NCBI RefSeq assembly: GCF_006152065.1
Contig: NZ_VDFW01000016.1
Span: 62,001 to 126,000, forward strand
From: Amycolatopsis alkalitolerans
GTDB taxonomy: Bacteria > Actinomycetota > Actinomycetes > Mycobacteriales > Pseudonocardiaceae
Length of the DNA: 64,000 nt
Direction of reading: 5' to 3'
Shown here: in pieces, positions 1-64,000 of the stretch
Position numbering within the stretch: the first letter of the stretch is position 1
Layout of the letters: every line of letters begins with the position of its first letter
Translations under genes and position numbers: made by a program
Notes under the pieces: generated by a model
The model's input: the letters and a program-made list of their open reading frames with translations, nothing else
Database searches by the model: none
Told to the model about the DNA's origin: nothing

Positions 1-409
1 GGCGGGCTGCCTTCGTCGTCGACCGCCCGCCCCCAGGTGCGGGCCATGCCGAGCGCCGCGGCCATCCGGGTGGCTTCCTCGGCCAGCCTTGTCTTGCCGA
101 TACCGGGTTCCCCGGCCACGAGGACCGCCTGACCGTGGCCGTCGAGGGCGGCCGTCAGCTGGGCGTGGATCCGGTCGATCTCCCGCTCACGCCCGACCAG
201 TGTCGCTGTGTGCCGCGTGGGGTGCCCCCTGCGAGACGGTGGCCGTGCGCCGTGTCCGGCCGTTCCGGCTCACTGTATTCCGGATTGTCCGCTCCGCGAA
301 CTATGTGTTCCTGGAGGGGGAGCCACGCGGCGGGCGGGAGCGCGCCCATCCACGAGCAGGACGCGCAAGCGGCGACGAGGGCGTCGTACAAGCGGCTGAA
401 GCGGGTCAT
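1..409 (-). pseudogene. AAA/LuxR-type regulator, 5' part, frameshifted and cut by window edge
   Basis: The last ~200 bases read on the minus strand as the start of a LuxR/LAL-type ATPase: LVGREREIDRIHAQL, then the Walker A motif GEPGIGKTRL. That frame has no ATG/GTG/TTG between an upstream TGA (270-272) and LVGRERE. A different frame starts with ATG at 409 behind a strong GGAGGAG Shine-Dalgarno. One extra base in the five-C run at 225-229 would join the two frames into one protein. I infer either a real frameshift or a sequencing error. The gene continues beyond base 1. It lies divergent to the amidohydrolase, so it is the natural candidate for binding the operator boxes between them. Confidence 0.5.
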
Positions 410-479
410 GGTTTTCTCCTCCACTCGGCGTACCGGGACGAGCCTGTGGCCCGGCGGCCGGGGACGGCATCCGAGGAAC

Positions 480-527
480 TACTCAGCGCCGGTACTCACC
501 GGGCGAAATGAGTAGCCGCACTGAGTA
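480..527. promoter_or_regulatory. Four-box symmetric operator between regulator and amidohydrolase
   Basis: TACTCA occurs at 480-485 and 493-498, and its reverse complement TGAGTA at 509-514 and 522-527. Each pair has the same 7-base spacer, and 10 bases separate the pairs, so the whole block is symmetric. It sits 46-93 bases upstream of the amidohydrolase ATG and in the leader of the divergent regulator. This suits two dimers of a DNA-binding regulator acting on both promoters. The identity of the binder is inferred only from adjacency. Confidence 0.6.
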
Positions 528-572
528 CTCCCACGGACGCCCGGACACCGGCGCGGGCCGCACGCTTCCGCC

Positions 573-1784
573 ATGACGACCAGAACCAGCGCAACCGAAC
601 GCCGCAGGCTGACCGTGCTGCGGGCGAGCCGCCTCTTCGACGGCACCTCGTCCGCGCTGATCGAGGACCCGGTGGTGGTGCTCGACGGCGCCGAGATCGT
701 CGCCGTCGACCACGCGGCCCGGTTCACCGGTGCCGAGCACGCGGACGTGGTCGATCTGTCCGGCGCGACCCTGCTGCCCGGCCTCATCGATACCCACGTC
801 CACCTGTGCTTCGACGCCGGGCTCGACGTGGTGGCCAGCCTCGCCGAGCGCGACGACGCGGCCGCGCTGACCGCGATGGCCGAGGCCGCCCGCGTCGCGC
901 TCGCCGCCGGGGTGACCACGGTGCGCGACCTCGGCGACCGGGACTACCTGTCGCTCTCGCTCCGCGATTCCGGCCGGGCCGGCCCGCTGCCGACCGTCGT
1001 CGCCGCCGGTCCCCCGATCACCAGCCCCGGCGGCCACTGCCACTTCCTCGGCGGCGAGGCGTCCGGTGTGGACGGGCTGCGCGCCGCGGTGCGCGAGCAC
1101 GCCGAACGCGGTGTCGAGGTCATCAAGATCATGGCCAGCGGCGGTCACCTCACCCCCGGCACCCGGCCCGATCTGCCGCAGTTCACCCGCGACGAACTGC
1201 GGGCCGTCGTGGCCGAGGCACACCGGTTCAGCCTGCCGGTGACCGCGCACGCGCACTCCGCCGACGCGATCGCGGACGCCGTCGCGGCCGGTGTGGACGG
1301 GATGGAGCACGTCTCCTTCCAGACGGCCGACGGCGTCGACGCACCGGAGCACCTGATCCGCGCGATCGGCGACCACCGCGTCGTCGTCGGCGCCACGCTG
1401 GGCATAGTTCCCGTGCCGGGCCTGGAGCCACCGCCCGAACTCCGGCGCATCCTGCCGACGCTGATGGCCAACCTGCGGCGGCTCGTCGACGCGGGAGCAC
1501 CCGTCGTGCTGGGCACCGACGGCGGTATCGCACCGATCAAACCGCACGACGTCCTGCCGCGCGCGATAGCGCAGTTCGCCGAGTTCGCCGTCAGTCCGGT
1601 CGAGGCGCTGCGCACGGCCACCTCGCAGGCGGCCGCGGTCGTCGGCCTCGGCCACCGCAAGGGCAGGCTGGCGCCCGGCTTCGACGCCGACATCCTCGCC
1701 GTCGACGGCGACCCGCTCGCCGATCTCACCGTCCTGCGGCGGGTCCGCGCGGTGTATGCCGGTGGCACCGTGGTTCCCGCGTAG
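573..1784 (+). CDS. Amidohydrolase superfamily protein (imidazolonepropionase/prolidase-like)
   Basis: A 403-residue metal-dependent hydrolase of the family that cleaves C-N bonds in cyclic amides or dipeptide-like substrates. The N-terminal beta-sandwich segment ends in LLPGLIDTHVHL, where HxH gives two metal ligands. Further expected features are VIKIMASGG (carbamylated-Lys region), a His-rich VTAHAHSADAI, GMEHVSF and VLGTDGG, whose Asp closes the site. The C-terminal GRLAPGFDADILAVDGDP is classic for the family. Length is normal. There is no clear Shine-Dalgarno before the ATG. The substrate cannot be deduced. The gene is monocistronic and probably controlled through the TACTCA/TGAGTA block upstream. 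Confidence 0.85.
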   Translation: MTTRTSATERRRLTVLRASRLFDGTSSALIEDPVVVLDGAEIVAVDHAARFTGAEHADVVDLSGATLLPGLIDTHVHLCFDAGLDVVASLAERDDAAALTAMAEAARVALAAGVTTVRDLGDRDYLSLSLRDSGRAGPLPTVVAAGPPITSPGGHCHFLGGEASGVDGLRAAVREHAERGVEVIKIMASGGHLTPGTRPDLPQFTRDELRAVVAEAHRFSLPVTAHAHSADAIADAVAAGVDGMEHVSFQTADGVDAPEHLIRAIGDHRVVVGATLGIVPVPGLEPPPELRRILPTLMANLRRLVDAGAPVVLGTDGGIAPIKPHDVLPRAIAQFAEFAVSPVEALRTATSQAAAVVGLGHRKGRLAPGFDADILAVDGDPLADLTVLRRVRAVYAGGTVVPA

Positions 1785-1834
1785 CTCACAGCCGCTTCCG
1801 GCGGCAGGTGCGGGCATTGCATACTGCGACGGTG

Positions 1835-2419
1835 ATGATGCAGAGCGCGCTGCTGCCCGGCTGGCTGCGAATGGTCTGGGCCGCGGCCCTCGTCCTGGTC
1901 GCGCTGGCGCACCTGAAGCATGTGATCACCATGCGAGGGCAACGTCGCTGGTGGCACACCGGGCACACGGTCATGGCGGCCGGGATGGCGCTGATGTACC
2001 TGCTGCCGGCGATGGATCATCCCGTGCTCTACCAGGCGGGGCTGGCGTTCTACGTGGCGGCGGTGGCCGCGCTGGCCGCGACGACGGTGACCAACTGGCG
2101 CGAAGAGGGTGTGCTGAACCCGTTGTGGGTGGCCACCACGATCGACATGGTGGCCATGGCGTACATGCTCCTTCCCGCCAGGACGCCGGTCCTGACCGCG
2201 GTGTTCGTGGTGTACCTCGCGGGGCAGGCGGTGGCGTGGTCGCTCGGGCTGTGGAGCCGGGTGCCGGTGCTGGCCCCGGTCCCCGCCGGCGGGGAGGGCG
2301 CCGCCGGGTCGCCCGCGTCGAGCGCGGTGGTCGGGCTGACCGCCCACACGTCCCCGGTGGTGCTGGCTTCGCTCGCGGTGATGGCGGCCGGGATGGCGTA
2401 CATGCTGCTCGCGATGTGA
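1835..2419 (+). CDS. DUF5134-like multi-pass membrane protein
   Basis: This 194-residue integral membrane protein has about six hydrophobic segments. It begins MMQSALLPGWLRMVWAAALV and contains histidines clustered in or near membrane segments (LAHLKHVITM, WWHTGHTVMAAGMALMYLLP). The motif AAGMAxMxLL recurs at the start and end (MAAGMALMYLL, MAAGMAYMLLAM), suggesting an internal duplication. The pattern matches actinobacterial DUF5134 proteins, whose function is unknown. The GTG at 1832 is an alternative start in the same frame. It follows the amidohydrolase by about 50 bases, so co-transcription is possible. Confidence 0.65.
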   Translation: MMQSALLPGWLRMVWAAALVLVALAHLKHVITMRGQRRWWHTGHTVMAAGMALMYLLPAMDHPVLYQAGLAFYVAAVAALAATTVTNWREEGVLNPLWVATTIDMVAMAYMLLPARTPVLTAVFVVYLAGQAVAWSLGLWSRVPVLAPVPAGGEGAAGSPASSAVVGLTAHTSPVVLASLAVMAAGMAYMLLAM

Positions 2420-2487
2420 GCCGTCCCCGCGGCTGAGGGGACGCATGGCCCTATTCGCGGGCCGGTTCGTGTGCCGAGGCTGAGCCC

Positions 2488-2997
2488 ATGCGGAACTATG
2501 CGATTCACGAGCGAACCCTGACCGTGCAGCACGCGGCGGTCGCCGAAGCCACGTTGACGGTGCCCGAGATCGGGCCCTGGCTCGGCAAGACCTACGCGGC
2601 CGTCGCCGCGGTACTGGCTGGGCAGGGCATCGAACCGGCCGGGCCGCCTTTCGCGCGCTACCACCAACTCGGTCCGGAGCGCTTCCACGTGGAGGCCGGA
2701 TTCCCGGTCCGTTCCCCCGTCGCGCCCGCCGGCGAAGTGCGGCCCTCGGCACTGCCCGGTGGCACGACCGCGGTCACCATGCACACCGGGCCGTACGACG
2801 CGATGGCGCCCGCCTATTCGGCGATCGAAACCTGGCTACGGGCACGGGGCGCCGAACCCGCCGGCGACCCCTGGGAGACCTACCTCAGCGATCCCGGCCG
2901 CCAGCCCGATCCCGCGACGTGGCGCACCGAGATCGCGCAGCCCTACGCCGACGGTTCCGGCACGGCGGCCGGGTCGGGACGGAGGCCCAGGCGGTAG
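2488..2997 (+). CDS. GyrI-like / AraC effector-binding domain protein
   Basis: A stand-alone small-molecule-binding protein of 169 residues in the GyrI-like (SHS2) fold found in SbmC and the effector domains of MerR/AraC regulators. Visible hallmarks are the segment PPFARYHQLGPERFHVEAGFPV, the loop LPGGTTAVTMHTGPYDAM and the C-terminal WETYLSDPG near the usual conserved acidic residue. There is no DNA-binding domain. The last 55 bases overlap the 3' end of the convergent response regulator. The ligand is unknown. Confidence 0.75.
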   Translation: MRNYAIHERTLTVQHAAVAEATLTVPEIGPWLGKTYAAVAAVLAGQGIEPAGPPFARYHQLGPERFHVEAGFPVRSPVAPAGEVRPSALPGGTTAVTMHTGPYDAMAPAYSAIETWLRARGAEPAGDPWETYLSDPGRQPDPATWRTEIAQPYADGSGTAAGSGRRPRR

Positions 2998-3671
2998 CCG
3001 GCGCCGATGACGGTCTGGACGATCCGCGGGTGGTGATGATCGGCCTCGATCTTGCCCCGGAGGTTGCGGATGTGGGAGTCCACGGCGCGTTCGTAGCCTT
3101 CGAAGTCGTAACCGCGGGCCCGGTTGATGAGCTCGTAACGGGAGTAGACGCGGCCCGGCACGGTGGCGAGGCTGGTGAGCAGCAGCCATTCGGTCGTGGT
3201 CAGCTCGACCGGTTCACCGCGGACCGTGGCCAGGCGGCGTGCCTGGTCCAGCACCAGTTCCCCGCCGCCGTAGGACTGCGCCGGTTCCCCGCCCGGCCCG
3301 TGGTGCAGGCGGCGAAGGATGGCTCGCACGCGAAGGACGACCTCGCGCGGGCTGAACGGTTTGGTGACGTAGTCGTCGACGCCGAGTTCCAGGCAGTGGA
3401 TGCGGTCGTCGGTGGCGGTCTTCGCGGTGAGCACCAGGATGGGGACGGAAGAGGTGCGGCGAAGCTCGCGGGCGACCTCCTCGCCCGGGATGTCCGGCAG
3501 CCGGAGATCCAGCACCACCAGATCGGGTGCCGCGTCCGCGGCGAGACTGATCGCCTCACTGCCGGACCACGTGGACAGCACGGCGAAGCCGTCGTGTTCG
3601 AGGTAGGAGCGAAGCAGGTCGCGGATCTTCCGCTCGTCCTCGACGACGAGCACGGTCGGCACGGTCATCAC
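2943..3671 (-). CDS. OmpR/PhoB-family response regulator
   Basis: A 242-residue DNA-binding response regulator. The receiver domain (about 1-120) has the acidic pocket VVEDE, the phospho-acceptor in VVLDLRLPD, and the conserved Thr/Lys in VLTAKTATDD and YVTKPF. The C-terminal winged helix (about 135-230) carries the usual LTTTEWLLLTSL and VDSHIRNLRGKIE motifs. It lies 3 bases downstream of the histidine kinase stop, so it is a co-transcribed pair. Its tail is convergent with, and overlaps, the GyrI-like gene. Confidence 0.93.
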   Translation of the reverse strand: MMTVPTVLVVEDERKIRDLLRSYLEHDGFAVLSTWSGSEAISLAADAAPDLVVLDLRLPDIPGEEVARELRRTSSVPILVLTAKTATDDRIHCLELGVDDYVTKPFSPREVVLRVRAILRRLHHGPGGEPAQSYGGGELVLDQARRLATVRGEPVELTTTEWLLLTSLATVPGRVYSRYELINRARGYDFEGYERAVDSHIRNLRGKIEADHHHPRIVQTVIGAGYRLGLRPDPAAVPEPSA

Positions 3672-3674
3672 CCC

Positions 3675-5129
3675 CTACTCACCAGCTTCGCCACGATCGG
3701 CGTGGTGGCCAGGGTCCAACGACCTTCGTTCACCGGCGGGCAGCCTGACGGTGAAGCACGCTCCGCCCTCGGCGGGCCTGGCGGCGGTGACGGTGCCGCG
3801 GTGTGCCTCGACCAGCGCACGCACGACGGCGAGCCCGATTCCGCTGCCGCTGCGGCCGCCCGCCGCCCGGCCGCGCCAGAACCGCTCGAACACGTGCGGC
3901 AGCTCCTCCTCATCGATGCCGGGCCCGGTATCGGTGACGGTGAGCACCGCGTCGGCCCCTTCGCGGCCGGCGGTGACGGTCACCCGGCCGCCGGACGGGG
4001 TGAACTTGACCGCGTTGGTGAGCAGGTTGGTGACGATCTGCGTGATCCGTGCGCCATCGCCGAGCACCTCGATACCCGTGGCGGCCTCGACGTGGACCGC
4101 GAGACCGGCGTCGGTGAACTGGGCGCGCATCGCTTCGGTCGCCTCCCGGGTGAGCGTGCCGAGATCGACCGGGCCGGTGTGCAGCGCGAGGCCGGCGGCG
4201 TCGGCGGCGGAGAGGGTGGCCAGGTCGTCGGTCAGGCGCCCCAGCCGCAGCACCTCGTCGTGCAACGACACGAGGTGCTGTTCGGTGGGTTCGGCGATGC
4301 CGTCGAGCAACTGCTCGGTCTGGCCGCGCAGGATCGTGACCGGGGTGCGCAACTCGTGCGCGACGTCGGCCACCACCGCGCGCCGCAGCTCGTCCTGCCG
4401 CCGCACCGTCGCGGCCATTTCGGTGAACGCGGCACCCACCTCGCCGAGCTCGCCGGGCGCGGGGCGCAGCCGCGTGCCCGCGTCCAGGTCGCCGGCGGCG
4501 AACGCGCGGGTGGCGCCGGCGAGCGCCAGGAGCGGACGGGACATCCGCCGCGACACCACCGCCGCCGCGACCGCGGCGAGCAGCACACCGGCCAGCGCGC
4601 CCAGGCCGACCCGCTGCAGCAGCGCGGTCCGCGCCGCCGCCACCGGCACCGGTTCCGTCGCCGGCAGGGTCAGCTGCGCGGTGCCGACCTGCCGCCCGTC
4701 GACCACGATCGGGATCGCCGTCGATGCCGCGACGGGCTCGGGCGTTCCCTCCGGGGTGCCACCGCCTCCAGAATGGCCGGTGCCGTCCGGGTCGTGCGCG
4801 GGACCGTGGGTACCGGGACCCATTCTCGCCACCTCGCGACCGCGGTCGTCCGCCACCACGACGCTCGCGTCCCCGCTGGTGGCCAGCGCGTTCACCACCG
4901 CCAGATCCTGCGGGCGCCACGAGCCGCTCCCGGCGACGTACGCGGCGGCCAACGCGGATGCGATCTCATTCCGCAGCTGCCCCTGTTGCTGCTCGGCAAG
5001 CAACGCGCTGCGCTGATCCACCGACACCGCCGCCAGCAGGGCCAGCAGGGCGACCGCGCTGACCGCCACGGCCAGGAAGGCCGCGAACAGGCGCCACCGC
5101 AACGCGCCGAACCGCTTCCGTACCCGCAT
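3675..5129 (-). CDS. HAMP-domain sensor histidine kinase
   Basis: A 484-residue membrane kinase. A first membrane helix (about 12-35) is followed by an extracytoplasmic sensor region rich in Gly/His/Asp (TGHSGGGGTPEGTPEP), a second helix near 180-200, HAMP, the H-box VVADVAHELRTPVTIL with the phospho-accepting His, an N-box (ITQIVTNLLTNAVKFTP) and G-boxes (DTGPGIDEEELPHVFERF, GSGIGLAVV). It forms a two-component system with the downstream regulator. The preceding gene on the same strand encodes a small secreted acidic protein, a plausible ligand or accessory factor. A strong hairpin between them probably lowers kinase expression. Confidence 0.92.
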   Translation of the reverse strand: MRVRKRFGALRWRLFAAFLAVAVSAVALLALLAAVSVDQRSALLAEQQQGQLRNEIASALAAAYVAGSGSWRPQDLAVVNALATSGDASVVVADDRGREVARMGPGTHGPAHDPDGTGHSGGGGTPEGTPEPVAASTAIPIVVDGRQVGTAQLTLPATEPVPVAAARTALLQRVGLGALAGVLLAAVAAAVVSRRMSRPLLALAGATRAFAAGDLDAGTRLRPAPGELGEVGAAFTEMAATVRRQDELRRAVVADVAHELRTPVTILRGQTEQLLDGIAEPTEQHLVSLHDEVLRLGRLTDDLATLSAADAAGLALHTGPVDLGTLTREATEAMRAQFTDAGLAVHVEAATGIEVLGDGARITQIVTNLLTNAVKFTPSGGRVTVTAGREGADAVLTVTDTGPGIDEEELPHVFERFWRGRAAGGRSGSGIGLAVVRALVEAHRGTVTAARPAEGGACFTVRLPAGERRSLDPGHHADRGEAGE

Positions 5130-5192
5130 CGCGCCACCGTCACTCTCGTCATTCCGCCGCGGTCACCAGGACAGCCGCCGCTTCAGAACGAC

Positions 5193-5235
5193 GCCAGGGG
5201 CGAAAGGTCCCTCTTCGAGACCTGACGCCCCTGGC
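5193..5235 (-). terminator. Nested hairpin after the small secreted protein gene
   Basis: A perfect 10-bp inverted repeat (5193-5202 with 5226-5235, GCCAGGGGCG) encloses a second perfect 5-bp stem (5205-5209 with 5219-5223) with only a 2x2 internal loop between them. It starts 7 bases after the stop codon at 5242. There is no T-run, so it would be a U-less actinobacterial terminator or attenuator lying before the kinase gene. Confidence 0.7.
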
Positions 5236-5241
5236 TCTTCG

Positions 5242-5544
5242 TCACCGGTCGGCCAGCCAGTCGTGCAGCCGCTCCTGCACCGGGTCGTGGATCTGGTCCC
5301 GGTCCCGGAGCTGGTCGCGGTCCTGGAGCTGGTCGCGGTCCGGCACCTGGTCGCAGGTGCCGTCACGCAGCCGCAACTGGTCGCCGTATCCGGGGCCCTG
5401 CTGCTGGTGCTGAACGGTCGAGGTCACCTGCTCGGTCACCGGCGGGGCCGGCTCACCGGCCGCGGCCGCGATCCCGACACCGCCACCGATCACCAGCGCG
5501 GCCGCCGGCAGTGCCGCCAGCAACGCCTTCTTCAGCTTCGTCAT
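5242..5544 (-). CDS. Small secreted acidic repeat protein
   Basis: A 100-residue protein. A clear Sec signal peptide (MTKLKKALLAALPAAALVIG, then an AAAAG cleavage region) precedes a mature part dominated by D/R/Q/L repeats (DRDQL, QDRDQL, RDRDQI). Such repeats are likely extended and highly charged. The start at 5544 is chosen because GGAGG stands 7 bases before it; a longer frame up to 5571 lacks a site. I recognise no domain. Its position at the head of a kinase-regulator pair suggests a periplasmic or extracellular sensor partner, or a target of the system. This is inference. Confidence 0.7.
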   Translation of the reverse strand: MTKLKKALLAALPAAALVIGGGVGIAAAAGEPAPPVTEQVTSTVQHQQQGPGYGDQLRLRDGTCDQVPDRDQLQDRDQLRDRDQIHDPVQERLHDWLADR

Positions 5545-5666
5545 CGTTCTCACCTCCTCGTCTCGCACCACCAGTGCACCTCGCCGGTACGCACACCGGA
5601 TGCGGACGATGTGCAGATCGCGTGCAGGTTGACCCGATCATGCGGTGCCGGGTCTACCGTCGGGGC

Positions 5667-5945
5667 ATGACGCCGGCCGTCGAACTGTGGCATGTCCCCG
5701 ACTGCCCGCTGCTGGACCAGGTCCGCGAAGCCCTGGGCGAATGCCTGCGGCACAGCGGCCTCGACATCGCGGTCCGCGAACGCGAGGGCGGCTACCCCTC
5801 GCCGACGCTCGTCATCGACGGCGTCGACGTCGCGACCGGTGCTCCGCCGGTACCCGGCGTGTACTGCCGGCTCGATCTGCCGACGCACGAACAGATCCAC
5901 GCCGCGCTCAACGGCGAGGACCGGCGCGGTATGACGTTGGCGTAG
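5667..5945 (+). CDS. Small thioredoxin-like protein, conserved hypothetical
   Basis: 92 residues beginning MTPAVELWHVPDCPLLDQV. The short beta strand followed by a CPLL turn resembles the redox loop position of thioredoxin-fold proteins but has a single Cys. The following PSPTLVIDGVDVATG is the typical beta3-cis-Pro strand turn, and VYCRLDLPTHEQIHAAL the final helix. Similar small proteins occur in actinobacteria, sometimes with organomercury or metal-handling genes; nothing here shows metal resistance. An upstream in-frame ATG at 5641 would add nine residues. It is convergent with the methyltransferase. Confidence 0.6.
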   Translation: MTPAVELWHVPDCPLLDQVREALGECLRHSGLDIAVREREGGYPSPTLVIDGVDVATGAPPVPGVYCRLDLPTHEQIHAALNGEDRRGMTLA

Positions 5946-6011
5946 TAGCGCGGCGAACTCAACTGTCGACTACGGCGACGCGGCCCTGGCCTCGTTCGTC
6001 GGAGGCGGTAG

Positions 6012-6632
6012 TCAGTCCCCGGGCTTGCGTGCGGCGAGCCGCTCGACGATCCCGCGGTGGAACCGCTCGTGGCGCTCGAGGGTGAAGCCCTGGGCCCGCA
6101 CATGCTCGATCGGCCGGCGCCGGAAGTGTTCCTCCCCGACCGGGATCGTGATCAGCTCCAGCAGTCGTTGCACCGCCCGCAGCGGGGCCGACGTGCTGAC
6201 CACGTGGTCGGCCAGGAGCAGCAGGCCGCCCGGCCGCACCACCCGCCACATCTCCGCGACCGCCGCCCGGTCGTCCGGGATGGCGCACAGCGAAAACGTG
6301 GCCACGACGGTGTCGAACGCGGCGTCCGGGAAATCCAGCTGCTGCGCGTTGCCCACCCGGGCGTCGAGCGCGCGACCGGTGTCCTCGGCGCGACGTCGGG
6401 CGTGCTGGAGCATCGCCGGGCTCAGGTCGATCCCGGTCAGCCGGACGCCGTCCGGGTACCACGGCAGGTTCAGCCCGGTCCCGACCGCGACCTCGAGCAC
6501 CTCGCCGCCCGCCTGCCCGCACACCCACTCGCGCGTGTCCCCGAAGAACCGCCGGTCCCAGAACCCCATCTGCTTGTCGTAGCGGCCGGACTGCTTGTCC
6601 CAGAACCGGCTCACGCGGCCGAAGTCCGTCAC
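6012..6632 (-). CDS. Class I SAM-dependent methyltransferase (phospholipid N-methyltransferase-like)
   Basis: A 206-residue methyltransferase. Motif I is VLEVAVGTGLNLPWYP, motif II is LTGIDLSPAML, and later motifs are GNAQQLDFPDAAFDTVVATFSLC and VVRPGGLLLLADHV. This pattern (GTGLNLP..Y, FDTVVATFSLCAIPD) is that of PmtA/UbiE-like methyltransferases acting on lipids or quinones. The start is GTG at 6632, with AAGGGAG nine bases ahead. It stands alone; the substrate is not deducible. Confidence 0.85.
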   Translation of the reverse strand: MTDFGRVSRFWDKQSGRYDKQMGFWDRRFFGDTREWVCGQAGGEVLEVAVGTGLNLPWYPDGVRLTGIDLSPAMLQHARRRAEDTGRALDARVGNAQQLDFPDAAFDTVVATFSLCAIPDDRAAVAEMWRVVRPGGLLLLADHVVSTSAPLRAVQRLLELITIPVGEEHFRRRPIEHVRAQGFTLERHERFHRGIVERLAARKPGD

Positions 6633-6691
6633 GTCGTGCTCCCTTTCCCGCTGGACACACGACCACACTACGTTTCGGTAGCAGCTTCCGG

Positions 6692-7165
6692 TCAGCCGAA
6701 CTGGCCGGGCTGGTAGTCACCGGCGGGCTGGCGGGTGATGACGTTCAGCCGGTTGTAGGTGTTGATGATGGCGATCAGCGACACCAGGGCGGTGAGCTGG
6801 TCGTCGTCGTAGTGCTTCGCCGCGTTCGCCCAGGCTTCGTCCGTGACGCCACCGGCCGCGTCCGCGATCCGGGTGCCCTGCTCCACCAGTTCCAGCGCGG
6901 CGCGCTCGGCTTCGGTGAACACCGTCGCCTCCCGCCAGGCCGCGACGAGGTTCAGCCGCAGCTGCGTCTCTCCGGCGTGCGCGGCGTCCTTCGTGTGCAT
7001 GTCGGTGCAGGCACCGCAGCCGTTGATCTGACTCGCCCGGATCTTCACCAGCTCCTGCGTCACGGCCGGCAGCGACGAGCAGGTGACGGCGTGCCCCGCC
7101 GAGTTGATGTACTTGAGGACCTTGCCGGCGAGCGGGCTGGCGAAGAGGTTCAACCGAGTGTCCAT
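6692..7165 (-). CDS. AhpD-like carboxymuconolactone decarboxylase-family protein
   Basis: A 157-residue alkylhydroperoxidase-like protein. The redox motif CGACTDMHTKDA (CxxC, then His three residues on) follows the conserved acidic helix QELVKIRASQINGCG. The C-terminal LIAIINTYNRLNVITRQPAG is diagnostic for this subfamily. It probably reduces peroxides with its CxxC pair. This is one of the gene types (COE genes) classically driven by ECF41 sigma factors, and an ECF41-like promoter is visible upstream at 7204-7230. The window encodes such a sigma factor at 36738-37586. Confidence 0.88.
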   Translation of the reverse strand: MDTRLNLFASPLAGKVLKYINSAGHAVTCSSLPAVTQELVKIRASQINGCGACTDMHTKDAAHAGETQLRLNLVAAWREATVFTEAERAALELVEQGTRIADAAGGVTDEAWANAAKHYDDDQLTALVSLIAIINTYNRLNVITRQPAGDYQPGQFG

Positions 7166-7203
7166 GACGGGCTCCCTGTCGTTGTCGGTGATTACGCACC
7201 TTT

Positions 7204-7230
7204 GACACGGCGGCTCGCCCGAATGTGACC
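7204..7230 (-). promoter_or_regulatory. ECF41-like promoter of the AhpD-like gene
   Basis: On the minus strand GGTCACA (7224-7230) is followed after exactly 16 bases by TGTC (7204-7207), 39 bases before the start codon. The published ECF41 consensus is TGTCACA, about 16 bases, then CGTC, so each element has one mismatch. The match is approximate but the gene type fits. Confidence 0.45.
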
Positions 7231-7358
7231 GGCCGCAAGCGCTTACCCGTGGCGAGCCCGCCGGTGACCTCCGGCCTCCCGCCGGACTTCCTTCGCCCCT
7301 GATATCGCCTTCCCCGGCGAACCACGCTCGGTGGTGCCGTCGAAGGGAGGGCAGGAAA

Positions 7359-8096
7359 GTGAGTATCACCAAGCGCCTGGCTCTGCTGTTCCGGGTCAAG
7401 GCGAACAAAGTGCTCGACCGCGCGGAGGACCCGCGCGAAGTGCTCGACTACTCCTACCAGCGCCAGACCGAGATGCTGGCCCAGGTGCGCCGCGGGCTGG
7501 CCGATGTGGCCACCAGTCGCAAACGCCTCGAACTGCAGGCCCGCCAACTGGGTCAGTCGGCCGACCGGCTCCAGGCCCAAGCCGCACGGGCCGTGCAGCA
7601 GGGGCAGGACGACCTCGCCCGCGAAGCGCTGACCCGCCGCGCCGCGGCACTGGCCCAGATCCAGGAACTGCAACCCCAGCACGACGCGCTCAAAGCGGAA
7701 GAGGACAAGCTCACCGTCGCCCAGCAGCGGCTGCAGGCCAAGGTCGAGGCCTTCCGCACCCGCAAGGAAACCATCAAGGCCACCTACACCGCCGCCGAGG
7801 CACAGACCAAGATCAGTGAAGCGGTCTCGGGGATCTCCGAAGAGATGGGCGACGTCGGCCTGGCCATGCAACGCGCGCAGGACAAGACCGCCGAGATGCA
7901 GTCGCGCGCCCAGGCGCTCGACGAGCTGATGGCCTCGGGCGCGCTCGAAGACGCGTCCTCCCCCATCGGCCCGCACGACGACATCCAAGCCGCGCTCGAC
8001 GCCGCGAATCCCCCCGACATCGACCGTGAACTCGCCCAGCTCAAGGCCGGTGCGGCCCCCGCACAGCTCGAACCGGGCAAGGAGGGCCAGTCATGA
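7359..8096 (+). CDS. pspA: PspA/IM30 membrane-stress protein
   Basis: A 245-residue PspA-family protein, almost wholly coiled coil. It begins SITKRLALLFRVKANKVLDR with the amphipathic membrane-binding helix, then DPREVLDYSYQRQTEML and long Gln/Ala/Arg helices (about 30-175). It protects the cytoplasmic membrane under envelope stress. The GTG start has GAAGGGAGG seven to eight bases upstream. It is the first of four coupled genes (pspA, pspAA, htpX, pspAB), the actinobacterial version of the Psp operon. The 190 bases upstream are shared with the divergent AhpD-like gene. Confidence 0.93.
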   Translation: MSITKRLALLFRVKANKVLDRAEDPREVLDYSYQRQTEMLAQVRRGLADVATSRKRLELQARQLGQSADRLQAQAARAVQQGQDDLAREALTRRAAALAQIQELQPQHDALKAEEDKLTVAQQRLQAKVEAFRTRKETIKATYTAAEAQTKISEAVSGISEEMGDVGLAMQRAQDKTAEMQSRAQALDELMASGALEDASSPIGPHDDIQAALDAANPPDIDRELAQLKAGAAPAQLEPGKEGQS

Positions 8097-8371
8097 TCAT
8101 CCGCATTCTCGGACAGGGCCAGTACGACGTGGCCGAGGACCGGATCGAGGAGCTCAACACCCTCGACACCGAACTCCAGGTGGCGGTGGACGCCGGGGAC
8201 ACCGCGGCGTTCGCCACGGCGCTTCGGGCCCTGACCGGCGCGGTCCGCAAGCTGGGCGCCCAGCTGCCCGAAGACTCGCTCGTCGCCTCCGAACTCGTCC
8301 TGCCCGGCGAGGACAGCAGCCTGGAGCACGTGCGGGCGCTGCTGTCCGACGAGGGCCTCATTCCCGGCTGA
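8093..8371 (+). CDS. pspAA: PspA-associated protein PspAA
   Basis: A 92-residue protein beginning MIIRILGQGQYDVAEDRIEE, the signature of the PspAA domain partner of PspA in actinobacteria. The start overlaps the pspA stop as ATGA. It probably modulates PspA assembly or membrane recruitment. Almost all-helical acidic C-terminus, no catalytic motif. Confidence 0.9.
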   Translation: MIIRILGQGQYDVAEDRIEELNTLDTELQVAVDAGDTAAFATALRALTGAVRKLGAQLPEDSLVASELVLPGEDSSLEHVRALLSDEGLIPG

Positions 8372-8376
8372 CGACC

Positions 8377-9279
8377 ATGCGCACCCGGTTCCGTCCCGAT
8401 CACCAGCTCACCGCCCGCATGCTGATCACGGTCGGGCTCCTCACGCTCGTCTACGCGGGCTTCGTCGCCGCGCTCGTCCTGCTGATCAAGTCCGTGGTGC
8501 TGGTCGTGCTCATCGCCGGCGGCCTGCTGTTCGCGCAGTACTGGTTCGCCGACCGGATCGCGCTGCGGGCGATGGACGCCCGGATCGTCACCCCGGAGGA
8601 GGCGCCCAGGCTGCACGGGATCGTCGACCGGCTGTGCGCCGCCGCGGACATGCCCAAACCGCGGCTGGCGGTCGCCGACACCGAACTGCCGAACGCGTTC
8701 GCCACCGGGCGCAGCACCGACCGCGCCGTGCTCTGCGTGACCACCGGGCTGATGCGGCGGCTGGACACCGGGGAGCTGGAAGGCGTGCTGGCGCACGAGC
8801 TTTCCCACGTCGCGCACCGGGACGTGGTCGTGATGACCGTCGCGTCGTTCCTCGGCGTGCTGGCCGGGCTGGTGACCCGGTTCTCCTTCTACTCCGGCGC
8901 TTTCGGCGGTGGACGCTCACGCGACAACACCGCCGTGGTCGTCCTCCTGGTGATGGCGGTTTCGGCGGTGGTCTACGTGCTCAGCTTCCTGCTGATCCGG
9001 GCGCTGTCCCGCTACCGCGAGCTCGCCGCGGACCGCGCCGGCGCGATCCTGACCGGCCGCCCCTCGGCGCTCGCCTCGGCGCTGACCAAGGTCACCGGCG
9101 ACATCGGGCGGATCCCGACTCGCGATCTGCGCACCGCGCAGGCGTTCAACGCGTTCTTCTTCGCGCCCGCGCTCGGTGCCCAGGCGAGCCTCGCGAACCT
9201 GCTGTCCACGCACCCGGCACTCGAGCGCCGGCTGGACCAGCTGGCCACCCTGTCCACCGAACTGGGCGAACAGGTCTGA
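8377..9279 (+). CDS. htpX: HtpX-like M48 zinc metalloprotease
   Basis: A 300-residue membrane metalloprotease. Two N-terminal membrane helices (about 15-55) precede the catalytic motif HELSH at 140-144 (HExxH). Another hydrophobic pair lies near 155-205, and the third zinc ligand is in YRELAADRAGA. It removes damaged membrane proteins. The start ATG lies 5 bases after the pspAA stop. The end LSTHPALERRLDQLATL is typical. Its place inside the psp operon supports an envelope-stress role. Confidence 0.92.
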   Translation: MRTRFRPDHQLTARMLITVGLLTLVYAGFVAALVLLIKSVVLVVLIAGGLLFAQYWFADRIALRAMDARIVTPEEAPRLHGIVDRLCAAADMPKPRLAVADTELPNAFATGRSTDRAVLCVTTGLMRRLDTGELEGVLAHELSHVAHRDVVVMTVASFLGVLAGLVTRFSFYSGAFGGGRSRDNTAVVVLLVMAVSAVVYVLSFLLIRALSRYRELAADRAGAILTGRPSALASALTKVTGDIGRIPTRDLRTAQAFNAFFFAPALGAQASLANLLSTHPALERRLDQLATLSTELGEQV

Positions 9280-9283
9280 CGCG

Positions 9284-9862
9284 ATGAGGTTTCTCGACGT
9301 GCTGCTGGGCCGCACCAGGCCGGTGCAGCCGAACCTCGACGTGCTGTTCACCGTCCCCAGCGCCGCGGACACGCTCCAGGCCGCGCTCGGGTTCGCGCCG
9401 ACCGGAGCGGGCGCGGTCTGTTTCAAGGCCGCCGAAGGAGCCGCTTCGACGCAGTCCCAGCGCGAGATCGGTGACCTGCTCTCACTCGACCCCGCGCTGG
9501 AGACCTCGGTCACCCGCGACGAGTTCGGGTACACCTGGATCACCTGCCGGCAGTCCGTTGTGGACATTCCGGCGCTGATGACCGGCCTGCACGCGGTGAA
9601 CGCCACGCTCGCCGACGCGGGCTTCGGCTCCGCGCTGCTGTGCACGGTGCTCGGGTTCCGCGGCGAGAGCGACGGGACTCCGCGCCGGCTCGGCCTGGTG
9701 TACCTGTTCAAACGCGGCACCTTCTACCCCTTCGCGCCCACCGGCGGGCAGCACCGCGACAGCCAGTTGGAGCTGCGCGCCCGCGCCGCGCTCAGTGGCG
9801 ATCTGCCGATCGAGACCGACCTCGGACGCTGGTTTCCCATCTGGGGCGCGCCGGTGCCCTGA
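9284..9862 (+). CDS. pspAB: PspA-associated protein PspAB
   Basis: A 192-residue protein beginning MRFLDVLLGRTRPVQPNLD, recognisable as PspAB, which follows pspA/htpX in many actinobacteria. The body is a two-lobed alpha/beta protein with FAPTGAGAVCFK and YLFKRGTFYPFAPTGGQHRD. The biochemical role is unknown; context argues for membrane-stress response. It ends one base before the convergent DUF779 gene ends, with no room for a terminator between them. Confidence 0.88.
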   Translation: MRFLDVLLGRTRPVQPNLDVLFTVPSAADTLQAALGFAPTGAGAVCFKAAEGAASTQSQREIGDLLSLDPALETSVTRDEFGYTWITCRQSVVDIPALMTGLHAVNATLADAGFGSALLCTVLGFRGESDGTPRRLGLVYLFKRGTFYPFAPTGGQHRDSQLELRARAALSGDLPIETDLGRWFPIWGAPVP

Positions 9863-10207
9863 TCAGTTCCCGTTCACCGGGCACGCGTCGGACAGCGTCA
9901 CGAAGCGCAGCCCGTCACCGGCGCCGAGCGAGAACCCCTCCGGTTGGCCAGGCGCGACGTCCAGCACGAGCGCGCCGGAACCCCACGCCCGGTGCAGCGC
10001 GGCGTCGATGTAGAACGAGCAGCCCTCGATCTCCCCGAGCCGCTCGTCGTTCGGCCCGATCAGGAACTCGCCGTCGTCGAAGCACATCGGCGTGCTGCCC
10101 GCGCAGCATCCCGCGGACTGGACGAACATCACCGGGCCGCCCCGGGCGGCACGCAGGCGCCGGACCGCCTCGCGTGCCGCCGGAGTGGCCGTCACCGCCT
10201 GCGCCAT
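9863..10207 (-). CDS. DUF779 protein
   Basis: A 114-residue protein of the DUF779 family, beginning [20 protein letters not shown]. The central QSAGCCAGSTPMCF and final TLSDACPVNGN give four or five cysteines in conserved positions. DUF779 genes almost always follow an NAD-dependent aldehyde dehydrogenase of the ExaC/AcoD type, exactly as here; the ATG overlaps the dehydrogenase stop (ATGA). The role is unknown, possibly metal or cofactor support for the enzyme. Confidence 0.9.
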   Translation of the reverse strand: MAQAVTATPAAREAVRRLRAARGGPVMFVQSAGCCAGSTPMCFDDGEFLIGPNDERLGEIEGCSFYIDAALHRAWGSGALVLDVAPGQPEGFSLGAGDGLRFVTLSDACPVNGN

Positions 10208-11727
10208 CAGAACAGGCCCTGCGGTTTCCGGCTGTGGCTGACCAGCAGGTTCTTGGTCTGGCTGTAGTGGTCGAGCATCATCTTGTGCGTCTCGCGGCCG
10301 ATCCCGGAGATCTTGTAACCGCCGAACGCCGCGCCTGCCGGGTACTGGTGGTAGCAGTTCGTCCACACGCGACCGGCCTTGATCCCGCGGCCCATCCGGT
10401 ACGCGAGATCGCCGTCGCGGGTCCACACCCCGGCGCCGAGGCCGTAGAGGGTGTCGTTCGCGATCGCCAGCGCGTCGTCGGCGTCGGTGAACGTGGTCAC
10501 CGCGAGCACCGGGCCGAAGATCTCCTCCTGGAACACCCGCATCCGGTTGTGTCCTTTGAGGACCGTCGGGGCGTAGAAGTAGCCGCCGGCGAACTCGCCG
10601 CCGGGGTCCACGCGCTGCCCGCCGGTGACCACCTCGGCGCCTTCCGCGCGCCCGATCTCCACATAGGACTCGATCTTGTCGCGCTGCTGCGCCGAAACCT
10701 GCGGGCCGATCATCGTCTCGGTGTCGAGCGGGTCGCCCTGCCTGATCGCCTCGATCCGCTTGAGCGCGCGGTCCATGAACTCGTCGTAGATCGACTCCTG
10801 GATCAGCGCGCGCGACGGGCAGGTGCACACCTCGCCCTTGTTGAACGCGTACAGCACGAGCCCTTCGACCGCCTTGTCCAGGAAGTCGTCATCGGCGGCG
10901 AGCACGTCGGAGAAGAAGATGTTCGGCGATTTCCCGCCCAGCTCCAGCGTGACCGGGATCAGGTTCTGCGCCGCGTACTGCATGATCAGCCGCCCAGTCA
11001 CGGTCTCGCCGGTGAACGCGATCTTCGCGATGCGCGGGTTCGCGGCCAGTGCCTTGCCGATCTCGCCGCCGGGCCCGGTGACGATGTTCAGCACGCCTGG
11101 CGGCAGGATGTCCCCGATCACCTCGGCGAGCTTCAGGATCGACCATGGCGTCGGCGACGCCGGTTTGATGACCGAGCAGTTGCCGGCCGCGAGTGCCGGG
11201 GCGAGCTTCCACGCCGCCATCAGCAGCGGGAAGTTGAACGGGACGATCTGCCCGACGACGCCGAGCGGCTCGCGGAAGTGATAGGCGATCAGGTCGCCGT
11301 CGATCTCGCTGATCGAGCCCTCCTCGGCCCGGATCGCGGCGGCGAAGTAGCGGAAATGGTCGGCGGCGAGGGGAATGTCGGCGGCCAGCGTCTCCCGCAC
11401 CGGTTTGCCGTTCTCCCAGCTTTCGGCGACGGCGAGTTCTTCCGTATGCTCCTCGATCGCGTCGGCGACGGCGCCCAGCACCTTCGCCCGCTCCGCGTGC
11501 GAGGCCGCGCCCCACGCGTCCTTCGCCGCGTGCGCGGCATCCAGCGCCAGTTCGATGTCGGCGGGCGTGGACTCGGCGACCTCGCAGATCGGCCGCGCGG
11601 TGGCCGGGCTCAGATCGGCCCGGTACCGGCCTTCGGTGGGCGGCAGCCATTTGCCGCCGATGAAGTTCTCGTAGCGCGGACGAACCGAAACGATGCTGCC
11701 GGACTGTCCGGGAGGAACGTATTTCAC
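10207..11727 (-). CDS. NAD-dependent aldehyde dehydrogenase (ExaC/AcoD type)
   Basis: A 506-residue aldehyde dehydrogenase that oxidises short aldehydes such as acetaldehyde. The general base Glu is in [14 protein letters not shown], and the nucleophilic Cys in [15 protein letters not shown]. The start [17 protein letters not shown] and the end [21 protein letters not shown] are characteristic. It forms a coupled pair with DUF779. The upstream TetR gene runs in the same direction and ends 78 bases before it, so a three-gene transcript is possible. Confidence 0.93.
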
Positions 11728-11805
11728 AACCTGGCTCCTTCACCTCAGGTAGGGGGTCGCCATCCACCGAACCCGGGCGTGAATCGGCGGCCACAGAGGA
11801 AAAGG

Positions 11806-12378
11806 TCACCGGTTGGTGGCGGTGGTGATGTGCTCGAACAGTCCCGGATGGATCCGCGTGCGCACTCCCTCGGCCCACGGTTCGCTGACTTCGCCGGCAT
11901 CGAGCGCGGCCACATTGTTGAGAAGCATGCCGAAGGCGAGGAACGACTTCACCGTCACGGGGTCCAGACCGGTCGTCTCCGCGACGGCGTCCCACATGCG
12001 GGCGACCCGCGTCCGCACCAGATCGCGGACTTCGCTGTCGCCGCAGGCGGCGAAGCCCTGCAGTTGCAGGAGGAGGGTGGTGCGATCCGCGAGGGACTCG
12101 TAGTACCGCGCGCCCATCAGCGTCAGCGCGTCGAGGCCCCGGGCTTCCCCGGCGGCTTGTGCCATCCCGTCGCTGAAACTGTCGAAGGCGGCCCCGACGA
12201 GTTCCAGGAACAGCGCCTTCTTCGTCCCGAACATGCGGAACACGTAAGCCTGCGTGATGCCGGCCTCGCGCGCGACCGCCTCGATCGACGCGCCGTGCAG
12301 TCCGTGATCCGCGAACTCGGCGGCGGCGATCCCCAGCACCTGGGACCGCCGCTCGGGTCCGCTCATCCGCCCAGCCAT
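11806..12378 (-). CDS. TetR/AcrR-family repressor
   Basis: A 190-residue regulator. The N-terminal helix-turn-helix spans about 10-55: RRSQVLGIAAAEFADHG, then ASIEAVAREAGITQAYVFRMF. The rest is the all-helical ligand domain. The start is taken at MAGRMSGPE; a later Met at 12366 is possible. The gene is divergent from a methyltransferase, and a perfect palindrome in the 47-base gap overlaps both promoters. It may control the methyltransferase, itself and the ALDH/DUF779 genes downstream. Confidence 0.88.
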   Translation of the reverse strand: MAGRMSGPERRSQVLGIAAAEFADHGLHGASIEAVAREAGITQAYVFRMFGTKKALFLELVGAAFDSFSDGMAQAAGEARGLDALTLMGARYYESLADRTTLLLQLQGFAACGDSEVRDLVRTRVARMWDAVAETTGLDPVTVKSFLAFGMLLNNVAALDAGEVSEPWAEGVRTRIHPGLFEHITTATNR

Positions 12379-12392
12379 GCCATTCAGGTTAC

Positions 12393-12405
12393 TGGTTACT
12401 AACCA
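12393..12405. promoter_or_regulatory. Candidate TetR operator
   Basis: TGGTTACTAACCA is a perfect 13-base palindrome around a central C. It lies 15 bases upstream of the tetR ATG and 21 bases upstream of the divergent GTG start, over the likely core promoters. Size and location suit binding by the adjacent TetR-type regulator. Confidence 0.7.
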
Positions 12406-12425
12406 CCAACTGTTATCGTGGTCCG

Positions 12426-13211
12426 GTGAGCGACGACATCTGGGCCGGTCTGGCCGATCGCTTCGTCGACGAGGCTTATGCCTCGGTGAAGGGGTTTGTG
12501 CGCACCTACGTGCTGCACCAGCACCTGCTGGAGCATCTGCCGCCGCCTCCGGCGCCGGTGCTCGACGTCGGCGGCGGTGCCGGTAACCAGTCGTTCCCGC
12601 TGGCACAGGCCGGTTACGACGTGACGGTGCTCGACTCGTCACCGGCGATGCTGGACAAGGCGCGGCAACGGCTCGAACGGCTGCCCGCCGACGTCCGGCT
12701 GCGGGTCCGGTTCGTGCGGGCCGACGGGGAGAACGCCGACGAGGCGGTGGACGGCCGGCGCTTCGCCGCCGTGCTGTGCCATGGCGTGCTCGGGTACCTG
12801 GCGGATCCGGAGCCGCTGGTCGCCCAGCTGTGCCGATGCGCCGCGCCCGGCGGCCTCGTCTCGATCATGACCGGCAACGCGAGGGCGACGGCGGTGCAAC
12901 CGGCGCTGGAGCGGCGGTGGAAGGACGCGCTGGCCGCGTTCGACACCAGAACCGGGATCGGGGTGCTCGGGGTTTCGGGCCGGGCCGACACCGTGGAAGA
13001 ACTCGGCGAGCTCATCCGCGGTGGCGGCGTGCGGCCCGTGCGCTGGTACGGGGTATGGCTGTTCGTCGACTGGCTCGAATTCGGCGGAGCGGAACTGGAC
13101 CCGGCGGATTCGCGGGACGTCGCCGCGGTCGAACTCGAAGCCAGCCGGCGAGACCCGTACCGCGGGCTCAGCCGGGTCTTCCATCTCGTCGGGCGCAAGG
13201 ACCCCGCCTGA
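12426..13211 (+). CDS. Class I SAM-dependent methyltransferase
   Basis: A 261-residue methyltransferase with motif I VLDVGGGAGNQSFPLA, motif II VTVLDSSPAML and motif IV AVLCHGVLGYL. The overall arrangement (LADRFVDEAYASVKGFVRTYV before motif I, ARATAVQPALERRWKDAL later) resembles CmoM/SmtA-type enzymes. The substrate is unknown. GTG start 47 bases from the divergent TetR gene. It ends 4 bases from the convergent alcohol dehydrogenase. Confidence 0.85.
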   Translation: MSDDIWAGLADRFVDEAYASVKGFVRTYVLHQHLLEHLPPPPAPVLDVGGGAGNQSFPLAQAGYDVTVLDSSPAMLDKARQRLERLPADVRLRVRFVRADGENADEAVDGRRFAAVLCHGVLGYLADPEPLVAQLCRCAAPGGLVSIMTGNARATAVQPALERRWKDALAAFDTRTGIGVLGVSGRADTVEELGELIRGGGVRPVRWYGVWLFVDWLEFGGAELDPADSRDVAAVELEASRRDPYRGLSRVFHLVGRKDPA

Positions 13212-13215
13212 GCGG

Positions 13216-14241
13216 TCAGGGCACGAGGATCGCGCGGCCCCGGATCCGGCCGGCGTCCAGATCGTCGAGCGCTGCCTGGAACTCCTCCAGCGGGTACTTC
13301 GTGGTGTGCAGCTTCACCAGCCCGCGCGCGGCCAGCACCATCAGCTCGCACAGGTCGTTGTAGCTGCCCACCAGGTTGCCGATGAAGTTGATCTCGGTCG
13401 AGATGATGTCGATCGTCGGGACGTCGATGTTCTCGCCATAGCCGACGACGTGGTAGTCACCGGCGCGGCGCAGCATCGCGACCCCGTCCCTGGTCGCGCC
13501 GCCCTCGCCGACGAAGTCGAGCACGGTCTCCGCGCCGTGCCCGCCGGTCAGCTCCAGCACCTCGTCGACGTGGTCGCCGCCGGCCACCACCCCGTGATCC
13601 GCGCCGATCGCCGTCGCGAGCTTGACCGCGTCCGGATTGCGGTCGACGACGATCAGGTCGGCGGCGGTGATCGCCTTGAGCACCTGGATGCCGATATGCC
13701 CGAGTCCCCCGGCCCCGATCACCACACAGCGGTGCCCGGGACGCAGTGTGCGCGCGGCCTTCGCCGCCGCGTGATACGCGGTGAGGCCGGCGTCGGCCAG
13801 CGCCGCGACGTCGGCGGGCTCGAGCGAGTCGTCGATCTTCACCACGCTTCGCGCCGAGGTCTTCAGATATTCGGCGTAGCCGCCCGCGGTGTCGATCCCC
13901 GGGAACTGGCTCTGCTCGCAGTGGACGTCATCGCCCGAACGGCAGGCGCGGCACAGCCCGCAGGTCATCAGCGGGTGCACGATCACCTTGTCGCCCACGG
14001 CCACGTTCGTCACCGCACCGCCGGCCGCGTGCACCCAGCCCGCGTTCTCGTGGCCGATCGTGTAGGGCAGCGTGACCCCGGACTTCTCCGCCCACTGCCC
14101 TTCCAGGATGTGCAGATCGGTGCGGCACACCCCGGCTCCGCCGATCTTCACGACGACGTCGAACGGGCCGGTCACCTCCGGCGCCGGAACCTCGGCCTGC
14201 CGCGGCTTCTCGTGGTAGCCCACGACCTGGATCGCTTTCAT
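13216..14241 (-). CDS. Zinc-dependent NAD alcohol dehydrogenase
   Basis: A 341-residue medium-chain dehydrogenase. The catalytic zinc site is Cys39 (GVCRTDLH) with GHE at 63-65. The structural zinc site is Cys94, 97, 100 and 108 (CGLCRAC...C). The Rossmann loop is GAGGLGHIG. It resembles the secondary/primary alcohol dehydrogenases encoded beside propane monooxygenases (M. smegmatis mimABCD region). It is the third gene of an operon whose start overlaps the stop of the DUF59 gene (ATGA). Likely oxidises propanol-like alcohols. Confidence 0.9.
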   Translation of the reverse strand: MKAIQVVGYHEKPRQAEVPAPEVTGPFDVVVKIGGAGVCRTDLHILEGQWAEKSGVTLPYTIGHENAGWVHAAGGAVTNVAVGDKVIVHPLMTCGLCRACRSGDDVHCEQSQFPGIDTAGGYAEYLKTSARSVVKIDDSLEPADVAALADAGLTAYHAAAKAARTLRPGHRCVVIGAGGLGHIGIQVLKAITAADLIVVDRNPDAVKLATAIGADHGVVAGGDHVDEVLELTGGHGAETVLDFVGEGGATRDGVAMLRRAGDYHVVGYGENIDVPTIDIISTEINFIGNLVGSYNDLCELMVLAARGLVKLHTTKYPLEEFQAALDDLDAGRIRGRAILVP

Positions 14242-14966
14242 GACGCTTTGCCCTCCAGCAGGGAATCGGCCGCGCGCGGGCCCTGGTCCGGCGCGGAGTC
14301 GGGATAGCGGGTGCGCAGCAGCCCGCGGCAGAAATGCGCGTTGCCGTCGACCGAAATCCGGACGGAACGGGCGAAGCGCAGCCGCCGCGGGACGTCCTCG
14401 CGCGGGTACGGGTTTCCGTGGTCGTCGGCCAGCACCGGCGAGGCGGGATCCGTGCTCAGGCCCAGCGCCTCGCGCCGCCGCAGCAGGGCGCGGGTCGCGC
14501 CGCCGTCCGGCAGGTCCCGCAGCGTGAGATCGTGCAGATCCTCCTCGGGCAGCTCCGGATGCGCGCGCAGGTACCGCGTGAGCGCGCGCTCCATCGCCGC
14601 CGTATGCGCCTTGCGGCGGAAGGTCAGCCGCAGCTCGTCGAGACCGGTTTCGGCCTCGTGCCCGAAGGTTCCGCGATAGCCCGCGTCGGCGGCGAGACCA
14701 CGGTTGATCACCTCCGAGTCGTGGTGGTCGTCGAGCACCACCGTCACCCGCGCGCCGAGCCCCGACAGCACGTCCTTCGCGTCGGAGGCCATCAGGTAGG
14801 CGAAGCTGGGCGAGCAGAACGAGGTCGGCAGTCTCAAGTGGACGGTCAGCTCAGCTCCGGCGTGCTCGACCGAACGGACGAACCCCAGATCCGTGATCGG
14901 TTCGTCGAGCTCCGGGTCATATACCGCGTCAAGCGCTTTCCGCGCTTTCGCTACGAGATCGGACAT
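14238..14966 (-). CDS. DUF59 (MIP18-like) iron-sulfur assembly protein of alkane/ketone oxidation loci
   Basis: 242 residues. The N-terminal ~90 form a DUF59 domain: ALDAVYDPELDEPITDLGFV, then LRLPTSFCSPSFAYLMASD with the conserved Cys. A second, less conserved half ends SVDGNAHFCRGLLRTRYP. Two-part proteins like this sit beside soluble di-iron propane monooxygenase genes, and DUF59 proteins help metal-centre assembly. Here the gene is one base from the amidohydrolase stop and overlaps the ADH start. The monooxygenase itself is absent. Confidence 0.8.
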   Translation of the reverse strand: MSDLVAKARKALDAVYDPELDEPITDLGFVRSVEHAGAELTVHLRLPTSFCSPSFAYLMASDAKDVLSGLGARVTVVLDDHHDSEVINRGLAADAGYRGTFGHEAETGLDELRLTFRRKAHTAAMERALTRYLRAHPELPEEDLHDLTLRDLPDGGATRALLRRREALGLSTDPASPVLADDHGNPYPREDVPRRLRFARSVRISVDGNAHFCRGLLRTRYPDSAPDQGPRAADSLLEGKAS

Positions 14967-14967
14967 C

Positions 14968-15966
14968 TCACGCGGCCTGTATGTCCGGGAGCCGCAGCGC
15001 CTCGGGGACCGGGATGTCGTACATCTTCGCCGCGTTCAGCCCGAGGATCTTCTTCTTCTGCGCGGTGGTCAGCGGCGCGTACTCGGTCATGTCCTCGGGG
15101 ATCTGGAAGTCGACGAACGTCTCCACGAGCCAGCGCGGCGTCCACAGGGCGTAGTCGCTGGAGAACTGGATCCGGTCCTCGTCCAGCCAGTACAGCAGCT
15201 CACCGATGATCTGCGCGAAGTAGCGCGGGCGGGTGTGGATGAACGGGATCGCGACGGCGAGGCCCGCGTGCACGTTCGGCTCCTGCGTGGCGATCCAGCA
15301 GAAGTCCTCCAGCCGCGGCAGTCCGCAGTGCTCGACCACGAAGTTGAGCTCGGTGAAGTCGGTCGCGGCCTTGTCCACGTCCGCGACGTCGAACGCGTCG
15401 CGGTCCAGCGGGCGGATCGTCGGTCCTTTGTGGACGTGGATGTTCCTGATCCCCAGTTCCTGGCAGGCTTCCAGGTACCGGTAGGTCCACGGGTCGTCGA
15501 GCTGGTAGCCCCGCGAGTCGCCGTGCCATTCGGCGGTGTAGAGCTTGACCCCCTTGAGACCGAAGCGTTCGGCGTCGTGGCGCAACTGCTTCAGCCCCGC
15601 CTCACCGAAGCGCGGGTCGAAATTGTGGTTGTAGGTCAGTTTGTCCGGATACCGCCGCGCCAGCGCGAACGCCTCTTCGGTCTGCCCGAAACCGGTGCGG
15701 TAGAACTCCCCCAGCCGCGCGGGCTGGAACACCGCGTGATCGACGTACCCGTCCTCGAACAGATCCTTCATCAGGCGCTCGCCGCCCTGGTGGAGGTACT
15801 CCTCGTAGGGCCAGACCTCGGACTCCGGGCTGAGGTTGCGGTGGTAGTCGTAGAAACAGTCGATGAACTGCTTGCCGTGGATGTTGAGCTGGTTCTCCGG
15901 CCTGGCATCCCACAGGGCGATATGCGCGTCGACGATGAAGTACTGCTCGCCGTCCTTGGTGTACAC
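14968..15966 (-). CDS. Amidohydrolase-2 family protein (propane/acetone locus type)
   Basis: A 332-residue TIM-barrel metal hydrolase/decarboxylase-type protein. The first strand FIVDAHIALWD replaces the usual HxH with HIA, so the metal site is unconventional. Later strands give YNHNFDPRFGE, KLYTAEWHGDSRG, IHVHKGPT, VVEHCGLPRLEDF and IQFSSDYALWTP. This form is found beside soluble di-iron monooxygenases (M. smegmatis mim, Gordonia prm regions). The GTG start at 15966 has GGAGAGG upstream. First gene of the three-gene operon facing the MimR-like regulator. Confidence 0.85.
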   Translation of the reverse strand: MYTKDGEQYFIVDAHIALWDARPENQLNIHGKQFIDCFYDYHRNLSPESEVWPYEEYLHQGGERLMKDLFEDGYVDHAVFQPARLGEFYRTGFGQTEEAFALARRYPDKLTYNHNFDPRFGEAGLKQLRHDAERFGLKGVKLYTAEWHGDSRGYQLDDPWTYRYLEACQELGIRNIHVHKGPTIRPLDRDAFDVADVDKAATDFTELNFVVEHCGLPRLEDFCWIATQEPNVHAGLAVAIPFIHTRPRYFAQIIGELLYWLDEDRIQFSSDYALWTPRWLVETFVDFQIPEDMTEYAPLTTAQKKKILGLNAAKMYDIPVPEALRLPDIQAA

Positions 15967-16053
15967 GGGAATCCTCTCCAGCGTTGCGTGACTGCGGTGG
16001 CACGTGCCGGGCCCGACGCTAGGCACCGGGCGGCGGGCGCGGGGGCCGCGGCC

Positions 16054-16068
16054 GTCTCAATTTGAGAC
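16054..16068. promoter_or_regulatory. Candidate activator site (GTCTCAA-T-TTGAGAC)
   Basis: A perfect 7-bp inverted repeat with one central base, lying 88-102 bases upstream of the amidohydrolase start and 78-92 bases upstream of the divergent regulator. It is the only strong palindrome in the 180-base gap and fits an upstream activator sequence for the adjacent Fis-type regulator. Confidence 0.65.
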
Positions 16069-16145
16069 AAGTGAGTAACGAGGCCGCCCGCCGGTGGCCG
16101 GTACCGTGATCGACAGGCCGCAACGGCGCGTCCTGGGAGGTGACG

Positions 16146-17564
16146 ATGGAAAGCGGTGAGATCGCGGTACCCGCGCGGCTGCGCGCGTCCTGGCGGCGCA
16201 GCGAGCGGTACGGCGCCCCGGTGGACGAGGTGCAGCCCGTGTTCACCGGCAGCGTCGACGACGCGTCGCTGTTCTTCGAATGCGGGGACGAGGTGCTGCG
16301 CGGCCTGCACGAGACGCTCGCGAACGAGCCGGTCAGCCTGATGCTCACCGACAGCGAAGGCCTCGTGCTCAGCCGGCTGTGCGGGGACAGCGGCATCCTG
16401 CGTTCGCTGGACGGCGTCCATCTCGCGCCGGGCTTCTCCTACTCCGAACGCAACGCCGGCACCAACGGCCTCGGGCTCGCGCTCGCCGACCGCGCGCCAT
16501 CGCTGGTCAGCGCCCAGCAGCACTACTGCTCGGGGCTCTGGGGCTACACCTGCGCGGCGGCGCCGGTGCTCGACCCGGCCAGCGGGGCCCTGCTGGGCAG
16601 CGTCAACCTGACCACCTGGTCGGACTCGTCGAAAGAGCTGCTGCTCGCGCTCGCGCAGGCCGCGGCGGGCAACACGTCGGCGCTGATGATGGCCCGCGGC
16701 AGCGGGCGCCGGCCACGGCCCGCGCCGCGTGGCGAGGTGTTCCGGGTGTACGCCGACCGGCTGCGCGACGACGGGCCGCGGCTGTCCGCCGGCTGGGAGA
16801 ACGCGCTGGACGAGGCCACGCAGGCGATGCGGTCCGGACGCGTGGTGGCCGTCGTCGGCGAGGCCGGCGCGGGCAAGACGGCGCTCGCGTCACTGGCGCG
16901 GCGGTCGGTGCGGTCCCGCGAACGGGTGCTCAACGCGCGGCCGCCGGCGCCGCGGGACGCGGGCGCGTGGCTCGCGTTGTGGGCGCCCGAGGTGGGCAAG
17001 ACGGACACGTGCGTGATCATCTCGGGGGTGGACGCGCTGCCGGCGTCGGCCGCCGGAGAGCTGCTGCCGGTGCTGTCGGCGGCGCTCCCGGCGGCGCTCC
17101 CGGCGGCGCCGGCACCGTTCGCGGTGACCGCCGAGGACCCCGGCGAGATCCCGGAGCCGCTCGCCGAACTCGTGGACACGGTCGTGGAAGTACCAGCGCT
17201 GCGGTACCGGCCGGACGACGTGCTGCCGCTGGCCCGGTATTTCGCCAGGCAACGGGAATTCTCCCCCGCGGCGGCGCGGGCGCTGACCGCGTACCAGTGG
17301 CCGGGGAACGTGCGGCAACTGCGCGAAGTGGTGCGCCAGGCGGCGGCGCGCGCCGACGTGATCGACACGCGGCACCTCGCCCCGGAGGTCTTCACGGGCG
17401 CGACCCGGCGCCTGACGCGCATCGAGACGATCGAACGCGACGAGATCGTGCGGTGCCTGGCGCAGGGCGCGAGCATCGCCGAGGCGAGTTCGCTGCTCGG
17501 CATGAGCCGCGCGACGATCTACCGGAAGATCGCGCACTACGACATCACGATGCCCGGCCGGTGA
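16146..17564 (+). CDS. GAF-AAA-Fis transcriptional activator (MimR/AcoR-like)
   Basis: 472 residues in three parts. An N-terminal GAF-type sensor (about 1-180) contains LAPGFSYSERNAGTNGLGLAL and GLWGYTCAAAPVLDP. A reduced AAA+ domain (about 215-410) has Walker A GEAGAGKTAL and the conserved WPGNVRQLREVV. A C-terminal Fis HTH contains ASSLLGMSRATIYRKI. There is no GAFTGA loop for sigma-54 contact, in keeping with actinobacteria that lack sigma-54. ATG chosen because GGGAGG stands just ahead. It faces the ADH operon and probably activates it in response to an alcohol, ketone or alkane-derived signal. Confidence 0.88.
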   Translation: MESGEIAVPARLRASWRRSERYGAPVDEVQPVFTGSVDDASLFFECGDEVLRGLHETLANEPVSLMLTDSEGLVLSRLCGDSGILRSLDGVHLAPGFSYSERNAGTNGLGLALADRAPSLVSAQQHYCSGLWGYTCAAAPVLDPASGALLGSVNLTTWSDSSKELLLALAQAAAGNTSALMMARGSGRRPRPAPRGEVFRVYADRLRDDGPRLSAGWENALDEATQAMRSGRVVAVVGEAGAGKTALASLARRSVRSRERVLNARPPAPRDAGAWLALWAPEVGKTDTCVIISGVDALPASAAGELLPVLSAALPAALPAAPAPFAVTAEDPGEIPEPLAELVDTVVEVPALRYRPDDVLPLARYFARQREFSPAAARALTAYQWPGNVRQLREVVRQAAARADVIDTRHLAPEVFTGATRRLTRIETIERDEIVRCLAQGASIAEASSLLGMSRATIYRKIAHYDITMPGR

Positions 17565-17622
17565 AACGGCGCGGCGGGCGGGCCGACGACTCACCGCGGA
17601 ACTGCTCGCCGGCACGCCCTGA

Positions 17623-18435
17623 CTAACCATTCCCGACGGTGAGGCGCTCCCCGGCGCGGACCATCCGGACCGGTCCGTCGAACTCCGACGCGGCCTCATC
17701 GCGCAGATGCCGCAGCCAATGCCGTTCGGTGCACGAGAAATGCGTCAGCGCCAGTTCGCGCACCCCGGCTCGCGCCGCGATGCGGCCCGCGTCGCCGCCG
17801 CACAGGTGGCCGTGCTCGGTGCGGTCGGGGTGGCTGAGGGTGGCTTCCGCCAGCAACAGGTCCGCGTCCGCGGCGAGTTTCACCGCCGCGTCGGTCGTCC
17901 CGGTGTCCCCGGTGTAGGCGAGCGCCGCTCCCCCGGCCTCGACCCGGATCCCGCAGTTCGGCAGGACGTGACGCAACTCGTGCACGCCGATCGTGGCGTC
18001 ACCGATCTCGAACACCTCACCCGGTTCGTACTCGCGCACGTCGAAGGCGCGCTCGAAAGCCTTGTCCAGCAACGGGATCGTGGTCACCGGGAACAGCGCG
18101 GCCCAGCGGGTGAACAGCTCGCGCGCACCCGCCGGCACGAGCAGCGGCACCGCCCGCATCTCGTCCACGCGCGCCGCGGGACCGCCTGGATAGGTCATCG
18201 TCGCGCTCAGCAGGGACTTCCCGATCGGCAGCAGATCGTAGCAGTGGTCCGCGTGCAGGTGGCTGACGACGATCGCGTCCAGCAGCGTCGCGTCCGTGAC
18301 CGCGGACAGCGCGGTCGCGATCCCGGGTCCGCAGTCCAGGAGGATCTGCGCCGAGGCGGTTTCCACTAGATACCCGGAGCTCGCTTGCCCGTCGGCCGGC
18401 ATACCGGACCGACAGCCGAGAACAGTGAGCCGCAT
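17623..18435 (-). CDS. MBL-fold metallo-hydrolase (RNase Z/cyclic phosphodiesterase-like)
   Basis: A 270-residue metallo-beta-lactamase-fold protein. The di-zinc motif HLHADH lies at 59-64, with further ligands in ALAYTGDTG (Asp) and ELALTHFS (His). The N-terminal MRLTVLGCRSGMP and LLDCGPG match the RNase Z/ElaC-like branch, but there is no tRNA-binding exosite arm. It probably hydrolyses a phosphodiester or lactone. ATG at 18435 with AAGG upstream. Not obviously linked to its neighbours. Confidence 0.83.
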   Translation of the reverse strand: MRLTVLGCRSGMPADGQASSGYLVETASAQILLDCGPGIATALSAVTDATLLDAIVVSHLHADHCYDLLPIGKSLLSATMTYPGGPAARVDEMRAVPLLVPAGARELFTRWAALFPVTTIPLLDKAFERAFDVREYEPGEVFEIGDATIGVHELRHVLPNCGIRVEAGGAALAYTGDTGTTDAAVKLAADADLLLAEATLSHPDRTEHGHLCGGDAGRIAARAGVRELALTHFSCTERHWLRHLRDEAASEFDGPVRMVRAGERLTVGNG

Positions 18436-18586
18436 ACGTGCCTTCCGATCTGCCGTCGTTACCCTGTCCGCGCGCACCCCGGCGACCGGTAGCCCGCGCT
18501 GGCTTTCTGGCACTATGCCTGGAAAATCGATCCGGCGGAGCTTCGCGCGGTCAAGACCAAACGAGCGATTCGCCGTGCCTATCGAG

Positions 18587-19495
18587 TCAGAGATCGAGCA
18601 CCAGCCGAGCCGAACGAGCCCGCGAAACGCACACCATCATGGTTTTGCCCTCGGCGCGCTCCGGTTCGCTCAGCACGGAGTCGCGGTGCTCGACTTCCCC
18701 GTCGATGACCAGGGTTTCGCACGTCCCGCAGGTGCCCTCGCGGCACGAAGACGGCACCGGCACCGCGGCCGCGTCCAGCGCATCCAAAATGGACTCTCCC
18801 GGCGCCACCCGGACCGTGCGCCCGGATGCGGAAGCCTCGACTTCGAACTCCCGCTCGGGCGCCGGATCGGTCTCGCGCGGGTGGAACCGTTCGAGCCGCA
18901 GGCGTTCGGGCGGGCAGGCGCGTTCCGTGGCGGCGAGCAGTGGTTCGGGGCCGCAGCAGTACACCGGGTACGCCGAACCGGCGAGGATTCCGGCGAGCGG
19001 CAGCAGACCGTGCTCGTCCTCCGGCAGGAGCCGGACCCGGTCGCCGTAGCGGGCCAGTTCGGCGGTGAACGCCATCCGTGCGCGCCGCCTGCCGCCGTAG
19101 TACAGCGTCCAATCCGCACCGTCGCGCTCGGCCTCGCGGATCATCGGCAGCAGCGGGGTGATGCCGATGCCGCCGGCCACGAACACATAACCGGGCGCGG
19201 GCACGAGCGGGAAGTTGTTGCGCGGCTCGCCGGCGCTGAGCGTGTCACCGGGTTCGACCACGTCGTGCAGATGGCGGGAGCCGCCGCGGCCGGGCTCCTC
19301 ACGCAGCACCGCGATCCGCCAGCGCCCGCGATCCGCCGGATCGCCGCACAGCGAGTACTGCCGGGTGAGCCCGGCCCGGATCGCCAGGTCGATATGGGCA
19401 CCCGGCGTCCAGCCCGGCAGCCCTTCGCCGGACAGCTCGAACGACACCACGCCCTCGGCCTCAGTGGTCTTCGCGGTCACCAATACCTCTCGCAC
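18587..19495 (-). CDS. PDR/VanB-type oxidoreductase (flavin reductase + 2Fe-2S ferredoxin)
   Basis: A 302-residue electron-transfer protein. The N-terminal flavin-binding barrel has LTRQYSLCGDP, the NAD(P)H-binding domain has VFVAGGIGITPLLPMI and YCCGPEPLL, and the C-terminal plant-type ferredoxin (about 215-302) has Cys ligands in SCREGTCGTCET. It is the reductase half of Rieske oxygenases such as vanillate demethylase. No oxygenase subunit is adjacent, so the partner is elsewhere or unknown. It could supply electrons to the P450 at 26 kb, which is speculative. Confidence 0.88.
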   Translation of the reverse strand: MREVLVTAKTTEAEGVVSFELSGEGLPGWTPGAHIDLAIRAGLTRQYSLCGDPADRGRWRIAVLREEPGRGGSRHLHDVVEPGDTLSAGEPRNNFPLVPAPGYVFVAGGIGITPLLPMIREAERDGADWTLYYGGRRRARMAFTAELARYGDRVRLLPEDEHGLLPLAGILAGSAYPVYCCGPEPLLAATERACPPERLRLERFHPRETDPAPEREFEVEASASGRTVRVAPGESILDALDAAAVPVPSSCREGTCGTCETLVIDGEVEHRDSVLSEPERAEGKTMMVCVSRARSARLVLDL

Positions 19496-19640
19496 GTCCC
19501 CAATGTGGCCACGGGCGGCGCCGCGCGGTGTCCCGATTAGTTCTGCCGATCGAACGGCATGCGTTTTCTATGGTTCCTCGCCCGCGCACGCCGCCGTGCT
19601 GGGATTCCAGCGCGGACAAGACCGATCGAAAGGATGCCCG

Positions 19641-20771
19641 GTGGGTGAGATCCGGATTCGCGCGGCGACCAAGCGGTTCGGCGCCGTCACCGCGGTGGAC
19701 GGGGTGAGCCTCGACATCGCCGACGGCGAGTTCCTGGTGCTGCTCGGCCCGAGCGGATGCGGCAAGTCGACGCTGCTGCGCGCCGTCGCCGGGCTCACCC
19801 CGCTGGACTCCGGCGGGCTCGAACTCGACGGCCGGGACATCACGCACGTCCCGCCGCGCGACCGCGACCTGGCGATGGTGTTCCAGAGCTACGCGCTCTA
19901 CCCGCACCTGTCGGTGGAGCGGAACATCGGCTTCCCGCTGCGTGCGCGCCGCGCCGGTCGCGCGGACATCGACCGGAAGGTCGCCGAGGTCGCACGCACG
20001 CTCGAACTGGCCGGACTGCTGCGGCGGCGCCCGCGTGAGCTGTCCGGCGGGCAGCGCCAGCGTGTCGCGCTCGGCCGGGCGCTCGTGCGCGACCCGGCCG
20101 CGTTCCTGCTGGACGAACCGCTGTCCAATCTGGACGCCAAGCTCCGGGCGTCCACCCGGTACGAGCTCGTCGAGCTGCACCGCCGCTTGCGCACGACCTT
20201 CGTCTACGTCACCCACGACCAGGTGGAGGCGATGACCATGGCCACCCGCATCGCGATCCTCAACGACGGCCGGCTCGAGCAGGTCGGCACGCCCACCGAG
20301 GTCTACGACGAACCGGCTTCGACCTTCGTCGCCGGGTTCCTCGGCTCACCACCGATGAACCTGCTGCACGCCCGCGTCTCCAGCCGCGGGCGGATGCTCT
20401 TCGCCACCGCGCCCGGAATCGACCTCCCGCTCGAGACGATCGGCGACGTCGGCGAAACCGAGGTCGTGCTGGGCATCCGGCCCGAGCACCTGCGCCCGCA
20501 CGATCCCCGGCCCGGCCTGCACGGGGTGGTCCGGCTGGTGGAGAACCTCGGCGCCGAGGAGATCGCCTACTGCGAGGTCGGGCCCGCCCGGCTCGCGGTC
20601 CGCGGCCCGCGCCCGCTCGGCCTCGCGCCCGGCGACACGGTCGGCCTCGCGGCCGAACCGGAACACCTGCACCTGTTCAGCCCTGCCGGCGGCCGTCGCC
20701 TGGTCTGGCAGGACGACCCCGCTCCGTCCCGTCCCAACGAAGAACCGGAACAGCAAGGAGTACCTGCATGA
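19641..20771 (+). CDS. ugpC: ABC transporter ATP-binding protein (UgpC/MsmK type)
   Basis: A 376-residue ATPase: Walker A GPSGCGKST, signature LSGGQRQRVALGRAL, Walker B AFLLDEPLSNLDAKL, H-loop VTHDQ, and a C-terminal TOBE/OB regulatory domain (about 240-370). It energises sugar or glycerophosphodiester uptake. The GTG start at 19641 is supported by AAGG upstream. It is first in a five-gene operon; its stop overlaps the binding-protein ATG (ATGA). Confidence 0.9.
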   Translation: MGEIRIRAATKRFGAVTAVDGVSLDIADGEFLVLLGPSGCGKSTLLRAVAGLTPLDSGGLELDGRDITHVPPRDRDLAMVFQSYALYPHLSVERNIGFPLRARRAGRADIDRKVAEVARTLELAGLLRRRPRELSGGQRQRVALGRALVRDPAAFLLDEPLSNLDAKLRASTRYELVELHRRLRTTFVYVTHDQVEAMTMATRIAILNDGRLEQVGTPTEVYDEPASTFVAGFLGSPPMNLLHARVSSRGRMLFATAPGIDLPLETIGDVGETEVVLGIRPEHLRPHDPRPGLHGVVRLVENLGAEEIAYCEVGPARLAVRGPRPLGLAPGDTVGLAAEPEHLHLFSPAGGRRLVWQDDPAPSRPNEEPEQQGVPA

Positions 20772-22144
20772 TCACCACACGTTCACGTGCCGGGGGCATC
20801 GTCGCCCTGGCCGTGCTGTTCGGCGCCTCCGCCTGCGGGGTCGGCACCCCGTCGGCGAACTCGCCGGGCACCGTCGCCAAGGCCCCGGAGCTGGCGCCCG
20901 GCCAGCAGGTGTCGATCGTGTTCGAAAGCTACAACTTCGGCCTGGCCGGCACCTGGACGGACACCTTCAACGAGCTCATCGGCCAGTTCGAGAAGAAGTA
21001 CCCGAACATCAAGGTGACCCCGCAGAAGCCGACCGGAAGCGACCCGAACCCCGCGCACAACTCCACGGCCAGCGTGCAGACGGAGATCGCCGCGGGCAAC
21101 CCGCCGGACGTGGCCCAGCTCGGGTTCGACACCCTCGACTTCGCCGTCAACCAGCTCGGCGCGCAGCCGCTGCCCGATCTGGTCGGCAAGAGCGAGCTCG
21201 ACGGCGAGTTCGGCGGGCAGTTCCCCTACGCGCAGGCGATCCGCACCATCGGCGACTACCACGGCAAGACCTACGGCGTGCCGTTCGTGCTGTCCACGCC
21301 CGTGCTCTACTACAACGCGACCCTCTTCCGGCAGGCCGGGCTGAACCCGGACGACCCGCCGAAAACCTGGGACGAGGTGCTGGCCGACGGTCAGAAGATC
21401 AAGCAGGCCACCGGCAAGGACGGCGCCTACGCCGACTGCCTGACCCGGTCCGCGAGCGACTGGTGCTTCCAGAGCCTGGTGCGCTCCAACGGCGGCCGCG
21501 TCCTCTCGCCCGATCGCACCCAGCTGACCTTCGACCAGCCGCAGGTCACGCAGGTCGTCAAGAAGATGCAGGACATGGTGAACGCGGGCGCGACGCCCAA
21601 GCTCAGCCAGCTGCAGGCCACCAACGAGATGCCCCGCGGTGACCTCGGCATGATGCTGGAGAGCAGCGCCGCGCAGGGTGGGTACCTCAAGGGCGCCAAG
21701 GGCGCGAACTGGGAGCTGCGCGCCGCCCCGATGCCCAGCTTCGGCGGGCAGCCGACGGTGCCGACCAACTCCGGTGCCGCGCTGTACGTCTTCTCCAAGG
21801 ACCCGGCCAAACAACGCGCCGCGTGGGACCTGATCAAGTTCCTGACCAGCCCGCAGGCCTACGACACCATCACCAGCAAGATCGGCTACCTGCCGCTGCG
21901 GCTCGGCCTGCTGAACGACCCGGCGCATCTGCAGCCGTGGGCGGCCAAGAACCCGCTGATCAAGCCCAATGTGGACCAGCTGTCGCGGGTCGAGCCGTGG
22001 GTCGCCTTCCCCGGCACCAACTTCCAGCAGATCCGCGACGCGATGATGGACGCGGTCGAGAAGTCCGTGTACCAGGGCGCCGACCCGCAGGCGTCGCTCA
22101 CCGCGGCGAAGCAGCAGGTGGCCTCGCTGGTGCCGGCCAAGTGA
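20768..22144 (+). CDS. ugpB: Extracellular solute-binding lipoprotein (UgpB-like)
   Basis: A 458-residue ABC solute-binding lipoprotein. The signal peptide ends in the lipobox ASAC. The mature protein has the family-1 binding fold with NPPDVAQLGFDTLDFAV, YGVPFVLSTPVLYYN and VPTNSGAALYVF. This resembles UgpB, which binds sn-glycerol-3-phosphate or glycerophosphodiesters. The substrate is inferred from the GpdQ-like phosphoesterase encoded immediately downstream with overlapping stop/start. Confidence 0.9.
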   Translation: MITTRSRAGGIVALAVLFGASACGVGTPSANSPGTVAKAPELAPGQQVSIVFESYNFGLAGTWTDTFNELIGQFEKKYPNIKVTPQKPTGSDPNPAHNSTASVQTEIAAGNPPDVAQLGFDTLDFAVNQLGAQPLPDLVGKSELDGEFGGQFPYAQAIRTIGDYHGKTYGVPFVLSTPVLYYNATLFRQAGLNPDDPPKTWDEVLADGQKIKQATGKDGAYADCLTRSASDWCFQSLVRSNGGRVLSPDRTQLTFDQPQVTQVVKKMQDMVNAGATPKLSQLQATNEMPRGDLGMMLESSAAQGGYLKGAKGANWELRAAPMPSFGGQPTVPTNSGAALYVFSKDPAKQRAAWDLIKFLTSPQAYDTITSKIGYLPLRLGLLNDPAHLQPWAAKNPLIKPNVDQLSRVEPWVAFPGTNFQQIRDAMMDAVEKSVYQGADPQASLTAAKQQVASLVPAK

Positions 22145-22998
22145 CCGCCCCGGTCCCGGAACTGACCCTGATCCAGTTCAGCGACACGCATCTGGGTGCG
22201 GCCGGCGAGCGGATGCACGACACCGTGGACACCTACGCCACGCTGGAGGCCGCGCTCGCCACAGTGCTGTCGTCCGGCACGCGGGTGCACGGCCTGCTGC
22301 TCACCGGCGACCTGGCGGACAACGGGAAACCGGAGGCTTACCGCCGGCTGGCGTCGGCGCTGGCCCCGGCCGCGGAAAAGCTCGGCGCGGACATCGTCTA
22401 CGCGATGGGCAACCACGACGAGCGGGCGGCCTTCCGCGCGGAGCTACTGTCCACTTCGGACGCGGTGGGCCCGGTGGACTCGGTGCACTGGATCGAGGGC
22501 GTGCGGATCCTCGTGCTGGACAGCAGCACGCCGGGCCGGCCCGACGGCAGGCTCGAACCCGGTCAGCTGGAGTGGTTGCGCGCGCGGCTGGCGAGCCCGT
22601 CGCCTCGGGGCAGCATCCTGGTGATCCACCATCCACCGCTGCCCTCGCCCGTGCCGTCGGCGCATCTGTTGCGGCTGCACGACGCCGGGGACCTGGCCGC
22701 CGCGCTGGCGGGCAGCGACGTCCGGATGATCGTCACCGGGCACGCGCATCACACCGGATGCGGGGCGCTGGCCCGGATCCCGGTGTGGGTCTCGCCCGCG
22801 CTCGCCTACCGCTGCGACCCGTTGCCGCCGCCGAACCGGCTGCGGGGCCGGGTGGGCGCGGGGATCAGCCGGATCGACCTGATCGACGGCGTCTTCGTCG
22901 CCACCGCGGTCGAGATCGGCGACGCTCCGCTGGTGTACGACAACGAAAGGGACGCGACAGTGCGCCACGCCATCGAGAAGTTCTTCCAGGACGAGTGA
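22141..22998 (+). CDS. Metallophosphoesterase (GpdQ/CpdA-like)
   Basis: A 285-residue binuclear phosphoesterase: FSDTHLG, LLTGDLADNG, MGNHDER, VIHHPP and VTGHAHHTG supply the canonical metal ligands. The size and the absence of a signal peptide match cytosolic GpdQ/CpdA enzymes, which cleave glycerophosphodiesters or cyclic nucleotides. Lying between ugpB (GTGA overlap) and the permeases, it probably hydrolyses the imported substrate; the order is unusual for ugp operons. Confidence 0.85.
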   Translation: MTAPVPELTLIQFSDTHLGAAGERMHDTVDTYATLEAALATVLSSGTRVHGLLLTGDLADNGKPEAYRRLASALAPAAEKLGADIVYAMGNHDERAAFRAELLSTSDAVGPVDSVHWIEGVRILVLDSSTPGRPDGRLEPGQLEWLRARLASPSPRGSILVIHHPPLPSPVPSAHLLRLHDAGDLAAALAGSDVRMIVTGHAHHTGCGALARIPVWVSPALAYRCDPLPPPNRLRGRVGAGISRIDLIDGVFVATAVEIGDAPLVYDNERDATVRHAIEKFFQDE

Positions 22999-23002
22999 GA
23001 AG

Positions 23003-23941
23003 ATGTTCGTCGAGGTACCGGCACCGGCTGTCATCGCGCCACCCCGCGTGGCGCGGCCGCCGGTGCCGCGGCGCCTGCTGCGCGCCGTGTCGCCCTATCT
23101 GTACCTGGCCCCGTCGCTGGCGCTGCTGGTGATCTGGACCTACCGCCCGCTCGTGCAGACCGCGCAGCTGTCGTTCTACTCATGGAACCTCCTGCCCACC
23201 CAGCCGATGACGCCGGCGGGGCTGGACAACTACCGGCGCCTGTTCGCGCTGCCGGCCGTGGGCCAGTCGGTGCTGCGCACCCTGCTGATCATCGCCGGCC
23301 TGCTGCTGTTCACCGTCGTGGTGCCGGTGGCCGTCGGCCTGCTGACGCAACGCATCCGGGGCCGCGCCCGCTCGGTGTACCAGGCGCTGGTGTTCCTGCC
23401 GTTCCTGGTCCCGCCCGTGGCGAGCGCGACGGTCTGGCAATGGCTGCTCGATCCCAGCGGCGGGATCGTCAACCGGGTGCTGGGCACACACGTGAACTGG
23501 CTGCACGACAGCAAATGGGCGCTGGGCGCGATCATCGTGATGACCGGGTGGTACCTGCTGGGCTTCGCGGTGCTCGTGGTGGCCGCGGGCCTGTCGAACA
23601 TCAACCACGACTACACCGAGGCGGCCATGATCGACGGCGCCTCCCGTGGCCAGATCAGCCGGTGGATCACCTTGCCGCTGCTGTCCCCCACGCTCGTGTT
23701 CCTGGTGCTGATGACCATCCTGCTCTCGGCACAGTGGACGTTCCCGCTGATCGACACGATCACCCAGGGCGGCCCGTCCGGCGCCACGACCAACGTCTAC
23801 TACCTGCTGTGGCAGTACAGCTTCCAGAGCTTCGACGCCGGCCTGAGCACGGCCGCCGGAATCCTGCTGTTCGTGGTGTTCGGCGCCATCGCGGCGGGCC
23901 TCGTCCTACTCGGCGAGAAACTGACGATCCATGACGATTAG
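23003..23941 (+). CDS. ugpA: ABC transporter permease (UgpA-like)
   Basis: A 312-residue permease with about six membrane helices. The EAA cytoplasmic loop is EAAMIDGASRGQISRWITLPLL, which docks on the ATPase. Helix 1 starts near residue 33 (YLYLAPSLALLVIW). It begins 4 bases after the phosphoesterase stop and pairs with the following permease. Confidence 0.9.
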   Translation: MFVEVPAPAVIAPPRVARPPVPRRLLRAVSPYLYLAPSLALLVIWTYRPLVQTAQLSFYSWNLLPTQPMTPAGLDNYRRLFALPAVGQSVLRTLLIIAGLLLFTVVVPVAVGLLTQRIRGRARSVYQALVFLPFLVPPVASATVWQWLLDPSGGIVNRVLGTHVNWLHDSKWALGAIIVMTGWYLLGFAVLVVAAGLSNINHDYTEAAMIDGASRGQISRWITLPLLSPTLVFLVLMTILLSAQWTFPLIDTITQGGPSGATTNVYYLLWQYSFQSFDAGLSTAAGILLFVVFGAIAAGLVLLGEKLTIHDD

Positions 23942-23953
23942 GAATTGTCCACA

Positions 23954-24790
23954 ATGGATGCTGTAACCGTTCCCGCCGGGGCGGGCTCGCGATGGCGGGC
24001 TCTGCCCGGCCACCTCGTGCTCGGCCTGCTCGGCGTGCTCTGCGTGTTCCCGATCTACTGGCTCTACGCCACCTCCCTGCGGCGGCCCGATCAGGTGCTG
24101 TCGCTGTCACCGATCCCGTGGCCGCTGTCGGTGCAGAACTACACCGACGCGATCGGACTGGTCGACCTGCCCCACCTGCTGCTCAACACGGCTCTCGTCG
24201 CCTTGCTGACCGCGCTGGGCCAGCTCTTCACCGGGCTGCTCGCGGCCTACGCGTTCGCCGCCTGGCAGTTCCGGTTCAAACGGTTGTGCTACCTGGCTTT
24301 CGTGGGCACCTGGCTGGTTCCGTTCCAGGTGACAATGCTGCCCAACTACGTGCTGCTCCTGCAGCTGGGCCTGCTGAACACGCTGGCAGGCGTCATCGTC
24401 CCCAACGTCTGCTCGGCGCTCGGCGTGATCCTGCTGCGCCAGCACCTCGACGGCTTCCCCAAGGAGCTGCTGGAGGCGGCGACGATGGACGGGCGCTCGT
24501 CCTGGCGTACCTTGTGGACCGTCGTGGTGCCGAACCTGCGCGCCCCGCTCGCCGCGCTGACCATCCTGCTGTTCGTGACGGCCTGGAACGAGTACTTCTG
24601 GCCGGCGCTGGTCCTGCAGCGCAGCAACAACGTCCTGCAGCTCGGCCTGCGCAGCTTCCTGATCAGCGAGGGCACCCTCTGGGGGCCGCTGATGGCCGTC
24701 GCCGGCCTGGCCTGCCTGCCCATCCTCGTGCTGTACCTGGTGCTGCGCCGGCACGTCGTCAGCGCCTTCGTCCGCTCCGGCCTGAAGTGA
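23954..24790 (+). CDS. ugpE: ABC transporter permease (UgpE-like)
   Basis: A 278-residue permease with six membrane helices and the EAA loop EAATMDGRSSWRTLWTVVVPNL. A TTG three codons upstream (23945) is an alternative start; ATG is preferred. Last gene of the ugp-like operon. Its 3' end overlaps the convergent MFS gene by 32 bases, so read-through would be antisense to it. Confidence 0.88.
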   Translation: MDAVTVPAGAGSRWRALPGHLVLGLLGVLCVFPIYWLYATSLRRPDQVLSLSPIPWPLSVQNYTDAIGLVDLPHLLLNTALVALLTALGQLFTGLLAAYAFAAWQFRFKRLCYLAFVGTWLVPFQVTMLPNYVLLLQLGLLNTLAGVIVPNVCSALGVILLRQHLDGFPKELLEAATMDGRSSWRTLWTVVVPNLRAPLAALTILLFVTAWNEYFWPALVLQRSNNVLQLGLRSFLISEGTLWGPLMAVAGLACLPILVLYLVLRRHVVSAFVRSGLK

Positions 24791-25967
24791 CGCGGGTGTG
24801 CCGCACGAGCGACAGCAGCACCGCAACCGCCGCGAACGCGGTGGCGAACGTCCAGATCCGGCCGGCGCCAAGGCCCGCGATGACCGCGCCACCGATCGCG
24901 GAGCCGAGCGCGATGCCGAAGTACATCGCGGAACCGTTGAGCGACAGCAGCATCGGGGGCTGTTCGGGCGGCGCGTCGGCGATCATGCTGTGCTGCTGGG
25001 CCGGCAGGAAGGCCCAGCCGACCACACCCCAGACGAACACGAACGCGAACGTCGTCACCAGCGTGTGCGAGGCGAGCGGGAGCAGCGCCATATCCGCGGT
25101 GAACACGGTCAGGGTGCCCAGCAGCACCGGCCGTGAGCCGAACCGGTCCACCAGCGAACTGCCGAAGCCGAGCCCGATGAGCGCGCCGAAACCGTGCGCC
25201 ATGATCAGCGCGCCGACGGCACCGGCCCCCACGGCGGGAGCCGCGGCGAAGATCGGCTCCACATAGGTATAGACCATGAGCCCGGCGCACATTCCCGCGA
25301 TCGTCACGACCAGCGCGAGCAGGACCGCCGGCCGGCGAAGCGGCGCCACCCGCTGCCGGAAGGAAGCGCTCGGCGCGGCACCGCTTGCCGTGACGCTCAG
25401 CGCGATGCCGGCCGTGGCGACCACCGCGAGCGCGGCCACGAACACGAACGCCGTCCGCCAGGACCACAGGTGCGCGATCCACACCCCGATCGGCACTCCG
25501 GCCAGTGTGGCGACCGAGATCCCGCCCATCACGATGGCCAGCGCACGCCCGCGCCGGTGGGCGGGCACCATGCCGGCGGCGGCCGCCGCCGCCAGCGGGC
25601 TGTAGAGCCCGGCGAGGCAGCCGGCCACGATCCGCGCCACCGTCATCACCCAGGGCGCCCACGCGACGGCGGCGAGCAGGTTGACCACGACGAACGCGGC
25701 GATCGCGGCCAGCAACAGCCGCCGTGGCGAACGGACCCGCACCAGGGTCAGCACGACCGGCGAACCGACCGCGTACGCGAGCGAGTAGGCGGTGACGAAC
25801 AGGCCACCAGCCGCGACCGGCATATGCAGATCCCGCGACATGTCCGACAGGATCCCGGCGATCAGGTAGTTGTCCGTGCCCGCGCAGAACGCGCCCAGCG
25901 CCAGCATGACCACCGGCAGCCAGCTGACGGCCGGCCGTGCGGGCGCGGCGGTCGTGTTGGATGTCAT
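24759..25967 (-). CDS. MFS transporter, DHA1 family
   Basis: A 402-residue 12-helix transporter. The loop 2-3 motif is degenerate (VRVRSPRRLLLAA), while FCAGTDNYLIAGILSDM, GRALAIVMGGISVATLAGVPIG and MVYTYVEPIFAAAPAVG are typical of AraJ/drug-efflux DHA1 proteins. Directly downstream of the P450 on the same strand (24-base gap), so it may be the exporter of whatever the PKS/P450 genes once made. Confidence 0.87.
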   Translation of the reverse strand: MTSNTTAAPARPAVSWLPVVMLALGAFCAGTDNYLIAGILSDMSRDLHMPVAAGGLFVTAYSLAYAVGSPVVLTLVRVRSPRRLLLAAIAAFVVVNLLAAVAWAPWVMTVARIVAGCLAGLYSPLAAAAAAGMVPAHRRGRALAIVMGGISVATLAGVPIGVWIAHLWSWRTAFVFVAALAVVATAGIALSVTASGAAPSASFRQRVAPLRRPAVLLALVVTIAGMCAGLMVYTYVEPIFAAAPAVGAGAVGALIMAHGFGALIGLGFGSSLVDRFGSRPVLLGTLTVFTADMALLPLASHTLVTTFAFVFVWGVVGWAFLPAQQHSMIADAPPEQPPMLLSLNGSAMYFGIALGSAIGGAVIAGLGAGRIWTFATAFAAVAVLLSLVRHTRVTSGRSGRRR

Positions 25968-25991
25968 CGAACCCCCAAGAAGGTCAGTCGG

Positions 25992-27185
25992 TCACCAGGC
26001 GACCGGGAGCGAGTCGAGTCCGTAGAAGTTGGTGTTGGGGCGCCACGCGATCTCCTCGAACGGCACGGCGAGCCGCAGGCCGGGGAACCGGCGGAACAGG
26101 GCGGGCAGCGCCATCCGCAGCTCGAGGCGGGCCAGCGGAGCGCCGATGCAGTGGTGAATCCCGTGCCCGAAGGCAAGATGGGCGCCGGGTTTGCGGGCCG
26201 GGTCGAAGCTGTCCATTCCCTCGCCCAGCTGCTCGTCGCGGTTGGCGATCGGCGGCGAGCACATCAGCAGTTCCCCGGCCTTGACGGGCTGCCCGGAGAT
26301 CGTGACGTCCTCCTGCGCGATCCGGGGGAACAGGTTGTGCGTGATCGACAGGTAGCGCAGCAGCTCCTCGATCACCTGCTCGAGCTGCTGGTCACCGCCG
26401 AACAGCAGGGGGACGTGCTCGGGGTGGCGCAACAGCACGAGCGTGCCCAGCGACAGCATCGACATCGTGGTCTCGTACCCGGCCTGCACCATGAGGTCGG
26501 CGACACCGGCGAGCTCGCGGTCGGTGAGTTCGTCGCCGTGCTCGCGGATCAGCATGCCCAGCATGCCCTCACCGGGGTCGGCGCGCTGCTGGCGGACGAA
26601 CTCCACCATGATCTCGCCGGCGCGCTCGGTGGCCGCCTTCCGCTCGTCGACGGGAAGGGAGAAGTCGGTGAACTTCGAGCTGAGCGGCAGCAGCTTGGTG
26701 CGGCCCTCGAACGGCACCCCGAACAGCTCGCAGATCACGAGCATCGGCAGCCGCAGCGCGAACTGGCTCACCAGCTCCGCGGGCGCGCCGGTCCGCTCCA
26801 TCTCGTCGAGGTGCCCGGTCACCGTGGCCTCGATCCGCGGCTCGAGCCGGGCGAGCCGCCGCTTGGTGAACTCCGCGGCAAGCATCCGGCGCAGCCGGGT
26901 GTGCGCCGGCGGGTTGTAGACGATGAACCAGCCGGTACCGTCCACACCGGACGATCCGTCCCCGGCGCCCGCGAAGTAGGGCGGCGGGGCGCTGGTGAAC
27001 CGCTTGTGGTCGCCGAGGATCATCCGCACGTCCTCGTACCGCGTGACCAGCCACGTCTGCACGCCCCAGTGATAGTCCACTTTGGTCACCGGGCGTTCCG
27101 CGCGAAGGCGTTCCAGCTCCGGGAGCGGATCGAAGCCGTCACGCCGGGCGAACAGGGGCGGCTGCTGTGTTCCGGTAGTCATCAT
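25992..27185 (-). CDS. Cytochrome P450
   Basis: A 397-residue soluble bacterial P450. The I-helix is VQAGYETTMSML, the K-helix ExxR is in EELLRYLS, and the heme-binding loop FGHGIHHCIGAPLARLE has the proximal Cys. The final FYGLDSLPVAW is typical of CYP105/107-like tailoring enzymes. The ATG overlaps the stop of the PfaC-like gene (ATGATGA), so the two are translationally coupled. It is probably a tailoring oxidase for the lipid or polyketide chain; the redox partner is not adjacent. Confidence 0.9.
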   Translation of the reverse strand: MMTTGTQQPPLFARRDGFDPLPELERLRAERPVTKVDYHWGVQTWLVTRYEDVRMILGDHKRFTSAPPPYFAGAGDGSSGVDGTGWFIVYNPPAHTRLRRMLAAEFTKRRLARLEPRIEATVTGHLDEMERTGAPAELVSQFALRLPMLVICELFGVPFEGRTKLLPLSSKFTDFSLPVDERKAATERAGEIMVEFVRQQRADPGEGMLGMLIREHGDELTDRELAGVADLMVQAGYETTMSMLSLGTLVLLRHPEHVPLLFGGDQQLEQVIEELLRYLSITHNLFPRIAQEDVTISGQPVKAGELLMCSPPIANRDEQLGEGMDSFDPARKPGAHLAFGHGIHHCIGAPLARLELRMALPALFRRFPGLRLAVPFEEIAWRPNTNFYGLDSLPVAW

Positions 27186-29155
27186 CGGTCCTTTCCGTGC
27201 CGTTCCCGTAGCTCGACGGCGATGTCGTCCAGTTCGTAGATCCGCATGCCCGGTTTCCACACGCTCGCCTCGCCGGCGACCCGGACGCGGCCGGGCCGGC
27301 GCTCGACGCTCTTGATGTGCACTTCGAGGGTCATCTCGCGGTCCTCGGCCAGGATCTGCCCGCGGTAGCGCCACGACATCGGCAGGTTCGCCGGGAGCAC
27401 GAACTCCGGTTCGTCGAGGTCGCCGGCCAGTCCGGCGTCGATCGCCCACTCCTGCATCGCCTGGATCACCGCCTCCACCCCGAGCGAGCCGGGCATCACC
27501 GGATCGAGATGGAAGTGGTAGGCGAAGAACCAGTCGTCCGCCCGGATCGGGCGCACGGCGTGCAGATACCCCTCGCCGTGCTTGCCGCCACCGTCGACGA
27601 CGGTGACGGAGTCCAGCAAGGCCAGGTGCCCGCGCGAGCAGAGCACGCCGGTTTCGCGCCGCGTGGCGACGTCGATGGTGCGTGTCGTGGCGCGGTTGGT
27701 CTCCAGCCAGGGCGGCACATACGCGCCGTTGTCGAGTCCGTTCTGGTTGGCCAGCGCGGTTTCGTTGAAGAAGCCGAACAGCGACTCCCCCGCGTAGAAC
27801 GGTTCCCCGTCCACGGAAAGCTCGTAGGAGAACGACTGCAGCACCGCACCGACGAGCACGGTGGTGCCCAGCAGGCGGCTGGTCTGCTGGATCGTCTTGT
27901 CCCGCAGATCGACCTCGCGCAGTACGGTCGCGGTCCCGTCGAGATTGCGCAGGCTGTAGTCCTCCTCCGGCGCGGTCAGCGTCGCGCCGAGGAAGTAGCC
28001 GAGCAGCAGCGCGGACTGCAGCGAGGTCTCCATGTGGACGACGTTGGGCATGGAGGCGTTCGCGGTTTCGGCGTAGTACCAGGAATCCGCGGGTGAGTCG
28101 TACTCGGTGTGGCCGGTGCCGCCGGTGAGCTTGCCGCGCTCGCCCTCCACCGCCATGACCCGGTCGCACAGCTGCAGCCCGTGGTTGGGCATCCGGGTGG
28201 CGCGGCGGCCCGCGTACCGGGCGAACTCGGGCCCCAGCGCGATGTCCAGGTCCCCGCGGGCACTGTGGGTCATGTGGAACTCACCGAGCAGTGCGCGCTG
28301 GCCGAATCCGTTGCGGCGACCGAAGAACCGGGGGATCACGCCGCCGGTCTCCGGACCGATCGGGAGCCCGGGCTCCTCGCGGATGCCCACGGTGAGGTCG
28401 TTCACGCGGGCCACAAGAGCGCCGTCGCGGCGAAGTTCGGCGGTGACCCGCAGCCACGGGCGCGGGATCAGGTCGATCTCCATGACGTCGAGCGTCAGCT
28501 CGCCATCGCCCACAATGGACTGGATGAGCCCGGTTTCGCGCTCGCCGGTGGTTTCGAAGCGCGCTCCGGAGAGGCACAGGTGCAGGCCGGCGTGCATCGC
28601 GAACACCTGGGCCGCCTGCACCACGACCTCTTCCGCGGCGGTGGTCCCCTCGTCGTAGGCGCGGTACGCCGCGTGCAGCCTGCCCCGGTGCCAGGGGCCG
28701 GCGTGCCGGTCGATGTCCCGGACCGCGGTGAGCGCGCCGTGGTCGGACGCGGTGAGGTGGATCGCCGGGTTGGCGCCCTCCTGGTCGTAGGCGGCGCCGA
28801 ACACGTTCGCGATCGCGCCGTGGCCGAGTTCCGCGAGTGCGTTTTCGTCCAGTGAGGTGACGGGCGTCCGGGCGAGCGCTTTGAAGGCGCTCATGGTGGA
28901 GGCGGGCTCGGGGGTCCGGACGCGGCGGCGCGGCTCAGTCGGCGGTGTGACGCTCGTGAGCCGGTGCCGCTGCAGCCCGGTCTGCACGGTCATCGCGGAG
29001 GTGTGCGCCGCGATCAGGCTGGTGCGGAACTCGTGCAGGAGCCCGGAAATCACGTCGTCCCGACGGGGTGCGGGTTCGTCGAGTTCCGCCACGGTCCAGG
29101 CGAGGGCGTCGAACGGCTCCCCGGTGAAGTCGAGCGCGTCGAGTTGCGCTGTCAT
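27182..29155 (-). CDS. PfaC-like protein with FabA-type dehydratase domains
   Basis: 657 residues with tandem hot-dog (FabA-like) dehydratase/isomerase domains, as in PfaC of polyunsaturated fatty acid/polyketide synthases. The clearest motif is YHFHLDPVMPGSLGVEAVIQ (about residue 560), the FabA active-site region. A more degenerate copy lies around 330-420 with MPNVVHMETSLQSALLLGYF. The ketosynthase part found in full-size PfaC is missing, so this is a DH-only variant. It is coupled upstream to a 25-codon ORF and the truncated synthase, and downstream to the P450. Confidence 0.8.
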   Translation of the reverse strand: MTAQLDALDFTGEPFDALAWTVAELDEPAPRRDDVISGLLHEFRTSLIAAHTSAMTVQTGLQRHRLTSVTPPTEPRRRVRTPEPASTMSAFKALARTPVTSLDENALAELGHGAIANVFGAAYDQEGANPAIHLTASDHGALTAVRDIDRHAGPWHRGRLHAAYRAYDEGTTAAEEVVVQAAQVFAMHAGLHLCLSGARFETTGERETGLIQSIVGDGELTLDVMEIDLIPRPWLRVTAELRRDGALVARVNDLTVGIREEPGLPIGPETGGVIPRFFGRRNGFGQRALLGEFHMTHSARGDLDIALGPEFARYAGRRATRMPNHGLQLCDRVMAVEGERGKLTGGTGHTEYDSPADSWYYAETANASMPNVVHMETSLQSALLLGYFLGATLTAPEEDYSLRNLDGTATVLREVDLRDKTIQQTSRLLGTTVLVGAVLQSFSYELSVDGEPFYAGESLFGFFNETALANQNGLDNGAYVPPWLETNRATTRTIDVATRRETGVLCSRGHLALLDSVTVVDGGGKHGEGYLHAVRPIRADDWFFAYHFHLDPVMPGSLGVEAVIQAMQEWAIDAGLAGDLDEPEFVLPANLPMSWRYRGQILAEDREMTLEVHIKSVERRPGRVRVAGEASVWKPGMRIYELDDIAVELRERHGKDR

Positions 29156-29229
29156 CGGTTCTCCTCTGTGTCCTGCGGGGCGCCCGCACCCGGTCGGCCC
29201 CGATAAGCGGCTTCGCGATTTTCGGTCAT
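29152..29229 (-). CDS. 25-codon ORF coupled at both ends
   Basis: A 25-residue ORF (MTENREAAYRGRPGAGAPQD...) bridges the synthase and the PfaC-like gene. Its ATG overlaps the synthase stop as ATGA, and its own stop overlaps the next ATG as ATGA. GAGGAG near its end serves as the Shine-Dalgarno for the downstream gene. It could be a real small protein or a reinitiation bridge. No homology is recognisable. Confidence 0.45.
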   Translation of the reverse strand: MTENREAAYRGRPGAGAPQDTEENR

Positions 29230-31899
29230 CGGTCCTCCCGCAGCCGCACGGCTTCGGCGAACTTGGCGGTCATCTCGGGGGTCGCGATCACGGACAGATC
29301 CTGGTACCGCTGCAGCACCCGGCCGTCCGGATCGCTCGCGGTGACGGTCACGGTGACCTGGGTCCGGTCGGAGTTCGTGCGCAGCTCACCTGCCTCGGCG
29401 ACGAACGGGCGGTCACCGGGCAGCGGCGCGAAGTACTCGATGCGGCCAATGCTCAGCGGCAGGCAGCCAGACTCCATGAACCACACGCCGAGCAGCGAGC
29501 CCACCTGGATCACCACGTCCGACAGCACCGGGCTGTGCAACGCGCTCGCGAACTGGCCCTGGGCGATCGGCGTGTCCGGCAGCCGGCATTCCGCCACGAA
29601 GAGCCGTTCTTCACGCCGGAGGACGCGGCGGATGCCCTGCAGTAGCGGGCCGTGGAACAGCGTCGCGCTGCGGTAGACCTCGAGCCCGTCCTCTTCCCCG
29701 TCGCCGAGCACGTACCCGTTGCCTCGCGGTGCGGGCGGCGGTTCGGGCGCGAGCACGAAGGTGCCGGCGAAGTGTGACGGCGTCCGGCCGGCTTCGGCGC
29801 TGCGGATCCAGGCCTTGACGGTGAGCCGCCCGCCGGCGAGTGTGCCGCTGTCCACGTCGAGCCAGTAGTCACACTCATGGGTGCCGTCGTAGACGATTCC
29901 CTTCAGGACCTCGAATCCCGAGCATTCGATCACGCGGAGCCCGGCGTTCGCCCGCTCCAGCACGTTGATCGCCCAGCCCAGCCCGGCCGCCGCCGGGAAC
30001 ACCGGGAACCGGCCGACCCGGTGATCGAGGACGACCGGGTCGGTCGCGGTCGCGCCGAGGTCCCGGTGCGCGGTGAACGCGGCCGTCCCGCTGGGCACCG
30101 CGGGCGGGGCGAGCGGCACCGGCGGGCCGGCCAGGACCGAGACGTCGTCGGCGCGGGCTCGGGTGAGCTGGTCGGCGAACAGGCGCGCCCCGGTGTCCAT
30201 CCCGAGCAGTGCCACGCCGCGGGCGAGGAACACGTCCCGGAGTTCGGGGGTGACCATACCGCCGTCCCAGGCGCCCCAGTTGATCGTGGTCACCTGACTC
30301 GCCGGGCGCTCGCGCTTCCAGCTGATCCCGATCCGGTTGACCGCCTCGTTCGCGACGGCGTAGTCGGCCTGGCCCGGATTGCCGAGCACGCCCGCGACCG
30401 AGCCGAACAGGATGACGTGACGCAGCCTGGTCCCGTCGAGCGCGGTGGCGACGTTGAGCAGACCGTCCACTTTGGTCGCGAGTACGGTGCGGATATCGGC
30501 CGGTGTCTTGGCCGGAAGCAGGGCGTCGGCGAGCGCACCGGCGCCGTGCACGAGTCCGGTGACGCGCTCGCGGATTGGTTCCAGCGCCTTCCTGGTCGCT
30601 TCGGCGTCGGTCACGTCGACGGTCAGGTACTGTGCGCCGGTCGCCGAAATGGTCGCCCGGATCTCCCGCTGTGCCCGCAGATCACGGACGATCCGGTCGA
30701 TGTCCTTCGGCTTCTGCCCGGGCAGGCCGGTGATCGCCGCGGCCTTGATTTCGTCGTCGGCGACGCCGGTTGCCCAGTCCGGTTCCTCGGTGAGTTCCGT
30801 TCGGCCGAGCAGGATGAACTCGCAGGCGCCGCGCCCGGCCAGTTCGCGGACGCAGCGGGCGGTCACGCCGCGGGCGCCGCCGGTCACGACGAGCACGTCG
30901 TCCCCGGTGATCGTCGAGTCGGTGGTTTCGGCGTTTTCGATGGCGCGGGGCCGGACGGTCCAGCGAGTGCGGTCGGCGTCGATCGCGACCTCGCGAGCGT
31001 CGGTGGCGGCGTCGTCGAGTTCGGCGAGGACGGCCTCGGCCAGGTCCTCGTCGGTGAGTTCGGGGGCGAGGTCGAGTGCCCGGCAGAACAGGCGGGGTGC
31101 CTCCTGGGCCAGGGTCTTCGCCAGCCCGCCGATGCCACCGACCAGGGACGCGGCCGCCGGACGGTCGCCACGGTGGCCGAGCGCGCCGTCGATACGGGTG
31201 ACGGTCACGAACGCGGCGCGGCCATCAGCGGTGAGGCGATCGTGGACGAGCTTGGCGGTGAGGATGGTGTCGGCCAGCCTGCGCGCGCCCGTTTGCCAGT
31301 GGTCTCCGGCGGGCAGAACGGTCAGGCAGAGGTCGAGCCCGGCCGGGGCTTCCGCGAGGCTCGCGCTGATCTCGTCTCCGTCCCATGTGGACAGCGGCGC
31401 GTCCTTCTGGCCGGCGCTGACCCGGTGCACGACCCAGCCGCGCTGCTCGAGCGTCGCGGCGAGCACCGTCGCGGACGGCTCCCCGTGGTCGATGACGAGT
31501 GCTGTTTTCCCGTCGCGGTAAGGCTGTTCGAGGCGGTCGATCGCGGGAAGCCGGACCAACTCGATCTGCTGGAGCACAGGCTGCTCGGGGGCGGGCGCCG
31601 GTGTTTCGGTGGTTCCGCCGATGAACCCGACGATGTCATTCAACGTCCGCAACTCCGCGGCTTGCTCGGGTCCTACCGCCGGAACACCGTCCACGCGGTC
31701 CCGCAACGCACCCAGAATCTGCACCCGCTTGATCGAATCGACCCCCAGATCCGCCTCCAAATCCATCGACAGATCCACCATCTCCGGCGGATACCCCGTC
31801 TTCTCCGACACCACCTCCACCAACACCGACCGCACATCCGGCCCAACCGGACCCGACCCACCACCGATGAACCCGACGATGTCGTTCAACGTCCGCAAC
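29226..31899 (-). pseudogene. 5'-truncated PfaA-like polyketide/PUFA synthase (ACP-KR-DH)
   Basis: The open frame runs to 31982, but recognisable synthase sequence begins only at about 31899. It contains one complete ACP (phosphopantetheine Ser in LGVDSIKRVQIL), a ketoreductase (VLVVTGGARGVTARC, then FGSVAGVLGNPGQADYAVAN) and a C-terminal hot-dog dehydratase-like part. KS and AT, which start intact PfaA-type synthases, are missing. The linker [13 protein letters not shown] occurs twice, 82 residues apart, once right at the breakpoint. So the gene broke inside a tandem ACP array. The remaining frame is intact, which suggests recent decay or use of the fragment in trans. Confidence 0.78.
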
Positions 31900-31913
31900 G
31901 GTCCGCATCCGGT

Positions 31914-31997
31914 GTGACCGCCGACGACCTTCAGCGTTTCACCCGCACGTTCGCCGACCTCGCCGACCCCGATGTGATGCATCAGGCCTGGACGTGA
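31914..31997 (+). pseudogene. C-terminal remnant of the gene preceding the PIN toxin
   Basis: From GTG 31914 the plus strand encodes [20 protein letters not shown] and a few more residues, ending in TGA that overlaps the toxin GTG (GTGA). It looks like the tail of a small helical regulator or antitoxin whose front was replaced by the PKS segment ending at 31899. I cannot name the family. Confidence 0.4.
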
Positions 31998-32419
31998 CCA
32001 CGAGGAGGTCCACCCATTGGCTCATCGACAAGTCCGCGCTGGCCCTGCTGGGCGCGAGCCCCGATGCGGGTGAATGGGCCGCCCGCATCGAACGCGGCCT
32101 CGTGCACGTCACCAGCATCACCCTTCTCGAGGTCGGCTACTCCGCCCGCTCAGCGGAAGACATCCGTGGCGGTCTGCGTCGCCCTCCCCTGTCTCACCTG
32201 CCGGTGGAGTACCTGACGCCCGCCATCGAGGACCGCGCCGTCGACGTGCTCATGCTGCTGGCCGAGCGCGGCCAGCACCGCGCGCCGTCGATCCCCGATC
32301 TACTCATCGCGGCCACCGCGGAACTGGCCGGGCTCACCGTGCTCCACCTCGACAAGCACTTCGACCTCATCGCGCAGCTCACGAACCAGCCGGTCGAAAG
32401 GCTTGCTAAGCCGACTTGA
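31994..32419 (+). CDS. PIN-domain ribonuclease toxin (VapC-like)
   Basis: A 141-residue PIN domain. Acidic active-site residues are in WLIDKSAL (Asp), LLEVGYSAR (Glu), [10 protein letters not shown] (Asp) and [11 protein letters not shown] (Asp). VapC toxins cleave tRNA or rRNA and are normally co-encoded with an antitoxin just upstream. Here only a 27-codon tail precedes it, so it may be an orphan. The GTG start overlaps the stop of that tail. It overlaps the convergent LysR gene by 14 bases. Confidence 0.85.
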
Positions 32420-33350
32420 CCTCCGCGGCCCTCGGCTCGGCGCCGGGCCCTTCGAACGGGCCGACGGCGTCGATGCAGTCGAGGAAGGCCGCCTGCAGGC
32501 GGTTCGGTTCGCCGTCCCGCCAGACGACGTACAGGTCGATCATCGGGACCGGGTTGTAGAGCGGGACCGGTACCGGCCGCACTCCGCCGGCCGCCGCGCC
32601 CGCGAGCACGCCCCGGGACGCCGAGGCGAACCCGACCAGTGGTTTGACCGAGACGAGGATGCCGGTCGCGCCCGGGTCGTCGACGACATGCGCGACGTTG
32701 AGCCGGATCCCGGTGCGCTCGGCCGCCGACAGGATCGCGTCGTACATCGCCGGGCACTGCTCGCGGCCGAACAGGATGCACGGGTGCTGCGCCAGTTCCG
32801 CGAACGGCACGCCCGGCCGCCCCGCCCACTTGTGGCCCGGCCCGACGACCGCGACCATCGGCAGCCGCAGCAGCCGCCGGTACTGGAAGTCGCTGGTCAC
32901 CGGGCGGCCGTAGACCAGGGCGATGTCCAGGTCACCGTCCGCGAGCGCCTGCAGTTGCGGTCCGGTGCGCTTCTCCTCCAGCCGGACCGTCACGTCCGGC
33001 AGTTCGGCGTGCATCCGCGCGAGCGTGGCGGGCAGGATGTGCTGGCCGGCGGGGAAGTTGTAGCCCACTCTTACCGTGCCGGTGCGGCCGGCCGCGGCCT
33101 CGCGCGCGGACAGCGCGGCCTTGTCCATCTGCGTAACGATCGCGCGCGCCTCGACTTCGAAGGCCCGGCCGGCCGAGGTCAGCCGCACCTCGTGCGACGT
33201 GCGCGCGACGAGTTCCACGCCCAGCGTGCGTTCGAGGCGCTGCAGCTGCTGGCTGAGTGAGGGCTGGGTCAGGTGCAGTCGCGCGGCCGCCCGGCCGAAA
33301 TGCAGCTCCTCGGCGATCGCGAGGAATGACACCAGATGCCTGAACTCCAT
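32406..33350 (-). CDS. LysR-family transcriptional regulator
   Basis: A 314-residue LysR regulator. The N-terminal HTH is [20 protein letters not shown], then [20 protein letters not shown]. The effector domain (about 90-300) begins [17 protein letters not shown]. It is divergent from the isochorismatase-like gene and is the obvious candidate to bind the long-range inverted repeat in the shared 236-base gap. Confidence 0.92.
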
Positions 33351-33488
33351 GTCCGTCCTCCCGGCTCGGGCCCCAGCCTCACCTACTCCGGCGAACAGCC
33401 GGTGAACCGCCGGGCAGCGGGACGAGGAATATTAGGCAATGGTGCGGCAAGCCGGCGGGCATTCCAGCTCAATACTGTGCCGTTCGTG

Positions 33489-33575
33489 ACTAATCCGACC
33501 ACAGTCACGGCCATCCGGCTTGCGTAGCAGCGGTTACGTGCTGCTCGGGGTCTGCCTGCTTTTGGTCGGATTAGT
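33489..33575. promoter_or_regulatory. Pair of inverted 13-bp boxes between LysR and isochorismatase
   Basis: ACTAATCCGACCA (33489-33501) and its exact reverse complement TGGTCGGATTAGT (33563-33575) are 61 bases apart, about six DNA turns. The right copy ends 11 bases before the hydrolase ATG. They could be two operators for a looping repressor or LysR tetramer, or the arms of an mRNA stem. Confidence 0.65.
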
Positions 33576-33586
33576 AACATACCGTC

Positions 33587-34150
33587 ATGAGCACACTCGA
33601 CAACCGGCCGAACACCGCGCTGCTCGTCGTCGACGTGCAGACCGGGGTGGTGGCCGAGGCGTATGACCGGGGCGCCGTCATCGCGAACGTCGCCACCCTG
33701 GTCGGCAAGGCGCGTGCCGCCGGGGCGCGGGTCGTCTGGATCCAGCATTCGAGCGATCAGCTGCCGTGGGGCAGCGACGGCTGGCAGTTCGTGCCGCAGC
33801 TGTCACGGGACGACGGGGAACCGTTGGTGCACAAGAGGTATCCGGACTCGTTCGAGGACACGGAGCTCGAATCGGTCCTCGCCGCGCTCGCCGTGGGGCG
33901 GCTGGTCGTGGCGGGCGCGCAGACCGACGAGTGCATCCGCTCGACCCTCCACGGCGCGATCACCCGCGGCTACGACGCCACCCTGGTCGGCGACGCGCAT
34001 ACGACCGAGGATCTGACGCAGTTCGGCGCCCCGTCGCCGGACAAGGTCATCGCGCATACCAACCTGTACTGGCGCTACCACACCGCGCCCGGCCGCGCCG
34101 CAGGCGTGGTGAGCACCGCCGAAGCCGATTTCACCGGCGAATCCGGTTAG
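33587..34150 (+). CDS. Isochorismatase-family cysteine hydrolase
   Basis: A 187-residue hydrolase. The catalytic triad positions are Asp in LLVVDVQTGVV, Lys in VHKRYPDSF and Cys in AGAQTDECIRSTL. The family covers nicotinamidase, isochorismatase and N-carbamoyl hydrolases; nothing selects among them here. Probably regulated by the divergent LysR protein. Confidence 0.87.
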   Translation: MSTLDNRPNTALLVVDVQTGVVAEAYDRGAVIANVATLVGKARAAGARVVWIQHSSDQLPWGSDGWQFVPQLSRDDGEPLVHKRYPDSFEDTELESVLAALAVGRLVVAGAQTDECIRSTLHGAITRGYDATLVGDAHTTEDLTQFGAPSPDKVIAHTNLYWRYHTAPGRAAGVVSTAEADFTGESG

Positions 34151-34383
34151 GGGTGCTTTTCCCACACCGAAACGTGCCGCGTGCTCTCGCTGGTCAACGG
34201 CTCTTTCGCCCAGCCCTCCCAGCGGTCGCGCAGCCGGAGCCCGGCGAGCTGGGCCATCAGATCGAGCTCGGCAGGCCAGACGTACCGGAACGGGATGGAG
34301 GTGTACTCGCCGCGCCCGCCGACGACCTCGACGTAGTTCGAGCTCATCGCCTGGGTGGCGAAATTTGAAGACCAGGTACGCAA
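34147..34383 (-). pseudogene. C-terminal remnant of a SAM methyltransferase
   Basis: A 78-codon fragment with SSNFATQAMSSNYVEV, IPFRYVWPAELDLMAQLAGL and HVSVWEKHP, the typical last third of small SAM methyltransferases. Motif I and the Rossmann core are absent upstream, where the frame runs on into unrelated sequence beyond a TTG. It is therefore a 5'-deleted gene. It sits tail-to-tail with the isochorismatase gene. Confidence 0.75.
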
Positions 34384-34454
34384 CGGCCGGGTGCGCGCGT
34401 AACTGTCCGGCCAGCTGTACCCGCAGCTCGCCTGACGGCCCCTACGCTGAGGTG

Positions 34455-34880
34455 ATGCCAGACCATCCGGCGCGCGTCGAGGACGTGCACGAGATCGCGC
34501 TCGCGATGCCGCATGTCACCGTCTACCCCGGCACCGAGGACAAGCCGGTCTACCAGGTGGGCGGCAAGTCGTTCGTGTTCTTCCGTAACCCGCGCCCGGA
34601 TGCGGTCGATCCGGAGACCGGGGAACGCTACCCGGATGTGATCGTCTTCTGGGTGCCCTCCGAGGCCGACAAGCAGGCGCTGGTCCAGGACGAAGGCCTG
34701 CCGTTCTTCACCACCCCGCATTTCAACGGGCACTCGTCGGTGCTCGTGCGGGCGAGCCGCCTCGACGAGCTGAGCCGGGACGAACTCGCCGAGGTCATCC
34801 AGGAGGCGTGGCTGTGCCGGGCGTCGAAACGGCGCGCGGCGGCCTGGCTCGCCGAGCACTCGCCGGACGGGCTCAGCTGA
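34455..34880 (+). CDS. MmcQ/YjbR-family protein
   Basis: A 141-residue YjbR-fold protein, beginning with ARVEDVHEIALAMPHVTVYPG and containing VGGKSFVFFRNPRPDA, FFTTPHFNGHSSVLVRA and a C-terminal helix LAEVIQEAWLCRASKRRAAAW. The family is described as DNA-binding-like (double-wing) but the function is unknown. ATG 34455 with GAGGTG just upstream. It overlaps the convergent encapsulin gene by 8 bases. Confidence 0.85.
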   Translation: MPDHPARVEDVHEIALAMPHVTVYPGTEDKPVYQVGGKSFVFFRNPRPDAVDPETGERYPDVIVFWVPSEADKQALVQDEGLPFFTTPHFNGHSSVLVRASRLDELSRDELAEVIQEAWLCRASKRRAAAWLAEHSPDGLS

Positions 34881-35670
34881 ACGCGACGGCGGCTTCGGCG
34901 GTGTTGACCAGGAAGGTCAGCGACTCCTCGAGGTAGAGCTGCACGGTCTCGGCGTCGTGCGACAGGTAGCCGATGGACGCGTCCTGGCCCAGGTGCAGCT
35001 CGTAGTCGCCCCCACGGGTGGAGACCAGCAATGCCGCCGAAAGCGCCGGCGCCCAGACGATCTCGCCTGCCTCACCGAGGACGCGCGCGACGTGCTGGCG
35101 GATCGGGTACCCGTGCTCGGTGGTCTCGTCCAGCGCCGTGTACGTCTCGGCGGGCAGCAGCAGCGCGTAGTCGCCGCTGACACCGTCCAGGCGGAGGGCG
35201 CTGATCGCGTGCGCGATCGCGGTCGGGTACGCGGTCGCCTGCGCGGGCAGGGCCAGGGTGGTGGGCGCCGCGGCGCGGATGCCGGTGATCCCCGCGCTCG
35301 GCAGGCCCTCGGCGACGATCCGGTCCTCGGTGAACGCGAGTTGCTTCGCGGCATCCTTGACCGGCTGCCAGTCCGCGTCGCGCGCGCCGCGTTCCACGTC
35401 GTCGACCGCCGCGCGGCTGACGGCGAACGGGACGCGGAGCTCGACCACGGTCGCGACCTCGCGGCGGCGCACCCGCACGCCCTGCCCGGGGGCTTCGAGT
35501 TCGCTCAGGTGACCGGTGCCGACCGCGGCCAGCCGCGCACCGGCCGGCTCGGTCACGTCGACCACCCGGCGGCCCGCGAGATGCCCGGTGAAGGTGCGCC
35601 GGGCTTCCTCTTCGAGGTCGGCCCACGCGGCGGCCGAGACCGGGGCGAGTTCGCGGTGCAGGTTGTTCAT
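34873..35670 (-). CDS. Encapsulin shell protein
   Basis: A 265-residue HK97-fold encapsulin. The N-terminal MNNLHRELAPVSAAAWADLEEEARRTF, GRRVVDVTEPAGA and VRRREVATVVELRVPF, and the C-terminal LYLEESLTFLVNTAEAAVAF, are characteristic of family 1 shells. It self-assembles into a protein compartment that encloses the peroxidase encoded directly upstream; the start overlaps the peroxidase stop (ATGA). Confidence 0.93.
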   Translation of the reverse strand: MNNLHRELAPVSAAAWADLEEEARRTFTGHLAGRRVVDVTEPAGARLAAVGTGHLSELEAPGQGVRVRRREVATVVELRVPFAVSRAAVDDVERGARDADWQPVKDAAKQLAFTEDRIVAEGLPSAGITGIRAAAPTTLALPAQATAYPTAIAHAISALRLDGVSGDYALLLPAETYTALDETTEHGYPIRQHVARVLGEAGEIVWAPALSAALLVSTRGGDYELHLGQDASIGYLSHDAETVQLYLEESLTFLVNTAEAAVAFS

Positions 35671-36677
35671 GACGTGATCCGTTTCTGCTTGAGACTGCCG
35701 ATGCGCAGCGAGTGGTCGCCGATGTCGTGCGCGGGCCCGGCCGCCGGGGCGGGCGGCGGTTCGTCGAGGAAGTCCTGGCTGGGCACGAAGAACAGGCATC
35801 CGGTGACCGGCGTGGAGAACTCGAGGATGCGGTCGGTGTTGCCCGGCGGGCTGCCGATGAACATGTTCTCCAGCATCTGCTCGATCACCCCGGGATCGGC
35901 CGCGTACCCGATGAAGTACGTGCCGCGCTCCCCGTCCGCGAGCCGCGCGAACGGCATGTTGTCGCGCACGATCTGCCGCTCCTCGCCGTCCTCGCCGACG
36001 ATGGTGGTCAGCGCGACATGCGAGTTCGCCGGTTTGACGTCGTCGGGCAGTTCGATGTCGGACAGTTTCGTGCGCCCGACGACCCGTTCCTGCTCCTCGA
36101 CGCTCACCGCGTGCCACGCCGCCATGTCGTGCAGGTACTTCTGGACGATCACGTAGCTGCCGGCCGCGTACTCCGGGTCGTCACCGCGGACGAACACCGC
36201 CTCGCCGGCCGCGCGGCCGTCCGGGTTCTCCGTGCCGTCGACGAAGCCCAGCAGGTCCCGCTCGTCGAAGTACTTGAAGCCGTGCACCTCGTCGACGACC
36301 TTCGCGACCCCCGACAGCCGCGCCATGAGCTGGTCGGCCAGCTCGAAACACAGGTCCATGGTGGCGGCACGGAGGTGGAACAGCAGGTCGCCCGGGGTCG
36401 AGACCGCCGTGCGCACCGGGCCTTCGAGTACGCGGAAGGGATGCAGCCCGGCCGGGGGCGGCCCGGCGAAGAGCCGGCCGAACAGCTCCGCGCCGATTCC
36501 GGTGACGCACGCGAGCCCGCCTTCGGGCACCCGGAACCCCACCGACCGGTTCAGCCCGCCGAGGTCGGGCAGCAGCTCGCGGACCACGTCCTCGCCGCCC
36601 TCGTCGACCGTCACCACCAGGAAGATCGCCGCCGCCGTCAACCTGGTCAGTACCGGCTGCGGCGCTGGATCGCGCAC
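35667..36677 (-). CDS. DyP-type heme peroxidase, encapsulin cargo
   Basis: A 336-residue dye-decolorizing peroxidase. The catalytic GxxDG motif is in GFVDGTENP, the proximal heme His in ANSHVALTT, and a conserved Arg in IVRDNMPF. The C-terminal tail HDIGDHSLRIGSLKQ matches the encapsulin cargo-loading peptide. The GTG at 36677 is preferred because GGGGAGGG lies at correct spacing; the GTG at 36683 would abut it. Follows the sigma-factor gene by 60 bases. Probably oxidises peroxides or phenolics inside the shell. Confidence 0.93.
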   Translation of the reverse strand: MRDPAPQPVLTRLTAAAIFLVVTVDEGGEDVVRELLPDLGGLNRSVGFRVPEGGLACVTGIGAELFGRLFAGPPPAGLHPFRVLEGPVRTAVSTPGDLLFHLRAATMDLCFELADQLMARLSGVAKVVDEVHGFKYFDERDLLGFVDGTENPDGRAAGEAVFVRGDDPEYAAGSYVIVQKYLHDMAAWHAVSVEEQERVVGRTKLSDIELPDDVKPANSHVALTTIVGEDGEERQIVRDNMPFARLADGERGTYFIGYAADPGVIEQMLENMFIGSPPGNTDRILEFSTPVTGCLFFVPSQDFLDEPPPAPAAGPAHDIGDHSLRIGSLKQKRITS

Positions 36678-36737
36678 ACCCACCCCTCCCCGTTCGCGGG
36701 CCGGTCATCTCGGCTGCCCCCCGCGAAGACTACCGGT

Positions 36738-37586
36738 TCATTCCGGCAGCGGCACGAGGTCCAGCGCCGCGATGCGGTCCGGATCGCGGACGATGTCCAT
36801 GGCCAGAATGCGGTCCCCGGCGACCGTGAACAGGGCCACCGACAGGAGCGCCCCGTCGGGCCCGTAGCCGGCCGCGGCGGGGGTGTCGCCGGCGAGCATC
36901 AGGCGGCCGTGAGTCGCCACGCGCGTGAAGGCGCGGGCGCCACTCGCGACGGCGCGCGCGCCGCGGAGGACCTCCGTGCCGGAATGGAGGACGACCTCGG
37001 GATCCAGCACCGCCATCAGCGCTTCGAGGTCACCGCCCCGCGCGGCGGCCAGGAAGGCTTCGACGACCGCCCGTTGCCGCTGGGGCTCGTGCTCCGGAAC
37101 CGGCGCGCCCCGCACCCGACGGCGCGCGCGGCTGGCCAGCTGGCGGGTCGCGGCGGGGGTGCGCCCCATGATCCCGGCGATCTCGTCGAACGGGACCGCG
37201 AACAGGTCGTGCAGGACGAACGCGAGCCGCTCACCCGGTTCGAGGGTGTCGAGCACGACGAGGAGCGCCAGGCCGACCGAATCGGCGAGCATGGCCTCGT
37301 CCTCGGGCGCCTCGTGCGAGTCGGCCGGTTCGGGCAGCGCCTCGATCGGCTCCTCGGGATGGGCCCGGCGCGTCCGCAGCATGTTCAGGCAGACCCGGCC
37401 GACGATCGTGGTGAGCCAGCCGCCGAGATTGTCCACCCCGGCCCCGCCGTCGCGGTCCACGCGCAGCCACGCCTCCTGCACCGCGTCCTCCGCCTCGCTG
37501 ACCGAGCCCAGGATGCGGTAGGCCACCGCACGCAGGCGCGGGCGATGCTCCTCGAACCGCGCCGCCAGGAATTCACGTTCGTCCAT
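36738..37586 (-). CDS. ECF41 (SigJ-like) sigma factor with SnoaL-like tail
   Basis: A 282-residue ECF sigma factor. Region 2 is RLRAVAYRILGSVSEAEDAV with WLTTIVGRVCLNMLR. Region 4 is FAVPFDEIAGIMGRTPAATRQLASRAR. A C-terminal ~110-residue SnoaL/NTF2-like domain (FLAAARGGDLEALMAVLDPEVVLHSGTEVLRG) identifies ECF41, which autoregulates without a separate anti-sigma. It precedes DyP-encapsulin on the same strand. An ECF41-like promoter lies upstream (37612-37638), so autoactivation of the whole unit is likely. Confidence 0.9.
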   Translation of the reverse strand: MDEREFLAARFEEHRPRLRAVAYRILGSVSEAEDAVQEAWLRVDRDGGAGVDNLGGWLTTIVGRVCLNMLRTRRAHPEEPIEALPEPADSHEAPEDEAMLADSVGLALLVVLDTLEPGERLAFVLHDLFAVPFDEIAGIMGRTPAATRQLASRARRRVRGAPVPEHEPQRQRAVVEAFLAAARGGDLEALMAVLDPEVVLHSGTEVLRGARAVASGARAFTRVATHGRLMLAGDTPAAAGYGPDGALLSVALFTVAGDRILAMDIVRDPDRIAALDLVPLPE

Positions 37587-37611
37587 CGGTCCCTCCGTCC
37601 TCCATCATGCT

Positions 37612-37638
37612 GACCCGGCGGACGGACCGGATGTGACA
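37612..37638 (-). promoter_or_regulatory. ECF41-type autoregulatory promoter
   Basis: On the minus strand an exact TGTCACA -35 (37632-37638) is followed after 16 bases by GGTC (37612-37615), one mismatch from the CGTC -10 of published ECF41 promoters. It stands 26 bases before the sigma-factor ATG. Confidence 0.6.
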
Positions 37639-37642
37639 CGAC

Positions 37643-38083
37643 CTAAGGCAGCTCCCCCGTGATCGCCTCGACGACCCGCGGCACGGCGGCCGCCACGGGC
37701 GGGGTCAGGCCGACGCCGAGCGAGAGGTCGGCGGCTTCGACGGCGAACACCAGCAGCCGGCCGGGGAGGCGGTCCAGCTCCTTCGCCAGCCGCACCGCGT
37801 CGGGGATGCCGAGCGCGTGGGAGCTCGCGGTGCCCAGCACCGCGCCCAGGTCGTCCACGGTGGACCGCCAGATCCGGCCGGGCTCGGACGGTTCGCACAG
37901 CACGGCGTCGACGACCACCGCCAGCTCGGCCCGGCTCCAGGCCTCCAGCAGGGAGGCGGGCTCCCCGTCCGACACCGTCGCGCGCACCGCGGGCATCAGG
38001 CGGCCGAGTTCGGCGACGACGGCCGGGCCGACACCGTCGTCGTGGCGGTACTCGTTGCCGACACCGATGACGACCGCGGTCAC
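37643..38083 (-). CDS. Hydrogenase maturation protease
   Basis: A 146-residue HybD/HyaD-type endopeptidase: VIGVGNEYRHDDGVGPAV (nickel-ligand Asp/Glu region), then VVVDAVLCEP and SSHALGIPDAVRLA with the conserved His. It trims the C-terminus of the large subunit after nickel insertion. The GTG start overlaps the large-subunit stop (GTGA). Last gene of the hydrogenase operon. Confidence 0.92.
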   Translation of the reverse strand: MTAVVIGVGNEYRHDDGVGPAVVAELGRLMPAVRATVSDGEPASLLEAWSRAELAVVVDAVLCEPSEPGRIWRSTVDDLGAVLGTASSHALGIPDAVRLAKELDRLPGRLLVFAVEAADLSLGVGLTPPVAAAVPRVVEAITGELP

Positions 38084-39372
38084 CGGCGGTCCACCGTCAA
38101 CTCGAGGAAATGCGCCGAGCACGAGATGCACGGATCGTGGTTGCGGATCGCCTGCTCGCACAGGTGCGTCAGCTCGTCGTCGGAGAGCCCGAGGTTCGCC
38201 GAGGCAACCACGCGGAGGTCCTCTTCGATGGCATCCTGGTTCTGCGCGGTCGGCGGCACGATGTCGGCCGACGCGATGAGCCCGTCCCCACCGATCTCGT
38301 ACCGGTGGTAGAGCAGGCCTCGCGGCGCTTCGCTGACGCCGTGACCGGTCGCCGCCCGCGGCGTCGTCTCGACGTGCGCCCGCGCCGGACGCTCGTAGGC
38401 GTCGATCAGCCGCAGGCCCTCCTCGATCGCGTAGACGACCTCGACCGCGCGCACGATGATGCTGCGGAACGGGTTCCGGCACTCCGGTCCGAGCCCCGCG
38501 CGGGCGGCGGCTTCGCGGGCGAGCGGGGAAAGCAGGCCGGAGCTGAGCGTGTACCGGGCGAGCGGGCCGGTCAGGTAGCGCTTGCCGTCCAGCCGGGCGT
38601 GCAACGCCGTCGAGCGCGGCACCTGCTCTTCGGTGACGTGCTCGGGGAACTCCGCCGGGGACAGCAGGTCACCGGTGGTCCGGCGGATGGCGCCGTCCTC
38701 GATCGCGTACCGGTCCGGCTCCCACGCGGCGAGCAGTTCGTGCCGGATTTCGAAGTCCGGGAACTCGAAGCCCGCCACCCAGTCCACCGTGTCCAGTGCC
38801 GGCTCGAGGACACTCCGCAACTGCCGGGCCAGCGGCCGCAGGTCACCCGGATCCGGCACCGAATAGAACCCGCCGACGCGCACGTTGACCGGGTGGATCG
38901 CCCGCCCGCCCAGCGTCTCCAGGATCGCGTTGCCGGCCTTTTTCAGCGCCAGCCCGCGTTCCACCACGTCCCGGTGCTCCTTCGCGAGGCTGACGGCGTC
39001 CGGATGGCCGAGGAAATCGGGCGCGTGCAACAGATAGATGTGCAGCGCGTGGCTGGAGATCCACTCCCCGCAGTACATCAGCCGCCGCAGGTCGCGCAGC
39101 GGCGGGTCGAGCTCGGCACCGCACGCCCGCTCGATCGCGTTGCACGCGCTCGTCTGATACGCCACCGGGCAGATCCCGCAGATGCGGGCGGTGATGTCCG
39201 GCGGTTCGGCGTAACCGCGACCGCGAAGGAACGCCTCGAAGAACCGTGGTGGCTCGTAGATGTTCAGCTCGGCACGCTCGACCCGGTCGCCGTGCACGCT
39301 CAGGCGCAGGGCGCCCTCCCCCTCGACGCGGGCGAGCGAGCTGACCTTGAGCTGTCGCGCGCGGTGACTCAC
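38080..39372 (-). CDS. [NiFe] hydrogenase large (alpha) subunit, group 3b type
   Basis: A 430-residue catalytic subunit. The N-terminal Ni ligands are in [15 protein letters not shown] and the C-terminal ligands in [19 protein letters not shown]. Cleavage is expected after His, removing the short tail. Length and partners point to the bidirectional NADP-linked group 3b (sulfhydrogenase type). GTG start overlaps the small-subunit stop. No hyp accessory genes are in the window. Confidence 0.93.
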
Positions 39373-40127
39373 CGCTTCCCCCTCCACTCGGCGAAAGTGG
39401 CGACCGAGAACGTCGCGAACACCCGGTCGACCTCATCATCGGCCATTCCCCGCGCGCGCAGCAACGGAATCAGCGCGGGGATGTTCGGCGTGGCCATCGG
39501 GCCGAAGCAGCCGAAACAGCCGCGGCGGTAGGCCGGGCACAGCGCGCCGCACCCGGCCTGCGTGACCGGGCCTAGGCACGGGGTGCCGTCGGCGACCATG
39601 ACGCAGGTCAGGCCGCGGCGCTTGCAATCGGTGCACACGCTGGTGTCGGGGATGGCCGGTTTGCGCCCGGCGAGCAGCGCGCACAGCGTCTCCAGCAACT
39701 GCCCGCGGTCGATCGGGCAGCCGCGAAGCTCGAAATCGACCGGCACGTGCGCGGAAGCGGGGGTCGAGGTCGCGAGCGTGCCGATGTACTCGGGACTCGC
39801 GTAGACCACGGACGTGAATTCCGTGACGTCCGCGAAGTTCCGCAGCGCCTGGATCCCGCCGGCGGTGGCGCACGCGCCGATCGCGACGAGCACGCGTGAC
39901 TCCTCCCGGATCCGCCGGATGCGATCCTCGTCCTCGGCCGTGGTGATCGAGCCTTCGACGAGCGACACGTCGTACGGTCCCGGCCGCACGTCGCTGGAGG
40001 CCTCGAGGAAGTGCGCGATCCGCACCTGCCCGGCAAGCGCGAGCAGCTCGTCCTCACAGTCCAAAAGAGACAACTGGCAGCCGTCGCAGGACGCGAGCTT
40101 CCAGACGGCGAGCGTGGGCGTGCTCAT
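39369..40127 (-). CDS. [NiFe] hydrogenase small (delta) subunit
   Basis: A 252-residue electron-transfer subunit. The proximal Fe-S ligands are in [24 protein letters not shown] and [11 protein letters not shown]. Later cysteines ([29 protein letters not shown]) fit additional [4Fe-4S] clusters. The ATG overlaps the preceding stop (TGATG). It relays electrons between the Ni-Fe site and the FAD subunit. Confidence 0.92.
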
Positions 40128-40927
40128 CACAGCTCCCGGACCTTGAGCAGGGGTTCGGCCACGTCGTAGGTCGTCACCGGCCCGTCACGGCAGACCAGCA
40201 GCGGGCCCAGCTGGCAGTGCCCGCAGCTGCCGATCCCGCATTTCATGTCGCGCTCCAGCGAGACCTGGATCGCGTGCGCCGGAACTCCTTTTGTCAGCAA
40301 CAATTGCGCGCAGAACCGCATCATCGGTTCGGGCCCGCACAGCAGCGCGGTCGTCCTCGCGGGATCGAGCGCCAGCCTCGCGAGCGGTTCGGTCACGAAC
40401 CCGACGGTGCCCGTCCACCCGGGCGCGTGCGTGTCCACCGTCAGCTCCACGTCCGCGGCCCACGAGTCCAGCTCGCGGCGGAAGAGGAAGTCCGCCGGGG
40501 TGCGCGCGCCGACGATCACGGTGATCCGATGTGGATGGTCGCGCGCGGCGAGCAGCCCGAGCACGGCGGGACGCAGCGGCGCGAGCCCGAGCCCGCCCGC
40601 GACGATGACGAGGTCCCGCCCGGCCAGATCGCGCAGATCCCAGCCGGTGCCGAACGGCCCGCGCACCCCCAGCCAGGCGCCGGGCCGCGCGTCGCGCAGG
40701 GCGCGGCTGACCGCGCCGACCGCACGGACGGTGTGGGTGAGGATGCCCCGCTCGCCCGGATCACCGCTGACCGAGATCGCGACCTCGCCGACGCCGTGGG
40801 CGTAGAGCATCATGAACTGGCCGGGCGCGAACGCCGGGACCGGCGTCGTGACCGGCTCCAGCCGCAGCGTCGCCGCGTCGCGGGTTTCTTCGGCCCGATC
40901 GCACACCCGGTACGGAACCGGGATCAC
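40127..40927 (-). CDS. Hydrogenase FAD/NAD(P)-binding (gamma) subunit
   Basis: A 266-residue ferredoxin-NADP reductase-like subunit. The FAD barrel has [10 protein letters not shown], the NAD(P)-binding domain has [18 protein letters not shown] and [12 protein letters not shown], and a C-terminal [2Fe-2S] motif ([19 protein letters not shown]) has four cysteines. It couples hydrogen turnover to NAD(P)H. GTG start overlapping the stop of the cyclic-nucleotide domain gene. Confidence 0.92.
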
Positions 40928-41391
40928 GAGTGGGCGCCGTCGTACAGGTCCAGCAGGCGCGCGCGGGTGGCCTGCAGGCGGTGCGCGAGCAACTCGAACA
41001 GCGCGCGGGTGAGCGAGTAGCCGAACGCCGGATCGTGCGCCGCGACGGCACGGAGGCGCTCGGCGGTCAGTTCGGTCGCGACGGTGTCCTCGGTCGCGGT
41101 CGCGTCGAAATGCCAGCGATACGGTGGCACCAGCCAGGACCAGCCGACGATCTCGCCGGGCCCGAGGGTCTGGATCACCACGTCACCGCGGCCCGGGACG
41201 GCGCAGGTCAGCGCGATCTGTCCACTGTGGATCAGCCAGCAGGACTCCGCGGGCTCACCGGCGGTCAGCATCCGCTCCCCGGTGTGATAGCGCACCTCGT
41301 GCGCGCTCGCGGCGATCACCTCCTGCTCCGCCGGCGTGAGCCGGGCGAACGCCGGGTTGGTGGCCATCCACTCTCCGATGCCGGTCGTCAT
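40924..41391 (-). CDS. Cyclic nucleotide-binding-domain protein in hydrogenase operon
   Basis: 155 residues forming a single CRP-like cyclic nucleotide-binding fold (GERMLTAGEPAESCWLIHSG, then VVIQTLGPGEIVGWSWLVPP) and a C-terminal helix, but no DNA-binding HTH. The same type of gene lies within group 3b hydrogenase operons of mycobacteria. It may be a ligand-responsive regulator of the complex. Overlaps the neighbouring genes by ATGA and GTGA. Confidence 0.85.
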   Translation of the reverse strand: MTTGIGEWMATNPAFARLTPAEQEVIAASAHEVRYHTGERMLTAGEPAESCWLIHSGQIALTCAVPGRGDVVIQTLGPGEIVGWSWLVPPYRWHFDATATEDTVATELTAERLRAVAAHDPAFGYSLTRALFELLAHRLQATRARLLDLYDGAHS

Positions 41392-42440
41392 GTCTCCTCC
41401 ACTAGCGCCGCTACTTCTTCGGTGAGGTCGATTTCGGCGGGGCACCAGGCGATGCACCGTCCACAGCCGACACAGCCGGAGGTGCCGAACTGCGCCTGCC
41501 AGGTACCGAGCTTGTGGCTGAGCCATTGCCGGTACCGGCTCGCGCCCGAGGTCCGCACGCTCCCGCCATGCACGTAGGAGAAGTCGAGTTCGAAACAGGA
41601 AGCCCAGTGCTGCCAGCGCTCCGCGTGCTCGCCGGTCAGGTCGGTGACGTCCTCGGTGGTGGTGCAGAAGCACGTCGGGCAGACCATCGTGCAGTTCGCG
41701 CACGTCAGGCAGCGCGACGCGACCTCCGCCCAGTGCGGGGACTCGCGGGAACGCCCGATGAGCGCCGGGAGGTCGGTGTCCGGCATCGTCCGGCCCATGC
41801 GCCCGGCCGCGGACTCGACCGCTTCCGCGGCCGCCGTCACGTCCGCCGGATCCGCTTCGGCGGCGCCGACCGCCGCGAGCACGTCCTCGCCCTCGGCGCT
41901 GCCCGGGGACACGACGAACCGGTGCCCCCGGTCGTCGGCCAGTTCGGTGAGGACCAGGTCGTACCCGTCGGCCACCCCGGGCCCCGTGCCCATCGAGGCG
42001 CAGAAGCACACCCCACCCGGCTCGGTGCAGTTGACCGCGATGACGAACGCGGCCCGCCGGGCGTGGCCGCCGAGGACCTGGTTCAGGATCCCGATCGCCG
42101 CGAGGTCGCACCCGCGCACGCCGAGAAACGCGTACCTGACCGGATCCTCGGGCGGCGCCTCGAAATCGCCCGACCACAGCAACTGCCGTGGCGGGTGGAC
42201 GAACCGCTTCCACGACTGCGGGCCCGCCGAGTTGGCGAACATCGCCCGGTCGTCCCTACGGCGCAACGCGTACCTGCCCGGCGCGGTGTCCACCGCCCAC
42301 CCGGCCGGCAGGCCGGCGGTGGAGGACACCTCGCCGAGCACGATCGCGCCGTCCCGGACGACCGGGCCGAGCACGCGGTAGCCACGCCCGGACAGCACTT
42401 CCAGCAGCCGGCCGAGCCCGTGCTCGTCGAGTGCGATCAC
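41388..42440 (-). CDS. Hydrogenase 4Fe-4S dicluster (beta) subunit
   Basis: A 350-residue protein. Two ferredoxin-like cluster motifs (CLTCANCTMVCPTC and CVGCGRCIAWCPAE) lie in the C-terminal third. The N-terminal part resembles HydB/AsrA subunits of sulfhydrogenases (FLGVRGCDLAAIGILNQV, VCFCASMGTGP). It carries electrons between the gamma subunit and an acceptor such as polysulfide. The GTG at 42440 overlaps the stop of the Gmad2 gene. Confidence 0.9.
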   Translation of the reverse strand: MIALDEHGLGRLLEVLSGRGYRVLGPVVRDGAIVLGEVSSTAGLPAGWAVDTAPGRYALRRRDDRAMFANSAGPQSWKRFVHPPRQLLWSGDFEAPPEDPVRYAFLGVRGCDLAAIGILNQVLGGHARRAAFVIAVNCTEPGGVCFCASMGTGPGVADGYDLVLTELADDRGHRFVVSPGSAEGEDVLAAVGAAEADPADVTAAAEAVESAAGRMGRTMPDTDLPALIGRSRESPHWAEVASRCLTCANCTMVCPTCFCTTTEDVTDLTGEHAERWQHWASCFELDFSYVHGGSVRTSGASRYRQWLSHKLGTWQAQFGTSGCVGCGRCIAWCPAEIDLTEEVAALVEET

Positions 42441-43300
42441 GAGCGGACCCCGGTGATGGCGAACCGCTCGACGCTCGTCACGTGCCCGCCCGTGGCGACG
42501 GCGATCGTGAGCACGCTGCCCGACGGCGCGGCGAACGGCACCGTCACCGACCACGGCGTGTCCTGCCCGCCAGCCGGGATTCCGGCACTCCGCCCGACCA
42601 CGCCGGTCCCGAGCGTACGGATCTGCACCTGAAGGTTCTCGTCGACGCCGGTGATCCGGCCGCCGACGGTCACCGGCGAGGAGACCTTCGAACCGTAGCC
42701 GGGCTGGGTGAGCGTGAGCGTGGTGTCGCGGGTGCCGACCACCTCCCACGGTGCGTCGGTGCCCGAACCGATCTTCGCCAGGTGGATCACCGCGGCCGTG
42801 GTGGGCTGGTTGTTCGGGTTGGTGTAGCCGACGCCGACCCACGCCTGATCACCCTGCACGGAAGTCTGGGTGATCACGTCGAGGTCGGTGTAGCGCAGAT
42901 ACCCCTGCGTGAAGGACTGCGCGGTCAGCCCCGGGTCGAGATGCCACGGCTGGTGCCCGCCGCCGCGGTAGCTCTGCTGCCACGCCGCCGCGTCCGCGAC
43001 GCTGGCGAACGGCCACAGAGGCACGTAGGCGAACCCGGGCACCGGCTGCTGGGTGGTGGCGGGCGGTGGCGGGGCCGCGCTTCCGCCCGGCACCGAGGTC
43101 GGCGCGGGGGTTGGCGCGGGGGCCGGGGCGGACGTCGCGCCGGGGCTGCCCTGACCGTTCTGCGGCCCGGATCCGGACGTGAGCAGCACCCCGGCCACGA
43201 GGCCGCCCGCCAGGATCACGACCGCCGCGATGACGGCGATCCACCGCCAGCGATGGGATTTCGGTCCCGTGGGAGACGGCTTTTCGATAGTGGCGCTCAT
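42437..43300 (-). CDS. Membrane-anchored Gmad2-domain protein
   Basis: 287 residues: a short basic cytoplasmic N-terminus, one membrane helix (about 20-42, IAVIAAVVILAGGLVAGVLL), a Pro/Ala/Thr-rich extracytoplasmic linker (about 45-88) and a C-terminal immunoglobulin-like Gmad2 domain (SSPVTVGGRITGVDENLQVQ ... PFAAPSGSVLTIAV). It is not a known hydrogenase component, yet its stop overlaps the beta-subunit GTG (GTGA), so it heads the hydrogenase transcript. It could anchor or be a hitch-hiker. Confidence 0.8.
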   Translation of the reverse strand: MSATIEKPSPTGPKSHRWRWIAVIAAVVILAGGLVAGVLLTSGSGPQNGQGSPGATSAPAPAPTPAPTSVPGGSAAPPPPATTQQPVPGFAYVPLWPFASVADAAAWQQSYRGGGHQPWHLDPGLTAQSFTQGYLRYTDLDVITQTSVQGDQAWVGVGYTNPNNQPTTAAVIHLAKIGSGTDAPWEVVGTRDTTLTLTQPGYGSKVSSPVTVGGRITGVDENLQVQIRTLGTGVVGRSAGIPAGGQDTPWSVTVPFAAPSGSVLTIAVATGGHVTSVERFAITGVRS

Positions 43301-43329
43301 GGCTTCATCACCTCGGTGTCAGCCTGCTC

Positions 43330-43372
43330 GCGGGCGCGGGTCTCCAGCAGATGCCGAAGTCCCCGCGCCCGC
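43330..43372. terminator. GC-rich stem-loop between ABC operon and hydrogenase operon
   Basis: A perfect 11-bp inverted repeat (GCGGGCGCGGG at 43330-43340, complement at 43362-43372) with a 21-base loop. It lies 44 bases after the permease stop in the direction of transcription and has no T-run. Probably a U-less terminator separating the two minus-strand operons. Confidence 0.6.
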
Positions 43373-43385
43373 GGACCAAAGGCTC
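43372..43385. promoter_or_regulatory. DevR/DosR-like box upstream of hydrogenase operon
   Basis: CGGACCAAAGGCTC fits the pattern GGGNCNNNNGNCCC with one mismatch in each arm, about 72-85 bases before the first gene of the operon. Weakest of the four candidate boxes in this window. Confidence 0.35.
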
Positions 43386-43415
43386 AGCATTGGCTGGTTC
43401 GCTCGCAAGCGTCGC

Positions 43416-44702
43416 TCACGCCTGTTTCCGTCCTCGCCGCGCGAGCGCGTCGATCGTGACCGCGGCCAGCAGGACCAGGGCGGTGGCCGCGAACTTCGCG
43501 GGCGCGCTGTAACCCTGCAGCCCCATCCCGTTGTCGATGGCGGCGATGACGAGTCCACCGAGCACGGCGTGCAGCGTCTTGCCCCGCCCGCCGAACAGGC
43601 TCGTCCCGCCGATGACGGCGGCGGCCACCGCGTAGAGCACCATCGTGCCGCCGTCGAAGGCCGTGGACACCGAACGCAGCCGCGAGGCGTAGACGATGCC
43701 CGCGATCCCCGCGGTGAACGAAGCGAGGGTGAACGCCAGGGTGCGGATCCGCGCGAGGTTCACCCCGGCGCGGCGCGCGGCCTCCGCGCCGCCGCCGATC
43801 GCGTAGACGTACCGGCCGAACTTGGCCCGCTGCAACAGCAGGGTCCACGCCGCCAGCACCGCGAGCACGACCAGCAACACCCACGGCACCCCGCGGATCG
43901 CCACGAGCGTACCGCGGTCGGTGTTGCACACCCAGACGACGGCGACCGCCGCCGCGACCACCGCGCCGATCTTGAGCAGGCTCACGCTCGCGGGCGGCGC
44001 GACGAGACCGCTGCGGCGGCGCCGGGCGTCGCGGAACCACGTCCACACCCCGTACAGGCCCGCCAGCACCAGCAGCACGACCCAGCCGAGGACCGGGCTG
44101 AGGTTGCCGCTCGCGATGCTGTTGATGACCGGCTCGTTGATCGGCAGCGCGCCGCCGGTACCGAGCAGGAACAGCATCAACGCGAGCCAGCCCAGCTGCC
44201 CGCCCAGCGTCACGACGAACGAAGGCAGCCCGAGCCGGGTGATGATGGTGCCCTGCAGCAACCCGATGACCGAGCACGCCGCGAGCGCGATCAGGATCGC
44301 CGCCCACCACGACCAGCCGGTCGACTGCTTCACCAGTTCCGCCATGACTACCCCGCCGACCCCGGCGACGTAGCCGATGGACAGGTCGATCTCGCCGAGC
44401 AGCAGCACGAACACCTCGCCCATCGCCAGCAGCATGAAGAACGCGCCCTGGATGAGCAGGTTCACCAGGTTGCCCGGGGTGAGGAAGTTCTGGTTGAGCG
44501 ACTGGAACAGGATCGAGATCAGCAGCAGGCCGCCGACGACGGGCAGCACCCCGCTCTCGCCGCTGCGCATCCGGGCGAGCGTCGCGCGCACGTAGCCGCC
44601 GAACGAGTTCGCGGTGATCTCCGGGCTGACCGCGAGCTCCGCGTGCCGCGCGGCGCTCTCGCTCGCGGTGTCCTTGCGGCGTCGCGGCTCAGTGGTCGCC
44701 AT
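43416..44702 (-). CDS. Sugar ABC transporter permease (XylH/RbsC type)
   Basis: A 428-residue permease with about ten to twelve hydrophobic helices. The family signatures are GEIDLSIGYVAGVGGVVMAEL and ARRAGVNLARIRTLAF with GGTSLFGGRGKTL. It is the channel of a xylose/ribose-type importer. The start overlaps the ATPase gene by 14 bases. The long C-terminus (FAATALVLLAAVTIDALARR) is normal for XylH. Confidence 0.9.
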   Translation of the reverse strand: MATTEPRRRKDTASESAARHAELAVSPEITANSFGGYVRATLARMRSGESGVLPVVGGLLLISILFQSLNQNFLTPGNLVNLLIQGAFFMLLAMGEVFVLLLGEIDLSIGYVAGVGGVVMAELVKQSTGWSWWAAILIALAACSVIGLLQGTIITRLGLPSFVVTLGGQLGWLALMLFLLGTGGALPINEPVINSIASGNLSPVLGWVVLLVLAGLYGVWTWFRDARRRRSGLVAPPASVSLLKIGAVVAAAVAVVWVCNTDRGTLVAIRGVPWVLLVVLAVLAAWTLLLQRAKFGRYVYAIGGGAEAARRAGVNLARIRTLAFTLASFTAGIAGIVYASRLRSVSTAFDGGTMVLYAVAAAVIGGTSLFGGRGKTLHAVLGGLVIAAIDNGMGLQGYSAPAKFAATALVLLAAVTIDALARRGRKQA

Positions 44703-45507
44703 CGCGGCCTCCTTCGGACAGCCGGCTGCTGCGGCCGGTGGTCATGAGGTCGACGACGATCTCCCGGTTCAGCCGGCCGATCGGGTAGACACCGGCGAGC
44801 CGGCCCAGGTGCAGCACCGCGATCCGGTCGGCGACCCGGAACACGTCGTTCATGTTGTGCGAGATGATGAGCACGGCGAGGCCCCGCTCGGCCAGGCGCC
44901 GCACAAGCTGGAGCACCACCTCGGTCTGGGCCACGCCCAGCGCCGCGGTCGGCTCGTCCATGATCACCAGCTTGGAGTTCCACAGCACGGACTTGGCGAT
45001 CGCGACGGACTGGCGCTGCCCGCCGGACAGCGAGGCCACCGGCTGGCGGATCGAGCGCACGCTCGTCACGGCGAGGCTGCGCAGGGTCGCGCCGGCGTCG
45101 ATCTCCATGCTCTCCTCGTCGAGCAGCCCGCGGCGCGTCTTTTCCCGGCCCAGGAACATGTTCTGGACGATGTCGAGGTTGTCGCACAGCGCCAGGTCCT
45201 GGTACACGGTTTCGATGCCCAGCCGCGCCGCGTCCCGCGGGCCGTGCAGGTGCACGGGTTCGCCTTCCCAGTACAGCTGCCCGCCGTCCGGGGCGTGGAT
45301 ACCCGCGATGCACTTGATGAGCACCGACTTGCCGGCACCGTTGTCCCCGGCCAGCGCGGTCACCTGACCGGCCGGTACATCGAGGTCCACATTGGACAGG
45401 GCCTGGACGGGCCCGAAGTTCTTGCTGACGCCCCGCAGCCGCAGCAGCGGGACATCCTCCTGCTCCGGCGCGGGCGAGTGCGCCGGGGAAACCGAAGATG
45501 TCGTCAT
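44689..45507 (-). CDS. Sugar ABC transporter ATP-binding protein (XylG half-size type)
   Basis: A 272-residue single-domain ATPase: Walker A ALAGDNGAGKSVLIK, signature LSGGQRQSVAIAKSV, Walker B KLVIMDEPTAALG, H-loop ISHNM. RbsA/XylG proteins usually have two ATPase modules. This is the one-module form common in actinobacteria. ATG 45507. Lies between the binding-protein and permease genes. Confidence 0.9.
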   Translation of the reverse strand: MTTSSVSPAHSPAPEQEDVPLLRLRGVSKNFGPVQALSNVDLDVPAGQVTALAGDNGAGKSVLIKCIAGIHAPDGGQLYWEGEPVHLHGPRDAARLGIETVYQDLALCDNLDIVQNMFLGREKTRRGLLDEESMEIDAGATLRSLAVTSVRSIRQPVASLSGGQRQSVAIAKSVLWNSKLVIMDEPTAALGVAQTEVVLQLVRRLAERGLAVLIISHNMNDVFRVADRIAVLHLGRLAGVYPIGRLNREIVVDLMTTGRSSRLSEGGRDGDH

Positions 45508-45563
45508 GAGGCACTCCCCGGGTCTGGGGTGCCGGGCGGGGATCGCCCGCCCGGCACCGGTGA

Positions 45564-46772
45564 CTACTTGATCCCGGCCTGCGTGCACGCGTCCGCGAGC
45601 GCGGTGATGCACAGGTCGGACACCTTCACCGCGGCGTCCTTCACCACCGTGTCGGCCATGTTCTTCGGGGTGACCCAGGTCGGGGTCAGCAGGCTCGAGG
45701 GCACGTCGGAGCCGGCCGTGTCGTCATGGGTCTTGCCGTTCACCAGCCCGGCCGGCACCTGCTGCCCGGCCCGCAGGTACAGCGCCACCGCCGCGGCGGC
45801 CTGCGCCTCGAGGTAGATCGGCTTGTAGACGGTGCCGCACTGGTAGCCCTTGAGCACGTTCTGCAGGCCCGAAAGCGAGGCGTCCTGACCGGTGGTCGGG
45901 ATCGTCTTCGGCGGGACCTGGCGGCTCTGCAGGTAGGAGATCACCGCGTTGGCGTTGTCGTCGTTGGGCGTCACCACGGTGTTGATGTCCGGATGCGCGG
46001 TGTACTGCTGCGCGAACGTGGTCTGGGCCACCGACGGCGTCCACGTGCCGGCCGGCTCACCGGCCTTCGTGTAGGTGCCGTTGTCGAAGTACTGCTTCAG
46101 CACGCCGTTGTAGCCCTGGGCGAACAGCTTCGCGTTGTTGTCCGTCGGATCACCGTCCATCACCAGCACGTTCGGCTTGGTGATGTTCCAGTCGGTGACG
46201 CACTGGACCGCGCCCTGCCCGATCAGCTGGCCCACCTTGACGTTGTCGAAGCTGACGTAGATGCGATCGGCGGAACCGCCCTGCACCAGGCGGTCGTAGT
46301 CGATGACCTTGACCCCGTGCGCCGCGGCGTTCGCCTCGATCGCCGCGCCCGACCCGGAGTCGAGCGCGTCCACGAGCAGCACCGAGGCGCCGGCGGTGAT
46401 ATCCGCCTCGGCCTGGGTCTGCATCGTCGCGGCGCTGCCCTGCGCGTTGTCGATCTTGAACTGGTCGGCGCTCAGCCCGGCCGCCTCGAACGCGCGCTTG
46501 AGGTAGGGGGCGTCGAAGGTCACGTACCTGGCCGAGGTCGTGGTGTCCGGGAGCAACACCCCGATCAGGCCTTTGCCTTGCCCGGCAAGGGATTTCAGCT
46601 GAGCCATCGCGGAGAAGTCGTTCGTGAACGACGTCACCGACAGCTGCGGCGCGGGCGGGGCCGAACCGGTCGGCGCCGAACCCGAACCGCCGGAACCGCC
46701 ACATGCGGCGACGACCGGCACGGCCAGCGCCGCGGCGCACAACGCGGTGAGACTTCTCGTGGGAAACTTCAT
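45564..46772 (-). CDS. Sugar-binding lipoprotein (XylF/RbsB type)
   Basis: A 402-residue periplasmic-binding-fold lipoprotein. The signal peptide ends in the lipobox VAAC. The mature protein has the family core GLIGVLLPDTTTSARYVTFD, ASVLLVDALDSGSG and VVTPNDDNANAVISYLQSR, typical of xylose-binding proteins. First gene of a three-gene importer operon. The sugar is inferred from family only. Confidence 0.9.
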   Translation of the reverse strand: MKFPTRSLTALCAAALAVPVVAACGGSGGSGSAPTGSAPPAPQLSVTSFTNDFSAMAQLKSLAGQGKGLIGVLLPDTTTSARYVTFDAPYLKRAFEAAGLSADQFKIDNAQGSAATMQTQAEADITAGASVLLVDALDSGSGAAIEANAAAHGVKVIDYDRLVQGGSADRIYVSFDNVKVGQLIGQGAVQCVTDWNITKPNVLVMDGDPTDNNAKLFAQGYNGVLKQYFDNGTYTKAGEPAGTWTPSVAQTTFAQQYTAHPDINTVVTPNDDNANAVISYLQSRQVPPKTIPTTGQDASLSGLQNVLKGYQCGTVYKPIYLEAQAAAAVALYLRAGQQVPAGLVNGKTHDDTAGSDVPSSLLTPTWVTPKNMADTVVKDAAVKVSDLCITALADACTQAGIK

Positions 46773-46840
46773 CGGTCCACTCCTGTTTGCCGGAAAAAGC
46801 CTGGGTCCGCAGCGTGCGTTGCTCCCGGCGCCGCCGCGAA

Positions 46841-46854
46841 GGGCCGAAAGTCCC
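46841..46854. promoter_or_regulatory. DevR/DosR-like box upstream of alpha/beta hydrolase
   Basis: GGGCCGAAAGTCCC matches the mycobacterial DosR core GGGACTWWAGTCCC at 12 of 14 positions. It is 60-73 bases before ATG 46914, or 42-55 before the alternative ATG 46896. Confidence 0.5.
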
Positions 46855-46913
46855 CGGACCGCCGGGACTACCCGCCCTGTCCCGGGCGATCGCGGATGCG
46901 GACCCTGCAGATC

Positions 46914-47741
46914 ATGGACAGGCTGAGCTGGCACTGGATCGCCGTCGACGGGCGTACCGCGCACTACGGCACCGGAGGTGACGGGCGGCCGCTGCTTTTC
47001 CTGCACGGCTGGGGGCTCACGGATCGCACGTATGCCGCGTCGCTGCACCACCTCGTCTCGGCCGGGCTGCGGGTCTACGCCCCGGCACTGCCCGGATTCG
47101 GTGGTACCGCCGACCTTCCGGCCGACCGCCGGAACCTGCGGGGTTACGGCGACTGGGTCGCGGCCTTCGCCGAGGCTGCCGGGATCGCCGGACCCGTGAC
47201 GCTGGTGGGGCATTCCTTCGGCGGCGGGGTCGCGATCCGGGTGGCACACGATCATCCCGATCTGGTGGCCCGGCTGGTCCTGGTCAACTCGATCGGCGGG
47301 TCCTCGTGGTCGAACGGCCGCGGCGTGCTCCGGGCGATCGCCGAGCGTCCGCTGTGGGACTGGGGCCTGCACCTGCAGGCGGATCTGCGGCCCACCCGCG
47401 AAATCGCCCGCGTGCTACCGGTGATCCTGCGCGACGCGATCCCCAACGTGCTGCTTTCGCCCGCCGCCGTCTGGCGTGTCGCGCACCTCGCCCGCACCGC
47501 GGATCTCACCCCGGAACTGGCCGAACTGAAGGCCCGGCGGCTGCCCGTGGTCATCGTGTGGAGCAAGGACGACAGCGTGATCGGGGAAGCCGCCCTGCTT
47601 TCCCTGCGCACCGGCCTCGGCGAGCCGGAGGTGGTGACGGTGCCGGGGCGGCACGCGTGGCTGCTCGCCGATCCGCGCCGGTTCGGCGAGGTGATCACGA
47701 ACATCATCGGGCTGGCCGAGGACACCGAAGGTGTGGCCTGA
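46914..47741 (+). CDS. Alpha/beta-hydrolase
   Basis: A 275-residue hydrolase: oxyanion strand LLFLHGWGLTDRTY, nucleophile elbow VGHSFGGGVA (Ser), acid in VWSKDDSVIG and His in VPGRHAWLLADP. It resembles C-C bond hydrolases and esterases of meta-cleavage type. An in-frame ATG at 46896 is an alternative start; neither has a strong Shine-Dalgarno. The preceding palindrome suggests oxygen- or stress-linked control. Confidence 0.85.
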   Translation: MDRLSWHWIAVDGRTAHYGTGGDGRPLLFLHGWGLTDRTYAASLHHLVSAGLRVYAPALPGFGGTADLPADRRNLRGYGDWVAAFAEAAGIAGPVTLVGHSFGGGVAIRVAHDHPDLVARLVLVNSIGGSSWSNGRGVLRAIAERPLWDWGLHLQADLRPTREIARVLPVILRDAIPNVLLSPAAVWRVAHLARTADLTPELAELKARRLPVVIVWSKDDSVIGEAALLSLRTGLGEPEVVTVPGRHAWLLADPRRFGEVITNIIGLAEDTEGVA

Positions 47742-47760
47742 CCGGTCCACTATGGATGGC

Positions 47761-48030
47761 TCAGACGCGCGCCTTCCCGCGCGTGATCGCGGTCTGGACC
47801 GAGGCGAACCGGGCGCGGGCACGCTCGTCCGCGGCCTCCTGGTCCTCTTGGGACACGACGATCGCGTCGGAACCGGGGAACGCCAGCACTGTCCGCCCGG
47901 TCGCGAGCCAGCGCACCACATACGGCGGCGAGCCGTCCGGCGAGTGCACCTCGAGGATCAGGCCCCGCTGGTCGGGCTGGCCGATCGTCGGGCTCTTCAC
48001 GACGAGCCAGTCACCCACTTTCGCCTTCAT
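47761..48030 (-). CDS. DUF1918 protein
   Basis: An 89-residue DUF1918 protein, beginning [23 protein letters not shown] with the SH3-like barrel continuing [21 protein letters not shown]. These small actinobacterial proteins have no known activity and often belong to stress or dormancy regulons. The ATG overlaps the slipin stop (ATGA), so it is translationally coupled to slipin. Confidence 0.88.
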
Positions 48031-48782
48031 CGTGCGCTCCTTTCCCGCGCCTCCGGCACGAACGCCCCCGCTTCGGAGCCGACAAAGGAGTTCAGCGTGC
48101 GGAAGCTGTCCATCAGCTGCGCCGGGAACACGATGGTGGAGTTGCGCTCGATCGCGATCTCCGAGAGCACTTGGAGGTTCCGCAGCTGCAACGCGACGGG
48201 ATGCTTCGCGATGACGTCGGCGGCCTCGGCGAGCTTGTCGGCCGAGAGCGCCTCACCCTCCGCGGCGATGATCTTGCCGCGCTTCTCGCGCTCGGCCTCG
48301 GCCTCGCGCGCCATCGCCCGCTGCATCGGCTGCGGCAGCTCGATGTCCTTCAGCTCGACCAGCTCGACCAGGACACCCCACCGCTCGGTCGTGGCGTCCA
48401 GGATGGTCTTGATCGCCTCGTTGAGCTTCTCCGTCTCCGACAGCACGTGGTCGAGGTTCGACCGGCCGACCACGTTGCGGACCGTGGTCTGGGCGATCTG
48501 GCTCATCGCCGCCTGCACGTTCTCGATCGCCACGATCGAGCGAACCGGGTCCACCCGGCGGAAGTAGGCGACCGCGGCCACCCCGATCGACACGTTGTCC
48601 CTGGTGATCACCTGCTGCGAGGGGACCGGCATGGTCACCGTCCGCAGGCTCACCTTCCGCATCCGGTCGACCAGCGGGATCATGAACCGGATCCCCGGCT
48701 CCCGCACCGGGCGGATCCGGCCGAACCGGAACACCACACCCCGCTCGTACTGACGCACGATCGCGACACCCAGACTGCTCAT
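48027..48782 (-). CDS. Slipin (SPFH/band-7) protein lacking an N-terminal membrane hairpin
   Basis: A 251-residue SPFH protein starting almost directly with the band-7 domain ([16 protein letters not shown], then [18 protein letters not shown] and [15 protein letters not shown]). A flotillin-like helix follows ([21 protein letters not shown]). Typical slipins have about 25-30 hydrophobic residues before IVRQYERG; here only MSSLGVA precedes, and no in-frame hydrophobic segment lies upstream. It may associate peripherally with membranes. A DevR-like box lies 73 bases upstream. Confidence 0.88.
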
Positions 48783-48854
48783 GGCCGCCTCCTTCGGATC
48801 CGATGCTGGGCCGCGGGCGCGCGGCCCGGACAGGGAACGACGCACCGGAGGCCA

Positions 48855-48868
48855 GGGACCTTGGACCC
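48855..48868. promoter_or_regulatory. DevR/DosR-like box between slipin and split-barrel genes
   Basis: GGGACCTTGGACCC, flanked by A and T to give a 16-base near-palindrome, matches the DosR core at 11 of 14 positions. It sits in the divergent promoter, 73 bases from the slipin ATG and 37 from the plus-strand GTG. Confidence 0.5.
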
Positions 48869-48904
48869 TGCCGCGACGGGGCGCGCGCACCACAGAATCG
48901 CCGC

Positions 48905-49303
48905 GTGCGTGCGACCACCCTTTCCCACACCGAATGCGTCCGGCTCGCGCGGTCGCCCGACCGCTACCGGCCCGCGCTCGCGTCGTTCGACGGCGCGGAG
49001 CCGATCCCATTGCTCTGCCTCGTGCTCGGCGACGGCGATCTGCTCGTCCCGGCCGGGCAGGACCCGTCGCTCGTGCGCATGGCGGCGGGCCGGACGGTGT
49101 CGGTGACGGTGGCCGACCGGGACACCGGTGGCGGCTGGGTCGTCACGGGGGTCGGCCTCGCCCGGCCCCTCACTCCGGCCGACCGCGCGGGGTTACCGGT
49201 CACGGAAGACTTCGGCACCGGCATCCGGATCGCGATGGCCCGGATGACCGGGCGCAGCACCGCACCGGAGCCGGAGGTTCCCCGGCCCCGCCTGCCGGAC
49301 TGA
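48905..49303 (+). CDS. Split beta-barrel (PNPOx-like) protein
   Basis: 132 residues beginning [20 protein letters not shown]. The middle ([26 protein letters not shown], then [18 protein letters not shown]) resembles the flavin-binding split barrel of pyridoxamine-phosphate-oxidase-like proteins. Such proteins are frequent in actinobacterial dormancy regulons. GTG at 48905 is chosen because the homologous part starts there. It ends one base before the convergent membrane-protein gene ends. Family assignment moderate. Confidence 0.6.
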
Positions 49304-50371
49304 TCACGTCCTGGTGTGCTTCCTCGCCGTGACGCCGAAAACCACCCACCCGATCGCGGCGAGCCCCACCCAGTTGATGGCCCGGTAGAGCACCACCACG
49401 ACCGCCGCCGAAGCCGCGGCCATCCCGCCGGCGGTCAGCGACGCGAGCAGGCCCGCCTCCGCGGGCCCGGCGCCGGCCGGGGTCAGCTGCAGCCCGATAC
49501 TCCCCTGCACCGCGAGGTACCCGAGCGCGACCGACGACCAGGGCACGGGCTCACCGATCGCAGCGACGCAGCTGGCGAGCGCCACATAGTCCGCCGCCCA
49601 GCTGAGCAGGGCGACCAGGACGCACCAGGTCCAGTCCCGCGCCGGCATCCGGAACGCGGCGATGCGCTCGGTCACGATGTCGACCGGGTTCGGCTTCTCT
49701 CGCACCCACCGCTCATCCCGCACGACGGGCAGGTGGCGAGCCGTGGCCACGATCTTGTGCGCCACCCACCGCACTGACCGCGGGCGCCGGACGACCCACC
49801 ACGCGACGGCGACCGCCACCAGCAGCGCGCAGCACAGCGCCAAGGCCGCGAGCCAGGTCACGAGCCCGTTGGCCGAGAAGACGAGCGGGGCCGGGATCAG
49901 CAGTACCACCGCGGAAAGCAACGCGGCCACCACCGCGGACCACAGCGACAGAGCGGTGTCGGCGCCCCTGGAGCGCAGTGCCGCGACGGTGTAGGCCGTA
50001 CCGGCGGCGGCGCCCGCGGAGGGCAGGGTCTCGGCGAACGCGTCGGCGATGAAGTTGACCGTCTGCACGGTCCGGACGCGCATCCGCGCCCCGCCGGACC
50101 GCAGCAGGCGCCGGTGCAGTTCGCCGTATGCGAACAAGGACCCGACGGAGAGCGCGACGATAGCGATCAGCCAATTCCAGTGCAGCGCGGCAAGTCGGGC
50201 ACCGAGGTCGTCGACCGCCGCGAGCGTCGGCGCCAGCTGCCAGGCGGCGACTCCGATACCGGCGGCGGCCAGCACCCAGTCGAACACCAGCCGCCACGTC
50301 GGGCGGCGCCCGGCGCGCATCACCTCGCGCAGGGCGACGCGCGAGATCGATTCATGCCGGGGCGAGATCAC
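49304..50371 (-). CDS. Lysylphosphatidylglycerol synthase/flippase-type (UPF0104) membrane protein
   Basis: A 355-residue protein with about eight membrane helices of the LPG_synthase_TM family, without the cytosolic aminoacyl-transferase domain. Signature segments are VNFIADAFAETLPSAGAAAGTAY, YLAVQGSIGLQLTPAGAGPAEAGL and VLYRAINWVGLAAIGW. It probably flips a lipid. GTG at 50371 overlaps the stop of the preceding small gene (GTGA); ATG 50320 is possible. Confidence 0.83.
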   Translation of the reverse strand: MISPRHESISRVALREVMRAGRRPTWRLVFDWVLAAAGIGVAAWQLAPTLAAVDDLGARLAALHWNWLIAIVALSVGSLFAYGELHRRLLRSGGARMRVRTVQTVNFIADAFAETLPSAGAAAGTAYTVAALRSRGADTALSLWSAVVAALLSAVVLLIPAPLVFSANGLVTWLAALALCCALLVAVAVAWWVVRRPRSVRWVAHKIVATARHLPVVRDERWVREKPNPVDIVTERIAAFRMPARDWTWCVLVALLSWAADYVALASCVAAIGEPVPWSSVALGYLAVQGSIGLQLTPAGAGPAEAGLLASLTAGGMAAASAAVVVVLYRAINWVGLAAIGWVVFGVTARKHTRT

Positions 50372-50619
50372 CAGACCTTGCCCGACAACGTGACTCCGGC
50401 GGCGAGGCGCTCGGCACGGGCACTCGCGCTGTCCCCCGGCGCGAGATCGAACTCGCGAATGAGCCCGAGCAGCGCTTCGCCGAGCCGGACGACCGCCACC
50501 TCCACCCGGCGGCGGTCCATCGGCGCCGCGTCCGGCCGCAGTGCCGCCACGACCGCCGCGGCCAGCTCGTCGGCCGCGCTGACCGCGCTGTCCCTGGTTG
50601 GTGGTGATCCGCCCGCCAT
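50368..50619 (-). CDS. Small helical conserved hypothetical protein
   Basis: An 83-residue, mostly helical acidic/basic protein (SAADELAAAVVAALRPD, VEVAVVRLGEALLGLIREFDL). I recognise no family. It is coupled to the LPG-flippase-like gene by GTGA and faces carbamate kinase across a gap containing a DevR-like palindrome. Confidence 0.6.
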   Translation of the reverse strand: MAGGSPPTRDSAVSAADELAAAVVAALRPDAAPMDRRRVEVAVVRLGEALLGLIREFDLAPGDSASARAERLAAGVTLSGKVW

Positions 50620-50698
50620 GGCACCCTCCTGCGCTCGTTCCTGCCACGATCGCGCGCCGGTGGTCCCCGGGTGCAGGGCAGCGGGTCCCTTCTGAGGT

Positions 50699-50712
50699 GG
50701 GTCTTTGGACCC
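50699..50712. promoter_or_regulatory. DevR/DosR-like box upstream of carbamate kinase
   Basis: GGGTCTTTGGACCC has perfect 5-bp arms (GGGTC/GACCC) and matches the DosR core at 11 of 14 positions. It ends 26 bases before the carbamate kinase ATG and is 80 bases upstream of the divergent small gene. Confidence 0.5.
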
Positions 50713-50737
50713 CTCCGGCGGTGGCTACCCTCGCGGC

Positions 50738-51628
50738 ATGAGGATCGTCGCCGCGCTGGGCGGGAACGCGCTGCTCGAGCGCGGTGAGGCGCCCGGGCCG
50801 CGGATCCAGGAGAAGCACGTGCTCGCCGCGGCCGGAGCGCTCGCGCCGCTCGCCCGCGAGCACGAGCTCGTCGTCACGCACGGAAACGGCCCGCAGATCG
50901 GCCTGCTCGCGATGGAGCTGGGCGACCCGTTCGACGTGCTCGGCGCGCAGACCCAGGGCATGATCGGCTACTGGCTCGTCCAGGCGTTGCACAACCTGGC
51001 CGGGCTGGACGCGGTGTGCGTGCTGACCCGGACCCTCGTGCACGCGGACGATCCCGCGTTCGCGGCCCCGTCGAAGTTCGTCGGCCCGGTCTACGACGAG
51101 GAGACGGCCCGGCGGCTCGCCGCGCGGCGGAGCTGGGCGATCCGCCCGGACGGCGGGGCCTGGCGCCGGGTGGTGCCCTCCCCCGAACCGGCCGGGATCG
51201 TCGAGCTGCCGCATCTGCGGCGGGCCGTCGAAAGCGGTGCGACGGTCGTGTGCGCCGGGGGCGGCGGCATCCCCGTCCGGGCCGCCGAGGACGGCCTCAC
51301 CGGGGTGGAGGCCGTGGTGGACAAGGACCTCACCGCCGCCCTCCTCGCCCGCGAACTCGCCGCGGACGTCTTGCTGCTGCTCACCGACGTCGACGCGGTG
51401 CAGGACGGTTTCGGCACTCCCGGCGCCCGCCCCATCCGGCACGCGACGCCCGGCGAGCTTCGCACCCGCTCGTTCCCCGACGGCTCGATGGGCCCGAAGG
51501 TCACCGCCGCGTGCCGGTTCGCCGAGGGTGGGGAGCGGTTCGCCGCGATCGGCCGCCTCACCGACGCCGCGGCGCTGGCGGCGGGCAGCCGCGGCACGAT
51601 CGTCAGCGCTCGGCCGCGACCTCGATGA
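50738..51628 (+). CDS. arcC: Carbamate kinase
   Basis: A 296-residue amino-acid-kinase-fold enzyme making ATP from carbamoyl phosphate. Motifs: IVAALGGNALLERGE, VVTHGNGPQIGLLAME, KFVGPVYDEETA, VVCAGGGGIPV, VVDKDLTAALLA, TDVDAV and GSMGPKVTAACRF. No arginine deiminase or ornithine transcarbamylase gene is nearby, so it may serve fermentation or maintenance ATP under low oxygen. Overlaps the convergent small gene by 26 bases. Confidence 0.92.
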   Translation: MRIVAALGGNALLERGEAPGPRIQEKHVLAAAGALAPLAREHELVVTHGNGPQIGLLAMELGDPFDVLGAQTQGMIGYWLVQALHNLAGLDAVCVLTRTLVHADDPAFAAPSKFVGPVYDEETARRLAARRSWAIRPDGGAWRRVVPSPEPAGIVELPHLRRAVESGATVVCAGGGGIPVRAAEDGLTGVEAVVDKDLTAALLARELAADVLLLLTDVDAVQDGFGTPGARPIRHATPGELRTRSFPDGSMGPKVTAACRFAEGGERFAAIGRLTDAAALAAGSRGTIVSARPRPR

Positions 51629-51815
51629 TGCTCTCCTTGCGGACCAGCCGGGGCTCGACGTCCGCCGAGGCGCCGTCGGGCTGGACGGGGACCCACACGG
51701 CCATCGTGTACTGGTCGAAGATGGGCCGGCCGGCCACGGTGCCCCGCAGGCACTCGCTACGGACCGTGTACGTGACGCGCGTGCCCGTGCTCAGCGGTGA
51801 GCTCTGCTCGTCCAC
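51603..51815 (-). CDS. Small conserved hypothetical protein
   Basis: A 70-residue protein (GTRVTYTVRSECLRGTVAGRPIFDQYTMAVWVPVQPDG) with a likely small beta-barrel. No family recognised. GTG start. It converges on and overlaps the carbamate kinase end. Codon use and composition look coding. Confidence 0.55.
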   Translation of the reverse strand: MDEQSSPLSTGTRVTYTVRSECLRGTVAGRPIFDQYTMAVWVPVQPDGASADVEPRLVRKESIIEVAAER

Positions 51816-52323
51816 CTGGCCCCCTCGACTGGTACGACTGCCCCGTGCTCAGCACTTGAACGTAGCCCAGCGGGGCGCCCGAACCCATCCCGTAGCTGGG
51901 TGAATTCATCCGGTTTCGCCACCCGGCCGGGCACGGCGGCGCTCCGTGGCCGCGAACGTCCCGGCCCGGCGCGCCGGCATTCGGACAGCTGGACCAGACC
52001 ACGAGGAACAGCGCGTCACGCAATCGACTCGCTTACCGCCGAACTATCCATAATAGACACCTCGCCCGCCGCGCCCGTCTACATTACACAGAGCTTGCTC
52101 TGGTCCTAAATAGACAAACGGCGCTGGTGGCACAGGAAAGGCTGCGGCATAAGGAAAATGTGACCGAGATCTCCGGCGATCTCGCAGCGTCACCGCATGC
52201 GGTGCGTGACCACTCTCTCAGCGTAATGCCGTCTCCTCGATCTTGCGTTACGTTGATTGACGGTCTGCCAACGACTTCCCGAAGGTGAACCGTTCCCGCC
52301 TTCGCACGACCGCCGGAGCAACT
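51816..52323. other. Gene-free AT-richer promoter region of the prenyl-indole pair
   Basis: About 500 bases with no convincing gene, clearly richer in A/T than its surroundings (for example around 52041-52055 and 52107-52115). It contains a 7-bp stem (CGAGATC/GATCTCG, 52165-52184) and a perfect 14-base palindrome (52191-52204). Short frames in it lack coding character. Confidence 0.6.
52191..52204. promoter_or_regulatory. Perfect palindrome CACCGCATGCGGTG
   Basis: A 14-base perfect palindrome flanked by GT on the left and CGTGAC on the right, 120 bases upstream of the prenyltransferase GTG. Candidate operator for the two-gene cassette; no regulator gene is adjacent. Confidence 0.5.
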
Positions 52324-53451
52324 GTGAGACCCGCCGAATCGACGCTGTTCAACCATGCCCGCAACCAGCTGCACGGCCTCTGTGAGCTGGCCGGATTCGA
52401 GCCAGGAGACGAAAACCCGGCCATCCTGTTGCGGGAACTACTCGGACCCGCCGGGGCGCGGCCGTTACGCGAGCGGCCGTCGCACGCGTCCGATGTGGCC
52501 GACGACGGGACCCCGGTGGAGTTCTCCGTGGCCTTCGACGACGACGGCGCGCGCGCCATCCGCGTCCTTGGCGAGGCCGGAGGCGAAAAACCTGGTCACA
52601 GCACCGATGTCGCGGCTGGAAAGCGCTTTCTCGCCGCGATGAGTAAACGCTTTCACATTCCGACCGAGCGGTTCGCCGCGGTGGCCGAACTCTTCCTTCC
52701 CGAGCGGCCGCAGGGAAAGTTCGCGGTGTGGTTCTCGCTCATCCTGCGCCCCCGCGCCCGGCCCCGGCTCAAGGCGTACTTCAACCCTGAGGTGCGGGGC
52801 CGCGGCCGGGCAAAGGAACTGGTCGTCGAAGGCTTCCGGCGGCTCGGCCTGGATGACGCCTACGAGACCGCGGCCAGGCACGCGCTGGTCCGCGGAAGCC
52901 GTGACAGGTTGTCCTTCTTCGCCGTCGACCTCGATGACAGCCCGCTGTCCCGGGTGAAGCTGTACGTCTCCCATTCCGGCGCCACGGCGGCCGACGCCGA
53001 ACGCGCCGCGGCCGCGGTCTCCGGCGCCGATCCCACGCAGGTGCGCGGATTCTGCGACCTGCTCGGCGGCCACGCCGGCCCGTTCTCCGGCCGCCCGCTC
53101 GTGTCCAGCTACTCGTTCGTCGAGGCCGAGCCCACCGGTCCCGGCACCTACAGCCTGTACCTGCCCATCCGTGACTACGTACCGGACGACGAGGTGGCCC
53201 GCGGCCGGGTGGCCGCCTTCCTCTCCGCACGCGGCCTCGCTCCGCAACTGCTGGACAGGGCGATCGACGCGGTGACGAGGCGCCCGCTGCGCGCGGGTGT
53301 CGGCCTGCTGGCCCACGTTTCGCTGCGGCTCGGCCCGTTCGGGTCCGGTACCACGGTCTACCTGTCGTCCGAGGCCTATCGGGTCGCACCGCCGCGACGG
53401 CGGGCCGATACGGTCGGCACCGAGGTGATCAACTCCGCGATGACCTCGTGA
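52324..53451 (+). CDS. DMATS-family aromatic (indole/tryptophan) prenyltransferase
   Basis: A 375-residue ABBA-fold prenyltransferase that attaches a dimethylallyl group to tryptophan or an indole. Visible family features: VEFSVAFDDDGARAIRVLGE, FAVWFSLILRPRARPRLKAYFNPEVRG (a diphosphate-binding Lys/Tyr strand), LSRVKLYVSH and TYSLYLPIRDYVPDD. GTG 52324 is preferred over GTG 52285 because GGAG sits at proper spacing. Leu48 is encoded by TTA (52465-52467), a very rare codon in such genomes. It lies 18 bases before the tryptophanase gene. Confidence 0.88.
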   Translation: MRPAESTLFNHARNQLHGLCELAGFEPGDENPAILLRELLGPAGARPLRERPSHASDVADDGTPVEFSVAFDDDGARAIRVLGEAGGEKPGHSTDVAAGKRFLAAMSKRFHIPTERFAAVAELFLPERPQGKFAVWFSLILRPRARPRLKAYFNPEVRGRGRAKELVVEGFRRLGLDDAYETAARHALVRGSRDRLSFFAVDLDDSPLSRVKLYVSHSGATAADAERAAAAVSGADPTQVRGFCDLLGGHAGPFSGRPLVSSYSFVEAEPTGPGTYSLYLPIRDYVPDDEVARGRVAAFLSARGLAPQLLDRAIDAVTRRPLRAGVGLLAHVSLRLGPFGSGTTVYLSSEAYRVAPPRRRADTVGTEVINSAMTS

Positions 53452-53469
53452 GCACGAAAAGAGGGCAGT

Positions 53470-54846
53470 ATGAGATCCTTTCCGCCGTACCGGATCCAGG
53501 TGGTCAAGCAGATCCCGATCACGACGCGCGCCGAGCGTGAGGAAGCGCTTTCTGCCGCTTGCTACAACATGTTCGACGTGCCGGCCGGGAAGGTGACCAT
53601 CGACCTGCTGACCGACTCGGGCACCGGAGCGGTGTCGGCGGCGCAGGAAGCCGCGGCGGCGGCAGCCGACCGCTCGTACGCCGGATCGGACTCCTACTAC
53701 CGCTTCCGCAGCGCCCTGGACGAGCTCACCCCGTACCCGCACGTCTTCCCCGTGCACCAGGGCCGGGCCGCGGAACGGGTGCTGTTCTCGTCGGTACTGC
53801 GACCGGGCCGGATCTCGCTCAGCAACACCCATTTCGACACCACGCGCGCGAACATCGAACTGCTCGGCTGCGAGGCGCGGGACCTGCCGTGCGTGCAGGC
53901 CCGCGACCTCGACAGTGCCGAGCCGTTCAAGGGCGACATCGATCTCGCCGGGCTCGAACGCACCCTGAGCGGGCCGGACGGCCCGCGGGTGGGCCAGGTC
54001 CTCATGACGATCACGAACAACGGCGGCGGCGGGCAGCCGGTGTCGATGGCCAACCTGCACGCCGTGCGCGAGTTGTGCCAGCGCTACCGCGTCCCGTTCT
54101 TCCTCGACGCGGCCCGCTTCGCCGAAAACGCCTGGCTCGTCACGCAACGCGAGCCCGGGTACCGTCACCTCAGCCCGCGTGAGGTCGCCCGGCAGGCGTT
54201 CGCGCTCGCCGACGGCTGCGTGGCCAGCCTGAAGAAGGACGCCATCGCGCCGATGGGCGCGTTCATCGGCCTGCGGGACGCCGAGACGGCGAAGCGGTGC
54301 GAGGTCAACCTGATCGCCACCGAGGGTTTCCGCACCTACGGCGGGCTGGCGAGTCACGATCTGGAGCGGGTCGCCCAGGGCCTGCGGGAAGTGCTCGAAC
54401 CGGACTACCTGCGGTCCCGCGCCGCGGAAACCGCCCATCTGGCAAGGCTGGTCAACGAAGCCGGGGTCGACATCGTGCAGCCGGCCGGCATCCACGCGCT
54501 CTACCTCAACGCGGGGCGGCTCCTGCCGCATATCCCGCCGGGCGGTTTCCCCGGGCACGCGCTGGCCTGCCAGCTGTATCTCGACGGCGGGATCCGGTGC
54601 GTGGAACTGGGATCGCTGTATCTCGGGAAGTTCGACGCGGAGCACAACCTGCTCGAACCGGCGCCGTTCGAACTGGTCCGGGTCGCGATCCCGCGCCGCA
54701 CGTACACCCTGGCGCACCTGGAGTACGTGGCGGATGTGCTCGCCGGCATCGCGAAGAACCCGGAGCGCGTCCCGCGCTACCGGGTCGTCGACGCCCCGCC
54801 CCTCCTGCGCCACTTCAACCTCAAAATGGCACAACTCCCCACCTAA
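53470..54846 (+). CDS. Tryptophanase-family PLP lyase
   Basis: A 458-residue tryptophanase/tyrosine phenol-lyase-type enzyme. Hallmarks: NMFDVPAGKVTIDLLTDSGTGAVS, VFPVHQGRAAERVL, SNTHFDTTRANIE, MTITNNGGGGQPVSMANL, FFLDAARFAENAW and the PLP lysine in SLKKDAIAPMG. Paired with the prenyltransferase it should convert prenyl-tryptophan to a prenyl-indole, as in the Streptomyces SN-593 prenyl-indole pathway. GAGGG precedes the ATG. The flavin monooxygenase often found as third gene is absent here. Confidence 0.92.
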   Translation: MRSFPPYRIQVVKQIPITTRAEREEALSAACYNMFDVPAGKVTIDLLTDSGTGAVSAAQEAAAAAADRSYAGSDSYYRFRSALDELTPYPHVFPVHQGRAAERVLFSSVLRPGRISLSNTHFDTTRANIELLGCEARDLPCVQARDLDSAEPFKGDIDLAGLERTLSGPDGPRVGQVLMTITNNGGGGQPVSMANLHAVRELCQRYRVPFFLDAARFAENAWLVTQREPGYRHLSPREVARQAFALADGCVASLKKDAIAPMGAFIGLRDAETAKRCEVNLIATEGFRTYGGLASHDLERVAQGLREVLEPDYLRSRAAETAHLARLVNEAGVDIVQPAGIHALYLNAGRLLPHIPPGGFPGHALACQLYLDGGIRCVELGSLYLGKFDAEHNLLEPAPFELVRVAIPRRTYTLAHLEYVADVLAGIAKNPERVPRYRVVDAPPLLRHFNLKMAQLPT

Positions 54847-54865
54847 CCAAGACCTACCCCAGAAC

Positions 54866-54928
54866 ACCGAGTCCGACACCCAAGACGCCGAGATCTACAT
54901 TCAGGCTCGTGAGTTCGACAACCGGGAA
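54866..54928. repeat. Three 21-bp imperfect repeats, forward orientation
   Basis: Three consecutive 21-base units (54866-54886, 54887-54907, 54908-54928) share a core related to GCCGAGTTCGACATTCGGGAC. They are reverse-complement relatives of the array at 55013-55117, so the two arrays face each other. Confidence 0.65.
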
Positions 54929-55012
54929 GGCGAAACGCCGCTCCGGGTCTCACACGCAGCCGACGACAAGGTGAAGCCCTGCGGGATCTCGGCGGATTGA
55001 GCCGGACTCGCC

Positions 55013-55117
55013 GTCCCCGATGTCGAATTCAGCGTCCCGAACGTAGAACTCGCCGTCCCCAATGTCGAACTCGTCGTCCTGAACGTCGAACTCAGCGTTC
55101 TGGATGTAGATCTCGGG
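55013..55117. repeat. Five 21-bp tandem repeats, reverse orientation
   Basis: Five contiguous 21-base units start at 55013, 55034, 55055, 55076 and 55097 with consensus GTCCCGAATGTCGAACTCGCC. They lie between the convergent tryptophanase and GTPase genes. The unit length is a multiple of three, so frames stay open through it. I see no reason to treat it as coding. Confidence 0.8.
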
Positions 55118-55127
55118 GTGGGTGGGA

Positions 55128-55733
55128 CTAGGCGGGGGTGGCGGCGAGTTGGGCGGGTTCGGGTGGGAGCTTGTCCATCGCGTAGCGCACGAGACGGATG
55201 AGCGCGAGCTTGCTCGACTCCCGCTGGCGGGCGTCGAAGAACATCACCGGCACGCCGGGCGAAAGCGCCAGCGCCCGCCGGATCTCGTGCTCCTCGTAGC
55301 GGTCCGCGCCGTCGAAGCAGTTGACCGCGACGACGAACGGCATCCGGCGCCGCTCGAAGAAGTCGATCGCCGCGAAGCTCGAGTTGAGCCGCCGCGTGTC
55401 GACGAGGACCACGGTGCCGATCGCGCCGCGGGCGAGTTCGTCCCACATGAACCAGAACCGGTCCTGCCCCGGCGTGCCGAACAGGTACAGCACCGTGTGC
55501 GGGGAGATGGTGATCCGCCCGAAGTCCAGCGCCACCGTGGTGGTGGTCTTGCGCTCGACCCCGGTCAGGTCGTCGATCCCGTCGCTCGCCTGCGTCATCA
55601 CCTCTTCGGTGGACAGCGGCACGATCTCGCTGACCGAGGCGACCATCGTCGTCTTGCCGGCACCGAAACCGCCGGCGATGACGATCTTGACCGGCGTCGG
55701 GATCACGCCTTCGCTAGAGGTTGTTGAGTCCAT
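55128..55733 (-). CDS. Conservon GTPase (CvnD-like)
   Basis: A 201-residue small GTPase: P-loop GGFGAGKTTMVASVSEI, switch region DFGRITI, G3-like LFGTPGQDRFWFMWDEL and NKxD-equivalent VAVNCFDGAD. It is the fourth member of the Cvn/Rar conservon, which acts as a membrane-associated G-protein-like complex in actinobacteria. The start overlaps the DUF742 gene by 20 bases. Confidence 0.92.
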   Translation of the reverse strand: MDSTTSSEGVIPTPVKIVIAGGFGAGKTTMVASVSEIVPLSTEEVMTQASDGIDDLTGVERKTTTTVALDFGRITISPHTVLYLFGTPGQDRFWFMWDELARGAIGTVVLVDTRRLNSSFAAIDFFERRRMPFVVAVNCFDGADRYEEHEIRRALALSPGVPVMFFDARQRESSKLALIRLVRYAMDKLPPEPAQLAATPA

Positions 55734-56076
55734 GAAGTACCGCCTGAAGTAGTTGACGATCCGGGCCCTTGGCCGGCTGAGAGGGAGAGCGCACGATGAC
55801 GTCGCCCCGCTCGACGAGATCGGTGCACAGCACGCGCACCACCGCGAGCGGCACCTGGACGTACGCGGCGATCTCCGCGACCGACAACGGTGTCTGGCAC
55901 AGCTCGAGGATCGCCAGGTGTTCCGGGGCGAGCCCGACCGGATCCTGCCGGCCGCGGATCGCCATCACCTGGGTGGCGACGTCCATCGCCGCCTCGGTCG
56001 GGATGCGGCCGCGGGTGATCGCGTAGGGGCGGACCAGCGGTCCCGCCGCCTCGTCGTACCACTCCTGGTCCGCCAT
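55714..56076 (-). CDS. DUF742 protein (CvnC-like)
   Basis: A 120-residue DUF742 protein with a winged-helix-like core (LVRPYAITRGRIPTEAAMDVATQV, then LSVAEIAAYVQVPLAVVRVLCTDL) that ends LLQAVLHGLNNL. Third gene of the conservon. The ATG shares one base with the preceding stop (TGATG). Confidence 0.92.
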   Translation of the reverse strand: MADQEWYDEAAGPLVRPYAITRGRIPTEAAMDVATQVMAIRGRQDPVGLAPEHLAILELCQTPLSVAEIAAYVQVPLAVVRVLCTDLVERGDVIVRSPSQPAKGPDRQLLQAVLHGLNNL

Positions 56077-56501
56077 CAGCCGTGCTCCGGCCCGGACCGC
56101 ACGGGCTCGCGCGGCGCCGAGCTCATGTAGTCCCCGACGCGCTTCACGAGCCGGTTCATCTCGTAGGCGATCATCTCGACGTCGACGCTGCCCTCGGCGA
56201 GGATCGCGAGGCAGGCGCCCTGCCCGGCCGCGGAGACGAACAGGTATCCCTCGGCCATCTCGATGAGGGTCTGCAGCACGGGACCACGCGAGAAATGCCG
56301 GCTCGCGCCCCTGGCGAGGCTCTGCAGGCTCGACGCGATCGCCGACAGCTGGTCGGAGTCGTCCTTGGACAGTGTGGCGGACTTGCCCATGAGCAGCCCG
56401 TCCGCGGACAGCACAACGGCGTGCTGGGCACCCACGACGCGGTCGACCATGTCCTCGAGCAGCCAGTTCAGCTCGGCCTTGGAACTATCTTTCTCGTTCA
56501 T
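56076..56501 (-). CDS. Roadblock/LC7-domain protein (CvnB-like)
   Basis: A 141-residue roadblock protein: LNWLLEDMVDRVVGAQHAVVLSADGLLMG, then RGPVLQTLIEMAEGYLFVSAAGQGACLAIL. It likely acts as GTPase-activating or scaffold partner of the CvnD GTPase. Second gene of the conservon. Confidence 0.92.
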   Translation of the reverse strand: MNEKDSSKAELNWLLEDMVDRVVGAQHAVVLSADGLLMGKSATLSKDDSDQLSAIASSLQSLARGASRHFSRGPVLQTLIEMAEGYLFVSAAGQGACLAILAEGSVDVEMIAYEMNRLVKRVGDYMSSAPREPVRSGPEHG

Positions 56502-56522
56502 CGCTGGGCTCCGACTTCCCTC

Positions 56523-58862
56523 TCACTCAGTGGTTTCGTCCGCGTCGCGCCCCCGGCGGGTGCCCCGGTGGAACGCCGAGATCGTGCCCAGGGTCCGGGT
56601 GGCGTACCGCTCGTGGTCCGTCGCCTCCAAGTCCGGATCGTCGCGTAGCTGAGCGACGAGGTTCTGCTGCGGTTCGCGCTGCGGCAGCGGCGGGCGTTCC
56701 CTGCGCACCGGCGCGGTTTCCGGCTCCGGCGGCAGCATCGTCGTCACCGCGCGCGCCGGTTCCGGTGCGGGCGCGGCGGGTGCCGGCGGGCGGCGCCGGG
56801 GCTCCGGTGAGGGCGGCTCGCGGCGTTCGCCACCGGTCCGCGCCATGGGCTGCTCGTCGAACGCGGCGACCTGAGCCGCGCCGCGGAACTCGGGCTCGGC
56901 GCTGTCGGCCACCTCGTCTCCCGTCGCCAGCAGTTCGGTCGGAATGAGCACTGTAGCGCGAGTGCCGCCGTAGCGGGACGTGTCGAACATGACGTTGATG
57001 CCCAGCCGGGCGGCCAGCCGCGCGACCACGAACAGGCCGAGGCTCGCGTCCGCCTTGAGCGCCATCGCGTCGAACTCGGGCGGCTCAGCCATCATCCGGT
57101 TGGCCCAGTCGCGGACCTCGTCGGTCATGCCGAGCCCCTGATCGGCGACGTCGACGACGACCCCGCGCGCGACCCGGGTACTGGTCATGTGCACCTGGGA
57201 TCCGGGCGGGGAGAACGACGTCGCGTTGTCGACGAGTTCGGCGACGAGGTGGATCGTGTCGGCCACCGCGGCGCCGGTGATCGCCACCTGCGGCACGGCC
57301 TCCACCTCGACCCTGGCGAAATGCTCGGTCTCCGACACCGCCGCGCGCAGCACGTCCATCAGCCACACCGGTTTGCGCCAGCGCCGCCCCGGCTGCTTGC
57401 CCCCGAGGATGATCAGGTTCTCCGTGGTGCGGCGGGCGCGGGTGGCGAGGTGGTCAAGCTGGAACAGTCCCTTGAGCTGATCCGGCTTGTCCTCCTGGCT
57501 CTCCATCCGGTCGAGGATCTGCAACTGCCGGTGCACCAGGCCCTGATTGCGGTGCGCGATACCGAGGAACACGTTGTTCACACCGCTTCGGGCCTTCGCC
57601 TCGCTCGCCGCGGCGTTGACCGCGGTCAGCTGCGCCATGTTGAACGCCTCGGCCACCTGGCCGATCTCGTCGCGGCCGTGGTCGAGCCGTGGCAGCTCGG
57701 CGTTCATGTCGACCGATTCGCCGATCTTGAGCCGGTTCACGATGCTCGGCAGGCGCGTCTGCGCCAGCGCGAGGGAATCGTCGCGCAGGCGCTGCAACCG
57801 GGTCACCAGCGTCCGGTCCACCAGGGTCCGCGAAACCCGGATCGCGACGTAGATCGACGCGATGGTGGCCAGCAGCGCGGCGATACTGCCGAGGATCGCG
57901 TTGCGCAGGTTGGTGTTCCCGTCCGCGAGCGCCTGGCTGGAGACCCGGTCGGCCTGGTCGACGGTGAGCCCGACGAGGCTGGTGGAGACCTGACCGGTGA
58001 CCGTGCGCCAGTCGCTTTCGAGCACGGGCAGGCCGCCGGAGTTCTGGCGGAACGAACCCGGGCCGCGGGTGATGATCGCGTCCTCGTCGGCCGCGAGCCG
58101 CTGCCACGCGTCGCTCGCCGTCAGCTGCTGGTACCGGGCGGCGGCATCGGGCACCATGAACGGGGCGAGTTTCGCCAGCGCCGTGCGATAGGCCCCGACC
58201 AGCTGAGCGAACTGCAGGTGGTCGGCCGGGGTGAGCACACCGGCGGCGAACGCGCTCGACACGAGTGACGCGGCCCGCGACATCTCGTCCGAGGCGCGGA
58301 AGATCTCGGTGGCCCCGATCGCGCCCTGGGTCGCGGTCACGTCCGGCACCGTGCGGGCCTGCGCGTCGAACAGTTCGGCCGAGGTGTCGATGAGATGGTT
58401 GTAGAAGTCGTTGACCTGCGCCTTGCTCGCGGTCCGCAGATCGACCTGGGTGCGGATGACCGGCAACTGGTCGAGGTTCGTCTCGAGGTTGCGCATCCGC
58501 TGGGCGATGTCGTTCGGCGCCATACCGGCCGCCGAGTCCATCGCCGAGCGCAGGCTGGCCAGGTTCGGATCGATCGACTGCTGCTGTTGCTGCAGATCGG
58601 GCAGCGTGACCGCGTCGCCGTCGAGGTAGACCAGGCTCAGCTGCCGTTCCTGTTGCAGGGCACCGAGTGCGGTGACGGCGGGGATCGACACGTCCTGCAC
58701 GGTCGAGGCCACGGTCCGTACGTAGATGCCCTGGATGACGAAGTACGCGGAGCCGCCGATCCACATCACCAGCAGCGTGATACTGGGAATCAGCACGGTT
58801 CCCGTCAAACGCTTCCTGATCGACTTGTGGCCCTCGACGCCCGTCTGCTCTTTTCTCTTCAC
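56523..58862 (-). CDS. Conservon sensor kinase-like protein (CvnA, NIT domain)
   Basis: 779 residues. A first membrane helix (about 23-43, LIPSITLLVMWIGGSAYFVI) is followed by a nitrate/nitrite-sensing-like extracytoplasmic domain (about 45-315), a second helix (about 330-350), HAMP, then a histidine-kinase-like ATPase with NATSFSPPGSQVHM and DQGLGM...GLFVVARLAARLGI. The C-terminus is a Pro/Glu/Arg-rich disordered tail. GTG at 58862 has GGAG five bases upstream. First gene of the conservon. Confidence 0.9.
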   Translation of the reverse strand: MKRKEQTGVEGHKSIRKRLTGTVLIPSITLLVMWIGGSAYFVIQGIYVRTVASTVQDVSIPAVTALGALQQERQLSLVYLDGDAVTLPDLQQQQQSIDPNLASLRSAMDSAAGMAPNDIAQRMRNLETNLDQLPVIRTQVDLRTASKAQVNDFYNHLIDTSAELFDAQARTVPDVTATQGAIGATEIFRASDEMSRAASLVSSAFAAGVLTPADHLQFAQLVGAYRTALAKLAPFMVPDAAARYQQLTASDAWQRLAADEDAIITRGPGSFRQNSGGLPVLESDWRTVTGQVSTSLVGLTVDQADRVSSQALADGNTNLRNAILGSIAALLATIASIYVAIRVSRTLVDRTLVTRLQRLRDDSLALAQTRLPSIVNRLKIGESVDMNAELPRLDHGRDEIGQVAEAFNMAQLTAVNAAASEAKARSGVNNVFLGIAHRNQGLVHRQLQILDRMESQEDKPDQLKGLFQLDHLATRARRTTENLIILGGKQPGRRWRKPVWLMDVLRAAVSETEHFARVEVEAVPQVAITGAAVADTIHLVAELVDNATSFSPPGSQVHMTSTRVARGVVVDVADQGLGMTDEVRDWANRMMAEPPEFDAMALKADASLGLFVVARLAARLGINVMFDTSRYGGTRATVLIPTELLATGDEVADSAEPEFRGAAQVAAFDEQPMARTGGERREPPSPEPRRRPPAPAAPAPEPARAVTTMLPPEPETAPVRRERPPLPQREPQQNLVAQLRDDPDLEATDHERYATRTLGTISAFHRGTRRGRDADETTE

Positions 58863-59336
58863 GACGCTCCATGGGAGGCTGGAATCACTGCCGGCGAACC
58901 CACTACGGGAAGGTAGTGAACCACCCTTGTCAAGCTCATTGTCGACAAAGGATGAAATGGTTTTCCCAGCCGGCCGCGCCTGCCTCGCCCGCCATTCCCG
59001 ATTCGGGAACCCCGCCCTGTTTCGCACGAAGACCACCGACCGTCCGACTGTCATCCTGTCGGCGCAGATCATTGCGCACCGTGCCGGACGGTCCACCCAC
59101 ACCCCCCTATTGGGGCCATAAGCCCACACCACACGGGGTCCCCGCACCGCCGGCCACCGCGGCGCGCCGGATCCACCCGGCCACCGCGGCTCCCCAGGAG
59201 GGCGTCGCCTGAAAGCGCTTTCCAGGAAAGGTGGCGAACTGGTCCGAGTGCCACGGAGACGATTTCGAACTTCTGATCTCATCGAGGACTCGCGCACATT
59301 CTGGACACGGGCCGCCTGTCAGGCTACCCTGACAGC
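58863..59336. other. Regulatory gap between conservon and HTH-PASTA gene
   Basis: About 470 bases without a convincing gene. Toward the conservon it holds a TTGACA-like -35 on the minus strand (58928-58933) and the palindrome TTGTCGACAA (58939-58948). Toward the other side it holds GAAAGCGCTTTC (59211-59222), a LacI-type palindrome, and the inverted repeat at 59316-59335. Confidence 0.5.
59316..59335. promoter_or_regulatory. Operator-like inverted repeat at the start of the HTH-PASTA gene
   Basis: CTGTCAGG (59316-59323), four bases, then its exact complement CCTGACAG (59328-59335), ending one base before ATG 59337. It occupies the ribosome-binding region, so binding there would block transcription or translation. 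The encoded protein has an HTH and could autoregulate. Confidence 0.65.
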
Positions 59337-59987
59337 ATGCACGAGAATGCGGACTTGTGGCCCGAGGGCCAGCAGGCATGGCGCCGCCTGGCGTGGTGGC
59401 GCGAGAACACGCCCGACGGCGACGACGCGCTGACGGCGCTGTCCGATCTCGGGCTCGTCCGGCGCCTGCTCGACCAGACCGAGTTCGACGCGGTCCGGAC
59501 CGCCCGCTCCGCCGGCAAACCCTGGTCGGAGATCGCGGTCCGGCTCGGTGTCACGCGGCAGTCGGCCTGGGAGCGCTGGCGCGACCTCGACGAAGCACCC
59601 CAGCCCGAACGCGATCTCGCGGTGCAGATACGCGAACGCGCCGGCGCGGAGGTCGCGGGCCGGCGGCGCCGCCAGGGGACGGTCAAGGTGCCGAACGTGA
59701 TCGGCAGGTCCTTCGACGACGCGCGCGCACTGCTGGCCAAGAACGATCTCATGGCGGCGAGCCCGGATCCGGACGAACCCGCCTTGCCCGAGAGCGACTG
59801 GCACGAAGCCGTTGTCGTGGACCAGAGCCCCGAGTCCGGCGCGAAGGTGCCGCCCGGATCGGCCGTGACGCTGTGGCTCCGCCGCGGCGGCGGCGGTTCC
59901 GGCGTGCGGGAACCGCGCCGCCCCAAACCGGATCCCAAGACCGGCCGCAAGATGCGCGACGAGGTGACGGGCGAAACGGTCACCTGA
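59337..59987 (+). CDS. HTH and PASTA-domain protein
   Basis: 216 residues. The N-terminal half has a helix-turn-helix-like segment, KPWSEIAVRLGVTRQSAWERW (about 61-81). After a basic linker (AEVAGRRRRQG) comes one PASTA domain (about 115-180: VKVPNVIGRSFDDARALLAKND ... SPESGAKVPPGSAVTLWL). PASTA domains usually bind peptidoglycan outside the cell, but no membrane helix separates the two parts here, so it is presumably cytosolic. The stop is followed directly, in the same frame, by truncated P-type ATPase sequence. Confidence 0.85.
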   Translation: MHENADLWPEGQQAWRRLAWWRENTPDGDDALTALSDLGLVRRLLDQTEFDAVRTARSAGKPWSEIAVRLGVTRQSAWERWRDLDEAPQPERDLAVQIRERAGAEVAGRRRRQGTVKVPNVIGRSFDDARALLAKNDLMAASPDPDEPALPESDWHEAVVVDQSPESGAKVPPGSAVTLWLRRGGGGSGVREPRRPKPDPKTGRKMRDEVTGETVT

Positions 59988-61820
59988 AACCTGCCGGAAC
60001 GAAGCCGGTTCTCGCTGCTGCTCGTCCAGGTCGCCGCCGTTCTGACGGCCTCGATCTTCGTCCTGAACGTGGTGCTGCACCGGCCGGTCATCGACGCCCT
60101 GCTGTTCTCGCTCGCGATCGCCGTCGGGATCACCCCGCAGCTGCTCCCGGCCGTGGTCTCCGCGAGCCTCGCCGCCGGCTCGCGGCTGATGAGCAAGCGG
60201 AAGGTGCTCGTCAAGCGGCTCGTCTGCATCGAGGATCTCGGCGACGTGGGCATGCTGTTCACCGACAAGACCGGCACCCTGACCGAGGGCCGGATCAGCT
60301 TCATGCGCGCCACCTCGGACGAGGCACTGCGCTGGGGATTGCTGAGCAGCGATCCCGAGGGCAACGCACTCGACAGCGCGCTGTGGGCCTCCCCCGCGGC
60401 GCGCACCGCGGACACCGGCGGCTATCACCGGGTCGCGGACCTGCCCTTCGACCACGAGCGCCGGATGTCCTCGGTCCTGCTGGAGAAATCCGGGCGGACA
60501 CTGGTCACGAAAGGCGCCCCGGAGGCGGTGTTCGACCGGTGCGCCGATGTCCCTGCCGCGATGCGGTCCGCGCTCGACGACGAGTTCTCCGCCGGGAACC
60601 GGGTCGTCGCGGTCGCGCTGCGCCGGGCCGACGAGCTCACCACGGTCACCGCCGCGGACGAGCGGGACCTGCGCCTGGCCGGGCTGCTCGTGTTCCTCGA
60701 CGCGCCGAAACGGGGTGCCGCCGAAGCCCTGGACCGCCTGGCCCGGCTGGGCATCACCGTGAAGGTGGTGACCGGAGACAACCCCGCCGTCGCGGTCAAG
60801 GTGTGTGAGGAACTGGGACTGGCCGTCGAGGGCACGCTCACCGGAGCCGAGCTCGACCGGCTCGACGACGAGCAGCTCGCCACCGCGCTGGCGACCACCA
60901 CCGTGTTCGCGCGAGTCAGCCCGCAGCACAAGGCACGCATCGTCGGTGTGCGGCGGCGTACGCATGGCGATGTCGCGTTCCTCGGCGACGGGGTCAACGA
61001 CGCCCTCGCGCTGCACGCCGCCGATGTGGGGGTCTCCGTGGACTCCGCGACCGACGTCGCGAAGGATTCGGCCGACGTGATCCTGCTGGAGAAGGACCTG
61101 CACGTGCTGGCCGACGGGGTGATGGCGGGGCGGCGGATCTTCGCCAACACGATGAAGTACGTCCTGATGGGCACGTCGAGCAACTTCGGCAACATGTTCA
61201 GCGCCGCGGGCGCCTCGCTGCTGCTGGGTTTCCTGCCGATGTTGCCTTCGCAGATCCTGCTGAACAACCTGCTGTACGACACCAGCCAGCTGGCGATCCC
61301 CAGCGACGAGGTCGACCCGGAGCAGCTGGCCGGACCGGCGCGCTGGGACGTCGGGTTCATCCGGCGGTTCATGCTGTTCTTCGGCCCGATCAGCTCGGTG
61401 TTCGACTTCGTGACGTTCGGGGTCATGCTGTGGGTGTTCCACGCCGGGCCGCCGGAGTTCCGCACCGGCTGGTTCGTCGAGTCCCTCGCCACGCAGACGC
61501 TCGTGCTGTTCGCCATCCGGACGCGCCGGACCCCGTTCTTCCGGAGCCGGCCCAGCCTGCCGTTGCTGCTGTCCGCGCTCGGCGTCATCGTCGCCGGGGC
61601 GATCCTGCCCGCGACCCCGCTCGCCAAGGAGCTCGGTTTCCACCCGCTGCCGTTCGCGTTCTTCGCCACGCTCGCCGGGATGGTCGTGTGCTATCTCGGG
61701 CTCGTCGAGCTGGGCAAACGCCTCTTCTTCGGGCGCGCCGCCCCGCCGGCCGGGCCCAAGCCCCGCATCGAGAACCGGCATCTGCGGCGGCGGGCCGCGC
61801 GGTTCAGCCTGCGACGGTGA
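59988..61820 (+). pseudogene. 5'-truncated MgtA-type P-type ATPase
   Basis: Homology to Mg2+-importing P-type ATPases begins at once after the PASTA stop (RSRFSLLLVQVAAVLTASIF) and runs to a normal C-terminus. Present: PEGL-equivalent ITPQLLPAVV, phosphorylation motif DKTGTLTEG, KGAPEAVFDRC, hinge VVTGDNPAVAV, GDGVNDALAL and the C-terminal helices. Missing: the N-terminal helices and the actuator domain with TGE, about the first third. Without these it cannot transport. A GTG at 60069 could start a fragment. The break coincides exactly with the upstream gene's stop. Confidence 0.85.
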
Positions 61821-62402
61821 CTACTCGCCCCAGCGGCGGAAGAGCGTGTGCGCGATGCCGAACTGGTCGAGCACCTTGCCGACGATCTGCGAGATGAGCT
61901 CGTCGACGCTCGCCGGGCGGTGGTAGAGCGCCAGCACCGGCGGGAAGACCGTCGCGCCGGCGAGGGTGACCGTCTCCATGTTGCGGATGTGGACCAGGTT
62001 CAGCGGGCTCTCCCGCGCCACCAGGACCAGCCGGCGGCGCTCCTTCAAGGTGACGTCGGCGGCGCGGGTGAGCAGGTTGTCCGAGTTTCCGGTGGCGATG
62101 TTCGACAGCGTCCGCATCGAGCACGGGACGACCACCATGCCCTGGGTCAGGAACGAACCGGACGCGATCGCGGCGCCCAGATCGCGCGGGTCGTAGCTGA
62201 CGTCGGCGAGCGACGCGACCTGGTCCGGGTCGAGGCCGGCCTCCAGCTCGATACTGCGCCGGGCGCCCTCGCTCAGCACGAAATGGGTCTCGACGGCCTT
62301 GAACGCACGCAGCTCGGTGAGCAGCGCGATGCCCAGCTGAGGCGCGCTCGAACCGGACATGCCGACCACCAGCCGCGACCGGTCCTCACCGTCGTTGGTC
62401 AT
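61821..62402 (-). CDS. UbiX-like flavin prenyltransferase (VdcB-type)
   Basis: A 193-residue flavoprotein that makes prenylated FMN for UbiD decarboxylases. N-terminal VVGMSGSSAPQLGIALLTEL is a variant of the usual GxSGAS loop. Further motifs are FLTQGMVVVPCSMRTLSNIATG and LVARESPLNLVHIRNM with the conserved Arg/Glu. The variant loop and the divergent ubiD suggest a phenolic-acid decarboxylase pair (vdcB/vdcC type). The start at 62402 is tentative; another Met lies four codons upstream. Confidence 0.88.
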   Translation of the reverse strand: MTNDGEDRSRLVVGMSGSSAPQLGIALLTELRAFKAVETHFVLSEGARRSIELEAGLDPDQVASLADVSYDPRDLGAAIASGSFLTQGMVVVPCSMRTLSNIATGNSDNLLTRAADVTLKERRRLVLVARESPLNLVHIRNMETVTLAGATVFPPVLALYHRPASVDELISQIVGKVLDQFGIAHTLFRRWGE

Positions 62403-62844
62403 GGTCGCCACCATAACGGCCAGGAGGTCTGACGACCAAATAGACAGCTCCGCGGATTTCCCTGGTGGAGCAGCCTGTGTTGCACGCGCGTTAAAGCCTT
62501 GTGGCAACCAGTATCGATATCTGAGACGGTCTTGTGCCCCCGAAACAGCCGACCTATGGTTCGACAGACGTCAGACGTCCGATCTAGGAGGCAGTCTTGA
62601 CGAGCCGCACCCAGGACGACCTCGACCGGCGCTACCGGCGGACGGTCCACACTGGACAAGTCGCGGTGGGCCCACGACCCGGACGTGTACCTGATGGACG
62701 AGCCGTTCGGGCCGCTGGACGCGCAGATGCGGATCCGGCTCGGCGCGGAGTTCCTCTCGATCTGGGAGACGCACCGAATGCCACGACCACGTGCCCGCCG
62801 GCGCGTTGCGGGCCCGCTGTCCCGCGATGGAGAGGACTCGCGTC
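62403..62844. other. ubiX-ubiD intergenic region containing gene debris
   Basis: 440 bases between the divergent pair. An AGGAGG site (62586-62591) precedes TTG at 62597, which opens a frame MTSRTQDDLDRRYRR that soon loses any coding character. This looks like the first codons of a lost gene. ABC-ATPase debris follows. The ubiD Shine-Dalgarno GGAGAGG lies near 62829-62835. The direct repeat GACGTC at about 62568-62580 may be an operator. Confidence 0.55.
62661..62776 (+). pseudogene. Remnant of a nitrate/sulfonate-type ABC ATPase
   Basis: A 38-codon stretch reads WAHDPDVYLMDEPFGPLDAQ and continues LGAEFLSIWE: Walker B and D-loop of an SsuB/TauB-type ATPase. Walker A, the signature motif and the C-terminus are missing. 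It is a fragment left by deletion between ubiX and ubiD. Confidence 0.8.
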
Positions 62845-64000
62845 ATGACGAAGGATCTCCGGACTTTCCTGACAGACCTGGTGAAGCAGGATCCGGGCGG
62901 CCTCAAGCAGGTGAGCGCCCCCGTCGACCCCCGGTTCGGCATCACCGCATACGGCGCGTGGTACGACGAACGGGCCGAGTATCCCGCGCTGCTGTTCACC
63001 GACGTGTCCGGTGTGGACATCCCGTGCCTGACCAACCTCGTCGCCACGCACGAGAGAATGGCGCTGGCGCTCGGGGTGCCGGTCGAGACGCTCACCCGCA
63101 CTTCGCTCGCGGGCCAGCACCGGGCGGCGCATCCGCCGGTGCGGGTCACCGAAGCCCCCGTACAGGAAGTGATCTGGACCGGTGACGACGCCGATCTGCG
63201 GCGGTTGCCGATCCCCACGCACAACGAGCTGGACGGTGGGCCCTTCCTCACCGCCGCGGTGGCCCTCATGCGCGATCCCGATTCCGGCGCCCTCAACGCC
63301 GGGATCTACCGCCACCACGTCTACGACGGCAAGCGCATGGGCGTGTGGTTCTTCGGCTCGCACGACGGCGGCACCATCTACCGCCGCTACGCCGAACGAG
63401 GCGAGCCCACGCCGGTCGCCATCGTCATCGGGCACCATCCGGCGTTCCTCATGGGCGCGGTGTCGCGGGTGCCGGGTATCGGCGGCGAGTACGACGCGGC
63501 CGGGGCGTTCCTCGGGGAACCGGTGGAGCTGGTCCCGGCGCTGACGTCGGACCTGCTCGTCCCGGCACGGGCCGAGATCGTGCTCGAAGGCCGCATCCTG
63601 GCGGAGGAACGCGCCGAGGAGGGCCCGTTCGCGGAGTGGCCGGGACACTACGTCGGCGGCGGGCTCAAACCGGTGATCGAGATCGACACGATCACGATGC
63701 GCCGGGACGCGATCTTCCAGGACATCCAGGCCTCGGGCCGCGAGCACCGGCTGATGGGGGCACTGCCACGGATTGCGAGCATCCACGAGGCCGTCCGGCA
63801 GAAGGTCCCGGGGCTCAAGGCGGTCAACATCCCGCTGCACACGCGGATGCACTGCTACCTGTCCATTCGCAAGCAGTTCGACAGCGATCCGACCAGGGCC
63901 GCCTTCGCCGCGTTCAACACCGAACCGGAGAACCTGCGAGCGGTGATCGTCGTGGACGACGACATCGACGTGTACGACGAGCGCGAGGTTTCCTGGGCGA
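62845..64000 (+). CDS. UbiD-family decarboxylase, 3' end beyond window
   Basis: The first 385 residues of a prenyl-FMN-dependent (de)carboxylase. Starts MTKDLRTFLTDLVKQDPGGL and contains VPVETLTRTS, LRRLPIPTHNELDGGPFLTAAVALMRDP, NAGIYRHHVYDGKRMGVWF, VAIVIGHHPAFLMGAVSRVP, PFAEWPGHYVGGG (the E-x-P-R/F-x-D region variant) and MHCYLSIRKQF. Probably decarboxylates an aromatic or phenolic acid with the cofactor from the divergent ubiX. The open frame runs off the right edge. Confidence 0.9.
   Translation, partial: MTKDLRTFLTDLVKQDPGGLKQVSAPVDPRFGITAYGAWYDERAEYPALLFTDVSGVDIPCLTNLVATHERMALALGVPVETLTRTSLAGQHRAAHPPVRVTEAPVQEVIWTGDDADLRRLPIPTHNELDGGPFLTAAVALMRDPDSGALNAGIYRHHVYDGKRMGVWFFGSHDGGTIYRRYAERGEPTPVAIVIGHHPAFLMGAVSRVPGIGGEYDAAGAFLGEPVELVPALTSDLLVPARAEIVLEGRILAEERAEEGPFAEWPGHYVGGGLKPVIEIDTITMRRDAIFQDIQASGREHRLMGALPRIASIHEAVRQKVPGLKAVNIPLHTRMHCYLSIRKQFDSDPTRAAFAAFNTEPENLRAVIVVDDDIDVYDEREVSWA

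Follow-up and report, generated by a model that had tools for sequence, protein, structure and literature searches.

A truncated PfaA-type lipid synthase locus in Amycolatopsis alkalitolerans, probably a deletion scar, beside a P450 and an MFS exporter

A PfaA-type synthase lacking KS and AT, followed by a cytochrome P450 and an exporter, raises the question of whether such a locus is a reduced but working pathway, a fault of assembly or the remainder of a larger cluster. It lies in the window (the whole 64,000-nucleotide stretch analysed, C8:62001-126000), whose minus strand carries the C-terminus of PfaA (ACP-KR-DH), a dehydratase (DH)-only PfaC-like protein, an overlapping P450 and an MFS exporter (Table 1). 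Very probably (about 0.88), a deletion of ~24 kb has left a scar here, the 3′ part of a cluster for a PfaA-type iterative lipid synthase. The gene content and order, the homology, the deletion edges, the lack of a PfaA KS-AT elsewhere in the assembly and the conflicting ancestry of the two arms are observed directly.

Table 1. Features of the truncated synthase locus and its flanks (positions in the window)
Feature	Position	Strand	Basis or remark
Truncated PfaA	29226..31899	-	Pfam and NCBIfam; 77-81% to PfaA of G249 and G234
Truncated PfaA, end of one ACP		-	Pfam
Truncated PfaA, full ACP	31620-31826	-	Pfam
Truncated PfaA, KR	30264-30890	-	Pfam
Truncated PfaA, PS-DH	29274-29675	-	Pfam
PfaC-like dehydratase-only protein	27182..29155	-	Pfam FabA-like domain 27230-27631
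Cytochrome P450	25992..27185	-	Pfam; ATG at 27185 or 27182
MFS exporter	24759..25967	-	Pfam MFS_1
LysR-type regulator	32406..33350	-	Orthologue of the outer LysR, the gene that bounds the intact cluster on its far side
vapC toxin gene	31994..32419	+	PIN domain (Pfam)
vapB antitoxin gene, 3′ fragment	31896..31997	+	Comparison with full-length vapB in L088, L090, L091
Flanking ABC sugar-type transporter	20768..24790	+	Convergent with the cluster
Solute-binding protein of this transporter	20768-22144	+	Pfam
Metallophosphoesterase	ending 22998	+	Assigned by eye
Permeases	23003-23941 and 23945-24790	+	Assigned by eye

The PfaA frame of the window (29226-31982, minus strand) contains ACP, KR and PS-DH, and no KS or AT was detected in it by Pfam. 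One ACP and the end of another are retained; the ACP motif DSIKR is present, and the KR and DH motifs appear intact by eye. Among NCBIfam models, TIGR02813 (omega_3_PfaA) scores highest; its match extends into the PS-DH region and, at 445.3 bits, stays below the cut-off of 1010.1. The adjacent protein, 82% identical to its counterparts in G249 and G234 (642 shared columns; 74-76% whole-length), has a single FabA-like match and no KS by Pfam, and so differs from a PfaC with KS-CLF and two dehydratases, as do the L068 and L199 proteins; KS-CLF is missing from the PfaC-like protein in the window and in the intact loci alike. The original prediction had described a broken PfaA/PfaC-like synthase without KS and AT in otherwise intact frames. 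Both points were borne out, as the PfaA remnant, DH, P450 and MFS genes are all free of stops. The MFS gene starts 24 bases after the P450, beyond the predicted locus (25992..31899). It scores below the cut-off of all 25 NCBIfam families shown, the best match being a Cmx/CmrA-type drug exporter.

Syntenic intact clusters are present in Amycolatopsis sp. GM8 (G249), A. pithecellobii (G234, across two contigs) and A. orientalis DSM 43388, in the order LysR, about 10 kb, LysR, PfaD, ACC, BC, AMP ligase, FAD oxidoreductase, GDSL, PfaA, DH. The PfaA of DSM 43388 comprises KS, AT, three ACPs and KR in 2179 aa and passes the TIGR02813 cut-off with 1772.8 bits. The C-terminal PS-DH of intact PfaA has no Pfam match in L068 and L199 and a PKS_DH_N match below cut-off in L082; it is assigned solely by homology to the window protein, itself a PS-DH match. 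The original prediction saw no PfaD at this locus, and a genome search for PfaD (E<=1e-5, no positive control) gave no match either. A lack of PfaD in the family as a whole is not supported, since both intact relatives tested (G234 and DSM 43388) exceed the TIGR02814 cut-off. In one genome scan, 151 stretches encode a relative of the DH protein, among them stretches from Frankia, Rhodococcus, Nocardia and Streptomyces; a separate DH search scored at most four candidates per genome, and its tallies are lower bounds. In the intact cluster, malonyl-CoA would come from ACC and biotin carboxylase. Iterative elongation would take place on the ACPs of PfaA, with the DH protein serving as dehydratase/isomerase and PfaD as enoyl reductase, and chain activation, modification or release would fall to the AMP ligase, FAD oxidoreductase and GDSL hydrolase. 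In the DSM 43388 variant, oxidation by a P450 and export by the MFS would follow, as in the oxidised and exported lipid or polyene of the original prediction.

This synthase family falls within the "secondary lipid" synthases of actinobacteria, which were reported in 2011 as uncharacterised and whose types M (Frankia, Actinosynnema, Streptomyces avermitilis and others) and Q (Rhodococcus erythropolis) have uncharacterised products (Shulse and Allen 2011, PMC3098273). With these types the locus shares a Pfa-type iterative synthase and, as a likeness by genera only, its distribution; the section of that paper on uncharacterised types mentions neither P450 nor MFS, and the window copy is broken. 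The canonical PfaABCDE omega-3 PUFA synthase (type A, PMC3098273) has in common a KS-AT-tandem ACP-KR PfaA, a FabA-like dehydratase and PfaD. It differs in that the present family has a PfaC without KS-CLF and additional ACC, biotin carboxylase, AMP ligase, FAD and GDSL genes. Enediyne PksE proteins have the same KS-AT-ACP-KR order, with a single ACP and an integral PPTase; here, 2-5 ACP motifs occur in five PfaA proteins and no PPTase domain was found in the three run through Pfam. The suggestion of an undescribed family survives in part: an intact P450-MFS version exists and is rare, and the synthase class itself had already been published as uncharacterised. No paper on this variant or on a product of the family was found among the openly licensed matches listed, for queries that did not name the exact combination.

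The break at about 31896-31901 is internal to the contig. Upstream of 31899, the PfaA frame is the antisense of a truncated vapB, which at the joint lacks roughly 40 of its 73 codons, counted from the start. Homologues of vapC in other genomes reach 65-77% identity, with one partial at 48%, and VapC has no match in the intact-cluster stretches L198, L199, L200, L068 and L070. On the far side of vapC, the window LysR shares 92% identity with the outer LysR in the G249 cluster (L200:3373-4278), 91% with that of G234 (L204) and 73-74% with that of DSM 43388; 80-100 bp of DNA upstream of it also align at 79-84%. The idea that this LysR locally controls the isochorismatase-like gene next to it was rejected on the strength of the 92% match; beside the G249 homologue of that gene there is only a 31% LysR within the stretch compared. 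The stretch bounded by the outer LysR and the last ACP measures 24.4 kb in G249 and 24.2 kb in DSM 43388. The deletion would thus have run from just past the outer LysR into the tandem ACP array of pfaA, and a vapBC pair with a truncated vapB would have been left at the joint, filling the gap. A single event may have caused this loss. The flank beyond LysR shows no synteny with G249, so that more than one rearrangement took place.

Tandem ACP repeats could also have misled the assembler into joining the ends of a cluster that is truly complete. Such arrays do break other assemblies (contigs of G234, G162 and G257 end within them), and the window assembly consists of 84 contigs. The missing half of the synthase should then appear elsewhere in this assembly of 100% stated completeness, yet a KS-AT query from G249 and a KS family search found no PfaA-type KS-AT in the window's genome, only matches of <=37%; the same query recovered the own gene in 3/3 other genomes (G249, its source, 100%; G234, 89%; G321, 80%). 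Two KS genes on C22 (frames of 847 and 422 aa) were rejected as the missing half, as they belong to another cluster and reach <=37% to the PfaA KS. The joint adjoins the cluster's own LysR, a non-random place, and selection on the truncated PfaA is relaxed. An assembly error at 31899 that hides the rest of the synthase, a risk named by the original prediction, is therefore highly improbable.

Relaxed constraint is visible in the truncated PfaA, with a dN/dS of 0.34 on the window branch against 0.12 for G249 and 0.17 for G234 (order reversed in 0/1000 bootstraps). The corresponding values are 0.21 against 0.16 and 0.15 for DH (reversed in 70/1000), 0.10 against 0.07 and 0.09 for LysR (286/1000) and 0.13 against 0.07 and 0.11 for rpoB (207/1000). 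Against decay, the 888 + 657 codons contain neither a stop nor a frameshift. With the excess dN of 0.064 per site, estimated from the two dN/dS values, treated wholly as neutral drift since the deletion, about 3.7 stops are expected in the truncated PfaA (P(none) = 0.026), so that some constraint is left or the relaxation began otherwise. In the two permease genes, dN on the window branch is also above that of the sister branches; this is attributed to foreign ancestry, but shows that an elevated rate is not unique to the synthase.

Intact frames, dN/dS well below 1, the conserved DSIKR motif and the other KS genes of the genome would suit a reduced system in which the ACP-KR-DH protein, the DH protein, P450 and MFS act together with a ketosynthase from elsewhere. 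We consider this very unlikely: KS, AT and PfaD were not found in the genome, constraint is relaxed, and among the start codons in the first 150 codons of the truncated PfaA a crude ribosome-site pattern flagged only 31694 and 31643, inside or just past the ACP. A search of 31500-33700 for sigma-70-like promoters gave none (0.2 expected by chance), a weak test in an actinomycete. As a deletion scar, the window copy would make nothing and is probably a dead end. It nevertheless illustrates how such a cluster changes: the post-DH slot varies among close kin, the arms differ in ancestry, and a large deletion stops within a repeat array.

The ancestry of the arms bears on the predicted coupling of P450 and DH. 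The P450 start does overlap the DH stop codon (sequence CGATGATG); that this reflects function is not supported, because DSM 43388 has a 16-base gap there and the window's arms probably recombined at this point. The probable recombination follows from the transporter and synthase arms of the window, whose ancestries conflict (AU p about 1e-5 each way, with groups chosen after viewing quick trees of 13 hand-picked rows). Joint vertical inheritance of P450 and MFS, with later loss from G249 and G234, was rejected, as the transporter tree, which excluded P450 and MFS themselves, rejects a group of the window with these two. Recombination is preferred over vertical inheritance with loss, the alternative being loss plus exchange. 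A breakpoint inside DH was discarded, sliding identity giving no clear switch.

That the P450 and exporter are typical of the family is not supported: at 77 loci, the gene after DH is PfaD in 68, MFS directly in two and P450 followed by MFS in one. That one is the complete cluster of DSM 43388, in which the P450-MFS pair (86% and 83% identical to the window proteins) is co-directional with DH. The predicted partners thus do occur in a full-length relative. After DH, G249 has a hairpin and the transporter, and G234 has an FAD oxidoreductase in the slot; neither has P450 or MFS there, and no remnant of them was found in the 2.5-kb slot of G234. The two genes may instead have come along with the transporter arm as passengers that serve, for instance, the efflux or detoxification of another compound and do not tailor the lipid, a possibility that we hold somewhat short of even odds. 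Their rarity after DH, the differing ancestry of the transporter arm, their absence from the slot in close kin and the similarity of the MFS to drug exporters all fit it. Against it, the same MFS subfamily (67-68% to the window MFS) stands directly 3′ of DH in Nocardia alba and N. salmonicida, and it is seemingly rare, with at least two of 297 family genomes, one being the window's own, at E<=1e-110 (at most six candidates scored per genome in the P450 and MFS searches, the tallies being lower bounds). The G249 copy sits away from the cluster, yet beside LysR (48%), P450 (30%) and ABC (36-39%) genes that distantly resemble those of the locus; the co-directional pair downstream of DH in DSM 43388 also speaks against passengers.

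For the DH-P450-MFS variant, with DH-MFS in the two Nocardia, it can be speculated, at rather long odds, that it forms an undescribed Pfa-type branch in which the P450 oxidises the polyunsaturated chain, perhaps carrier-bound, before the MFS exports it, the convergent ABC transporter taking part in the same physiology. If so, such synthases would be sources of secreted molecules and not of membrane lipids. Glycopeptide OxyB P450s act on carrier-bound substrates, and among P450s of solved structure OxyB comes closest in sequence (348 bits). This likeness is unspecific because P450s up to 56% identical occur in at least 288/297 family genomes at E<=1e-60. The window copy points to a widespread actinobacterial lipid cluster and to a named, sequenced strain with an intact P450-MFS variant, A. 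orientalis DSM 43388, in which the product question becomes testable. The transporter, for its part, stands beside the cluster across genera: permeases (>=55%) lie downstream of DH in 35/80 relatives, or 35/64 with at least 8.5 kb after DH, and are convergent in 35/35.

The truncated Pfa-like locus of the window (table below) is very likely the remnant of a real deletion. Intact counterparts are found in relatives. The dehydratase-only, PfaC-like protein (DH) is matched in at least 60 of the 297 family genomes at E≤1e-20, the window's own included, and the two closest belong to Amycolatopsis sp. GM8 and A. pithecellobii. The intact order, established by Pfam and homology, is an outer LysR gene, ~10 kb, an inner LysR gene, PfaD, ACC, biotin carboxylase, AMP ligase, FAD oxidoreductase, GDSL hydrolase, PfaA and DH. 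In GM8, Pfam identifies in the ~10 kb between the LysR genes a hydrolase, a P450, an AMP ligase, a thioesterase, a second P450, a desaturase, a DUF4442 protein and another hydrolase. The A. pithecellobii cluster is divided between two contigs, with the break at the ACP array. Against the TIGR02813 cut-off of 1010 bits, PfaA of GM8 (1995) and of A. orientalis DSM 43388 (1773) both pass, and the PfaD proteins of A. pithecellobii and DSM 43388 are above the TIGR02814 cut-off. A C-terminal DH is assigned to the intact PfaA proteins solely by their homology with that of the window; in GM8 (L068) and DSM 43388 (L199), it is not among the Pfam domains. By eye, a strong hairpin lies 3' of DH in GM8 (L068:15633-15905), as if at an operon end.

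Features of the truncated locus and its surroundings in the window
Feature	Position	Strand	Remark
LysR regulator	33350-32406	minus	
vapBC fragment	31896-32419	plus	opposite to the cluster
PfaA C-terminus	31899-29226	minus	ACP, KR, PS-DH
Dehydratase-only protein (DH)	29155-27182	minus	FabA-like domain
P450, then MFS exporter		minus	after the dehydratase gene
ABC sugar-type transporter	20768-24790		convergent with the MFS gene; solute-binding protein by Pfam, remaining parts by eye

The extent of the loss can be read from the distance between the end of the outer LysR gene and the last ACP, which is 24.4 kb in GM8 and 24.2 kb in DSM 43388. In the window, the same span measures ~510 bp and contains vapC and the end of vapB, of which ~40 of 73 codons are absent in comparison with full-length vapB genes elsewhere. 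No match to VapC occurs in the intact stretches L198, L199, L200, L068 and L070. The window LysR and its outer counterpart in GM8 share 92% identity, and the DNA upstream of the gene can be aligned over a further 80-100 bp. The flank past LysR shows no synteny with GM8; the deletion is therefore not the sole rearrangement. An assembly error at 31899, which would make the truncation artificial, was allowed for in the original prediction. This break is not a contig end, because the window is an internal part of its contig (NZ_VDFW01000016.1), and misassembly is unlikely, as it must lose 24 kb altogether and also end next to the cluster's own LysR. The window copy most likely makes nothing. Other vapBC remnants exist in the genus, in L086 (contig C57 of A. 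pithecellobii) and L087 (genome G209); in the latter, the vapC match is fragmented and the DNA upstream shows no start of a full-length vapB. Close to the cluster remnant, a DyP-type peroxidase frame is followed by an encapsulin-like frame (34873-36683). Two frames at 38080-40130 resemble the large and small subunits of NiFe hydrogenase (all named by eye).

The missing KS and AT were also sought elsewhere in the genome, and no PfaA-type KS-AT was found. A KS family search gave eight matches, none of PfaA type as judged by context or by a PfaA KS-AT query. This query, taken from GM8, recovers the gene at 100% in its source genome and at 89% and 80% in two others; in the window's genome, nothing exceeds 37%. 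A PfaD query, run without an internal positive control, gave zero matches there.

The truncated PfaA is under relaxed constraint. Its dN/dS is 0.34 on the window branch, against 0.12 (GM8) and 0.17 (A. pithecellobii), an order reversed in 0 of 1000 bootstraps. The corresponding values are 0.21 versus 0.16 and 0.15 for DH (70 reversals), 0.10 versus 0.07 and 0.09 for LysR (286) and 0.13 versus 0.07 and 0.11 for rpoB (207). The dN of the permeases is also raised on the window's branch, which is ascribed to their different ancestry. Truncated PfaA has acquired no stops. If all excess change were neutral (0.064 per site by our estimate), 3.7 stops would be expected, and the chance of zero is 0.026; this may reflect residual use or another kind of relaxation. 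Two weak tests, a crude ribosome-site pattern and a search for a sigma-70-like promoter upstream, flagged two internal starts only and found no promoter, respectively.

The original prediction of an intact cluster with the same DH-P450-MFS partners is borne out in A. orientalis DSM 43388. A GTDB genome scan gave 151 stretches with a DH relative. Among the best 80 of these, 77 extend at least 2 kb past DH. The first gene identified in the 600 bp behind DH is PfaD in 68 of them, MFS in two (Nocardia alba and N. salmonicida), and an opposed P450, an ABC permease or a LysR in one each; no query matched in three. Only DSM 43388 (1/77) has a co-directional P450 directly after DH. Its set is complete: LysR, PfaD, ACC, BC, ligase, FAD, GDSL, PfaA with KS and AT, DH, P450, MFS and transporter, with 86% (P450) and 83% (MFS) identity to the window. 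The MFS subfamily seems rare: with six candidates scored per genome, at least two of the 297 family genomes carry it at E≤1e-110, the window's own and GM8. The 18 pieces L068-L085 hold no MFS match at E≤1e-8. The GM8 copy (76%) is located on another contig, apart from the synthase (L220, contig C2, 130001-143000), where its direct neighbours are LysR, P450 and ABC genes with a distant likeness to those of the window. In N. salmonicida (L202), genes of these three kinds precede PfaD in the synthase cluster; in N. alba (L201), they lie on a separate contig.

The cluster family is a known kind without known product. Shulse and Allen (PMC3098273) distinguish 20 types of Pfa-like clusters for secondary lipids. 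Two of these, M and Q, come from actinobacteria and have no known product; the genera Frankia, Rhodococcus and Streptomyces are shared with the DH relatives found here. A Pfa-like cluster of Kutzneria albida is noted in PMC4210621. Among the literature matches listed, no description of the P450-MFS variant was found, and this variant, intact in one named strain (DSM 43388), is the part worth work. Of the 64 relatives whose sequence continues for at least 8.5 kb past DH, 35 have a sugar-type ABC transporter convergent with the lipid cluster, in the genera Amycolatopsis, Actinokineospora, Nocardia, Rhodococcus, Frankia and Streptomyces, suggesting a functional link.

The two arms of the window cluster differ in ancestry. 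In a comparison of 599 RpoB residues, the window genome shares 97% identity with GM8 and A. pithecellobii and 94% with DSM 43388; the synthase and LysR relationships agree with this order, whereas the transporter genes of the window group with those of DSM 43388. With groups chosen after inspection of the initial trees, constraining the window with GM8 and A. pithecellobii makes the transporter tree 46 log units worse (AU p 1.2e-5), and constraining it with DSM 43388 makes the synthase tree 45 log units worse (AU p 1.1e-5). Given this conflict, the P450-MFS-transporter arm was probably acquired in a recombination event whose joint lies close to the DH end; no ancestry switch is visible within DH. 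The P450 start codon overlaps the DH stop in the window (CGATGATG) and lies 16 bases past it in DSM 43388. The overlap, taken in the original prediction as translational coupling, would thus not be an old conserved feature, considering the probable joint at this position. Elsewhere in the window's genome, a 10.6-kb segment that carries two KS genes (KR and thioesterase by eye; G000:C22:20007-30585, L017:7-10585) is 99.92% identical to DSM 43388 (L221) and is followed by a recombinase-like frame (by eye). Between the same two genomes, rpoB DNA is 91.7% identical and the 20 kb left of this segment ~94%; the two lineages seem to have exchanged the segment very recently.
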